Assembly (NCBI GenBank): GCA_034509925.1
Contig: CM067536.1
Coordinates: forward strand, 2,082,501 to 2,146,500
From: Hirudinaria manillensis
Taxonomy: Eukaryota > Annelida > Clitellata > Hirudinida > Hirudinidae
Direction of reading: 5' to 3'
Length of the DNA stretch: 64,000 bases
Shown: piece after piece, positions 1-64,000 of the stretch
How the letters are laid out: every line of letters starts with the position of its first letter
Position numbering within the stretch: position 1 is the first letter of the stretch
Made by a program: the position numbers and the translations under genes
Notes under the pieces: model-generated
What the model was told of the DNA's origin: nothing
Databases searched by the model: none
What the model saw: only the letters and a program-made list of their open reading frames with translations

Positions 1-455
1 CCAATGCACGTGATGCAAGTTGCAAAATAAAAACCGTGGTAATTATAATATAAGAACTAAAAATTACTCAGTCCTAATAAATAAATAAATAATTAAATAA
101 ATAAATAATTAAATAAATGAAGAAAAATATTACAATAAACTGATTACAATTCAAATTAACATTATTTTGAGTAATTGGCAATTATAACCAATTATAATTA
201 TAATAGTCATCGTCGTCGTCATCGTCATCATCATCATCACCATCATCATCGTCGTCGTTTTAGCAGCTCGTCGCAAAATATAATTTGCTCGCCCTACGCT
301 AAGCATAACTTATGATAATGACTCTGACGTCACGCATATATTATTACAATTAACTGTGACACTAAAAACCTACAAGTCGTGAAGTTGTCGCAACTGCTTC
401 TGTGATGATTTATCGACCTCCTTTGTAGAAAAACGGACGTTTTGGATGAATTTTG

Positions 456-520
456 GACGGACGGACGGGCGGACGGACGGACGGACGGATGGATGGATGG
501 ATGGATGGTGGGTGGATAGA
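456..520. repeat. Tetranucleotide array GGAC turning into GGAT
   Basis: GGAC units run directly into GGAT units. The same two-part composition recurs at 13,757-13,805, 14,002-14,055 (complement) and 14,274-14,340, so this is a repeat type characteristic of the region. Confidence 0.85.
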
Positions 521-2157
521 CGGACGAATGGATGGACGGGTGGTTGAATGGAAGGGTCTTCAGATAGGAAGGTCAAACCCAATTATCTGTACCCAGTCAT
601 TATCCATTCACCCCGGCGAGGTCACAACCCTCACTCATCAATTATGTGGCGCTGTTTCACTTCCATCATTTGTCTTCCCGGTTCGAGCCGGGTTGCCGCC
701 CCAGAGAAGGTCTTCTGGAACGTTCGAGAACTTTCCAGAAGTTTCTCGAACGTTCTTTAATCAAGGCGAAGATGTATCGCCTGTCAGTCCGTGCCCACGA
801 TGATTGGTAGAGACAGCCTTTTCTTCATCATTATCATCATTGTAGTCATCATCTTCATCGTTATCATCATCGTCGTCATTATCATTATCGTCATTGCAGA
901 TCATCACATATTCCGTAATCATATCGTTGCGTAATGCTTTCACCTCAGCTGACCCAGACAGTTAACAACATTCGTCTCGTCAGCCATTTTTTCAACAACA
1001 ACAACAAGAACAGTGCAATCTCCTAGAAACAAATTTAAAATAGGTCACCGTGACCCAATTTGTAATCAGCTAGACTTTGAAAGTCTGACGAAGAGGTGAA
1101 AGAAATAAGTTACCCTTGGCATTTGGATGAGCACGGGAGATAATATTGATGATCACGTCAATACTTAATGTTGCTGATTATTGACGATGACGATGCTGAT
1201 GACGAAGATGACATTACTGATGGCGATGATAATGATGACGATGATGATGACGTTGACGACGACGATGATGATGACCATCCATCCATCCATCCGTCCGTCC
1301 ATCCATCCATGATGATGATAGCGAAGATGGAACCACAATGCAACTCCACTAAATAGGAAAATACTACCACCGGCGTTAAAAAAAAACCCTGTTAACCTAA
1401 CGACGTCCCAGTAATTTTTTTTATTAAACAATTATATTATTCCATAAAAACTGGTACAAAGGTGCGATCGAAACCTTTATTGGACTGAAAATGGGATGCA
1501 AAGGTGAAACGCACTTTGAAACGCACCTGCATTCGGCTGTTCATCATTAGGTCAATTAAGCGACGAATCGTAACAATTAGGCGACATGTATTAAGTCGTC
1601 TGCTTCCAATAGGTGAACTTGATTGGAGACTCACCTGGAATACAGGAGGGACGTTGTCATCCCCGTCATTATCACCTGTTTCATCTCATCATCGTCATCA
1701 CTATCATTACCACCCGAGTCATCATCATCATCACTACGATTATTATTATCAAAGTTTATTATTATTATTATTACTAAAGTTATTATTATTATTGTTATAA
1801 TCAGAACATAATAATAACATCGTGGCAATTACTAATATTGCAAGGGCCTCGTATTGTTGTCGTTGAAATAAAGTTGTTGTCGTCATCGAAAGTTGTTATT
1901 GTTGTTATTGTTATTGTTGTTGTTGTTATTATTATTATTATTATTGTTGTTGTTGTTATTATTGTTGTTGTTGTTATTATTGTTGTTGTTATTGTTGTCA
2001 AAGATGACAACATCACCTCTCATGATTCGAGTAAATGAGGTCATGCTCTAAAAATAGAATCCACCTGCTTATCTCCGAAGCTAATTTTGGTTAAAACTGT
2101 TTCGTGTCTGCCACTTGATAACGACTTTAACCAATGACGACAGGAATAACAATTACA

Positions 2158-2158
<1 letters not shown>

Positions 2159-2215
<57 letters not shown>
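2159..2215. repeat. AAT trinucleotide microsatellite
   Basis: About 18 uninterrupted AAT units, followed by imperfect AAT/AAC units to about 2,290. It reads as poly-Asn in one frame but has no gene context. Confidence 0.9.
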
Positions 2216-3287
2216 GGAACAATAATAGCAACAATAATAATAATAATATAATAATACTAATAAATAATAATAATAATACGACAACGACAATTATTATTGT
2301 TGTTATTATGATTGTAATGATAATTATTTTATATAATAAGAAAAAGATGTATCTCATTAATCTGTATCTCATTAGTATGCACATGTTAATGACTTTTGAC
2401 ATACGTTTGGATGTTCTGCAAGACAAACATCCTGTACCTGCAAATCGTTTGTAATTGGTTCAAATTTAATCTTAAATTTATTCACAGCGATGGCCTGGAT
2501 CTCTTTGAGATTACGTTTATATTTATATTTATATAACACAGCCAATTGGATAATTAAGTAGGTCGAATAAATTATGCAGTCGGCCTGAATAATTTATGAG
2601 GTGTAGAAATTTCAGGGAGATATTCACAGGTTTACTTAGAGGATGTCTCTCTAGTGACCATTTTTTCTGAAGAAAATCTCTCTAATGTCATTGAGTGTTT
2701 GTAATAATATTAGAATTATTTATATTAATTAATATTAATGTTAGAATTATTTATATTAATAAACATTATAATAAAATCTTCGGATGCCCTTAATAAATTT
2801 ATTTCCCTTCAATTTCCTTATCTGGATTTTCTGTTATTACCTTGAAATACTAAGTCTTTTGTTGGTCAAAATTAATATTATTATTAATATTATATAACAC
2901 CATGTCAAATAATGAACATCAGTGAAGTTTAATTTCTAATACATCATTTTACACATTTTACATCAAAAATGATGAAATACTTTCTGCAATTCAGATTGAA
3001 AAACTGCCAGATTGTACATCAATTAGTGCCAATGAATTCTCCAAATTGTCTTGCAGACAGTGAATCATTTTCTGTAGGAATCATAGAAAATGGGTTGTAA
3101 CCATGGTGGTTATTTGTTTACTAACCATGTTTACTAATCAACTTATCATTATTAATCATGTTGCAGGCAAAAATTTCCAGTTTAGTTTAATCATATTTGT
3201 TGTATCCTTGTTTGCCTAAAAGGCAGTAATATTTACTAAACATGTACACCATCCGTCCGTCTCATTCTAGATGTACACAAATATTGA

Positions 3288-3587
3288 ATTTTATGTCTCG
3301 AGCACACTCCCGAAGCATTTCCATCTTCCAATAAGCCTCATTTGGATGAGATACATTTCACGATGCGTCGACAAATTCGTGATTTATTCCGAGAAACAAA
3401 AAGATTTGAAGAAGAAATTTCTTGGACGTGTCCAGAACAATTCCATTTTATCAAGAAAATTTATCAATGTCATTCAGCAGATGAAGTTTTTAGGAAAACT
3501 GTCTTCAATGAAATATGGAGAAAAAAATTCAAGAAATGTTGGCTCTTCCACTGCAAATCCATTTTCAAAATTAAAATGCATTTATAA
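3288..3587 (+). CDS. Possible terminal exon of an unrecognised gene
   Basis: The frame is open from just after a TGA at 3,285 to a TAA at 3,585. Its composition is protein-like (for example TMRRQIRDLFRETKRFEEE and SWTCPEQFHFIKKIYQCHSA) and not repetitive. A splice acceptor is possible near 3,300 (tgtctcgag). A second coding-looking stretch in another frame lies upstream at about 2,968-3,060 (contains IEKLPDCTSISANEF). AATAAA follows near 3,671. I recognise no family. It could be a real last exon, a decayed gene or a chance frame; the start is not determined. Confidence 0.25.
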   Translation: MLCLEHTPEAFPSSNKPHLDEIHFTMRRQIRDLFRETKRFEEEISWTCPEQFHFIKKIYQCHSADEVFRKTVFNEIWRKKFKKCWLFHCKSIFKIKMHL

Positions 3588-3699
3588 TTTCACAAAGACA
3601 CATTCAATTCATTCAATCAAACTTAATGCTTATTTAATGCTTGTTTATTTCTTTATTTCATGAGAAATTCAAATAAAGTGAGCATTGATAAAAGAAATG

Positions 3700-5870
3700 T
3701 ATTAGGTAAATAAATCTTCCGTAGTTAATGGTTTTACTTGAGTGAAGTGAATCATTACAGTACGTCACTTCTTGAATTGCTTCACTGAAAGTTTCAGTCG
3801 AGCGTTAGCCCCGAAAATATTGAAAATATTTCTCCGAAAACCGTGAATAATTGTTTATTAAGTGATGTTAAACATTTAGTTGTTGTTGCTATAGTGATAT
3901 AATGATCATTTTAACTCACCTCCTCAAATATGGAGCCAACATTTGCCGTCAGCAACAAAACCTTCGTGTATTCGTTGTCATCCATGGCCGTTCAGAATGG
4001 AGATTCGACTTTTTCGTTTCAAGGGAAACTTATTTTTTAAAAATGTAAACAAAATTTCTTCCTAGTAAATAAATAAAACGCAGACGAGTTAGCCTAAACA
4101 ATCCGAGACTGAAATCGAACGAAGTATGTAACTAATGGCAACTTTCAGACACGGCATGTATTCGATCGTCGTTCTCCTCTCCTAAGGTAACTTTGGCTAC
4201 CAATCGCTGGATGCTTACAACTTACAATTCTGTAAAAACTTTACAATTTACACGGATTCAGAGACTGAAAATCATCTCACACCGGCTGCAAATCCGCGCA
4301 AGACTGGAACAGTAGAGACCACAGTCAATGAAGTAGTCTGTAGTGCTCTCGTAGCCCCGCCCACAGCACGTCAATCAGACCTTAAAAGTCATTTTGTAAC
4401 TCTTCTTCTCGTGCAGATTAGATGAGATTGAATTTAATTTTTATGCAAATTTATGCTCACGGGTCACGTAATTAATTATCATAATTTATTTTAATTATTC
4501 CTTTAGCTCTTCTCTTCTCTGTTTTGATGAAAATGTCGTTCGAAGGAAACGCAAAATGAAAACGAATAGAAGAAGCAACCCGAGTCGTGATTATTAACAC
4601 GAGGCTGATTAATTATTCATGAATTGAAATGTATTATAATCGATATTATATTCTAACTAATTATAATCTGATGGATTACCTCGTCGTTGAGCGTTGAGCG
4701 GAACACTTTCCGGAGAAGAAAAACACATTCAACACTCCACTTCGGTCAAAAAAAAAAACACGGAGGAGGAATAATTTTTTTTTTTTAAAAACGATAACAA
4801 ATTGTTCCATTAAATACTAAATTCACTCCATTAAATCGTCTTCATCTTCTGTTCCGTCTGGAGTCGAATAATTATGAGAGAGAGATCCGGCCAAAGAGAG
4901 GGGACTTGAAATAGAGAAGATTAACGCACGGAGGCCAATTCTATTGACGTCACAACTCCGACAATTGCTAGCTGCCTGGTGTTATTGTTGTTCTTGTTGC
5001 TTTTGTTTTGCTATTGTTGTGGTTGTTGTTTTGCTATTGTTAATGTTGTTGTTGTTGTTGTTGTTGCAGCAACAACGTTGGTGTTCTGTTTAATACTGAA
5101 ACTAATTGTTGTTAGGAGTGACCGTTGGGAGTTCGGACCAGTATTTAAATTAATTATTTGTGGATATATTATATTATATTATATTATATTATATTATATT
5201 ATATTATATTATATTATATTATATTATATTATATTATATTATATTATATTATATTATATTATATTATATTATATTATATTATATTATATTATATTATATT
5301 ATATTATATTATATTATATTATATTATATTATATTATATTATATTATATTATATTATATAGTATTGTAGCGTTAACATAATGGCAAGGAAAGTCCAACAT
5401 TTCAAAATCATAAAAACTTCCAATTAATGTGAAAATATTTTCAGTTTGTTTATCCATTAACTGTGGGTTATAAATTATAATTTGACCTATTTGCAACTTG
5501 GGTGTCAAATTAACTAAAGAGCTTTTTATAAATTTCTTCAAATTTTATGGGTAATTTTTTTTCTAAATAGGAAATAAGTTTATTTGTTTGTTTTTTTTTT
5601 TAAATCTTAGAATTGTTAAAAGAAGATTTTAAGTTTATCTCATGTCGCTTAAGTGATAAACTTCCTGTTTAACACCCTGGGATCAATTTAATTTCAAAGT
5701 TCACCGGTAATTTGCGTCAGTCTCGTTTAAGTCTCTCTTTTTTAACTCCTGCCACTTTGGAATCAAAGTTTATTAAATTCATTTATAAATAAATCGAATT
5801 TATTCATTTATAAATAAATCGAATTTATTATATTTATTAAATCCATTAAATAAATAAATCGAATTTATTA
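3700..5870. other. Non-coding, AT-rich, with simple repeats
   Basis: No gene is recognised. The segment holds a TTG/GTT run (about 4,979-5,070), the long ATATT array and short AATAA/AAATCG-type repeats near 5,760-5,880. Confidence 0.6.
5163..5358. repeat. Long pentanucleotide ATATT array
   Basis: About 39 nearly perfect ATATT units, roughly 195 bp. The 5 bp period leaves several frames open, giving spurious Tyr/Ile/Leu-rich ORFs on the plus strand. Confidence 0.95.
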
Positions 5871-5877
5871 AATTTGA

Positions 5878-6035
5878 GACAATCTCGGACAAAATCCTGT
5901 ACAATTTGTAATGAATATGGTGGTCGTGATTTGAATGAACTTCATATTGACGATGAATCAGGTGACGAAAGTGATTTGGAATCGATTAATGTGTCTTTTG
6001 TCCCGATGTGGCGTGGCAGAATAAATTTACGTTAG
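5878..6035 (+). CDS. Possible small terminal exon, unknown protein
   Basis: The frame is open, non-repetitive and ends at TAG 6,033. It contains CTICNEYGGRDLNEL, an acidic DDESGDESDLES run and a tail rich in basic and aromatic residues. A weak acceptor (aatttgag) precedes it. The Cys-x2-Cys pair could belong to a small zinc-binding end, as in some transposase C-termini, but I cannot assign it. The LTR element at 6,201 begins shortly downstream. Confidence 0.2.
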
Positions 6036-6200
6036 CTTAATAAATACCAGATAATTAAATTTACTTAATAAATACCAGATAAAACCTAAATATGAAAATA
6101 TAAAAAAAATGCTGATGGTTTTAACGTTGATTTATTATTTGGAGGTAAGAAATATTTTTAAAATAAATTCTAAATTAATTCGTTTGGCGTTAGAAGGTAT

Positions 6201-6497
6201 TGTTGGATCCCTAGATCCAATAAATTGAATAATATTTAAAATTATATTGCCGATTAATTATTTTAATAATTAATTAAATTTAGTGGCAATATAATTTGAG
6301 AATTAAATTGGTGCTATTCAGACTCTTTGGTTATGTACCTTTGACAAATGGATTTATATCGGAAAGTAGAGCGAGAGTAATAGAAACAGCAGATTTCAAG
6401 ACTTAATCAATTAAGCATTTTACATCTTCCAAGCCATCTGACAACTTTCAATAAACCTGCCCTTCTATAATTAGTTTGAGGACCCCGGGTTATTACA
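6201..6497 (+). repeat. 5' LTR of SAP element copy 1
   Basis: 297 bp, TG...CA ends. The 3' 25 bases (TTTGAGGACCC...GGGTTATTACA) are also conserved in the related solo LTRs at 25,897, 42,236 and 44,166. Confidence 0.93.
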
Positions 6498-6498
6498 T

Positions 6499-6514
6499 TG
6501 GTGTCAGGAGTTGG
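6499..6514 (+). other. tRNA-Leu primer-binding site
   Basis: TGGTGTCAGGAGTTGG starts one base after the 5' LTR. It is complementary to the CCA-end of animal tRNA-Leu(CAA), which ends ...CTTCTGACA-CCA. The same site occurs in the minus-strand elements at 36,399-36,416 and 42,110-42,126. Confidence 0.8.
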
Positions 6515-6578
6515 ATTTAGAGTTAAAGGGTATCCAAAAGTAACTAAAGTAGAAGCTTGTTTAGTTGAAAAGTGAACG

Positions 6579-7733
6579 ATGCCGAAGTACTTGGATGAAT
6601 TGTACGTGCCTCGATTGAGACAAGAATTGAGAGAGCGTGGCCTGGATTGGAAAGGCACGAAAGCTGAGATACGAGAGCGACTTGGGACATGGCTGACAGA
6701 GAATGGCCATGACCCAGAGGAATACGAATTCGAGAATCCATCCCATAAAAAGATGGATGAATTTCTTGATTTTATGAAAAAGTCCGTAGATGAGATGAGG
6801 GAATGTATTAGGAGTATTAGGGGTGATTTGAAAAACAGAGCGGTTCCATGCCAGGATGTCTCGTTGGCTTCGGGTGAAGACTCTGCCGAGAAGAGTCCTG
6901 TTGGTTCTTTTGAGGAGAGCAAAGTGGTGCTTCCATCTTGCGAAGAACAAGGAGAGGAACTCTGCAAAAAGGTTACCAACGAGGAACAAATCATGTCCGT
7001 TGTTCCAGGTACCGTTTCTGGCAGCGTTGGGATGGAGTCATTAGAGGGCACATCCAACCACAGTGCGTGTGTGTCTCCAGAAGCTCTGTGCGTGATGGCA
7101 GACTTAGGGAACTCGACGTTGGAGCCCATAGAGTTACCAGATCAGGTCGAGTCGTCAGCAGGGCCCAGAGAGCTCACGGAGGTTTTAGTGGAGCAAGTGG
7201 GGCTTTCGGAGGAGCCTGTGGGATTGCCGGTGGATCATGTGGAGTTGTTGGTGCAGCTCGAGGAGTTACTGATGAGTCACGTGGAGTTGCCGGTGGAGCA
7301 CACGGATTTGATGGTGGAACAAGTAGAGTCTACAGAACAGCCCATGAATTTACCAGCGGATGTTTCGGCTCCATTGGAAATAACAGAAGGGAGTGCTCGG
7401 AATTTCAGGAGAGTGCCTAGCAAGGAAAATGGAGCAGGTGATCCTGTAGAGAGTCTGAGATCTGGCGACATGGTGGAGCAGGAGGTTGAGCATAGAAATG
7501 GCGATGTTCCACGACTGAAACTTGTGGGACGTAGAAGTAAAAGGGGGGAAACAGAAATCCCAGAAGATGGCAAAGCAAATGGATCTGGGATTTGCAGCCA
7601 TGAGATTGTTGGAAGATCGGATCCTATTCCTAGAGTAAAAATGAAAATGGGAATAGATGTCTGTTCGGGACGAACAGATTTAAGGAGGGGGCAGTGTTGG
7701 ATCCCTAGATCCAATAAATTGAATAATATTTAA
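6579..7733 (+). CDS. SAP-domain gag-like protein of LTR element (copy 1)
   Basis: 384 codons from an ATG 80 bases after the primer site; the ORF runs through the polypurine tract into the 3' LTR. Residues about 3-37 (LDELYVPRLRQELRERG, then KAEIRERL) fit a SAP motif, the two-helix module that binds AT-rich DNA. A conserved stretch (NGHDPEEYEFENP) follows. The rest is acidic with repeated VELPVE/LPVEH-type segments that may form a coiled coil. No zinc knuckle or enzyme domain is seen. The minus-strand copy at 35,182-36,336 is intact and nearly identical, and the Gypsy relative at 41,634-42,047 has the same N-terminus, so this is probably a genuine gag-like ORF. Large open frames in other registers of this region are shadows. 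Confidence 0.8.
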   Translation: MPKYLDELYVPRLRQELRERGLDWKGTKAEIRERLGTWLTENGHDPEEYEFENPSHKKMDEFLDFMKKSVDEMRECIRSIRGDLKNRAVPCQDVSLASGEDSAEKSPVGSFEESKVVLPSCEEQGEELCKKVTNEEQIMSVVPGTVSGSVGMESLEGTSNHSACVSPEALCVMADLGNSTLEPIELPDQVESSAGPRELTEVLVEQVGLSEEPVGLPVDHVELLVQLEELLMSHVELPVEHTDLMVEQVESTEQPMNLPADVSAPLEITEGSARNFRRVPSKENGAGDPVESLRSGDMVEQEVEHRNGDVPRLKLVGRRSKRGETEIPEDGKANGSGICSHEIVGRSDPIPRVKMKMGIDVCSGRTDLRRGQCWIPRSNKLNNI

Positions 7734-7991
7734 AATTATATTGCCGATTAATTATTTTAATAATTAATTAAATTTAGTGGCAATATAATTTGAGAATTAA
7801 ATTGGTGCTATTCAGACTCTTTGGTTATGTACCTTTGACAAATGGATTTATATCGGAAAGTAGAGCGAGAGTAATAGAAACAGCAGATTTCAAGACTTAA
7901 TCAATTAAGCATTTTACATCTTCCAAGCCATCTGACAACTTTCAATAAACCTGCCCTTCTATAATTAGTTTGAGGACCCCGGGTTATTACA
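7695..7991 (+). repeat. 3' LTR of SAP element copy 1
   Basis: 297 bp. No difference from the 5' LTR was seen by eye. Followed by target duplication gtat. Confidence 0.93.
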
Positions 7992-7995
7992 GTAT

Positions 7996-9628
7996 TATAA
8001 GTTATGCCGCGCACCCTTGCGATCATTCTTAAAATTGCGGCATTTAAAATTGATTCTAAATTGAATGATTTGAAAATAATATACTTGTATTTTCTATGCA
8101 TTTTGAAATATATTCGAAAAATAAATAATAAAACAATTTTTTTAAAATAAAATTTATAATTTTTTAAATAAATATTTATTTATAACTTTTATAACATTGG
8201 ATGTTCTGCCAAACTTTTCACAAGAGCACTAACTTCAAACGACAGATTATAAATTATAAAACTGCGATGTCTCGAAATATATAGCCTGGTAATATCCATT
8301 TAAATTGTTTTTTAATATCCATTTAATTGAAATTCAATTTATTTTTATTATGATTAAAGTGAAATTTTAATTTTAAACATTTTTAATTATAAAATCTCGT
8401 TAGGAATTAGGTGCGATTGTACAATTTTACAGAATGTTTTGTGATCCATAACGGGACATAAAAAATAAAAAAATATATAAAACATTTATTTATAATAACA
8501 AAGTAATATTAATAATATCGGACTTATAAGAGACGACCTCTATGTTTTTTTTTTGTCACTTGATTTATTCCTGTAATTTCAATTTACGTTTGTAAATTAC
8601 AATTATTAGATTTTTTATTCAAGAAATTTATTTAAAGATTAAAAGAACTTTTTTGTTTTTTTACAATTTCAGCCTTCAGTCGTGCGGCCCAAGTCTTTAG
8701 ACCATCTGTACTCCCAATTAAGGATTTGGTTAGCTAATATGTTAATGATCCATTGAGAATGATCTGAATATGTTAATTAGAAGGAATGATGTTCCAGGTT
8801 GTATTGAGGAAATGGTCAGTTGAATTCCAGCGTATGATCGTAACCATGACGCTTTTTTTGTTTAATTTTTTCTCCATATAATTTATGAATATTATTATAT
8901 TATAAACCTTAAATACCAATTATGAGCTTTATTACATTCGCCCTTTCCAATCCATTCCTGTTTGTGTCTCACGAACATGTGCCTCATCGGGAATGTCTAA
9001 TTAAGAATATCTGAGCGGAAGAAATGTTGATAAATTGAGTTTTGCATTTAAAATCGATTTAAAAATCAAATTTAAAATGTCTAAAAACATTAAATAGTTG
9101 TTCCTATACACCAGCAAATGTCTATAAAAAATTAAATAGTTGGAACAACTATAATTCTTTATGTTCCAATTTGCTATTTCCATCCAATGAATTTCCCATG
9201 TACCAGCAAGTGGTATATAGTATACAGCAAATGTTTTAAGATCTATAAAATCCTTAATTACCTTATGGATTTCACAAGACTATCTTTGGCTCGCTGAGAC
9301 TAGCCAAACGCAGCACGGCTACTATAATCAGTACCACAAAATTGAATGCCAATGTCATCAGTTAATAAAGTACGCGGTTGCATTTTTACGAGTTTATCAT
9401 TTTTGAATGTCTTTTGCATGAATTGTAATATTATTTTGTAATATAAAAACAAATTATGAAACTAATTGAAATTAATTGAGTACGAGTTCGTGTCTTTATT
9501 TTCAACCAAATTACTAATTTATTACAAAAAATAATAAAATAAAAAGAATTAAAAGGAAGTTATTTGAATTTTTATTAATAATTGTTTGAATAATACTGTC
9601 ATTTCAGGCCACAATGTCGGAATAACAG

Positions 9629-9666
<38 letters not shown>

Positions 9667-10763
9667 ATTATTATTATTGTATAATACTGTCTCTAAGACT
9701 GATATTATTATAGTTATTATAGTATTATACAATAATAATAAATTATAATATAATAGTTCAAAGACGACAAAGTTTACAACAATAGGCATGCATTGAACCA
9801 AAAATATTTCCGTCCATTTCATAAGAAACGGCAAAATTGAGACAAAAAAAAAACCAAGGAAGGAATATTTTTTGGACATCAATGCCTTTGTAAGTCAACG
9901 GTTTTCAGTCAGCAGGTTGGAATCAATAAGATCCTGCTGCTGGACCATGGAACAGCTGGTGGTGTCTGCTTGGGTGACCGGATGATGGATGGATGGACGG
10001 ATAAACGAATAGAGGATTGATAGAAGGAATAGATGAACGAATGAATGAATGAATTGATTGATTGATTGATGACTGAATGGATGCGTGAGTGGATGAATGA
10101 ATTGAAAAAAAAAAAACCCATTCTTGTCATTATCATTATCATCGCCGTCACCATCGTCGTCGTCGTCATCATACCATCACTGAGTTGTCTGAGGACATTC
10201 ATTTTAGAGGACATGACGCTCATAATTGGCCTTTTTTTTGCACGTCACTGACATCCATCAATTATTTAAAGCAGAAAAATTATTTTCTGAAAATGTTAAA
10301 AAAAAAATCGATTTATTTCGAAAATATGAAAAAAAATTTTTTTTAACAATATTATTTACGTCAACCGATGTAAAAACAAAAATTAAAATGTTTTAAGATC
10401 AACTATTTTATAAAGAATTATGATAATTAATAATATAATTATTTTATATTTATATAATGACGATTATCAGTTTGTTTTTTGGTTTCACTGAAGTTGTTTG
10501 ATTCTTTTGAAGAATTGCGTTCAAAAATAACTTTTTTAAATCATTTAATTAATTCCTAACCTGCTTTAATCTGCTTTAGATCTGCTTTGAAATTCCACCA
10601 ACATCAGCATCATCAGCATCATTGTTGTATCATGACCAACAATAACAACAGCATTATCATCTTCCACGATAAATTAAATGAGCATGCTGGAAGTGAATTT
10701 AAGGGGAAAATTTTTTTTACGAGGTGAGAGTCGAAGAGCCCTGAATTCAATTTACGTAATTCG
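7996..10763. other. Non-coding AT-rich DNA with microsatellites
   Basis: No gene is seen. It contains an ATT run (about 9,630-9,665), repeats mixing GGAT, GAATGAAT and ATTGATTG (about 9,985-10,090) and a GTCGTC run near 10,150. Short ORFs derive from these runs. Confidence 0.6.
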
Positions 10764-10957
10764 TCACTCACTCACTCACTCACTCACTCACTCACTCACT
10801 CACTCACTCACTCACTCACTCACTCACTCACTCACTCACTCACTCACTCACTCACTCACTCACTCACTCACTCACTCACTCACTCACTCACTCACTCACT
10901 CACTCACTCACTCACTCACTCACTCACTCACTCACTCACTCACTCACTCACTCACTC
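10764..10957. repeat. Long tetranucleotide CACT array
   Basis: About 48 perfect CACT (TCAC) units over roughly 190 bp. The 4 bp period read in threes gives SLTH repeats in every frame without stops, so the overlapping ORF is spurious. Confidence 0.95.
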
Positions 10958-12064
10958 CAGTTTTCTTGGCACTTGCCCTTCAAGTAGAACTTGGAGAAAT
11001 TCTAGATGCTTCTAATGATGTCTAGTGGTTTATAATGACATTGATGATGATGATGAAGATGAGCAGTAGGAGGAGAGGAGAGGAGGAGGAGGAAGAGTTG
11101 AACGACGAAGACGCCGACGATGTCGGCCGAGTTGCGTGAAAGGTTTTGGCATGCTCCGTCACGCGTGAGTGAATTCTTTGGCAATCAAGCGTGAAAGGAC
11201 ATTTCGATGAAGGCATCACATGAACATCACAATCATCATAATCATCATCTTCAGCAGCAGTGGCATCATCATCATAGCCACCACCACCATCATCATCATC
11301 ATCATCATCATCACCTCGACTATTTCTTACGTCATCGACAACGATGATACTCCTTCACTGCATCTTCAAACCATCTTCAGCTCTTTCATCCGCAATTTCT
11401 CATGCAAATGAAAGTCATGAATAATCCAGCACTTTGTTGTTCTGCCATCCTGATAACGATCTCGTAGGCGGTCATGATAGTGATGTCGAAGATGATGACG
11501 ACAATGAAGAGTCAAGATGCTATGTTAGCAGATGACGAAGACGATTCTAGCGATTAACCGGTTCGACTTTTTATTATTTGATAATATTATGTTTATTATT
11601 ATTATTATATTTATTATCATTATTATTATATTTATTATTATTATTATTATATTTATTATTATTATTATTATATTTATTATTATTATTATTATATTTACAT
11701 TTACATTTATTTGTCCAATATTTTACGTGCGCAATGTTATCCCAAGGGGATGTAAAGGCACGTAATATTTATTATTATTATTATATTTCTTCTTCTTATT
11801 ATTATTATGTTATTAATATTAATATATGGCAAAAAAATAAATAATTAATAAATAAATTGACTCTGGGATGTTAAAACCGTGTTCATCGTCTCCTTTGTCA
11901 ACTCTGAGACAGCATTTTTGGCGAGGAATTAAAAATTATTTTTGGTTTTCAAAATATTTTAAAACTCACTGTTTGCCAGGATTTCTGTTTTTTTCTTCCA
12001 ACATCCATCGTGTGCTTATAATATTTTGTTGGGTTATTCGCCAATGTGTGTTTTTTTAAAATAT

Positions 12065-12420
12065 TATTTTTATAATTTCTTTAATAACAACAATTATATT
12101 AATATGTAATATAATAATAATATATTAATATTATTTTTTTTAATTTCTTTAATAACAACAATTATATTAATATGTAATATAATAATAATAATATATTAAT
12201 ATTATTTTTATAATTTCTTTAATAACAACAATTATATTAATATGTAATATAATAATAATATATAATATTATTTTATAATTCCTTTAATAACAACAATTAT
12301 ATTAATATGTAATATAATAATAATATATTAATATTATTTTTTTTAATTTCTTTAATAACAACAATTAATATGTAATATAATAATAGTATATTAATATTAT
12401 TTTTATAATTCCTTTAATAA
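12065..12420. repeat. Tandem repeat, about 66 bp unit, five to six copies
   Basis: Each unit contains TTTCTTTAATAACAACAATT, then ATTAATATGTAATATAATAA and an ATATTAATATTATTTT segment. Units differ by small indels, giving periods of about 64-71 bp. Confidence 0.85.
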
Positions 12421-12938
12421 TAACAGCAAGTATTTTCTTTTAAAAAGTAAAAATCATTATTCAAAGTTATACCTTCCTCGCAACCCATACTATGACGTAA
12501 CAATGTCATTCAATAACGTCACGATGTCATTCAGTGGAGGGCACCTCACACGACTGCTCCGTGAACATGGTGAATCCAATAACGTTTCTTTACGATACAA
12601 ACGCGATCTTAAAACCGTTTGCACAACTTTGGCGCCATTCCAAGGGCATTGTTATGATGGCGTCACATTTTCAAGCGCCAGTTTTTGGCGCTACATCCTG
12701 ATTCATTTGGCGCTTCAGTTCAGTCACTTTGAACAGTTGGTGACGCCACAAGACGTGGCTTAACGCTTCTCAAACTAAAAAATAAATTCCATCATGTTTG
12801 ATTTTATTTATTTATTTATTTATTTATTCCCGCAAATGTTCAGAAATGATAGAAATAGATCACTGCTAATGTTTATTTTACAAGCTGAATGAACAATGAA
12901 CATATTATCATTTGACTCAAAATGATTGCTTCATTCTA

Positions 12939-13025
12939 GTTGACCTCATTCCAGTTGACCTCATTCCAGTTGACCTCATTCCAGTTGACCTCATTCCAGT
13001 TGACCTCATTCCAGTTGACCTCATT
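12939..13025. repeat. 15 bp minisatellite, about six copies
   Basis: Unit TTGACCTCATTCCAG in near-perfect tandem; being a multiple of three it encodes a VDLIP repeat in one frame. No gene context supports translation. Confidence 0.9.
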
Positions 13026-13756
13026 CTTATCCTTCTGTACGTTGAGACCGACAAAAGATTAAGAAATGTATCTTCATCGCATCTTCATCAGGATACGTGA
13101 AGCATTAAATGCAATTAATTAAGCATTTTAATAAAGTATTACAGAATAGAAAATAAATTTTACATTATTAATCAATCAATCAATGTAGTAACGATATGCA
13201 ATAATTTCATCATTGTACATTATTGCTATTAGTTTTGCTACATTGAACAAACGTGACGACGACGATGAGATGAAGATGATGATGATGATGATGACGACGA
13301 CTATTCATAAACAGCGTCAGTCAAGCAACGAAACCATTCACATAAAAAAAAAGCCGGGAAAAAAGTTTTGAAATTAAAAAAAAATATGAAATTTATTTTT
13401 TTTTCTCTAAAATTCTTTTTAATTTCACCGACATTAAAAATGTTTTTTTATGTTTTTTTTTGTTTTCGTAATTTTTTATAAAAATTAAATTTGAATTTCC
13501 ACCCAAATAAATAAATAAATAAATAATTTTCTGACAAAGAAACGTTATTTTTTGTTGACGTGCAATTGATTTTCAATTATCAGTTTCCAAGCGTTGACTG
13601 TCAATTTAGCAAGGACTGGGGGATGATTTTAAAATTAAATTTAAAATTAATTTTAAAAATTATTAAAACAATAAATTAAATTACATAACAAGAACAAGTG
13701 ACTAGGATAAGGAAATGAAAATAACATAATCACAATTGTAACAATAGCAATAATAG

Positions 13757-14345
13757 GATGTACGGACGGACGGACGGACGGATGGATGGATGGACGGACG
13801 GACAGATGGACCGAGGGAGGGATGGATACCCAAATGAGTAAATGAGCACACGGAGGAGCAATTTGAAAGAATAGTTTTTACATCACAAGGCATTGAATGA
13901 GTCCCCGGGGAAAGGAATTTTGTTATTTGGTCTTAAATCACAGAAATATAAACATCTAAATGTTACCATGGTGATAGCGATTATTATGGAGATTATAGCA
14001 GTCCGTCCGCCCATCCATCCATCCGTCCATGCATCCGTCTGTACGTCCGTCCGAGCACTGACTGTTGTCATGTTTGCTTCCAACGCCTGACAACAGATCG
14101 TTGTACCGGAGACATTTTTTGTCGAACGACATGGAAAGGCATTTAAAGGGGTATTAAGCGCTATTCGCCGTCATTGACTACAATGATGATGATGATGATG
14201 ACGATAACATCGACAATGATGACGACGGCCATGACGCTGCTGCTTTAAGCCCCGCCAAAAAAGTAAATCTTGACGGACGGACGGACGGACGGACGGATGG
14301 ATGGATGGATGGATGGATGGATGGAAGGCTGGATGGATAGACGGA
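13757..14345. repeat. Cluster of GGAC/GGAT tetranucleotide arrays
   Basis: Three arrays lie at 13,757-13,805, 14,002-14,055 (complementary strand) and 14,274-14,340, each with GGAC units on one side and GGAT units on the other. Confidence 0.85.
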
Positions 14346-15309
14346 CGGATAAGTAGATGGATGGGCTGACAGACAGTTGGCAGTAATAATTCTACTATTA
14401 AGATGATGATGATGATGTTTCTTAATGTGCTTGTTATTATTGTTTATGACGTCTTGTTTTATTTATTTATTTATTTTAAAGTAGTTAAGCGGAACAGATT
14501 AAAACGAAGAGATTTAAATGTGAATTTAAATATAAATAAATAAATTAAATAAATAAATATTTAATTCAAATTTAAAATCAGATTATTGTTAATACAATGG
14601 ATTTTAAATGCCACTTGAACATGAAATATTTTCATTAAATAAAACAATAAATTTGTATTTAAGTAAAAATTTAAATAAAATAATTAATTTTAAAATAAAA
14701 AGAAATATTTCAAAATAACAAAAACACATCTTTTTAAATTTTTGAATTCAGTGCGCTGGAGTTAATGAAAGAAAGAGCTCCTAACTTTAGAACTTTTCAA
14801 TGAATTTTTACTTAAATACGACAAAAATAAATAAAATATACATTTACGAAATATGCATTTACAAAATATAAATAAAATATTCAGTAATTTTGATAACATT
14901 AAAAGGCAAAATAAAGCTTTATGAGATTTTCGATTATTTTCTGTGCTAAAGGTGAACACAAATTTTGTTACACGTAACGTCGTATCGAGCTACGTGGTCA
15001 TCCACTTTCATGATCATGATCATCACCGTCATCATCTTCGTCGTCGTCATCATCACCATCACCATCATCATCATCATCATTTTCTGGAACAGGCACGATG
15101 CTTGTTAATCCAAATAATATCATTATTATCATTTAATAAATAATCGGTCGAAAAAGTGAAATCTAAAATCACCATCGTCGTAGTCATCGTCATCATCATC
15201 ACCATATGCTCCACGTGGTTTATAAATAACCTGATCACGTGACCTTCCACCTGTTTATTTACGCGCACGAGGAAGTGCCTGGGATTTTTCCGGGAGAGAA
15301 GAAGAGGAG

Positions 15310-15580
15310 GAGGAAGAGATGATGATGATTATGATTATTATGATGATGATGATTATTATTATTATTAACATGGTGATAATTATGGTGAAGATGACGGTGA
15401 CGATGACGACGATGACGACCACGATGATGATGATGATGATGATAATGATTATGATTATTATTATGATTATTATTATTATGATTATTATTATTATGATTAT
15501 TATTATTAACATGGTGATAATTATGGTGGAGATGACGGTGACGATGACGACGACGATGATGATGTTGATGATGATGATAA
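15310..15580. repeat. Duplicated GAT/ATT-rich segment
   Basis: A block containing AACATGGTGATAATTATGGT followed by GATGACGGTGACGATGACGA occurs at about 15,355-15,420 and again at about 15,505-15,565, embedded in ATG/ATT runs. It is a direct duplication of roughly 145 bp. Confidence 0.8.
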
Positions 15581-17106
15581 CGGCATATACGTTGACTGCG
15601 TACGCTTTCCACCAACCGTTGATGCTTACCGCTGGAGGAGATTTTGATAAAAACCTCCTCCGGTCTCCTGTAACTGCGTCGTCGGAAACGTTAGTCGATG
15701 GTGATGATGATGATGACGATGAGGAGGATGGTGGTGATGATGATGACGACGAAGATGATGGCGGCGATGATGATGATCGTGATTGTAGTTAGTGATATCT
15801 TTATCTGATCGAGTTGTTGCTGATCATGATCGACATGAACTCTTGCTGCCGTAGATATCCTAGTAATCGTGGAATTAACAAATAATTGATTAATATAATG
15901 CAAATTAATAAAAAAAAGTAATAATAATAATAATAATAATAATATGGAAACTGAGAAGATTGGAGAGAATCGATGGCTCATCTCTTTCTAAATTTTACAA
16001 CTTCGACGTCTCCACACCTCTCCGAGAGGTATGTTTGGTGAATTAATAATTTGAAGAAAGCATTTTCAGCAATTTTAAACAAATCAAACCAATCATCAAT
16101 CACTTTTCGATGCTCAGATCCTGGCAGATCGTGAATTCACTTTGCTAAACTGCCAATGCATTCTTGCAGTGGTTAACATTAGGTCGTTTGCGTCAGAGGA
16201 AAATTCATTTATTACAATTTATTACAATTTATTGCTAATTGAACTAATAATGACCCTAATTGATTGTATTTAAACGTGAGTCCATCAATTACTTTTGCGA
16301 GATCAATTCATCGATGGGCGAATGTTGATGAGGCTGATGTTGTTATTGATAACATCGAAGCATACAAAATAGTAACAGATTAATGGAAAGTGCTACAAAA
16401 GAAAAAAAAATAATAATCTCTGCCATCCATGCAGTTGTTAAGAAGCCAAGCATGTTTGATTAATTAAGGCACGATAATTGATTGGATTAACAGTTAACAT
16501 TTTAATTGGATTTTAACTGTAATCATTCGGATGGAGTCAGATTTATAAATATTGAGTTGTATATTTTGGTTATACTGTAGTTTAATTTTTTCTAATCCAT
16601 GGTACTATAATAATCCACATACTTTCTAGTCATGGTTTACCACGGCTATACACAACAACAAACAACACAAAAAAGCTAAAACAACAACAACATCTAAGGT
16701 GAAGGTTGGTATTCTCTAGCAGGGATACCCTACGCAGCTATTCCCTGAAGTTGTCTGATAAAGGGAACACATTATTACACGGATTCATGATTGCCACCAC
16801 ACCTGCAAATGCCACCAAAAAAGACCCTCTTGATCATCGTTATTATCATCACCATCACCATCGTCACTTCTACGCCATTATCATTGCCATCAAAATCATC
16901 ATCATCGTAATCATTATCAACAGCATAACAAGCGTCATCATCACCGGCACGACCACACCAGCCGCAGCAGCTGACGTCACCACAACATCGTTGCATCGTA
17001 ATCTTCCGAGGTCCGAACGCTCCTTACACAATCCTTCCCCTCTTCCCCTTCTTCCCTCACCATCTCACTCCTTGTGGAGCCAGCTACAAACATCCCTCGA
17101 CAGACG

Positions 17107-19068
17107 ATGTTGATGCAAATAGAAGACTTCCGGAACAACAACAACAGCAGCAGCACCAACGCCAACACAACAACAACAACCACCACCATCAACAACAACA
17201 ATAACAGCAGCATTCACAAGCACGGCATCAACATCAAAGATCAACAGCGCGCCATCATCATTAGCGGACAGAAATTTGAATCCTCAGTCGAAGCCAAGAA
17301 ACTGAACAGCGGCAGCGACCTCCTTATCGAGAGGGACGCCCGCTACTTTGTTCAGAGGGAAGACTTTGTCGAGCAGAGACGCGAGAAGCCGAGTCCTCCG
17401 AAGATGAAGAGGAGAGTCAAGGAGCTCCTGAATGAGCAAAACAACTCCAAGAACCAGCAACAGGCGACCGATTTCTCTAAGAAGATCTTACCCGAGGTCC
17501 ACAAGGACTGCAACTGCGGAAGTCCGAAGGGAAGGAAAGGATCGTCATCGTCATCGAAATCTCACTCCACGCCTTCTCACAGAACCGGCACAGAGCAGGC
17601 AAGACCCAGTTCAAGGTCGAGAGACGAGACTCTCAAAGGCTCTCCGGCGAAAGCCAACCCCAGGAAGCAAACCAAAAACGACCCACAACAATCATCCTTT
17701 GACGACGAACCAATCCACATGAGCTGGGACGAGGTAATGCAGGAGGCCAAAATGCTCGGCATTCCTCTCAAGTCTCAGAGCAAGCTCGAGACCGGGTCTT
17801 GCGGCAAGACTCGAGGCGAAAAGGCGAGGCAGGCCAAGAACTTCTACTCCGATGGCGACGACTGCAACAGGATCAACGGTCGTCAGGATGTCTCGAGCGT
17901 GGCTTCGTCGGCCTCGTCGATCGGAATGAGATTCCCCGATCAGCAGAGGAGATCGGACAACAAGAGTCCGCAGACTTTCAAAGGCATGATCAAGCTCCAG
18001 AATTTTTTCAAAAAACTCGAACTGAGGCACAAGTCTCCCTGTCATTGCCAGGCCGGCAGGACTCAGAGAGGCGTCGAGAAGAGTCGTTCGTCGCCGAGAT
18101 CGTTCTTCAGGGACATTCTGATGCCGCAGAAACTCAAGGACCATTCTTTTGTCTCCAAATTCCACCACAAGACAACCACCAGCAATAGCAGTAGCAGATG
18201 GGATTGCGAGGAATGCATCAAGCAGTGCAAGTACTGCAGATCCATGGAGGCAGCGAGCTTCCAGGAGAGGTCACGGACCGACAGATCGACGGACGTCGAC
18301 GACGAAGACTGCAGCCTTTCCATGGCCAGAAGTTGGCAGCCGGAGTCGAGCTTCGACCAGCTTTCGCTGCCTCTGAAATCTTCGAGTTTGAACAGAAACA
18401 TCGCCAATGTTTCCTACCAGGGCAGTTGTTATTCGCTCTCTTCGAAGGCTCAACACGCGAATCTCAGTTCGACCAGAAGTTTCAATGTCGGATTAGCTGA
18501 TTCTGATATTTCGCTGTCAGGTAAAATTGCTGTTGTTGTTGTTGTTGTTGTTTATTTTTCTGTTTTTAAATAAATATTTTGATGTTTATGGTTTATAAAT
18601 AAATGTTTGCGACTGATATATGCTTATACTAATGATATTATTCAAGTATTTGATTGTAAGTACTTTATAATATAGGTATTATAATATGGGTATGTGTGCA
18701 TTATTCACTAAATTAAGTTAGCTGATACCAATAATGCAAAATTAATAAAAAAAACAAACTAATCGATAATTGGAAGTATAATTAAAATGGGCACGTTACC
18801 AAAAACAGATTTTATTAAAAAAGGGATATGCTATTAAAACTATGTAAAATGGAAATTGCCTTGGACGTTACTTAGTCATACTTTCCACGCAAGAAGTTGT
18901 TTTATGGCCCTGCATGGATATTCCACCTCCTTGTCAGTGGAAATCCTTTGAGGGATGCAAATCGTGCGCAACATCATCCGGATGAAAATATGTTGGGCAC
19001 AGCATCGATTGAATTTTACAATAACCTCGTAATATTGCCTAGCTTCTTAAATTGCTTCTCTACAACGG

Positions 19069-19113
<45 letters not shown>

Positions 19114-21164
19114 TTCTCCAAGAGTATTATAAATTCTTTACAAATATAAGTTTATATAAGTCGTATAATGTTAAAAAATATATTATGCTTGCCTTAATTA
19201 AGTTTGATGATGAAATCAAAGCGCGATAACGTGTTAATAATATAATAATGCTTGATTGGCTTAATTAATTTGATAAACAAATAAAACTAAGTAAACAAAT
19301 GAAATATGAAACAATTTATATTGAATTTATTTATTTATAATTATTCAATGTAAATTATCGCGAAATAAATACAAATAAAGATAATGCCATTGGATTTCCA
19401 CCATTGTTATTGCAGCAATAATGCCTATATTAACTCCTAACAATAAGTAATGTCCTTGCTTTCATATCGATATTGGCAATGTTTACAATCCATTATGCTG
19501 GACAACAATGCAGATGATAATTCACCTTTCAATGCACCGTCCAATTCGCCATTCATTGTTATTTCAAGTTGTTTCAAATTGTGCGATCTGTGTGTAATGC
19601 ATCTCATCATCAGGTATTTAGATATTTGTATTTAGCATCTTATTGGGAAATAATAAAATCTATAAATTGAATAAACTGAAGTTTATAAATTCGTTAATCC
19701 GAAAAATAGTCAACAAAAATCATATACTAATTAATTAATTTATTCATGAAATACATCACAGACCAGAAGGTCATTGAAAGGGAATCACGTGACATACAGC
19801 CCCCTGTCGAGAAGAAATCACGTTACGAGATCAACCCCCACGAAAGCCTCAGAGACTTGAGAAATGTAATCCAGTAATTGCGGTTGTAATTGTAATGAAG
19901 GATGTAATCCGGTAATTGTAATCGTAACGTAGTCAAAATATAATCCATTGTAAATTATTTTACTCTTTACTAATTTAACTTTTAAGAATTTTAGAATTTA
20001 ATCCAGTAATGGAATCGCAATCAACATACAATCCAGTGTAAATTATCTTTACTGCTATAGCTTAACTTTTAATAATAACATTTGCCAACTTGACATCCTT
20101 GTACCGAATCCTACATGTCGACTGTCCCTTTTGAACCCGTCAAAGTTGATTACATTATTATATTTTGCTTAATGTTATTAATATACTATAATATTAACTA
20201 TATTATTATAATTATACTAATTATGTTATTATGTGGTGCCGTTCAGTGCCTTTGGTACTGGGGTACGCTAAGCAGAGAGGGTTCAAATGAAATCCTGAGA
20301 GGCATGGAAGATGGATCGTATCTGGTGAGGAACAGCTCCGATGACAGATACGTCCTTGCCCTTAGCTTCAGGTCGCAGGGATTGACACATCACACGGGCA
20401 TTGAATATGCCAATGGTTTGCTATCTGTTTTGAATGTTTTCCCAATGGATTAATTTTGATTCAAAAGTTGCTTGTGTGATTTCTAAAATTGATTAATTGA
20501 TTTTAGTAATTTCTTTATTTATTAACGGTCTTTTAATTAATCGGAATTATTAAATATAATTATTAATCTTTATTAAATATTATAGCCAAATAATGACCTC
20601 AATTATTTGAATTGTAAACTCCTCCAGTCAAAAGGTGACATAAAAATTATAATATTCCGAGAATCTCAACTGCAAATAAAAATATTAAATATTTTTAATA
20701 AAATCCTAGTGAATAAATAATCAACAATATCACATTAATACCAGTTTAATAATTAATAATTATCAAACAATTTCTGATTCAAGTAATTCGTTCCCTAAGA
20801 TCTCTAATAATTCTCAACAGGGTATTACACCTTCCACGAGCGTAGTCCACCCGTGCAGTCCACAATCCAGCATCCACCTTTTGAACTGCCAAAGGAAACT
20901 GTCATCCATTTCATCGAGAGGGCATCCAATCTATCCAGGTCCGAGACGGATAGGTACTACCTGCAGCCGAGGTCCAATGAAGAAGCAGTGGTACCTGTTA
21001 AGCTTTGGATACCTGTGCTCAGACCTGTCGAATCTTTAAAGAATATGGCTGTCGATGCCACAATCGCGGCCATAGGCAGGCCAGACTTCATAACAAACTT
21101 GCCAGCTTCCCCGACCATCAAGCGCCAGGTAAAGAATCGATTCCAGACGAAAGTAATCAAGTAA
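17107..21164 (+). CDS. SOCS6/7-like suppressor of cytokine signalling (SH2 plus SOCS box)
   Basis: Four exons: 17,107-18,520, 19,762-19,865, 20,247-20,415 and 20,821-21,164. Phases agree throughout, giving 676 aa. SOCS proteins bind phosphotyrosine through SH2 and recruit an Elongin/Cullin ubiquitin ligase through the SOCS box. The long first exon encodes an Asn/Ser/Thr-rich start and a basic, Ser-rich, probably disordered region. SH2 starts near residue 507 (CLWYWGTLSRE), with the phosphate-binding Arg in GSYLVRNSSD (about 534) and LSFRSQGLTHHTGIEY, typical of SOCS6/7. Residues about 620-667 (PVKLWIP, RPVESL, RPDFITNLPASP) fit the SOCS box. Longer than vertebrate SOCS6/7 (about 535-580 aa). 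ATG 17,107 is the first in frame. The last splice is uncertain: AAGCGCCAG|gtaaag at 21,128 could be a donor to a further exon. Confidence 0.88.
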
Positions 21165-22534
21165 TTAATGGTTAAGTGATCGCTAGTAATTTATTACTGA
21201 ACTAATCGTCGCGTCATTTTATGTGTTAGTTTGCTCAGTTCTGTCAAAAGCACTTGAACGAGTCTAGGCCGGGAATGAAGGGGGTATTTGGTTATCTTGG
21301 ATTTTCTTGTCCATGTCTCCTAAGGAGTTACCGGAAATAGGTCTGCAATCGATCCATCACATTCCGCAACTGTGCAACAAAAGAAGCATTTCCTGTTCAT
21401 CAAAAGCATTTATAACAACCCAAATAACTTAAATCACAATAAGCACATAACAAACTTAAAACTCGCGAATGTTACCTAGAATAGCAACTATTTTGAAAAA
21501 TAAGAATAAATTTTTTTTAAAATTTTCTAAACTTTTATAACTAGCAACATTAATCCATTTATCTGGCTTCCTAAATTCCAAAATTTCCATTTAACAATAC
21601 CCCGACGTCCCGGCCAAGACAAAACAAAAGTGGTGTATTGTTTGGGGTAAAGCAAAAGTTGGCATTGCATTTTGAGGAGAGCAGTTCATCAAAGTGACGT
21701 TGTATTTAAGAAGTCGTCGTATTTCCGAATTGTTGTCTTTTGGAGAGTTCATCTTCGTGGTATTTCAATCATTTGTTACAAATACCTACCTCTTGTCTGC
21801 CGTTTTAACGAAAATATAATTTTTTAAAATGTTTTTTTTTGCTCAAGAAACAAAAATGGAGGATAATATCATAATAATCAACGAATCAAATATCCAAATG
21901 CTATAAAACCATTTTGGCAACATCTGCACAAAAAGGAAATAGAAACACATAAACAATGTTTAGATATCCTGTTAGGGCTGGTTTTTGACTGCAATGATCA
22001 TTGATTGACTGAAAAAAAAAATTCAAAAGAAGCTCTGGGTTAAATTTTGAAATCTTTGGTTACCCCAACTCCAGAAAAATCCTAAAATCCTGTTCAAGGC
22101 AGTTGCTTGGTTGTACCAAGTACAATCCAAACAGAAATGTTTAATATGGATCCTAACAAATACCAATACTTCTAAAGGTTCCATTGTATGACCAAACAAA
22201 ACAATTGATTTAAAGCAAGATGCAAAGCAAATGCAATTCCTAGTCAAGCAAAGCTTTGATTTCCGAATACAAATACCGAAAAACAAACAAATCTTTGGAT
22301 GACAAACCTATGTAATAGATGACTATTACGACTATTAAAATTGTCGGATTCCAATAGAAAAAATCGAAACTGGAATCAGAACCAACTGCTATATCACCAT
22401 CATCACCTTATCGCTTAATTTAATATTTAATGAACCTAATTATACATTGATCGATTTACTAATTAATAATAAACCAATTTAATTATGCAATCGGAACGAG
22501 CTTTTGCTTTCGGACTCGTTCCGATTTCTCTCCG
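21165..22534. other. Convergent intergenic region, SOCS gene to ALDH5A1
   Basis: It separates the 3' ends of two convergent genes and probably holds their 3' UTRs. No other gene or repeat is recognised. Confidence 0.6.
21505..21510 (+). terminator. Candidate polyadenylation signal of the SOCS gene
   Basis: AATAAA lies about 340 bases after the stop codon, on the coding strand. It is a weak inference because the hexamer is common in AT-rich DNA. Confidence 0.3.
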
Positions 22535-24693
22535 CTAAATGTCTCCGAAGCACATGTACTTGATCTGCAAGTACTCCTCTATGCCGTACTTCGATCCCTC
22601 CCGGCCGAACCCGGACTCCTTGATCCCCCCGAACGGGGTCTGAACCGACGAGATGAGACCCTCGTTGATACCCACCATCCCGACCTCGAGGCGTTCTGCC
22701 ACCCTCCACACCTGCGAGACATCCCTCGAGAAGAAGTAACCTGGTCGGGCAAACGAACGGAAAATCAATGAAAAACGGTCGTTAAATAATCATTGATGAT
22801 GACGGATGTCGATCATGATGTCATGATTTGGTGTCGTAGGTGATTTATTCTGCTTTAGTTCCAGTATTGATATCATCATCATCATCGTCGTCGTCATCAT
22901 CATCAGCATGCCACCACACAGAGATGATATTACCTGCAAGTCCAAAGTTGGTTGCATTGGAAATAGTAACTGCCTCCTCCTCAGTTTCAAACCTGTTAAG
23001 AATGCACAATTATAATTATAATTATAACTCATTATAATAATTGCAGTTCAGTATTGCTATGAAATGCATAACCATGCAATACAACTATTAGCACTACCAC
23101 CATCTTCTTCAATATCATCATCACCACCACTATCTTCTTCATCATCCTCACCACCACCATCATCATCCTCCTCCACCACCACTCACTTGAGTATCGGTGC
23201 CAACGGCCCGAAAGTTTCATCGTTTGCACACAAGGCATCCGTGGTCACGTTGGTGAGGACTGTGGGCCGATAAAAGTTGGATCCTTCGTCGAGGGGTCCA
23301 CCACCCGTCATGACCTTCGCCCCCTTCGACACGGCATCGAGGACATGCTGGTGGACCTTTGTTGTCGTTTGGAGTTATTTATTATTTATTATTATTTATC
23401 AGTTGGACTTTAATGTCTTGTGCGTGTAAAATGAATTGGGTGCAAAGAAAGAAATACGACATGCATAAAAACCATGATTACTAAATAATTAAGTTGTTAA
23501 CTTGAATCATCATCATCACCACCACCACCATCATCAAAGGAAGTCAATGGTCAAAAAATATCATTTTTTAATTTTGTAGGATTAACATGTAAGATTTATA
23601 AATTATATATTAAAGAAAAAAAAGATACAATCCAGCAAACACATGAGAGATCATCAGCTTAATCACCTTCTCCACTGCAGCCCTGTTGATCAGGGGGCCC
23701 TGGGTGGTGTCCTCGGACAGCCCGTTGCCGACCTTGAGCGTTTCGACCTCCTCCACGAGTCTTTTGACGAACTCGTCGTGAATGCCGCTCTGAACGAGCA
23801 GACGATTCGGACACACGCACGTCTGGAGACGAAGGTTTCGATAAACAAAACGGCTTCCGTTAACAAGCTGACCGTTAAGATTGATTAAATTGTTAGAGAA
23901 TAAATCGATTAAAGAAAAATTAAAGAAAATCTTAAATATATTTATTAACAAAATAAAAATTTACTCCAAAAAAATAAAGAAGAAAGAACATGGCTAGTCC
24001 TTTGACATACATGAATTAATACCGCAACAAAATGGTCGTGGAAGTCGTGATAATAACACTTAACTAATTATTTATTAACAATAATATTATTAATAATAAT
24101 AATAACATTTACAAACCGCCTACCTGTCCACTGCACCTGAACTTGGCATTCATGACGCCCCTGACGGCGACATTGACGTCGGCAGAGTCAAAGACGATGT
24201 AGGGTGCGTTCCCTCCGAGTTCCATCGAAGTTCTTTTCACGGTTCCTGAAGAATCCTTCAGCAGACACTGGAATGGGGACATAGCCATGCATAATTTTGC
24301 ATAGTTCTTTTTGCATAATTTATGATGAATCAGCTTTAAATTATAATTAACTAATTATAAATTATAATTTAAATTATAATTGACTAATCATAAATTTAAA
24401 ATATTGCATAATTACCTTAATGGCAATTTATTCTTGTTTGTGTATTTCGTATAATATTTTAATTAGTCCATCATGTAATTAATAAAGTGTTGTGAGATGT
24501 ATGCATGTATATATATATATTGCACATAGGTACATAGTTAGATTATTAAGAAGTAAAGTATAACCAGTAAAGTAAAGAAACTGGTAAAAGAAGTAAAGTA
24601 AAGAATAACTCACTCTTGTAATTTTTGTTGCAGCAAATAACACCAATTAATTATTATTATTATTATTATTATAACTATTATTATTATTATTAA

Positions 24694-24727
<34 letters not shown>

Positions 24728-27173
24728 ACTAACCAATCATCAATAATAACTGATGAAAGATCGAGACAGCCACGTTAACAACACCAACCTTTCCAACGTT
24801 CGTGGATCCAGTGAAGGAAATCTTGGCTACGAGCGGATTCTCGCAGATGGATCGTCCGAACGAGGGAGCGTTTTGCTTGGAGCAGACGAGCACGTTCAGG
24901 ACACCCTTGGGAAAACCCGCATCCATCGCTAACTAAAAAAAAAGAGCTAATAGCTAATAGCCAGTCGGGTAATCAAGTTCGTTAACTTTGTTATCAGGAC
25001 CGACCGAATAATTTACTAAATTACTAAAATAAAAACAAATAAAAATTAGAATTGAATTATTTAAAAGATGTCTCTTAGAAATACAAAATTATTTTCTTTC
25101 ACCTCGTTGCCAATACATGATCGAGCGGTCATTGTTAGTTGATGACTGACAATAACATTAACGTCAACAATTTATGTTAATAATAACAAACGACTTAACG
25201 AATTATTAGGTTACCCGTCATCAGGTAACGAACCACGTGCGCTCACCTGGCACAGTGCCAGAGCAGACAGGGGGGTTTCTTCCGAGGGTTTGACGACCGC
25301 GGTGCACCCGGCAGCAAGAGCAGGTGCCACCTTCCTCGTTAGCATCGCGAGTGGAAAGTTCCACTGGTGACGAAAGAACAGTGATGATGATGATGATGGT
25401 TCGAGTGAGTTGTGGATGATCTAATCTACTGGCAAAGCTAAATTATAAATTCCTAACTCTCTTCCACTTGCACCTTAAAACTTAATTATTATAACAATAC
25501 CATCATCATCATCATCATTAACTAATTAACAACTTAAATTAGCCACCGTTATCATCCACTATCATCTATATCTGTAATACCGTCCGAACTGAACCACGAA
25601 TTCTGCCCAAAAAACCGCTAACCGGAGTTATCATTCCCGTGACCCCGACGGGCTGTTTAATGGTGATGCACCTCTTGTTGTTGGCCACAGCCGGAATGAC
25701 GTCCCCGTAAACCCTGCGACCCTCCTCTGCGAACCACTCCACGAAGTCGGCCGCGTAATGGACCTCCGTCCGAGCGTCTTTCAGGGGTTTGCCCTGTTGG
25801 ATAAGTCGGCTGGTGATTTATTTACTTGACCGGTTAATGTAATATATATATATATTCTGCTAATATCACATATTACCAATATGTAAATATATATATTGTT
25901 ATAACCCCGAAAATAGATAATCAAAAGAATTATTTAAAATTATATGACGCTATAAAATTAGAGCTGTTATACAGAGTCTTCGGTTAGGTTTGATTATGCA
26001 GCTCAACAAATCGAGAAACGAGCAAGGCAGAGCGAGAGTCAGAGCGAAAGCAGAGAGTGAGAGAATTGGCAGATTCTAAGACCTGGACAATTAGGCATTG
26101 AATAGCTTCCAAGCCATCTGAACACTTTCAATAAACCTGACCTGCCATAATTAGTTTGAGGACCCGGGGTTATTACAATATATACATACATCATATATTC
26201 CCAATACATACTACTACTTGTACTTTATGCTAGAAATGCAACTAAGTGTTAGAGTTTCAATTTGAAAAGCTACAATCACAAACATGGAGTGTTCTACAAT
26301 TGACGTCTTCTGGAATAACAAAAAGGACTTTACGATTCTCAGTCTTTACGGTGATTACAGGTAATGCTTGTACAAAATGGGTAGTTCGAGTTAATTAATG
26401 AACTTCTTGTATGAAATAACGGACAACGAAATAACTAATTATATTGCATTCAAATCAACAAATAAAAATTTGGTAAAAAAAAAACTTCTAGAATAACTCC
26501 AGTATTTTGCACCCACATTCTCCAATGTTACAATCTTGGCCAATTGTTCTTCATTGTCCAAGATAAGGTGAAACCATTTCTTTAATACATTAGACCTTTC
26601 CTGAGAATATCAACAAGTATTGTAAACAAAACGATTAAGAATTTGATCAAAATCATGTAATAAATAAATTAATAATTACAATGCAAGATTTTTATTGGTG
26701 CTTTATAACATAAGTTAAGATTCGAATTCTCAGATTCAAAATAATTAATGTAATAATTCTCATAACCACAATTTAGTTGCTTCAAAGTTTATTGTTATAG
26801 TCAACTAATAACCTCGTCGCCATATTAACTCACCCTAACAGGCAAAGCCTTCCAATTCTGGAAAGCTCCATGGGCAACGTTAATCGCTCCATCTAAATAA
26901 TCCACAGAGAGGTCCGGAACTTTTCCAATTACTTCGTTTGTCGCCGGATTGAGCACTAACGTCGGAAGAGTGAATAAAAGATGGCGAGTCTGGTCGAGAT
27001 TAACAAGTTAAAAAAAACCCACCTTCGAATGTTTTTCCACTTCGAGCAGACACCCATTCGTTGTTAATGAAACATTTATTACGTAGCAATGATAGTCCAG
27101 AGACCGAACGAATATTACAAAACCTCGCGCACTTTACAAAGTTTACCAATTTTAGCGATTTTACTCCAATCAT
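22535..27173 (-). CDS. ALDH5A1: Succinate-semialdehyde dehydrogenase, mitochondrial (complete, 11 exons)
   Basis: The enzyme oxidises succinate semialdehyde to succinate with NAD, the last step of GABA breakdown, in mitochondria. Exons: 27,173-27,023; 26,955-26,834; 26,600-26,517; 25,793-25,623; 25,363-25,247; 24,932-24,789; 24,267-24,124; 23,822-23,667; 23,356-23,187; 22,992-22,934; 22,740-22,535. Phases all agree: 507 aa. The N-terminus ([15 protein letters not shown]...) is basic without acidic residues, as in mitochondrial presequences. Family motifs: WNFP (about 177), general-base Glu in MELGG (279), and TCVC (312-315) with catalytic Cys313 and the second Cys of the SSADH redox switch. 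The C-terminus [17 protein letters not shown] matches the family. A solo LTR sits in intron 3. Exons 1-4 are duplicated at 60,056-61,577. Confidence 0.96.
25897..26177 (+). mobile_element. Solo LTR of the tRNA-Leu-primed family, in ALDH5A1 intron 3
   Basis: 281 bp, TGTTATAACC...GGTTATTACA, flanked by atat on both sides. Its final third (CAATAAACCTGACCTGCCAT then AATTAGTTTGAGGACCCGGG) matches the SAP-element LTRs. It is also present in the duplicated copy (60,303-60,583), so it predates the duplication. Confidence 0.9.
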
Positions 27174-29202
27174 TTAAATGCATAAATTAAAAAAAAGATT
27201 GAAATCAATTCCTTTATATGACTGTTAAAAGAGCCACAAATTAATGGTTCTGAAATTACTAATGCTTTAAGACATCGGATGGCTAGAAACAATCGCCGCC
27301 TTAATTTCGCCAACCATTAATGCTAAATTATTTTTTTCTAGTAATATTCTTTCAAGCAAATCCAGATTTAACTTGTGATTTAAAAGAAATACAGCTTTCC
27401 ATTCGAGCGAATTTATAGGATGCTTCACTAACCGGATCAATCTACCTCCTCATCAATAATTCATGTTAGATAGGCGTGAAAAATCTTTAAAAATGCCGAC
27501 ACATCGATTTAGTGTCATTCTGTTACAACCGAAAAATTTGCTATAGACCATTAAACCATGCAGTGAATGTGTTCTGTGCACTGGATAAAATTTTTATTTT
27601 TATATTTTTCTTCTATTCGACTCTTAAATTTAAGCAAAACATCATAATTGAATATACAACTGAGGCCGATTAATAGACTCGTGGATCACCTTTAAGGAAA
27701 CGCAAGCCTCCGCTAGCAGACTGACCCAGAATTTTAAGCTATATTTAATCACTAATTTTAGTTACAGTTAACCATGTTGTAGAATTATTGTAATAGTATT
27801 GCAAGATATTTTCATTATAATGTTCCATACCTCGAATATATTTAACAATCCATGTAGTCGATGGAATCTCCATACAAACATTTGGTAGCCAATAGAAAAG
27901 AAGTGCTCATTATAATAATGTTCACGCGAGATCCTATATATCATAAAGAATTTTGATATTCGCAATTTCAAATCAGATATTCGCAGCCAGTCTCATAATA
28001 ATAATAATAATAATATTTTTTTATTCTGGGTACTAAGGTTGATGTAACTCGTGTTGTAGAACGTTGATATTCTAGTAAGAATAAAGGACTGGTCCAACAT
28101 TTCTTTGCTCTCCTAGTGCCTTTAGAAATTTTAGTTGCGTCCCGCCAAATGTTGAATTTGTTTTTTTCGACTCGACTGCCAAACTATCTTAGCAATGGTA
28201 AATTTAGGAGACGTTCAGCGAGTTAGACATGGGACAAACAAAGACAAAATTGCTAAAATTCAAAGAGTCTTAATATATGCAAGTGGGATTACAAATGTAA
28301 TACCTGCTTTAAGTCGATGCCCACCTTAGTTCAACAGGACTTGCATCAAATAGGCAAGTGCAGCTTAACTGTCCCAAAGTTGGGAATACAGGGAAAACAT
28401 ACTTTTCTCAACCTACGCAAAACCGCTGACTTCAAGTCGCGCTCCCATATTGCTTTCACTGATCTTCATTGAACCGGCCATATCCCATTTGCCTCCTAGT
28501 TTAAAGGTAAACATGTATAATTTTAGTAATGATTTTCCCATTTAATTTCATTTGTTTCCTGCTTAAGTGATATTTATCCTATAATTCTAACGATTTTATT
28601 AAAACAACACTCAGGTTTCACTTTAGAATTATAACTTTTTAATGCAACAACTGTAACAAAACAATGACTGGTTTTGTTCTTATAAATTTCTCATTAAAAT
28701 CCTTTTAAAACCTTGAAACAGAGGGATGAAGTCTTCCCCTGTGTAAAACCACCTCCAATAATGAAACATTAAATTGGCACCAGGAACCAGGAATTGATGT
28801 TGCATTTGTTAAATTATTATTATCAGCAGCAGCCCATGTTCTTGAGACTGCCTGTATTAACAAAGGCAAGCAAATGAAACAAAGAAGTTATCCTGATCTG
28901 CTTGTGTTTCCAAGGTCTGAACCTGCATGGCTCAGACTTTGACCATTTTCACCACATCAGACAGGGATGTTAGCATGATTGTTATTTGAGGACAATTTCT
29001 TTTAGATTTTGCTGTTGTGATCATAATTGTTGTATATTGTATAAGATCGTAATTGTTCTATGTTGTATAAGTTGCTTCTGCACTTAGTCATGTTTACTTT
29101 ATTTTTTTTGATTATTTGGCTCAATGAAAAATTCAAGTTACTGGCATGATGGTGATAACGCGATTATAATGCATTTGGATATTTGTTGGCAGAAATGTAT
29201 GC
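27174..29202. other. ALDH5A1 upstream region, no gene recognised
   Basis: AT-rich DNA holding a ~235 bp interspersed repeat at about 27,775-28,010, an AAT run at 28,000 (much longer in copy 2 near 62,410-62,470) and a coding-looking but broken stretch at about 28,790-28,990. The sequence just before 27,173 should include the ALDH5A1 promoter; no TATA box could be singled out. Confidence 0.5.
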
Positions 29203-31020
29203 ATTTTGTTTTTATTTATTAAAACATTGAACACTACTAAATGCATGAGTGTATCAATTTACATATTTACAGGTCAAGTAGGAAAAAAAATTAGCATTAC
29301 CTCCTCCCAAGAAGACAAGGACGGGCCCAGAGACAATTTTGATTTGAACCCAAGTGTTGTTGGTTGGTATCATGAGTGTCATTGTTGTTATTGCGGATGA
29401 TTCTGGTACGAAACGCAATGACATTGATAATGTCCAAAGGAGTTTAGTTAACATAACTTTGAGGAGCTCAATTCTAATAATGTAATATTTGTAGAAAAGT
29501 TGCAGCTCTGTTCTTGCTTCTGAACTAAGAAGACAATGACTTGGAAGGAGTCTGCAGTCAAAATTGGTGCTGGGGATCACTGCCATTGTTCCTGTCATCC
29601 TGAGCAATCATTGCCCCTTCGCGAAGGACACCAAGCCACTTTACAGCATCTGCTTTCCCAACATCTACATTTTCAGAGATTGTACTGCTTCTGGATTTTC
29701 CTTCTCTAACCCTGTACCTCCGATCTTTTCAGTAGCCGAGTCATACAACTCCATCTTCATTAGTCACGAGCTGGTCTGGTGAGGTTTTTGTGACTAACGA
29801 CAAAGCCTTTTGCTACATCTTTTGTCGCAACAGGGGTGAGAACTTCAAGAACAGATTGATTGCCTAGATGGCCAGCATAATCACTGCTTTCAATGGAGTC
29901 CCCCATCCTCTTGAATAAATGCTACATCCTTAAACTTTCAATGCTTATTTAGTAATAATGCATCAGGGAATAACTTAATAAGCATGTCTACAAAATTTTG
30001 GCATTCAAATTATTACCAACCAATCTTTCAATTTCCAGTGACAGATTACCTGCCACATTCTCAAGAATTCCTGTCTTTAATGAATATTAATTTTGAATTC
30101 TTGTCTTGACATCTTGTGATCTTGCCATCCTGACATTTATTCCTGGTTTCTATTGTGCTTGTTTTTTACTTCATGATCCTAGGAATAGGATTTATAAGTT
30201 TTTTTTTCTGGAAAATTAATTTAATTCCATTTATTCCAAAAATTATTTGTGATTTTTGTCGGGTTGGTAAGTCAATTTCATAATATTCTAGAAAGTTTAT
30301 TTTTTTTGTTGCAAGCAGTAATGTCTGGTTAGATATGAGATTGTGTTTCTTTGCTGCCTAGTTTTCACCTGCTCAGTTGCAAATCAAAAGCTTAAAAGTT
30401 ACAAAACATGGCAAAACAAAAAATCTACCCAAATTTCTTTGAAGAATATGAAGGTGGTATAAAATATGTTTATCAATTGGAGACTCATAACGTACTTGTT
30501 ATAAAAAAATGAACTTCTCAATTGCGTAACCGTGTTCCTCCTCGTTTTCAAATGAAATAATATTTAATTCTTTCTCCAGATATAAGTTGGATGACACAAA
30601 ATTGTGCGTGTCTCCTGATAGGTAAGGTGTGAGTTCTCAACCATAAATTTTTACAATGTTTTCAGACTGTCATTGGAATTTGACCAGTGCTACAATTCAA
30701 AAATTTCCAAAATAAGTCTTTTTTTACTTATTTGAGAATTAATCTTAAAATTATTACATTAAAAATAGCCTCAAAAATATCTTGATCAATTTCCAATAAC
30801 ATGAAGGTACAGCATTCCCCAAAAATTTGTGAGAATCTTCAAATAAATATTCGCCATCTTTTGGTTTACTAAAGTCCTCCAACTCCTAAGAAAGCAGTTA
30901 ATTTTAAATATTTACAAAATTAAATTAAACTAATACATTAAATTGTACTCTGAAAATGTATTGGAATTTAAATTACGGTCTTATGTAATTAAATTTAAAT
31001 TTAATAAGTAGACCACGACG
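29203..31020. other. 1.82 kb block present only in duplication copy 1
   Basis: The flanks are contiguous in copy 2 (about 63,664-63,667). Several stretches look like decayed coding sequence on the minus strand between 29,330 and 29,930, with scattered stops. A short exon-like piece with good acceptor and donor lies at 30,581-30,622 (+), and another minus-strand exon-like piece at about 30,790-30,893. I see no terminal repeats or target duplication, so insertion into copy 1 and deletion from copy 2 are both possible. Confidence 0.5.
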
Positions 31021-31442
31021 AATTCTTTCAAGCGTGTAATTTTTTCTTCTTGATTTCTTTCAGACATGTAGAATGAATAGAGATGTTCTATGGTGTAAGT
31101 ACTGTAGCCGTAATCAATCGAAAAGCATACTCAAGATCGTACTTTCGCTATTCATAAAATCACACTTTAATGTATTTATTCAAATAATTATTTTATTTAA
31201 TAATTTTTATTTAGAAATTATTGCAAATATAGGACGCATTTTGATAATAATTGATGAGCTTTCAAAAAAAAGAAAAACACGTTGTAAATATAATTAATAC
31301 CTCTGGGAGATTATTTTATCAATTACCTTTTCAACATTAAACCGTCTTTTGCCGATAGCATTAATTATAATATTGGCGGAAAAATAATTAAGTATTATTA
31401 AATTGAGGCGTTATTTATTAAATCTTTATCACAGTCGTATAC

Positions 31443-32636
31443 CTTGATCTTTCAGCCAAGAAGTTATCCTCTTTGTACGTGGAAGTATTGCATCAGGAAT
31501 GTCTTTCAACTTCAATAGCGGAAACCAAATCCTGCGATCATAATAAACTAAATTACATACTTTTTTAGTTATTTCTGTTCAAATCAGTTTTCATTACTTA
31601 CCTCAGTCCTTTATGTTTTGAATAACATCAACATATGTTCTTGTCGAGAACTATCCTCACTATTTTCAAGGCTAAACATAACAGGTCTGGCATTTTATAT
31701 TTTATGCACATTTTTGTCAGGTTTTGAAAGTGGAAAGTATTTTTTACCGATCATAAAAGACCCTCTAAAAGAATGCAAATATTTTTTTTTACCAAGTTCT
31801 GAATTTTCTCCGAGATGACGTGAAAACCTTTTCATAAGATTAATTAATGGCCTGCAATATTTCCAGCCAGTGGCTGAGATCTGTAAACTCCTCTTCTGTC
31901 CGAACCAAATATGTGTTTCAACATAACTCATCGAGTTGCTCAATCGATTCATGAAGCCGCTTCAGCGTCCTAAGACATACTTTCCATAGTAAGGCTTGAC
32001 AATCCAATATTGGTGAGGAAAGCGTTAGTTGACCTACCCACTACGCCCATTGCGTCAACCTCGAATTGTAATTGTAACTTAACCTTTATTAATCTTAATT
32101 GTAATTTAGCCTTTTTATTTTTTTTTCTCTTGGTTCCATTAATCCATTGTCAAAGAGGAAACAATTAATTATAAAAGTCATGTACCGGTATCCAAGAAGA
32201 GTAAACCCTGTTAAATATTCGGCTTCGCCCATCAACTTGAGTGACAGCTAGGATTCTAATCTTTGAAAATTTATTTTTTGATTGTTTCTTAGTTTCTAAG
32301 ATTGACTTTTACACTGTTTTTACGCTTTTGGTTAATAATTAATTTTACTTTAAAATTATGTGGTACGGGTTAGTACATCGAAATATTATTCATTGGTATA
32401 CTAAAATATCCTGCCCTCTGAAACTCCGAAATGCCCCCAGGATCAAGTTCTCTGAATTTCAGAGTCTTAAAGAATTCCTGACGTCCCGTGATCCAGATAA
32501 TTAATGTTAGAATTTTGTCTTGAAATTCTCTGATTTAATATTCACAGCAATTTAATTACATTTACCCGAAATCCACGAATTCATTCGAAATCAATCGAAG
32601 TGGAGTTCTTGTCAACAAATCTCCGAAACCAACCAT
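31443..32636 (-). CDS. Unrecognised gene, first two exons (partial model)
   Basis: Exon 1 is 32,636-32,566: ATG, MVGFGDLLTRTPLRLISNEF, donor gtaaat. Exon 2 is 31,531-31,443, with acceptor gatcgcag and donor gtatac, and encodes WFPLLKLKDIPDAILPRTKR followed by ITSWLKDQ. The junction keeps frame (phase 2 in, phase 1 out). Later exons are unclear. One candidate at about 31,330 encodes GLMLK-like residues; another near 30,890 encodes an ELEDFSKPKDGEYLFEDSHK segment. No family is recognised. The gene start lies about 240 bp from the last exon of the WSC/EGF gene on the same strand. It could be a small real gene or a decaying one. Confidence 0.4.
31850..31990 (-). pseudogene. Helical protein fragment with an in-frame stop
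   Basis: One minus-strand frame encodes KRLHESIEQLDELC, a TGA, then NTYLVRTEEEFTDLSHWLEI. It reads like real helical coding sequence broken by one nonsense change. It lies in the intron between the two exons of the unrecognised gene. Parent protein not identified. Confidence 0.3.
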
Positions 32637-32782
32637 TGTCATCCTCTTATTAAATATTTATATTAAAGCTCATCTGATTTTGCGATTCGTTCGATTTTCA
32701 TTATTTCGTGCACAGCCATTAAATCAAGTCCTTCTAATAGTAGCATCAAAAATACCAAATGCAATACTAAACCTTGAATAAT

Positions 32783-32788
32783 TTTATT
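32783..32788 (-). terminator. Candidate polyadenylation signal of the WSC/EGF gene
   Basis: AATAAA on the minus strand, about 90 bases after the TAG stop at 32,877-32,879. Confidence 0.45.
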
Positions 32789-32876
32789 TCCAAAAAACAA
32801 ACAGCATTTATAATAGACAACAGAATTTAACAACTTATCAAAAATAAATGTCATGTCTTTAAAAAATTAAACTATC

Positions 32877-35800
32877 CTATTTCTTTTTTGCGGAATAACA
32901 CAACAATGAAGCAGAAATTATAAAAACGGCCAACAAAAAACCGATGAAGGAGTAAACAAAGTACATCATATTGGCTACTCCAAATATTCCGGAAGCTAAA
33001 TGAAATATAATTTAATATTAATAATCAATTAATTAATTTAATTTGATATATAACAATTGGATACGATAAGATAGTACTCGAACCCATGTAAATTAATTTA
33101 AATAGGTTAGTTCAAATCTCGTTATTTTACTACTTTTGCTCGGTCCCGACAAAATCCAACACAAAATAAATATGCCACCCTCAATTCTCGCTACTATGCC
33201 ACCAGGGGCCTGACGATGTTTATCTAACACATGAGGTTAAGGACATATTCCCAGTCTGGTGGAAGTAATTAACAGACATTACCTTGTATTTTTAAGACTT
33301 GAACAGGTTAATACTCTCAGGACTTCTTGGTGAGTGATGATTAAGGAAGGTGATGGAACATTCCATGGAATTTGATTGGTGGAATGGGAAAAGTGGACTA
33401 GTGTATAAATAGGAATGAGAGTGAATGTTGAAGATTTTATGTGAAAATTGCAAGTTGGGGTGAAGAATAGCAAATGTTAGCTCAGAAAAGCAAGCGAACC
33501 AATTTTACACTGAAGGAGAAGATCGTTGATGCCATGAAGAAGGAAACAAATCATTCTAAGGTGGCCAGAGAGTTTAACAAGAAATGGGACGTCGAAGTTA
33601 AGAGAGCCATTCTCATCAAGAAGAATGCAATCGAGGCTGCATTCAACGCTTGAGTTCTATCGAAGCTCTGGAAGCTGACGCAGGCTTATTACCCGAAGCA
33701 CGATGAGGGGATGTCCATGTTGCTGAAGCAAGCAAGAGGAAAGAATCTGCCAGTCAGCGGCAATCTGATGAAGGAGAAAGAGATAAAACGGACCGATCTG
33801 ATGCCGATCCCGGACTTCATGGCTAGCGAAGGATGGCTGGGCAATTTCAAAATGCGCCACGGCATCACGTTTATGACAGTGCAGGGCGACGCTGGAGAGT
33901 CGTGTTCTCAAGTCTGGTGTGATGCCAGACGACGAGATCCGCCGTAAGAAGATGCGGCAGCTACCGATTTTGAGAGCTTTAGACTGAGCTGATGGCTAAC
34001 TTGAGAAAATAAAGCCGTTTTTATTTGTTAAAATAAGACTGTTTTTACAAACACTAGCTACTATGCCACTTTTGCTCAGTCCCGACGTGTTACATAGTAG
34101 CGAGATTCGACTATAATAAAATATCAAAGGAATTATAATTGAATTGCTTATCATTAGAAGCATTCAGGTATTTTTTATCAGCTATGTTAATAGAATAACC
34201 TTTACAACTGCTATGAATATTTTCAGGTTCTTTTTTGATGTAACCTTCCAGGCAAATGCACTCATAATCTCCAAACAAGTTACTGCAGTTTGTGGTTTCT
34301 TGATCACAAATTGTGACATTCAAATTACATTCGTCAATATCTGAATAATTATTATTGTCCTCACAATGATTTTTAAAGCAGTTTATACAGAATCTTTTAA
34401 ATGTATTAAAAAGCTGAACACAGTATTTGTTGCTATTATCTGTTTTTCAACACATGGAACTCTTAAACATTATTGAAATATTATTAAAATTATCTTTTCT
34501 CAGCCCTTCTTACATCATTAATATCATAAGAATTGCAATTGAATTGCAAGTCATTAGGAACACTGTGGTATTTTTATCAGCTATGTTACTAGAATAACCT
34601 TCACAACTGTCATGAATATTTTCAGGTTCTTTTTTGATGTAACCTTCCAGGCAAATGCACTCATAATCTCCAAACAAGTTACTGCAGTTTGTGGTTTCTT
34701 GATCACAAATTGTGACATTCAAATTACATTCGTCAATATCTGAATAATTATTATTGTCCTCACAATGATTTTTAAAGCAGTTTATACAGAATCTTTTAAA
34801 TGTATTAAAAAGCTGAACACAGTATTTGTTGCTATTATCTGTTTTTCAACACATGGAACTCTTAAACATTATTGAAATATTATTAAAATTATCTTTTCTC
34901 AGCCCTTCTTACATCATTAATATTGTAATAACCCAGGGTCCTCAAACTAATTATAGAAGGGCAGGTTTATTGAAAGTTGTCAGATGGCTTGGAAGATGTA
35001 CAATGCTTAATTGATTAAGTCTTGAAATCTGCTGTTTCTATTACTCTCGCTCTCCTTTCCGATATAAATCCATTTGTCAAAGGTACATAACTAAAGAGTC
35101 TGAATAGCACCAATTTAATTCTCAAATTATATTGCCACTAAATTTAATTAATTATTAAAATAATTAATCGGCAATATAATTTTAAATATTATTCAATTTA
35201 TTGGATCTAGGGATCCAACACTGCCCCCTCCTTAAATCTGTTCGTCCCGAACAGACATCTATTCCCATTTTCATTTTTACTCTCGGAATAGGATCCGATC
35301 TTCCAACAATCTCATGGCTGCAAATCCCAGATCCATTTGCTTTGTCATCTTCTGGGATTTCTGTCTCCTCCCTTTTACTTCTGCATCCCGCAAGTTTCAG
35401 CCGCGGAACATCGCCATTTCTATGCACACTCTCCTGCTCCACGATGTCGCCAGATCCCAGACTCTCCTCAGGATCACCTGCTCCACTTTCCATGCTAGGC
35501 ACTCTCCTGAAATCCCGAGCACTCCCTTCTGTTATTTCCAATGGAGCCGAAACATCCGCTGGTAAATCCATGGGCTGTTCTGTAGACTCTACTTGTTCCA
35601 CCATCAAATCCGTGTGCTCCACCGGCAACTCCACGTGACTCATCAGTAACTCCTCGAGCTGCACCAACAACTCCACATGATCCACCGGCAATCCCACAGG
35701 CTCCTCCGAAAGCCCCACTTGCTCCACTAAAACCTCCGTGAGCTCTCTGGGCCCTGCTGACAACTCGACCTGATCTGGTAACTCTATGGGCTCCAACGTC

Positions 35801-38800
35801 GAGTTCCTTAAGTCTGCCATCACGCACAGAGCTTCTGGAGACACACACGCACTGTGGTTGGATGTGCCCTCTAATGACTCCATCCCAACGCTGCCAGAAA
35901 CGGTACCTGGAACAACGGACATGATTTGTTCCTCGTTGGTAACCTTTTTGCAGAGTTCCTCTCCTTGTTCTTCGCAAGATGGAAGCACCACTTTGCTCTC
36001 CTCAAAAGAACCAACAGGACTCTTCTCGGCAGAGTCTTCACCCGAAGCCAACGAGACATCCTGGCATGGAACCGCTCTGTTTTTCAAATCACCCCTAATA
36101 CTCCTAATACATTCCCTCATCTCATCTACGGACTTTTTCATAACATCAAGAAATTCATCCATCTTTTTATGGGATGGATTCTCGAATTCGTATTCCTCTG
36201 GGTCATGGCCATTCTCTGTCAGCCATGTCTCAAGTCGCTCTCGTATCTCAGCTTTCGTGCCTTTCCAATCCAGGCCACGCTCTCTCAATTCTTGTCTCAA
36301 TCGAGGCACGTACAATTCATCCAAGTACTTCGGCATCGTTCACTTTTCAACTAAACAAGCTTCTACTTTAGTTACTTTTGGATACCCTTTAACTCTAAAT
36401 CCCACTCCTGACACCAATGTAATAACCCAGGGTCCTCAAACTAATTATAGAAGGGCAGGTTTATTGAAAGTTGTCAGATGGCTTGGAAGATGTACAATGC
36501 TTAATTGATTAAGTCTTGAAATCTGCTGTTTCTATTACTCTCGCTCTCCTTTCCGATATAAATCCATTTGTCAAAGGTACATAACCAAAGAGTCTGAATA
36601 GCACCAATTTAATTCTCAAATTATATTGCCACTAAATTTAATTAATTATTAAAATAATTAATCGGCAATATAATTTTAAATATTATTCAATTTATTGGAT
36701 CTAGGGATCCAACACTATCATAAGAATTGCAATTGAATTGCAAGTCATTAGGAACACTGTGGTATTTTTATCAGCTATGTTACTAGAATAACCTTCACAA
36801 CTGTCATGAATATTTTCAGGTTCTTTTTTGATGTAACCTTCCAGGCAAATGCACTCATAATCTCCAAACAAGTTACTGCAGTTTGTGGTTTCTTGATCAC
36901 AAATTGTGACATTCAAATTACATTCGTCAATATCTGAATAATTATTATTGTCCTCACAATGATTTTTAAAGCAGTTTATACAGAATCTTTTAAATGTATT
37001 AAAAAGCTGAACACAGTATTTGTTGCTATTATCTGTTTTTCAACACATGGAACTCTTAAACATTATTGAAATATTATTAAAATTATCTTTTCTCAGCCCT
37101 TCTTACATCATTAATATCATAAGAATTGCAATTGAATTGCAAGTCATTAGGAACACTGTGGTATTTTTATCAGCTATGTTACTAGAATAACCTTCACAAC
37201 TGTCATGAATATTTTCAGGTTCTTTTTTGATGTAACCTTCCAGGCAAATGCACTCATAATCTCCAAACAAGTTACTGCAGTTTGTGGTTTCTTGATCACA
37301 AATTGTGACATTCAAATTACATTCGTCAATATCTGAATAATTATTATTGTCCTCACAATGATTTTTAAAGCAGTTTATACAGAATCTTTTAAATGTATTA
37401 AAAAGCTGAACACAGTATTTGTTGCTATTATCTGTTTTTCAACACATGGAACTCTTAAACATTATTGAAATATTATTAAAATTATCTTTTCTCAGCCCTT
37501 CTTACATCATTAATATCATAAGAATTGCAATTGAATTGCAAGTCATTAGGAACACTGTGGTATTTTTATCAGCTATGTTACTAGAATAACCTTCACAACT
37601 GTCATGAATATTTTCAGGTTCTTTTTTGATGTAACCTTCCAGGCAAATGCACTCATAATCTCCAAGCAGGTTACTGCAGTTTGTGGTTTTTTGATCACAA
37701 ATTGTGACATTATCACATTCATCAGCATCTGAATAATTTTATTCAATCAAAATAGGTCCTGAATTAATTTTGCATCCATTACTGCTACGTTATTTACAAC
37801 TATTAATAATTAAACAAAATTCAGCAAACATTAATATAGTATCGGTTGGCCAGAAGGGATTTCAATCCCGCTGCGTGGCCAAACTTGTTTATTAGTACAA
37901 GTTCCAATAAATATTTTACATGGACCTTCCATGATAAATTCATCTACATCTGAAGTTTTTCTAGATATCACAATGATTATAAAAACTATTTGTTTCAACT
38001 ATTGCTATTTATTACTGCCATTGACTGTTAAACCGGTTTTTAGTTTATGTATACGGTCTCAGGTTGATTTGATATGATTGATTTATTGTTTTCTTGGTAG
38101 ATCAGCTCAGTGTTTTTGTGTAGAGCTGTATATACATGCTAATAAAAATGTTTTATCAACTTTTGTGATAGAATAACCTTCACAACTGTCATGAATATTT
38201 TCAGGTTCTTTTTTGATGTAACCTTTCAGGCAAATGCACTCATAATCTCCAAACAAGTTACTGCACTTTGTGGTTTCTTGATCACAAATTGTGACATTCA
38301 AATTACATTCGTCAATATCTGAATAATTTTATTCAATCAAATGAAAGGAATGATGGTAGGTATAATTATTTTAGGTTGAATGATTCATACTCACCACTGC
38401 AATTGTCAATCATCTGCTTGAAACCTCTACCACATGTACATGAATAACCACCTTCGTTATTAGTACAATTTCCATTATATTTTTTACATGGATCCTCCAT
38501 GATACATTCATCTACATCTGAAATTTGTTCTTGATATCACAATGATTACACAAACTATTTGTTTCAACTATTGCTATTTATTATTGCCATTGACTGTTAA
38601 ACTGGTTTTTAGTTTAGGGATATGGTCTCAGTTTCTGGAATAAGTCGATTGGATGAGAAACTTAGAGGCTTTGCTTTGGATCATTTCATTTTTTTATTTG
38701 AAGCATAGGGTGAGATCAGCTCAGTGTTTAATTGTGTAGAGCCGTACGTACATGTTTGTTGTATCTTGAATTACTTGCTATATAATTAAGGACTACTTTG

Positions 38801-41800
38801 GGAATTACTTTTGGAGATACTAAGCTGTTTTATTACCAATAATGTGCCATTGCACTAACCTCAAAAAGAATCTGAATATTATATTATTAAACTTTTAAGT
38901 AATAATAAATTCTTACAATATTATTACATTATCCACAACACCTCCCCCTCATATATAATTATAGATCTTCTTGCTTGCGTCGATCACGAGTCGCTTAGGT
39001 GGACTGCGATGGCCTGTGGATCTTTATACTGGCTTTGGCATTGCGTCTTCTTGGGAGTGTTCCTCAACCATCGACTTGCCTCTGTCGAATGGACAACACC
39101 ATTCCCTCTGTCTTGTTGACTTCTCAATTTGTCCTTCCTTATCACCAGCACGCCTCTTCCTTCTTGACATAGGACTTCTTATGTTTTTCCTCCTATCATC
39201 GTATTTGTCTGATCTGCATCTGTCATGGCTTCTTGACCTCGATCTACTCCTGTATCATCTGTGATAACTTCTTGACCTATGATCATCATTTGGAGAAAGA
39301 GAGTGAGATAGAGTACATGAATGGAACTTCCTTCGTTTGTCCCCATTTTGACCGATTGAATCGCCTTGTTCATGGACTGAGTAAGATCTCCTTGGAACTC
39401 TACTCATCCACTTACTGCTATTAATGCAACACTGCCATCTACGTTGCCCCGTTCTTGTGATTACTGCAGCAACCCTCTGCTTCCTCCTCCTCCTGAGGCA
39501 ATGGGTTCCGAACGTCTTTGCTAGGGAAGTCTCGAGAATCCCCAAATGCTGTCCTATCTACAGCTATGACTGAATCAGCATCGACTGTCTTCTCTGGTTC
39601 ATCCTGGAGCTCACTCTCCCAGTAGGATCAACATTAATCTCTTCTTCCTCCTTCCACATATCGCAGTGGACAGGGGTAGTTGCCACCAAGATCTCTGCGG
39701 TGAACTTGAACATTATGGCTTCTTGGGCCTCGCCCACTACATCAAGTGGAGTATACTTACTCCCTTCTTCCTCCTTCCACACATCGCAGTGGACAGGAGT
39801 AGGTGCAGCCACATTGTCTGTGCTGAACTTGCCCATCTTGGGTTCAACTTGGGTCTCGCCCACTATAACAAGCGGAGTATTCTTACTACCTACTTCCTCC
39901 CTCCATGCATTGCAGTGGACAGGGATAGGTGCAATCACGGTATCTGCGCTGAACATCTTGATTATTGTCAGCCATCGTTCTTGATCTCTTTGTTCCTTTC
40001 TCTGTTCTTTTTCCTCGCACTCTTGTTTCAATCTCTGCTCTTTTTCTTCCTGGTAGGACAGGAACATCATGAACATCTCTGCTACCGATAGTTCTTGAGC
40101 GTCATCCTCGTCGCCAATGTTGTATCTTGAATTACTTGCTATATAATTAAGGACTACTTTGGGAATTGGACATACTAAGCTATTTTATTACCAAGAATGT
40201 GCCATTGCACTAACCTCAAAAAGATTTTGAATGTTATATTAATAAACTTTTAAGTAATAATAAATTCTTACAATATTATTACATTTTCCATAACAAAATG
40301 TTTTATCAACTTTTGTGATAGTATAACAAGTTCCATTAAAAACTTTGTTACTACAAGTTCCAATAAATATTGTTGTAACCCGTGATCTGATGAATTAATT
40401 AACGTAAGGATAACTTTATTGTGATTTAACTAATGGCAAAGATGGCTTTGAAAATTTGGTCTATTGCTGTCTTGATCGGAACTGCTTCATTACTCGAATC
40501 GCTACTCAAGTCTTTGAGATGATAGGTTCTGAATATTAATCATTAATTAATAAACTTTAAATTAATGTCAGGGATCAAACATTGCCCGCTCCTTAAATCT
40601 GTTCGTCCCGAACAGACTGTTCTGTTTCTCCGTGATATTTCGCTAATCGGTTGCTGTGAACCACGTTCATCTTAGTCCTTGCTGTCTTCTGTATGCGATA
40701 TACCACGTCGTTTATTTTCTTAATGAATCGGTATGGTCCTTCCCAATCCTTTTGTAACTTTGGCGACCTTCCTTTTTTTCGTTGGGGACAGCCAGACTAG
40801 TTCATCTTCTTTAAAACTTACGTCATTGGCTTGCCTATCGTATCTCGCTTTGGCTTGATCGCTATTAACTGTAATATTTTTCCGGGCAACCTGATGTGTG
40901 TCAGCCAGTGTGTTTCTTAGGCTTGAAACGTAGTCACATGCCGACTTAGATTCCTCTGCACTTCCGAACATCATATCGGCAGGAAGACGAATCTCTCTCA
41001 TTTTCGATGGATTGATTCCTGTCGTTTTATGCACGGCCGTTCGGTAGGCCTTAAGGACAAGTGGCAGATATCTGTCCCAGTCATCTTGCTTTTCACTTAC
41101 CATTTTTGAAAAATGCTGTTCCATGGTTCTGTTAAATCTTTCGACCATGCCGTCTGATTGCGGATGCAATGCAGTGGTTCTTGTTCTATGAATTCCCAGG
41201 TTTTCGCATAGCTTCTGAAATATTTTTGACTCGAAATTCCTCCCTTGGTCTGAATGTAACTCTATTGGCACCCCAAATTGACTAATCCAATTATTTACGA
41301 GAGCATCAGCTACATTCTCCGTCTCCTGATTTGGAAGTGCAAATGCTTCAGTCCACTTGGTGAAGTAATCGCTGTTCACCAATATGTACCGGTATCCCTT
41401 TTTTGATGTAGGGAATTGCCCGGCAATATCCAAAGCTATTCTTTCAAAAGGTACTCCCATGTTGTAAGGTTGCATTAGACCTTTAGTCTTCTTTTGAGGA
41501 CCTTTACTGGTTGCGCAATTATTGCAATTTCTACTCCACTCCTCAATGTCTTGTTTGTAGTGCAACCACGGACAAGCTATAACGTGAAAGGTGAATGGGG
41601 CATCTAATTCTGCTTTAACCTTTCTAAGGTCGGTCATCTCCTTGGATGATCTGGAGTTGGCTCTTCAGTTTTTACCTCTTCCCGCAAAACATCCATGACT
41701 GTCTGGAAATTGGCTACGTATGTTTTTACCTGCTCTCGCAAAACATCCATGACTGTCTGGAAATTCTTTATGTCGGATTTCATATCTGACCGGGAAACAT

Positions 41801-44800
41801 CAATGCCGGAATTTATATCTGACAGCAAAACATCATTGTCTGATTTCATATCTGCCCAAAAGGCTTCCCATTCTTTTTTCTTTGGATCCTCAAATTCATA
41901 CTCCGATGGATCATGATTATTTTCCAAAAGCCAATCCTGGAGCCGTTCTTGTGGTTCGGCTTTTAGGTCATTTGCATCCAGGCCTCGATTCCTTAGTTCC
42001 CGTTTCAAATCGGGAACGCGCACCTCGTCCAGCATCTTAATTCCCATTTCTGTAGTTAAACTCGCTGTCTTTACCTCTAGTTAATCGATATCCCTTTACG
42101 ACGTTAAATCCCACTCCTGACACCAATGTTGTAACCCGGGATCTGATGAATTAATTAACGTAAGGATAACTTTATTGTGATTCAACTAGTTCTTGATATC
42201 ACAATGAACCAACTATTTGTTTCAACTATTGCTATTGTAATAACCCGGGGTTCGCAATTAGCTGATGGTAGGTTTAGACTTTATTGAAGGTGTTCAGTTA
42301 ACGTAACTGATCTTAAGATGGCTGGAATTTATAAACTTAGACTTAATGAAGTATTGAAGCGCGTCCTAAATGTTACGGTTAGGGGTATTCTTCTAAATAA
42401 AAGATTCTGAATATTAACGTGCTTAATTATGGAATTAATTAATCACAATTTAACTAATTATTCTTTAATTATCTAGGGCCAGGGTTACAACACTATTTAA
42501 CACATTGACTTTAAAACATCATTAATTAAATGTTCATAAGCAATCAACAACATCACGGTGATATTAACCGAAGCAAACTAACCACTGCAGTCTAGACTGT
42601 CCGTCGTATAAAATCCACTTCCACAGAGGCACGTCCCTATAAATTCATTTGTAAATAGGAATTGTGTTGTGCTTACTGTGCAACTTTTTTTTCCACATAA
42701 CTCTGGTTGAAATTGACAATCTATCATGAAAATTGAATAAATTGGTAAAGAACATTTTACACATTTTATCTATAATCATTTTTAATTTCATTTACTATTC
42801 CTGATAATAAGAACTCTCATCTATTGTTATTATATTACCATTAATATTTTGACGAGGGTGAAGTTGGCAAACTTTCGGCAAACTATACTCCTATAAACGC
42901 CTATAACTCCGGAACGGAAAGAGCTAGAATCAAAATTCTTTTTTTTATCTGATAGGTAATGACCACGGAAATGATGTGGATATAATCAAAAACATTTATC
43001 TTTAACGAGAAATTTAGTACAAGTGGCCGATGCTCAAAGCCGATATCCCGATTTCCATAAATGGGCTTTCAGAAAATTCCACCCCCCACCAAAAAAAAAA
43101 TATATATGTTGATTCTCCTTCCCATCCTAAAAAAGAGATTTAGTTCAACTCAATAATCGTAGAAACATCGCCTTAATCTCGCAAATGAAGTCATCCTACG
43201 GATATTTCTGGATATTTTATTTATTTATTTATTTATTCAAACTGAAGGGCCCAATAGGACCACTAACACAGTTTTCGATTTCCAATTCGAGCAAGGACAA
43301 ATTGCAATGACAGTATGAGTCAAGGTGGCGATAATGACTACAATGAGAGTTAGTTATATGTAAGATATTTGCTAAGATCAAAGTCTCTTATAAGTGCATT
43401 GAATCTAGAAACGGTTGTAGCATTAATAAAATCAGGTGGTAATGAGTTCCAGGGTTTAACAATCCTATTGCAAAAAGAATATTTGACGACGTCGGTAGAA
43501 AATTTGCATTGCTTTAGCTTGAGATTGTGACCCCTTGTGCCGCGATAACTTTGAAGAACCAGGAAGTGTTTCAGCAAATTTGATCCGCAATAATTGTATT
43601 GAAGGTTTTTTAAAAGATTATAAAGTACTTGTACTGGTCCGCTAGTATAGTGTTGTAGATTTTCTGAAACGTCTTTGAAATCTCTATTGAAATATTAGAA
43701 TCAATTTTTCGCACAAAGCAGAGCAGCGAGAGAACAGCACGAGGATCGGTTGAAAGCGAAGATAGAGAGATCTGAGGAGCTTACATAATAAGGATACCGA
43801 AAGACTTATACCGGGGCGCTGTAATTTTTTTTTTTTTTTGGGCCTTCCTAAGCTAAGCTTTTGAGTCCGCACATGGAAACCGACAGGGACATCCGGCTGA
43901 TCACCGGATGCGGCCCACCTCCGGAGAACGTCAGGGGTTTCAATGGGCCGAAACGTTCGAAGATGGGGGACCTTCTCTGAGGATCCCTGTCGGAAAGCTC
44001 CGAGGAGGAGTTTCCAGCATCTGTGCCAATACTTAGTTTGAAAAACATTTTTTATGCAAAAGGTTGTTTCTATCCAATAAAATATATTTGAGGTCCATGA
44101 GTTCTACTTTATTTTCACTCTCCTCCTTTGTTGTCAACTTGTATTTCGTGAACCTATATTCATAATGTAATAACCCGGGGTCCTCAAACTAATTATGGAA
44201 GGTCAGGTTTATTGAAAGTGTTCAGATGGCTTGGAAGATATACAATGCTCGATTGTCTAAGTCTTGGAATCTGCTGTTTCTCTTACTCTCGCTCTGCTTT
44301 TCTAGATTTCTCTATTTGTCGAGGTTCACAACCAAAGACTCTGAATAATACCCTGAACATTAATTAATTATTTATTTAATTTATTAATTAGCAAGATGCT
44401 TTTAATTATTCTTTAATTATCTGGATCCAGAGATCCAACGATAACTTAAATTTCAAACCTTTTAACAGCATCATTCCCATTGTTGGAATAAATAATATTT
44501 CATTAATTCAACATGACTTGTTAGCAAAACAATTTTTATATTAATACTATTTTATATCATTATTTCACCATTTAAAATGTCAACTAATTAAAAAATAATA
44601 AAAAAAACAAAACATTACCAACGAATGCGCAAAAGGGACCAAACCGCCCTTTACAGATGTCTGGACAATGTTCGATGGGATATGAGGCACGACATTTAGG
44701 ATATTTTAATGGATCGATATCAGGAATTTGATGCATTATATCTAGTTATTAAAAATCATAACTAATCACTTCGAAAATTAACTTTTAATTGTTTAATGTA

Positions 44801-47800
44801 ATTGACTATTAAGAATTTGTTTGGGAATATTTGCTTTATTCGTTAAGATATTTCCCCTAAATTGTTCATTTAAAAATTATTTCAACAAATTGTACAAAAC
44901 AAAATGTATTTAAATTTACTTTTTGACGAAACTGCAACATAACCTATTCTTCCACAATGAGTACCATAATATGATGAGCATTGACCCTCACTTGCTCTTG
45001 ACACTTTTGGTGGGCTCTCGATGCAGACACAAACACCATGCTCAAAAATTAAAGTTAAATTTGATGATTACCCTGTTTTTAGTAATCCTCGGTTCTATTA
45101 CCAAGTAATATCAAAATTACTTCATCGTGGCCATAAAATAATGTTTCAGAGCACTTTGCTTCACAAATTTCTTGTGGATATACAGGCATTGGTAGTTTTA
45201 TGATAGCAGTGTGCTTTACTTCGAAGCAACCCACATATTTGAAATAGTTTAGCTCTAAAAATATAATGCTTCGTTAATAGTAGTGATTTAAATTATTTGC
45301 TTTCGTAATTGTTTGTAAAGAAAAAGAAATAAAGTTATAATGACATTTGATCAGGGATCACCAAAACATGGGGCCCTCGAAGTCATCACCAAATTCATTA
45401 TTACGGGCAACCTGTCACATCAAGTCTGATTTCTAATTTATTTGACATTAAATTTGAATTCATTCATAAAACCCTTGGTGAAACCGTTTAATCCACCCTT
45501 GTTTATGCATCATTATCCTAGCTCCTCCCCCTTGTTAACATTGACTTAATTAGTCCCACCCATTTGAAAGTTCCAATTAAAACGGGAATTGGGAAGTACA
45601 TTTCTAATTTTAATTTAGCTTTTTGACATTGAGTAGATATTGGTATTGACATGAGGATCAGCTGGAGAGATCGGATAGGAGACAAATATGTGTGGAAACG
45701 TCACAAATGTCACAACATCAGGTCAATTCGGACCAGGAGCTTCTTTCAGAGGAGCCACCTCGAGCTGGAAAACTGTATTATGTATCTTACTCTAATAAGG
45801 TGAAATGTGTGCTTTGTAATGTATGCCCTCTGAGAATGTTGAGAAGTCGATGAGTTTCGTATGCCTTTGTAACAGCTTAAGAATTTGAATGGCTTCCATT
45901 TGTTCCTTTTGATTTTGATTGGCTGAGTTGAAAAGTAGGTGAGAAACTAAAATGTCATAATCTTTGATAACAGTGAATAGTGAAATTCCATTTTCATTCG
46001 GAAGCAGGTCCAGAGAGTTGCCAGAAAGCGGTGGAAATTCTGTGGTGGAAGAATGCAAGGAGACAGTTGATGAAGTGCTAACGGAGCACAAGAAGTGTTG
46101 CGGGAATCTCCCTTGCAAAGAGATAGAGCAAGCGTCTGCCGGGGAATTGTGCTGCAGTAGTGATGGAGCTAGACAATCTGTAGACTACGGTCCAGAAGAT
46201 GTTTGCATCAGTCGGATGTTCCTTTCTATAAAATGCAGAGAGGTCGAAGTGCAGAAGCAACTAGAGTCAGTTCCTGATGTACCAGTGATCGATAGAGGAA
46301 TATGGAGGCTGGTGGGATCACCAATCTTGGACAGGGAACCCATGCCGTTTATTGTGGCGAACGTGGCACCGATTGAAGGAGAAGAAAATGTGGATGCTGA
46401 GGATTGCTCCATAACCTTATGTTGATATTTGATTTTACAATATTTGAAATTGCGCTGCAATTAGAACTCTTACGAAGTCTGAAAGTGGTGCTCTAAAGGA
46501 GATCCCTGTATTATCTATATAGACAAATTGAAAGCTAGCGCTTCATAAACAGTCAAATCTCTGGCCAAGAATGTGGCTACGTATATAGCAGAAGATAGTG
46601 GAAGAGCCAATGGGGATCCCAGAGAGGCACTACAGTGGGAATGCATGAGCTCTGCCAGATCCCTTGTGTCGAGAGGGATCCCAGTTGATACTTATAAATA
46701 TGACAAAAGGAGGCACCTTTGGAGGGTCGAAGGGAGTGTCACGGTCGGACCGTTTCCTGATGTGCTGCGGGCACTTGACTGGACAAAATGGTGGCAGCAA
46801 AGTCCTATGTGGAAATGGGACTATGGTTTTGGAAGGTGGGGGAAAGGATGTTCGGAAGGATGTACTAATTATGGGAAAGATGTGGATAGGGCTATTGAGA
46901 AGGAGATCAAGCGACCTGGTCAACACCGTGGTGTCACAGAGAAGCTTGAGGAAGAGTAGCTATCTCTGTGGAATTTGGAGGGTTGTGGGTTAGAAAGGAT
47001 CCATGACTGGTTTCGTAGAGCAATCTATATTGAGAATCTGTTTTGGAGAGGTGTAAACAGGACTGTGAAGGAAGAATCCAAAAGCGCTGGTCTGCACCAA
47101 AATGTTGACGGAGAAAGGTTGTCACCACGGTGGCAAGAGATTAGATTGGAGGGTATCTACAATTGGTTGGGTGTGGATGCCGGCTCCATGTCATCCGATG
47201 TGGTGACAATCAGGGTATGACCTGAGGCCTGATAAATGTTTCTGATCTCGAGGTGGGTGAGGCTGGTCTCGATTGCGTAACGGGTAAATTGTTCTTGCTG
47301 GGCCAGTGACGCCAGGAAAGACATGATTATGCTTCTTTCCAAAAGAAGTTGTGTGATAGATGGATTCGGATGTTTTAAGATCATGTCGGGGTCACCAATG
47401 CAGCTTGCAGCCACCTTTTATTGATAATCCAAATTCCGCTAATACTGTTCGCTCAGATCACTCCTACCGCTAAGACCGTAAGACAACAAAGAGGTCCCGT
47501 ATGCCACGTCCCAAAAATTATAAAACACCTTCGCTACATAACCTTATGTTGATATTTGATTTTACAATATTTGAAATTGCGCTGCAAGTAGAACTCTGAA
47601 AGTGGTGCTCAAAAGGAGATCCCTGTATTATCTATATAGACAAATTGAAAGCTAGCGCTTCATAACAGTCAAATCTCGTCACCATGCCACCATGCTACTA
47701 TGTCACTCTTGGACTCTTTTGCTCGGTCCCTACAAAATTCAATACAAAATAAATTTACCAAGCCACCCCCCCAGTCTTGCTTCTATGCCACCAGGGTCCT

Positions 47801-50800
47801 GACAATGTTTATCTACGCCATGAAGTTAAGTATATACTCCCAGTCAGGGAAGTAATTAAGAGGCATTAACTTGTATTTTTAACACTTGATCAAGCATGAT
47901 TAAGGTAGGTGATGGAGCATTCCATGGAACATGATTTGTCGAATGGGCTAATTGAGTGGGAGTATAAATAGGAAAAAGAATGAACGTTTACTATGGGGAT
48001 TGCGAGTCAGATTGAAGATTGATGTGGGTCGGAGTGAAGATTATTGCGAGTTGGAGTGGTGTGCGAGTCTCTTAGTTTTTGGTTTAACATTACAAAGACA
48101 GCCGCAATGACAGCTCAGGAGATCATCTATGCTGGGCAGGGAGATTGGCAAGAAATGGGACGTCGAAGTTAGGAAAACCATCATGAAGGGCATTCTCAGC
48201 AAGAATGCGATCCAGGCCGAAATCAAAGCCGGAGTGTATGAAGCTGACGCAGGCTCACCACTCGAAGATCGATGAAGGAACGCTCATGTGGCTGATGCAA
48301 ACAAGGGGACAGAATCTGCCTGTCAGAGGCGATCAGATCAAGGACAAGGCGATGAAACTCGCTGGGCTGATGCACATCCCGGACCTCATGGCGAGCGTTG
48401 GATGGACAATTTCAAGAAGCGCCACGACTTCTCAAGTCCGGCGTGATGCAAGCGTGCGATTAGCTAGACAACGAGATGCACGAGATCAGCCGGAAGATCT
48501 TGAGAGCTTTAGACTGGACTGATGGATGACTTGAGAAAATAAAGCCGTTTTTGCAAACCCTCATTGCCAACCTCGCTATTTTGCCACTTTTGATCGACGG
48601 GTGTCATAGTAACGAGATTTCACTGTATTTATAACTTTACTATTTTGTTCACTGCATTAAGTACAATACATTAAAACCTTCAATTGTCTTACCTTTTCCG
48701 TAAATGGATATATTTACATTTTCAAAATACAAAGTCTCCTTTACTTGTAATAATATAAAAGTAACAATTTCATCGCATCGATAGGTGCTAATGCACGGTT
48801 TTGAATGTGATTTACGACAAACATGTGGTTCAATTATAGGATACTGTAATAAAGTTTGAAGACCCACATTATATATCTTCGTATAATCTTTACTTTTTGA
48901 TTCATCCATATGTTCTTGAAAGAAAAGTTGTTAAATTTAAAAATTGGCATTGGAATGTTGAAAAGTTTGCAGTTATAGTATTAGCTTGAAGAATTATGAA
49001 ATTACTAGAAATCCGCATAAAAACAAATAGAACTGGTAAAGCAACTGCAGAAAAGCTTGAGATGACAATGGTTTTGTTAAAGACAGATCGTAATTTTGAT
49101 GATCTGAATGAAAACATTATGTCTCAGTTTTGAAACTTTCACATTTGATTTCATTAAACATCAGAGTGTTCATTGAAACAATTCAAATTAAAACATATTT
49201 CCACCAGTGTCAGCTCAAACTGGAGCATGAATAAACATTGCAGTGTTGGTTGCCACAATGTTCAGCAATTGGAGGTTATTAATGATGCTGCCAAACATAG
49301 CATCACAGAGGAAGGAATTTAATTAATTATAAACAAAGAGTCACAGTATCTGTTTCATAAGTTTGCCACAAAAAAAATTAATCATTATTGAGAAACTAGG
49401 AAGCATTTGATCTTACTCAATAATTTTCCATTTTCATGTTAAAACATTTTATTTTTATATTTTTTGAGCATTAAACTGTGCAAAATTAAACATTTATAGT
49501 GTAAAAATATTAAATTTGAATATTGTCAAGTGGCGGTCATGATATGGTTACTGAGGGCATCTCAAGTGGCGTTCCACAGGGCTCAGTCCTCGGACCAATT
49601 CTCTTTTCTCTCTATGTAACTGATATAGAGCAAATTATTAAGCGACATGGCCTCGACAGCCACCAATATGCGGATGACATCCAAATATACGGTTACTCAA
49701 AACCAGATGATGTTGCATGTCTTCTTCAGCAGATTGCGGAATGCTTCTGTGAGATCGCTGCCTGGGCGTCCTCTAACCGTCTCCATCTTAACTCTAATAA
49801 TATCCGCAATATGGTTTGGTTCTGATTCAAAACGAAAGCTTATCCCTGCAATGCCTTGCATCTTCATGGAGCTGATATTGTTCCGTCGGAGACAGTCCGA
49901 AATCTTGGGGCCTACTTAGACTCTGTCTTGACAATGGATGAGCATGCAAGAAGAGTGTCTGCAAGCTGTTATGCTACACTTCGTGTTCTCAGAGAGGCAA
50001 AGCCATTAATTCCGCATGACACATTTGTTACCCTGGTAGTTCAGTTCATTCTGACAAAACTTGATTACTGCAACTCTCTGCTTACAAATGTTAGTAATAG
50101 CACGCTCCACTACTATCATGGTGTGTTGAATGCAGCGGCCAGGCTCATCTCTGGAACCAGGATCTCTGAGCACATCACACCGGTGATGAAGACTCTACAC
50201 TGGCTTAAAAGTACCCTACAGGATATCGTATAAAGTCTCTTCAATAATATATAAAGTCTTATGCTACGATGAGCCAAAATATATCTCCTCTTCACTGGTG
50301 AAAACAACCACAATACCGGGACGAGCACACCTTCGCTCTTCATCTCATCCCATGTTCCTTGTCCCCACGTCACACAGCGTCAAGTTTGGCGACCGTTCTT
50401 TCTACGTCAATGGTCCCAAAACATGAAATGCCCTCCCTGTTCACATTCAAAAAGCCCCCACACCTGAGCTTTTTCATACCATTTTAAAGACTCATTTGTT
50501 TATTCAATGTTATTCTTAAATATTTTAGTTTGCATATTTTTTTTTGTCTTTTGTTCTCATTATTTCATTATGTGCTCGGTCGTGTCTATGGTAATGTGCG
50601 TCGGCAGTGCCTTGACATCCTAGGACTTGGATAAAAAAGGCACTTAAAATATTGGAGGAATTGAATTGAATTGAATTGTTAAATTCTACCTTACTTGGTA
50701 TGAAAATATGAAGAATGCAAATATAAGTTCAATGAATATTAGTCACCAATTCCATAACAATGCATTGTTATCAGCCTTATTATTTTGCTATAAAACTTGG

Positions 50801-51124
50801 ATAACTTTAAACTCGAAGTAATATACAATTTCCCTAGGTAACAACTTTTTTATCATTAAAAAAACTAATATAAAAAAGCTAACTGCAAGAAATTTCAACG
50901 ACGTCTACGAAAAGACTGTCTCTACTTTCGAGCATCAGATACATATCGCCCGTCACTTCCCCATGTACATTATGTAAAAGTTCCGCGGTGTCTTTTTCAC
51001 CATTATTGTAAAACACGTAAAAAGTTTTATTAATTATCGGATATTTAGCTACAAACAAAGAAACTTCCATTGCCAAAAAGGGTAGAAATATGCGAAATAT
51101 GCTCGTAACACACATCAACGGCAT
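32877..51124 (-). CDS. Type I membrane protein with WSC domain and EGF modules (14 exons)
   Basis: Exons: 51,124-50,884; 48,914-48,693; 45,254-45,121; 45,040-44,920; 44,741-44,619; 42,720-42,583; 38,517-38,395; 38,318-38,178; 37,728-37,591; 37,332-37,192; 36,933-36,793; 34,739-34,599; 34,340-34,200; 32,995-32,877. Every junction is in phase (mostly 1-1), giving 687 aa. The N-terminus (MPLMCVTSIFRIFLPFLAM) is a likely signal peptide. Residues about 155-239 fit WSC (KYVGCFE, CEAKC, CVC, HCGRIGYVAVS), a putative carbohydrate-binding fold. Cys-rich and EGF modules follow; exons 7-13 each have six Cys and most start D-x-D-E-C, as in calcium-binding EGF. The last exon holds one TM helix (MMYFVYSFIGFLLAVFIISA) and the tail CYSAKKK. 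Likely cell-surface; ligand unknown. Introns are loaded with mobile elements. A missed small exon is possible. Confidence 0.78.
33109..34112 (+). mobile_element. Decayed pogo/Tigger-like DNA transposon (copy A), last intron of the WSC/EGF gene
   Basis: Imperfect inverted ends: AAATCTCGTTATTTTACTAC at the left against AGTCGAATCTCGCTACTATG at the right (complement), with GCTCGGTCCCGAC / GTCGGGACTGAGC further in. Broken frames at 33,480-33,960 encode a psq-like helix-turn-helix (FTLKEKIVDAMKKETNHSKV) and the CENP-B/Tc5-type second domain (ARGKNLPVSGNLMKEKEIKR, SEGWLGNFKMRHGI). No DDE catalytic domain is present, so this is a non-autonomous remnant. Related copy at 47,656-48,625. Confidence 0.8.
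34924..36714 (-). mobile_element. Complete SAP-domain LTR element (copy 2), inside the EGF array
   Basis: 1,791 bp, the same length as copy 1. LTRs of 297 bp (34,924-35,220 and 36,418-36,714), tRNA-Leu primer site at 36,399-36,416 and purine tract beside the low-coordinate LTR. Flanks are atat and ctat, a 4 bp duplication with one mismatch. It lies in the intron between EGF exons 11 and 12 in the same orientation as the host gene. The uninterrupted site is visible in the neighbouring array unit (37,108-37,118), which fixes the insertion point. Confidence 0.95.
35182..36336 (-). CDS. SAP-domain gag-like protein of LTR element (copy 2)
   Basis: 384 codons, intact, differing from copy 1 by scattered substitutions (for example RERLE for RERLG in the SAP motif, DVMKK for DFMKK). 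The SAP motif is at about residues 3-37. That both copies remain open over 1.15 kb suggests recent expansion of an active non-autonomous family, or selection on the protein. No other domain is recognised. Confidence 0.8.
   Translation of the reverse strand: MPKYLDELYVPRLRQELRERGLDWKGTKAEIRERLETWLTENGHDPEEYEFENPSHKKMDEFLDVMKKSVDEMRECIRSIRGDLKNRAVPCQDVSLASGEDSAEKSPVGSFEESKVVLPSCEEQGEELCKKVTNEEQIMSVVPGTVSGSVGMESLEGTSNHSACVSPEALCVMADLRNSTLEPIELPDQVELSAGPRELTEVLVEQVGLSEEPVGLPVDHVELLVQLEELLMSHVELPVEHTDLMVEQVESTEQPMDLPADVSAPLEITEGSARDFRRVPSMESGAGDPEESLGSGDIVEQESVHRNGDVPRLKLAGCRSKREETEIPEDDKANGSGICSHEIVGRSDPIPRVKMKMGIDVCSGRTDLRRGQCWIPRSNKLNNI
37885..37949 (-). pseudogene. Relic EGF exon
   Basis: It resembles the exon at 38,395-38,517: the acceptor side and VDE-x-IMEGPCK are retained, but the first EGF Cys is replaced (DEF instead of DEC) and the second half is replaced by unrelated sequence, with no usable donor. 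The intron that follows (37,965-38,060) matches that at 38,533-38,625, so it arose by duplication of an exon pair. Confidence 0.6.
38757..40295 (-). mobile_element. Non-autonomous LTR element with RS-rich ORF
   Basis: LTRs at 38,757-38,940 (184 bp) and 40,118-40,295 (178 bp), TGTTGTATCTTG...ACA. The minus-strand primer-binding site is TGGCGACGAGGATGA (40,102-40,116), and the polypurine tract is tgagggggagg beside the 38,940 LTR. The interior, about 1.18 kb, has no RT or integrase. The element sits in the WSC/EGF gene intron 6. Flanking DNA after 40,295 resembles the EGF-exon flank near 38,145, so it landed in another duplicated EGF unit. No clean target duplication was seen. Confidence 0.85.
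39024..40114 (-). pseudogene. Interrupted gag-like ORF, repeats plus RS domain
   Basis: One frame begins right after the primer site and runs to TAA 39,024, broken by stops at 39,564 and about 39,255. The first part is a charged coiled-coil-like stretch (EEKEQRLKQECEEKEQ). Three repeats of about 41 residues built on TPVHCD-W-KEEEGSKYTPL follow. The C-terminal part is rich in Arg-Ser dipeptides (YRSRSRSRSHDR), like splicing-factor RS domains. No zinc knuckle or enzyme domain. Function unknown; RNA binding by the RS tail is only a guess. Confidence 0.6.
40593..41637 (-). pseudogene. Gypsy-type integrase, frameshifted and lacking upstream RT
   Basis: Integrates element DNA into the host. Visible parts: end of the zinc-binding region (RNCNNC), catalytic core with the first Asp in IALDIAGQFP, the second in ELHSDQGRNFES and Glu in HPQSDGMVERFNRT, and a C-terminal part with a GPY/F-type motif. 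The main frame stops at 40,720. The GPY/F segment is in another frame, which points to an indel in the A-run at about 40,770-40,778 and a true end near 40,593. The N-terminus is truncated: the first zinc ligands are absent. Its ATG overlaps the SAP-gag stop (ATGA), probably by chance at the deletion junction. Confidence 0.88.
41634..42047 (-). CDS. SAP-domain gag N-terminus of the Gypsy relative
   Basis: 137 codons. Residues about 5-40 (LDEVRVPDLKRELRNRGLD, then ERLQDWLLENNHDPSEYEFE) align well with the 384 aa protein of the 1,791 bp elements. Further on, a segment NFQTVMDVLREQVKT is repeated in tandem. It is truncated by the deletion that joins it to the integrase, so the capsid part, if any, is lost. 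Confidence 0.75.
   Translation of the reverse strand: MGIKMLDEVRVPDLKRELRNRGLDANDLKAEPQERLQDWLLENNHDPSEYEFEDPKKKEWEAFWADMKSDNDVLLSDINSGIDVSRSDMKSDIKNFQTVMDVLREQVKTYVANFQTVMDVLREEVKTEEPTPDHPRR
42236..42492 (-). mobile_element. Solo LTR, tRNA-Leu-primed family
   Basis: 257 bp, TGTAATAACCCGGGG...GGTTACAACA on the plus strand, flanked by perfect 4 bp duplications ctat (42,232-42,235 and 42,493-42,496). Confidence 0.88.
43213..43640 (-). mobile_element. 5'-truncated LINE 3' end (CR1/Jockey-like)
   Basis: The minus strand encodes a typical LINE C-terminus (RGTRGHNLKLKQCKF, RIVKPWNSLPPDFINA, VSRFNALIRDFDL; frame 43,577-43,350), followed by an AAAT tetranucleotide tail (43,214-43,237, read as ATTT on the plus strand). 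It is 5' truncated, as usual for dead LINE copies. Confidence 0.8.
43740..44050 (-). other. GC-richer coding-like segment ending in a poly-A run
   Basis: A minus-strand frame (FKLSIGTDAGNSSSELSDRD, RRSPIFERFGPLKPLTFSGG) ends at TAG, and about 8 bases later comes an A14-15 run (43,828-43,842 as T). Base composition is unlike the surrounding intron. It could be a retrocopied fragment or part of a mobile element. No parent recognised. Confidence 0.35.
44166..44440 (-). mobile_element. Solo LTR, tRNA-Leu-primed family
   Basis: 275 bp, TGTAATAACCCGGGG...GAGATCCAACG (terminal CA mutated to CG), flanked by ataa on both sides. Closely related to the 297 bp LTRs. Confidence 0.87.
45790..47658 (-). 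mobile_element. Decayed LTR element with tRNA-Trp primer site
   Basis: On the minus strand TGGTGACCCCGACATGAT (47,382-47,399) matches the 3' end of tRNA-Trp, a known Gypsy primer. It directly follows a sequence ending CTGCA that would be the 5' LTR (47,400-47,658). About 145 bp of that LTR recurs at 46,410-46,557. Tiled minus-strand frames follow (MILKHPNPSITQLLLERSII at 47,38x; ISLFTVIKDYDILVSHLLFN near 45,960), but plus-strand frames (45,964-46,425 and 46,573-46,959) are also long. Which strand was coding is unclear. No RT or integrase motif seen. Confidence 0.5.
47656..48625 (+). mobile_element. Decayed pogo/Tigger-like DNA transposon (copy B)
   Basis: Ends CAGTCAAATCTCGTCACCATG and (complement of the right end) CAGTGAAATCTCGTTACTATG, next to TA. 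It is collinear with copy A over most of its length: the same GCCACCAGGG-CTGACAATG block, a similar broken helix-turn-helix region (48,150-48,430) and the same end (GAGAAAATAAAGCCGTTTTT). All frames are disrupted. Confidence 0.78.
49515..50680 (+). mobile_element. 5'-truncated L2/CR1-like LINE
   Basis: It begins inside the RT domain: GVPQGSVLGPILFSLYVTDI and the catalytic QYADDIQIYG box (49,523-49,825). After a frameshift near 49,850 it continues with KLDYCNSLLTNV, NAAARLISGTRISEHITP and MKTLHWL, typical of L2/CR1 C-termini. It then decays and ends in GAATT pentamers (about 50,650-50,675). It lies antisense in intron 1 of the WSC/EGF gene. Confidence 0.88.
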
Positions 51125-51926
51125 TTCTGAAATTCAAATTCGTTAAAATGGCCTTCTTAGACACTATTTATAGCTCTTGTCGCGATGACGTTACAAAGTA
51201 AACAAAATAAAACCACAATTTTTATTTTAAACTAGAGTTAATTACAAAATGTTTTTAGAACTATTGTAATCGTTTTGCAAGAAATTTTCATTAAAGTGTT
51301 TCGTACCTCGAATATATTTAAGAATCCACGTAGTCGATGGAATCTCCAAACAAACATTGCTAGCCAATAGAAAAGAAGTGCTCCTTATAATAATGTTTAC
51401 ATTCTGAGAAGCGAGATCCTATATATCATAGTGAATTTTGATATTCGCAATCTCCAATCAGATATTCGTGGCCAGTCTCGTAATAATAATGTGTACAATC
51501 TGAGAAGTCATATTCGTCAGGTATAGCTTAAGAAACTCTTATATTCAAATTTATTTGTAACTTGTGAATTTCAAAGCTGTTTTAATCGCTAGTGGTTGTT
51601 GGCAATTTAATAATTTTTTTAAATTATTTCAAGCCATAAAACTATAAGCGTTGATATATTCATGGTGCTTTATTTTTTGGTGGCGATTATGATATTCTTA
51701 TAATCCTAAAATTCTATTACTTAAATATTTGTATAAAAAATTTCATTAAATTATTATTATTATACATCATTATTTTTTATACGTTTTTTTACGATTATTT
51801 TTTGTAATTAAATATGATTGTTTACTTTAGAATGTCTTATTTCAGACGTGATACTGCGGTCACCCTAGTTGGGACTAAGTCCATCTATTTTGAATTTTTT
51901 TTGAATTTTTAAAACGTTTGCAGACA
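51125..51926. promoter_or_regulatory. Shared divergent promoter region, WSC/EGF gene and VARS
   Basis: The start codons of the two genes lie head to head about 800 bp apart, so this stretch must contain both 5' UTRs and probably both promoters. It includes a repeat (51,236-51,490) also found upstream of ALDH5A1. No individual promoter element can be assigned with confidence. Confidence 0.5.
51236..51490. repeat. Interspersed repeat shared with the ALDH5A1 upstream region
   Basis: About 250 bp matching 27,775-28,010 and 62,190-62,410, with blocks such as TACCTCGAATATATTTAA, GTAGTCGATGGAATCTCC and GAGATCCTATATATCAT. This copy is more diverged and has about 9 bp extra before GCGAGATCC. No terminal repeats or coding potential were recognised. 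Confidence 0.8.
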
Positions 51927-53893
51927 ATGATTAGAATAAAAACGCACTTGTTACCTCAAAGTCGTGACTTTTTAAACAAAAGATTTGGATTTTGGAATGT
52001 TCAAAGTTACAAATTCCATTTATCTTCTATTACACATGAAAATGTCAAAGAAGATGCAAAGGAGAGGATGAGAATGAGACAGAAAAGAAAAGAAGCGAAA
52101 AGACTAGAGCAGATTGAAAATCAACGTCAGAAACAAATGAAGAAAACGGTTCGAAAACAAATAAACTCATAATGATAATAGTTTGCGTTTGAAACAAGGT
52201 TGTGATTGCAGCTATTAAACAAATATTAAACAAAATCACATAAGATATGATCAATTTTTGTTTTTACAATGTTTTATTTTGCAGATTGAAAAACCATCAT
52301 TTTCAGAAGCAGCTGGTTAGTGATGTTAGTCAATGAATTCAATTTGGCAATTTGAAGCAGTTGCATTTAAGAGTACGGTAAAACCTGTCTATTGGGACAC
52401 CTATGTTTTGCACAAAATTGTCCCTATGATGAGGTTGTCCCTTTTGTCAGGTGTTAAACTATAGGAATTAAAACAACCCATTGTAAAGAAGTGAAAAATA
52501 AATGAATTTCATGAAAAATATATTAGGAAGTCACAGAAATTATTTTATAACAAAAAATCAAGATTGAAGCTTGTTTGGCCTTCTCTATGTCTTTCAATCC
52601 TGCCTTCCAGATTTTGTCCTGAATTCTGCATAAATATATATATTAAAATATCATCCAATGAAAGACATGAATGGGCATACAGTAGGAAATGCTCATGTTC
52701 TGAGCTTCTTGATGTGATATATACTGAAATGTAATATTATAATAACATTATTATTAACTTAATAATAATATAATCTTAATATTATAATCATCATAACATA
52801 ATTATGATTAATATGAACATAACACTAATATTATTATTAATCAGCATTGTGATTGTGTAATTATTATTATATAATATTTATTCTAAACCATATTGTCAAT
52901 ATTTAACAGTAGCTGTCATAATTCCTGGCAAACAATAAATTGTTTCTTTTGAAATTCTAGATGATGCAAAAAAATCAAAACTATTTGTGCATATCTAGTA
53001 TGCGCCAATCACAAAGCACTCTTCAGGAAGCAAAATTTCGATTCTTTTAATTTTCATGTTTACTTTAATAGTTCAATTAGAAAAAATTGTTGACATTTTA
53101 AAAAAAAAGAATATTAATTTAAATGAATATTTATTGTATGCAACAATACGCTTCACTCAGTCACTAACCTTAAAATCTTTAAAAGGTTCTTTCCCTGAAG
53201 CTTACCATCCATCAATTGTTGAGTCGAAATGGTACGACTGCTGGCTCAAGCAAGGCATCTTCAATGTAGATTCTGTGTGCAACCAGGTACTTCAGTTTAT
53301 GTAGACTGCAAAATTAAAAATGAATTTGATTTAAGTAACAATAGTAATAATATTAATAATTATAATAATCAAAATAATTATAATAATTATTATTACTATG
53401 TTAAATATTGACAATATGGTTTAGAATAAATATTATATAATAATAATTACACAGTCAAAATGCTGATTAATAATAATATTAGTGTTATGTTCATATTAAT
53501 CATAATTATGTTATGATGATTATAACATTAAGATTATATTATCATTAAGTTAATAATAATGTTATTATAATATTACATTTCAGTATATATATATATATTA
53601 ATTATATTATAAATCTTAATTGTTATGAACCCAATATTATTACTATTATTGAAGAAGAGCAAAGGTCAGTTCACCATGTGCCTTCCTCCACCGAATGTCA
53701 CAGGGAGCCTGCACTTGGGTCACGCCCTTGGATGTTCCATTCAGGATGCGATGTGCAGATGGTTGGGAAACGAAAGAAATCATTAAAGTTACATTTTAAA
53801 TTACTTTATAGTTATTTACATAAAAAACAGCAATATTTTGTGTGATTTTTATTATTTTTTTGCTTAACTACGACTTTGAATCACAGTATTTTG

Positions 53894-53924
<31 letters not shown>

Positions 53925-56900
53925 TATTTTCACTCCCGAGGTATAATAAAATCATCACGTTTCATGTCTGTGAAATATATTAATATAGAATTTTAAATCA
54001 TTTTGTGATTCATAGACTTTCTGGCATCATCCCAATGGAATTCAAATTAACAACAACAACAATTACTGCTATTGGATTATAGATATTCACTATAGGTGGA
54101 TAACTGCTGTATGACCACAGCAAATGATCACCCTTATCATAGTTTATTAGTAATTATTACAATACTGTTTTATATATTAATTATTATTACATATACTCGA
54201 TGGATGACCAATTGGTGTGACCATTGCATATGCCTGTCAATATCATAATACTAATTATTAATCAAACTAGGCACAGGATGAGGGGTCACGGGGTGACCTG
54301 GGTGCCCGGTTGCGACCACGCGGGGATCGCGACTCAAGTCGTGGTAGAGAAGAAGCTGTTCAAAGAAAAGGGGGTGTCGAGACATGACCTGGGTAGGGAG
54401 AAGTTCCTAGAGGAAGTTTGGAAGTGGAAGGAACAGTAGGTTGATGATGGTGATGATCATAATAACAATAATTACAATAACAATTGTAAATATTATGTAA
54501 TTATTATGATGCCATTATAATAACAACTTTAAATACATAATTATGATAATAACATTAATTACTGTTATCACAGTGACGATGGTGATAACGATGATGTTTA
54601 TCTGCACCACTTTTATTAGATTTCTTTAGGAAGATAAGACATTTATGTCTGGTCTATAAGGAAGAATTCTTCTGCCGACAGCAACGATAATGTTATCATA
54701 AAATTCTATTCATTGATGTAATTTATTCTGAGTTCACAGATGGGCCGTCGTGATTATAAAGCTGATAATTATTATAATAATATTTCCAATATTTCACCGC
54801 CATACCTGAAACAATACAGTGATTACATAATTATTATTATTATATATAATATAATATGTATTATATATATATTATAATAATATTATATTATATTATAATA
54901 ATTATTATGTAAACACTCTATTGTTTCAGGTATGGCGATGAAATATTGGAGCAGATGAAGAGACTCGGTTGTTCTCTGGATTGGTCGAGATTGAACTTCA
55001 CCCTTGACCCTGTGAGGTTCTTCGTTAATTATTCATGATATATTAATTTTAATAGGTGAGAATTTCATTGCGAAACCAATTTCTTCCTGGTGACCCAATG
55101 GATGCGGTGACCCCTCGAAGCCTAATTAATGCGTAATCAATCGATATGCAAAATGTCGACTAATAATTGATTAATTTATGCAGAAAATGAGCAGGGCAGT
55201 GAGGGAAGCTTTCATCAGACTATTTGAGGAGGGTCTCATACAGAGGAGCTTAAGACTCGTCAATTGGTCTTGCGCTCTCAAGTCAACCATTTCTGACATC
55301 GAAGTTTGTTTACATTGTTTGTTTGTTTGTTTTGTTTTGTTTTGTATTAGAGACCTGCAAGGGTTGGAATTTTTTTGTCCAAGCCCGGCTCGCTCCCAGA
55401 TTTATCATGCCAATCCGTCCCGGCCCGCTAAATATGAAAGTTAGGGCCCATGGTCCGTGCTTTAGCCTGTTGGGCCGGACCCGGCAGGTCTCTTGTTTGT
55501 ATTCATTCGTCAAACACGAGAACCGTTTTATAAATAAATGCTGGCATTGATGGCTTAACAACTGTCGTACACTTACAATTATATCATTAATAATAATTAA
55601 TGTTTGTTCATATATTATAAGTTAATAATATATAATTATTTATTTATTTATTTATTTATTATTATTTTTCTTGATAACTTTTTAATTAATTAATCAATCA
55701 GGTAGACACTTTGGAACTGTCGGGTCCAACGAAGATCAAGGTGCCTGGTTACGACAAAGAAGTCCAGTTTGGAGTCATGCACACGTTTGCCTATCCAATC
55801 TCAGATTCTGGTAGGTTCTTTAATAATTAGGATTAATTTTAATATTAACTTTAATAATTACCATTGATAATATTAACTAATTATGGCTGTGATTAATGTC
55901 ATTGTACTATGTTGTTGTGATAAGTTAATGCTTGTAAATTCTCGAAGTGAAAATAATATTATAAATTATATTATAAATAATATTATGAATTATATTGCTC
56001 TTTGTTAGCTTTTATTAATTTAAAGAATTTATATTCAAATGTTTTCTTTATTTCTTTTTCTTTCTTTCTTTCTTTCCTTATTATTATTATTTTCAAGATT
56101 TCAAAGACAAGACTTTTAAATACAAAACAAAATTTCTGAATAAATTATGCAGATGAGAAGCTGATGGTGTCAACTACTAGACTGGAAACCATGCTCGGAG
56201 ACGTGGGAGTGGCCGTCCATCCGGACGATTCCAGGTACTCTTCGCTGATTGGCAGGTTCGTGCTCCACCCGTTCACCAACAAGCTCCTCCCCATTGTTGC
56301 AGACGACGTTGTCAGTCCTGATTTTGGGACAGGTGATTTTATGTTTTTAAAGTTTGTTTTTTTTGTTTTTGTTTCAATGAGATAATTTATTGAAGGGATT
56401 AAAATGTTTTTAATTTATTATCCTTAATTAGTTATTTAATTAATTAATTAACCAGTGTAAATACTAAATTCATTTATTGCTATCAACTGACGACCATCCC
56501 GTCCGCAGGGGTCGTCAAACTGACACCTGGTCACAGCCGCACCGACTTTGACGTTGCCTCACGACACAAGCTCGACATCATCAACATTCTCGACACGTCG
56601 GGCAATCTGGTCAACGTACCTGATGAATTCCAGGTGGTCTTTAAATTTAGGATGCAATCGAAACCATGTTGTCGGATTGGGAATTTTGGATTGTTTTGGA
56701 GATTATTTCCTTGTTATTCATTTTAATCATCCTATTGGATTATTATTTTCAGCGCTTAATTATTCATCTTTTTTTCCGGGTAAAACAATATCATCGTCTC
56801 TTTCGTGGCAGAATGTGCCGAGATTCGATGCCAGGCATACGGTTCGGGAGAAACTGGAGTCGATGGGTCTCATGGTGGGCGTGGCCAACCATCCAATGAA

Positions 56901-59816
56901 GCTTCCCATTTGCAGCAGGAGCGGTGACGTCGTCGAATACATTATCAAGGACCAATGGTTTGTCGACTGCCAGGAAATGACGAGTTCCGCTCAAAGGGTG
57001 GGCGAATGTTTATCCTATTGTTAAACTGCTGTTTGTTTCAGCTTTAAAATGAATAAATTATATCATATTATTATGGATTGTTATAATAACTAGTTAATTA
57101 TCTTGAATTTAATTACCTTGTTTGGTGATAGGCCGTCGAAAGTGGTAAACTAGAATTTGTACCCGGGCATTATGCAAAGCAGTGGAATGAGTGGCTGACC
57201 AATGCCAAGTAAGAAACTAATTAGCATATTTAATCATGATAATGTGGTAAAAAAAACATAATTAACATTCCAGTTCTAGAGATTGGTGCATCTCCAGACA
57301 ACTGTGGTGGGGGCATAGGATTCCTGCATATAAAATCTCAACATCGGTTAACGATTTAACTAATAATTAGTATTAATAATATTAACCATTCAATGAACAT
57401 AATTTCTAAATCTCTGCTCAATGAATCCTCATATCAGCATATATATTTTCCTAGTACCATTAATCTTGCCTAGAATTGATGATCATCATTCAACATAAAC
57501 AATATCAATTAACCTAACTATTAATTAATTAATTTATTACTCTATTTCCAGGACAACGAGTCATCAGAAGATAATTGGGTTGCTGCCCACGACGAGCAGG
57601 AAGCCAAATTGAAGGCTTCAAAGTTGCTCGGGAAATCGGCAGACGACATCAGCGTCGTTCAAGGTGACTTGGATTTCGATTTGAAGAATCTGAATTTTGT
57701 TTTAGTTTGAATTGTAATCAATAATTTTATCTAGGTAAATCTCTAGTATATTTCTGTTTATATATAGGTGGCAATACTGACTTTTTTGAATTATAATAAT
57801 AATAATAATAAAATACTAGTAATTTGTTTATAGAGAAAATAACAACGGTATTATTTTAAAACATATTAAAATAGAAGATAAATTTATTCGTTTTATCAGA
57901 CGAAGACGTCCTTGACACTTGGTTCTCGTCTGCTCTCATCCCCTTCTCAGTGTTTGGGTGGCCTGATAAGGTGTTTGTTTTGATAGGAGATTAATTTGGA
58001 CATCCTTTAATCTGATCAATTGTGAATTATTTATCACTTTTAATCGTAATAATCCACTTAATAATTTAATTGGTTATGGTTCAGTTTTAATTTATTGGCA
58101 TTATAATTTCAATTTATTCACATTATAAATTTAATTCATTGAAATGATTTTAATTTGTTGAAATTATATTTTTCCAAGACGTCTGACTTGGAAAGACTCT
58201 ATCCGACAGATCTCCTGGAAACGGCCAGTGACATCATGTTTTTCTGGGTCGCCAGGATGGTCATGATGGGAGAGAAGCTCACCGGCCAATTGCCATTCAA
58301 GAAAGTAGGTCGAACATGTCAAACATCCTGATATGCAATGAATCTCAACAATGTTGAATTGGCATTACTGTTTTTTTCTTAATAATAATCAAAGATTTGT
58401 AATTTTTGACAGATCAAATATAATATAATATCAATATAATAATATTAAAAATTCAACGGCAAAATAAATTAAGAAAATCAGTTTTATTTTGAAATTATTT
58501 TAATGGTTTTTAATTTTCAGGTCCATTTTCACAGCATCGTGCAGGACGCCAAAGGAAGGAAGATGAGCAAGTCGCTCGGCAACGTCATTAATCCGATGCA
58601 CGTCGTCAGAGGAATTTCGCTCGATGTTTGTTGCAACGACTATTTTAAAACTATTAAAGTCTAACGACTTTGTTGTTTCAAGACATTTTAATAATTTAAT
58701 AATATTTTAGAATCAAATGCTTCAAAAGTTCAAAATAGGTATTCAAAGTTGGAGTAATGTTTGACCAAAATTGATTGACAGATGTTATAATTCAATCGAT
58801 GATGTTGGCAACATGTTCGTTATAAATATTTGTTATAAAACTAATGCAACTTTCACTTACTGTTCAATTGTTAATTATTTACACGATTAGTTTTAATTTC
58901 ATTAAAAGGATCTCCAGTCGAATCTCAGTAATTCCAATCTCTCGGCCGAAGAAATCAAGAAAGCGAAACCGATCCTGGCCAGGGATTTTCCAGTTGGAAT
59001 TTCAGAATGCGGAGCGGATGCTTTGAGGTTTGCTCTGTGCTCCTACAATTATCACAGTGGGTTTATTTTTTAAGATGTCAAGTATTCATTCTTAATAATC
59101 TGCATAAATTATAAATTAATTTGCATAACTTGTTCCTTCCTCCTTATGAAAGATCACTTCGTTAATGTGGATGTCAACTACATGAAGTTCTGTCGGACCT
59201 TCTGCAACAAAATCTGGCAGTCCTTCAAGTTTGTGGCCAGTAAAACAAAACTCAACTCAGGAAAATTTGAATCTTTGGATCTCAAAGAGGTGGTTGAAAT
59301 CATTAAACATAAATTTATAAATAATTATAAATAATTTATTGGAAATAATTATAAATAATTTATTGGAAATAATTATAAATAATTTATAAATTTAATTATT
59401 GATTTTATGGCTCTTTAGAAGCTAATCTATGCTATCCAATTAAAAGTATCATTGTCCAATGATTACATACAATCACTGTTTGTTACACATTCAAAATTGT
59501 TTCTGCAACCTGACAGGTTGTTGAAATGTACTTATGTGCATGACATTGCGTAGAGTTACATCAACACATGTCAAAACAAGATTACCGTCAACATCATTAT
59601 CATCATCATGTTTTTCACTACCATTATCATGACCACCATCATTATCATTATCATCATCAGGCTCTCCAGACCCTGCCTCCGGTCGACAAGTGGATACTGA
59701 GTCGCCTCTCGGGCGTAGTCATGGCAACCGACCAGGCCTTTGATTCGCTGAAGCTGTTCGAGGCAACAAAGTCCCTTCAGAATTTCTGGTGGTCGGAGTT
59801 TTGTAACGTTTACATG
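51927..59816 (+). CDS. VARS2: Valyl-tRNA synthetase, probably mitochondrial (21 exons, 3' end missing)
   Basis: Charges tRNA-Val with valine. Exons: 51,927-52,148; 52,285-52,315; 52,961-52,986; 53,161-53,286; 53,655-53,761; 54,271-54,435; 54,930-55,011; 55,184-55,303; 55,702-55,810; 56,153-56,332; 56,509-56,633; 56,812-56,997; 57,132-57,208; 57,274-57,346; 57,552-57,663; 57,900-57,970; 58,179-58,304; 58,521-58,625; 58,909-59,056; 59,153-59,289; 59,661-59,816. All phases agree: 828 codons so far. HIGH box HLGH at about 155-158 ([13 protein letters not shown]); KMSKS at 660-664; editing-domain segments ([24 protein letters not shown]) between. The start [20 protein letters not shown] is basic like a mitochondrial presequence, without the GST-like extension of cytosolic VARS1; hence VARS2 is preferred, though dual targeting is possible. 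The anticodon-binding C-terminus is missing; it would lie beyond the duplicated block, if present. Confidence 0.93.
52718..53590. repeat. Long inverted repeat around VARS exons 3 and 4
   Basis: Arms 52,718-52,908 and 53,399-53,590 are reverse complements over about 190 bp with roughly four mismatches seen by eye. The spacer of about 490 bp holds exons 3 (26 nt) and 4 (126 nt). Arms are AT-rich with blocks such as TCATAACATAATTATGATTA and TTCTAAACCATATTGTCAAT. Confidence 0.93.
54785..54950. repeat. Near-palindrome covering the VARS exon 7 splice acceptor
   Basis: The left arm (54,785-54,840) is the reverse complement of 54,896-54,950, which contains the end of intron 6, the acceptor TTGTTTCAG and the first ~21 bases of exon 7. 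About four mismatches in 56 bases. The AT-rich centre is partly self-complementary, so one hairpin of about 165 bp can form. Confidence 0.92.
55349..55493. mobile_element. Short GC-rich MITE with inverted ends (hAT-like?)
   Basis: 145 bp with inverted ends AGAGACCTGC / GCAGGTCTCT and internal complementary GGGCC/GGCCC blocks, in VARS intron 8, contrasting with AT-rich surroundings. Such ends and internal GGCC-rich palindromes occur in non-autonomous hAT elements; the 8 bp target duplication is not clear (both flanks contain TTTGTATT). Confidence 0.55.
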
Positions 59817-60055
59817 GTGAGGCGGAAGATAATAAAATATAATAATAATTATTAAAATAATAATAATAATTCGTTATGATTAAGTGGTTTATGTCTGAGG
59901 TGTACTGCAAGTTTGGGGTTGACTTTACAATACCATCATCATCATCATCATTAACTAATTAACAACTTAAATTAGCCACCATTATCATCAATTATCATCT
60001 ACATCCGTAATACCGTCTGAACTGAACCACGAATTCTGCCCAAAAAACCGCTAAC

Positions 60056-61577
60056 CGGAGTTATCATTCCCGTGACCCCGACGGGCTGTTTAATGGTGAT
60101 GCACCTCTTGTTGTTGGCCACAGCCGGAATGACGTCCCCGTAAACCCTGCGACCCTCCTCTGCGAACCACTCCACGAAGTCGGCCGCGTAATGGACCTCC
60201 GTCCGAGCGTCTTTCAGGGGTTTGCCCTGTTGGATAAGTCGGCTGGTGATTTATTTACTTGACTGCTAATATCACATATTACCAATATGTAAATATATAT
60301 ATTGTTATAACCCCGAAAATAGATAATCAAAAGAATTATTTAAAATTATATGACGCTATAAAATTAGAGCTATTATGCAGAGTCTTCGGTTAGGTTTGAT
60401 TATGCAGCTCAACAAATCGGGAAACAGGCAAGGCAGAGCGAGAGTCAGAGCGAAAGCAGAGAGCGAGAGAATTAGCAGATTCTAAGACCTGGACAATTAG
60501 GCATTGAATAGCTTCCAAGCCATCTGAACACTTTCAATAAACCTGACCTGCCATAATTAGTTTGAGGACCCGGGGTTATTGCAATATATACATACATCAT
60601 ATATTCCCAATACATACTACTACTTGTACTTTATGCTAGAAATGCAACTAAGTGTTAGAGTTTCAATTTGAAAAGCTACAATCAAGAACATGGAGTGTTC
60701 TACAATTGACGTCTTCCGGAATAACAAAAAGGACTTTACGATTCTCAGTCTTTACGGTGATTACAGGTAATGCTTGTACAAAATGGGTAGTTTGAGTTAA
60801 TTAATGAACTTCTTGTATGAAATAACAGACAACGAAATAACTAATTATATTGCATTCAAATCAAGAAATAAAAATTTGGTAAAAAAAAACTTCTAGAATG
60901 ACTCCAGTATTTTGCACCCACATTCTCCAATGTTACAATCTTGGCCAATTGTTCTTCATTGTCCAAGATAAGGTGAAACCATTTCTTTAATACATTAGAC
61001 CTTTCCTGAGAATATCAACAAGTATTGTAAACAAAACGATTAAGAATTTGATCAAAATCATGTAATAAATAAATTAATAATTACAATGCAAGATTTTTAT
61101 TGGTGCTTTATAACATAAGTTAAGATTCGAATTCTCAGATTCAAAATAATTAATGTAATAATTCTCATAACCACAATTTAGTTGCTTCAAAGTTTATTGT
61201 TATAGTCAACTAATAACCTCGTCGCCATATTAACTCACCCTAACAGGAAAAGCCTTCCAATTCTGGAAAGCTCCATGGGCAACGTTAATCGCTCCATCTA
61301 AATAATCCACAGAAAGGTCCGGAACTTTTCCAATTACTTCGTTTGTCGCCGGATTGAACACTAACGTCGGAAGAGTGAATAAAAGATGGCGAGTCTGGTC
61401 GAGATTAACAAGTTAAAAAAACCCACCTTCGAATGTTTTTCCACTTCGAGCAGACACCCATTCGTTGTTAATAAAACATTTATTACGTAGCAATGACAGT
61501 CCAGAGACCGAACGAATATTACAAAACCTCGCGCACTTTACAAAGTTTACCAATTTTAGCGATTTTACTCCAATCAT
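60056..61577 (-). pseudogene. Partial ALDH5A1 copy, exons 1-4 only
   Basis: Exon copies: 61,577-61,427; 61,360-61,239; 61,005-60,922; 60,226-60,056. Lengths, splice sites and frame are kept. Changes in exon 2: Leu to Phe in the VLNPAT segment and in KALPVR; exon 1 changes seen are silent. Exons with the catalytic Glu279 and Cys313 are absent: after exon 4 the sequence becomes VARS intron. Even if transcribed from the duplicated promoter it cannot make an active enzyme by itself. Confidence 0.88.
60303..60583 (+). mobile_element. Solo LTR, duplicated copy
   Basis: 281 bp counterpart of 25,897-26,177, differing by a few bases (for example the end TTATTGCA instead of TTATTACA). Confidence 0.9.
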
Positions 61578-62407
61578 TTAAATGCATAAATTAAAAAAAA
61601 AGATTGAAATCAATTCCTTTATATGACTGTTAAAAGAGCCACAAATTAATGGTTCTGATATTACTAATGCTTTAAGACATCGGATGGCTAGAAACAATCG
61701 CCGCCTTAATTTCGCCAACCATTAATGCTAAATTATTTCTTTCTAGTAATATTCTTTCAAGCAAATCCAGATTTAACTTGTGATTTAAAAGAAATACAGC
61801 TTTCCATTCGAGCGAATTTATAGGATGCTTCACTAACCGGATCAATCTACCTCCTCATCAATAATTCATGTTAGATAGGCGCTTCATTCAGTGAAAAATC
61901 TTTAAAATGCCGACACATCGATTTAGTGTCATCCTGTTACAACCGAAAAATTGCTATAGACCATTAAACCATGCAGTGAATGTGTTCTGTGCGCTGGATA
62001 AAATTTTTATTTTTATATTTTTCTTCTATTCGACTCTTAAATTCAAGCAAAACATCATAATTGAATATACAACTGAGGCCGATTAATAGACTCGTGGATC
62101 ACCTTTAAGGAAACGCAAGCCTCCGCTAGCAGACTGACCCAGAATTTTAAGCTATATTTAATCACTAATTTTAGTTACAGTTAACCATGTTGTAGAATTA
62201 TTGTAATAGCATTGCAAGATATTTTCATTATAATGTTCCATACCTCGAATATATTTAACAATCCACGTAGTCGATGGAATCTCCATACAAACATTTGGTA
62301 GCCAATAGAAAAGAAGTGCTCATTATAATAATGTTCACGCGAGATCCTATATATCATAAAGAATTTTGATATTCGCAATTTCAAATCAGATATTCGCAGC
62401 CAGTCTC

Positions 62408-62480
<73 letters not shown>

Positions 62481-64000
62481 CTGGGTACTAAGGTTGATGT
62501 AACTCGTGTTGTAGAACGTTGATATTCTAGTAAGAATAAAGGACTGGTCCAACATTTCTTTGCTCTCCTAGTGCCTTTAGAAATTTTAGTTGCGTCCCGC
62601 CAAATGTTGAATTTGTTATTTTCGACTCGACTGCCAAACTATCTTAGCAATGGTAAATTTAGGAGACGTTCAGCGAGTTAGACATGGGACAAACAAAGAC
62701 AAAATTGCTAAAATTGAAAGAGTCTTATTATATGCAGGTGGGATTACAAATGTAATACCCGCTTTAAGTCGATGCCCACCTTAGTTCAATAGGACTTGCA
62801 TCAAAGAGGCAAGTGCAGCTTAACTGTCCGAAAGTTGGGAATACAGGGAACACATATTTTTCTCATCCTACGCAAAACCGCTGACTTCAAGTCGCGCTCC
62901 CATATTGCTTTCACTGATCTTCATTGAACCGGCCATATCCCATTTGCCTCCTAGTTTAAAGGTAAACATGTATCATTTTAGTAATGATTTTCCCATTTAA
63001 TTTCATTTGTTTCCTGCTTAAGTGATATTTATCCTATAATTCTAACGATTTTATTAAAACAACACTCAGGTTTCACTTTAGAATTATAACTTTTTAATGC
63101 AACAACTGTAACAAAACAATGTCTGGTTTTGTTCTTATAAATTTCTCATTAAAATCCTTTTAAGACCTTGAAACAGGGGGATGTAGTCTTCCTCTGTGTA
63201 AAACCATCTCCAATAATGAAACATTAAATTGGCACCAGGAACCAGGAATTGATGTTGCAATAGTTAAATTATTATTATCAGCGGCAGCCCATGTTCTTGA
63301 GACTGCCTGTATTAACAAAGGCAAACAAATGAAGCAAAGAAGTTATCCTGATCTGCTTGTGTTTCCAAGGTCTGAAGATAGTCAGAACCAGCATGGCTCA
63401 GACTTTGACCAATTTCATCACATCAGACAGGGATGATAGCATGATCGTTATTTGAGGACAATTTCTTTTAGATTTTTCTGTTGTGATCAAAATTGTTGTA
63501 TATTGTATAAGATCATAATTGTTCTATGTTGTATAAGTTGCTTCTGCACTTAGTCATGTTTACTTTATTTTTTTGATTATTTGGCTCAATGAAAAATTCA
63601 AGTTACTGGTGTGATGGTGATAACGTGATGATAATGCATTTGGATATTTGTTGGCAGAAACGTATGAATTCTTTCAAGCGTGTAATTTTTTCTTCATTTC
63701 TTTCAGAAATGTAAAATGAATAGAGATGTTCTATGGTGTAAGTACTGTAGCCGTAATCAATCGAAAAGCATACTCAAGATCGTACTTTCGCTATTCATAA
63801 AATCACACTTTAATGTATTTATTCAAATAATTATTTTATTTAATAATTTTTATTTAGAAATTATTGCAAATATAGGACGCATTTTGATAATAATTGATGA
63901 GCTTTCAAAAAAAGAAAAACACGTTGTAAATATAATTTAATACCTCTGGGAGATTATTTTATCAATTACCTTTTCAACATTAAACCGTCTTTTGCCGATA
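61578..64000. other. Duplicated ALDH5A1 upstream region
   Basis: Counterpart of 27,174-29,202 joined to 31,017-31,357. Holds the interspersed repeat (62,190-62,410), a ~20-unit AAT array (62,408-62,468) and the AT-rich ORF of 63,716-63,940. That ORF also occurs at 31,073-31,297, but nothing supports it as a gene. Confidence 0.6.

Follow-up and report, generated by a model that had tools for sequence, protein, structure and literature searches.

An enzyme-free LTR retrotransposon family with an open SAP-containing frame and its putative Ty3/Gypsy partners in Hirudinaria manillensis

The window analyzed here, a stretch of 64,000 nucleotides from the Hirudinaria manillensis genome, contains two copies of a short LTR retrotransposon whose only protein begins with a SAP domain. 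The locus raises the question of how an element of this kind multiplies, where its SAP domain came from, and whether the protein, or only the frame that encodes it, matters to the copies that spread. The window copies were compared with each other and with the host genome (148 Mb in 23 contigs, of which 13 measure at least 8 Mb), in which further copies and autonomous relatives were searched for.

Structure of the two window copies

Copy 1 (6201 to 7991, forward strand; L001) and copy 2 (34924 to 36714, reverse strand) are 98.2% identical across 1,791 bp, and the components that a first-pass annotation had ascribed to these two 1,791-bp copies, i.e., 297-bp LTRs, a primer site, a polypurine tract, and one ORF of 384 codons, are all present. 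In copy 1, the 5′ LTR (6201 to 6497; TGTTGG...TTACA) and the 3′ LTR (7695 to 7991) are identical, each 297 bp long, and comparison of the flanks gives a GTAT target-site duplication on the left (6197 to 6200) and on the right (7992 to 7995). The LTRs of copy 2, placed by LTR comparison on the reverse strand (5′ LTR, 36418 to 36714; 3′ LTR, 34924 to 35220), differ by one base when read by eye. The primer-binding site (6498 to 6517 in copy 1) complements the 3′ end of a tRNA-Leu(CAG) gene of the host, from which copy 1 deviates at a single base. The 3′ cis region that includes the polypurine tract occupies 7661 to 7694. Each copy has a single ORF of 384 amino acids (6579 to 7733, forward strand, in copy 1; 35182 to 36336, reverse strand, in copy 2). 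The 3′ LTR supplies the stop, about 39 bases from its start, together with the final 12 codons, and an AATAAA is found further down the LTR.

Elsewhere in the genome, a tandem array at C1:5585511-5629423 (L087) comprises about 75 units, all of them about 585 bp long and containing the last 17 bases of a tRNA-Leu. The one unit that was read contains a tRNA-Leu(CAG) gene, which matches the primer site of the elements.

Copy 2 is flanked by ATAT (34920 to 34923, reverse strand) on one side and ATAG (36715 to 36718) on the other, and it is inserted within a 399-bp tandem unit. The empty site, with ATAT, is present in two intact units of this repeat, and thus the target of copy 2 was a 4-bp ATAT in which one base has changed beside the 5′ LTR. 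All three imperfect duplications (copy 2 at 36715 to 36718, L018, and L026) end in G beside the 5′ LTR. A G also precedes the 3′ LTR in copy 1, and it might represent an extra end base retained at integration. The tandem units themselves (34172 to 38449) consist of four that are 98 to 99% alike, followed by more divergent pieces; read by eye, they encode an EGF-like cysteine-rich repeat, with copy 2 inside one unit.

The presence of two LTRs, a tRNA-complementary primer site, a polypurine tract, and a target-site duplication identifies the short element as an LTR retrotransposon. The reverse transcriptase (RT) and integrase that a Ty3/Gypsy element has of its own are missing from it, the SAP ORF being all that it encodes.

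Composition of the 384-aa protein

The SAP assignment of the first-pass annotation stands in both copies. Pfam family PF02037 matches residues 7 to 35 of copy 1 (6597 to 6683; E value, 1.4e-6; 28.2 bits) and residues 7 to 39 of copy 2 (E value, 3.8e-8; 33.2 bits), above the curated cutoff of 23.9 bits in each case. No other Pfam family reaches its cutoff in the ORF of either copy, and among Pfam families there is no match to a zinc knuckle, a gag family, protease, RT, RNase H, or integrase, in agreement with the earlier description of the element as non-autonomous and enzyme free. The domain was recovered in all 10 members scanned with Pfam at an E value of 0.001 (five short elements and five Gag starts of the autonomous type). 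Matches to solved cellular SAP domains are weak, the best (E value, 0.002) being to 1zrj, the E1B-55kDa-associated protein 5. A single-sequence structural model of the first 100 residues was likewise weak (pLDDT, 62), with helices at residues 3 to 20 and 28 to 41 predicted at moderate confidence, and a Foldseek search with this weak model returned no SAP structural match.

Residues 1 to 85 comprise the SAP domain and the start of a coiled coil. Beyond them, the protein is largely acidic (50 acidic versus 17 basic residues between residues 91 and 330). The corresponding middle of the ORF (6834 to 7660 in copy 1) bears no meaningful similarity to the autonomous element read, and it consists of modules that have been gained and lost in frame among the open members of the subfamilies. 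The C terminus has a different origin. An autonomous element of the same genome reads the homologous 3′ DNA as the end of pol, in another frame, so the short protein acquires its C terminus incidentally, as its frame runs through cis-acting DNA into the LTR. A C-terminal pol remnant in the short protein was accordingly rejected.

Autonomous SAP-Gag Ty3/Gypsy elements and the origin of SAP

A SAP profile search of the host genome listed at least 150 hits (150 of 513 candidates were scored), and 46 of the 150 listed lie within open frames of at least 1,600 aa. The one hit that was followed up belongs to an element of 5,536 bp (C11:1890118-1895653), which was read as two pieces (L047 and L062). 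Its 222-bp LTRs are identical to each other, ATAT flanks it at either end, and its open Gag-Pol frame has 1,674 aa. The first piece contains SAP (E value, 1.4e-11), a CCHC zinc knuckle, and the beginning of a protease; the other, L062, contains protease (residues 7 to 93), RT (329 to 489), RNase H (552 to 680), integrase (809 to 976), and an integrase C-terminal domain. This pol order, in the one element examined, is that of Ty3/Gypsy. The first-pass annotation had considered SAP unusual in a gag position; in this genome that view does not hold, given the 46 long frames and the followed-up case, in which SAP forms the N terminus of a Gypsy Gag.

The short element and the C11 element have in common the tRNA-Leu primer site, the end bases of the LTRs, the 4-bp type of target-site duplication, and a homologous leader, and 33 bases at the polypurine tract (7661 to 7693 in copy 1) are identical. 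Residues 2 to 85 of the short protein (6582 to 6833 in copy 1), which hold SAP and the coiled-coil start, are homologous to the N terminus of the C11 Gag (48% identity over 88 columns; E value, 2e-21), whereas past residue 85 the rest of the short ORF has no meaningful match to the C11 protein. It is these shared ends and the shared Gag start that relate the short element to Ty3/Gypsy. The two differ in LTR length (297 versus 222 bp) and in coding capacity: the autonomous element has a full Gag-Pol, and neither an enzyme nor a zinc knuckle is matched in the short one. Their LTRs are alike at the ends and in scattered blocks only; a gapped global alignment gives 158 identities and a score of 89, where 200 shuffles reach no more than 49.5. 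A full-length partner that shares the 297-bp LTR was not encountered in a non-exhaustive search.

With up to 2 mismatches allowed, the genome contains 467 instances of the 35-base polypurine/LTR junction (control, 0). Among the 100 junctions listed, 16 of 20 of the A type have a same-strand SAP hit 4.8 to 5.0 kb upstream; this pairing covered A-type junctions, not G-type ones. Within the window, a decayed SAP-Gypsy element of the autonomous type, not a member of the short family, lies at 40371 to 42188 on the reverse strand (3′ LTR, 40371 to 40581). An internal deletion has placed its leader and gag start next to its integrase region, and it contains a 305-aa ORF with an integrase core (40720 to 41637).

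On these comparisons, SAP is evidently a normal component of this lineage, inherited by the short family from autonomous Gypsy relatives and not newly acquired by it, since the closest relatives found are autonomous Gypsy Gag N termini that come with a homologous leader, primer site, and polypurine tract. A fresh capture from a host chromatin gene by the short family, which the novelty argument of the first-pass annotation implied and to which the weak match to solved cellular SAP domains (1zrj) might be credited, is very improbable in view of those same relatives, and it was rejected because they already carry SAP. The autonomous lineage may have captured SAP at an older date.

Copy number and age of the family

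Of 1,198 candidate places in a DNA search, 40 were scored; every one matches the element over its full or nearly full length, with at least 98% identity. A 66-base pattern spanning the ORF start matches 244 places when up to 3 mismatches are allowed and none when reversed as a control, far more than chance would give. Exact 4-bp duplications, mostly ATAT-like, flank 28 of 30 fetched copies, and the LTR pairs are identical in 25 of the 30, a count made on fixed 297-bp slices that distorted L004, in which each LTR has a 1-base insertion. Both counts bear out the earlier suggestion that the copies are very young. Older relatives, which lie outside the 100-copy sample described below, include L071 (84%) and L073 (70%), both broken; L072, which is open; and L075 (84%), which has a premature stop near the end. 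L074 covers the 3′ end only.

Several other features of the window were recorded. One LTR-like stretch (44166 to 44439, reverse strand) belongs to a related family and is 77% similar to the LTR of the element. A direct duplication about 34 kb apart (25494 to 31357 and 59927 to 64000; 96 to 98% alike in three pieces) carries LTR-like stretches at 26053 to 26177 and 60452 to 60583. A 499-aa open frame with a GTG start (17074 to 18573, forward strand) begins in a stretch of higher G+C content and has no Pfam match at an E value of 0.01.

State of the reading frame

The frame is open to the 3′ LTR in 91 of 100 sampled copies. The sample comprises the first 100 listed of the 244 ORF-start places (80 exact, 12 with one mismatch, and 8 with two, all 8 of the latter on C1) and thus leans toward the copies closest to copy 1. 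Among the 80 exact places, 71 were in the protein search (70 open and 1 broken, L088) and the other 9 were 6 open and 3 broken; among the 20 mismatched places, 10 were in the protein search (9 open and 1 broken, L090) and the other 10 were 6 open and 4 broken. The 19 places outside the protein search were read separately, as that search may favor long frames, and the frame length that it reports reads through stops. Stop-bearing rows were therefore rechecked, with L088 and L090 found broken and L089 open, and for five further rows a search with residues 1 to 372 showed no stop before the LTR. That search gave a stop before the LTR in 4 of 110 scored loci.

Seven of the nine broken copies have seven different disabling indels, and the first stops of the remaining two are at different places. 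Since the nine are broken differently, the 100-copy sample contains no sign that a broken lineage has multiplied. The open ORFs measure 336 to 494 aa, and open subfamily members up to about 10% divergent differ by in-frame modules, in a comparison of eight open ORFs (the two window copies and six fetched) from which the broken L061, L067, and L068 were left out. No stops were found among 72 ORF mutations in 31 young copies, compared with 3.0 expected (P = 0.042), and the indels seen among young copies lie outside the ORF; both the 31-copy set and the protein-search loci were chosen by score, which disfavors broken copies and indels.

Selection on the protein

The ratio of nonsynonymous to synonymous changes (N/S) among the 31 copies equals that of a neutral simulation (50:22 observed versus 48.6:20.4 expected), and subfamily comparisons give a similar ratio in the ORF middle. 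Raw pN/pS values of 0.64 to 0.69 had initially suggested purifying selection; this was dropped, except for SAP in comparison with the autonomous elements, because the simulation with the observed mutation spectrum yields the same N/S. The dN/dS comparison proposed by the first-pass annotation thus does not reveal purifying selection acting on the whole protein. Its remark that the ORF is conserved holds for the frame, which is open in 91 of the 100 sampled copies, and not for the residues outside SAP, which look neutral; nor are most of the sampled copies broken.

The SAP domain is not clearly constrained within the short family: there are four synonymous and three nonsynonymous changes among the 31 copies (P = 0.17), and the counts against the 84%-identical L075 are 2:6. 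Between the short SAP and 23 SAP starts of the autonomous type, pN/pS is 0.27 to 0.37, with synonymous sites near saturation; the 23 are not independent and are those of 30 SAP loci (L031 to L060) in which the start pattern was found. At the level of the sequences, this comparison shows constraint that is not assigned to a branch, and part of it may lie on the autonomous branch. Mutations are distributed as 2 in 81 bases of leader, 7 in 165 bases of SAP coding DNA, and 54 in 825 bases of ORF middle, and in the same count, with copy 1 left out, as 12 in the 297 bases of each LTR.

Proposed mode of propagation and competing explanations

Taken together, we consider it probable, at roughly 70%, that the short elements are a young non-autonomous LTR family living as a trans-mobilized parasite of SAP-Gag Ty3/Gypsy elements, and that copies need the mini-Gag, or at least an open frame, in order to spread. 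The RNA of the short element would be packaged, reverse transcribed, and integrated by the proteins of autonomous elements. Less surely, the SAP mini-Gag would be translated and would join the Gag of the partner via the coiled coil, a step to which we attach moderate confidence; it may act in cis, on the RNA or cDNA of the element that encodes it, and SAP may help in chromatin or nuclear docking and could tether it to DNA or chromatin. New copies may be seeded only by copies in which the frame is open, and the acidic middle would mainly be an open spacer of variable length. In a stronger version, the ORF would encode a dedicated accessory protein: a SAP mini-Gag that lacks a capsid and whose acidic tail evolves freely. 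Acting in cis, this protein would mark the RNA or cDNA of its own element and dock it to partner particles or chromatin, such that broken-frame copies could not spread even though all enzymes come from elsewhere. This version seems rather unlikely to us.

Because residue changes outside SAP look neutral, the protein as such may not matter, and two explanations of the open frame do without it. One, which is doubtful although the more credible of the two, is that the protein has no function, that the SAP stretch is kept as an RNA packaging or dimerization signal extending into gag, and that the frame is open through youth and few open sources. The neutral N/S in the 31 copies, and in the middle between subfamilies, is consistent with this, as is the lower variation of the leader and SAP coding DNA relative to the ORF middle, with the LTRs low too. 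It accounts poorly for the fact that open members up to about 10% apart (open copies only having been compared) differ by whole in-frame modules, for the separate breakage of each of the 9 broken copies among 100, and for the purifying selection seen when SAP is compared with the autonomous SAP, though that selection may partly be on the autonomous branch. The other explanation, which appears unlikely, is that the openness of the frame matters and its residues do not, a stop inside the 3′ LTR shortening the 3′ untranslated region and protecting the RNA from nonsense-mediated decay. The position of the stop upstream of AATAAA in the LTR fits this idea, as does a middle that is neutral in its residues yet mostly in frame, but it leaves unexplained a SAP start under purifying selection relative to the autonomous SAP. 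The neutrally drifting middle is better accommodated by either explanation than by a mini-Gag.

Relation to known elements

TRIM and LARD elements are non-autonomous LTR elements with a primer site and a polypurine tract, typically without a conserved ORF; the short element resembles them in its non-autonomy, primer site, and polypurine tract and differs in having an ORF. Architectures that combine SAP, gag, and RT exist among invertebrate database proteins, and for this reason SAP-Gag itself is not claimed to be new. No description of SAP in a Gypsy Gag was found among the titles and beginnings of abstracts listed in literature searches, and the words SAP, N-terminal, and coiled do not occur in PMC2577118.

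TR-GAG elements of plants, as described in PMC8704663, have a single ORF for the whole GAG protein and are mobilized although most proteins are missing. As in those elements, the short family combines LTRs, one Gag-derived ORF, a lack of enzymes, and presumed trans mobilization by a related autonomous element, and such a relative is present in the genome. In contrast to the whole GAG and plant hosts described there, it has a Gag N terminus joined to an unrelated acidic modular tail, in an animal host, with which the TTAGGG telomere repeat of the genome agrees. The Gag is incomplete, with no zinc knuckle or gag match and with similarity to the partner ending at residue 85, and the short family is therefore best called a variant of TR-GAG-like elements.

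Implications

Non-autonomous LTR elements are usually regarded as passive cargo. In the short element, most sampled copies, in-frame length variants included, retain an open frame even as residues outside SAP drift, and the family thus offers a natural test of what a Gypsy parasite must keep: RNA signals, the Gag N terminus, or an open frame alone. SAP is a domain of chromatin proteins; because it stands at the N terminus of what appears to be an intact Gypsy Gag, a role in targeting to the nucleus or to chromatin can be put to the test.
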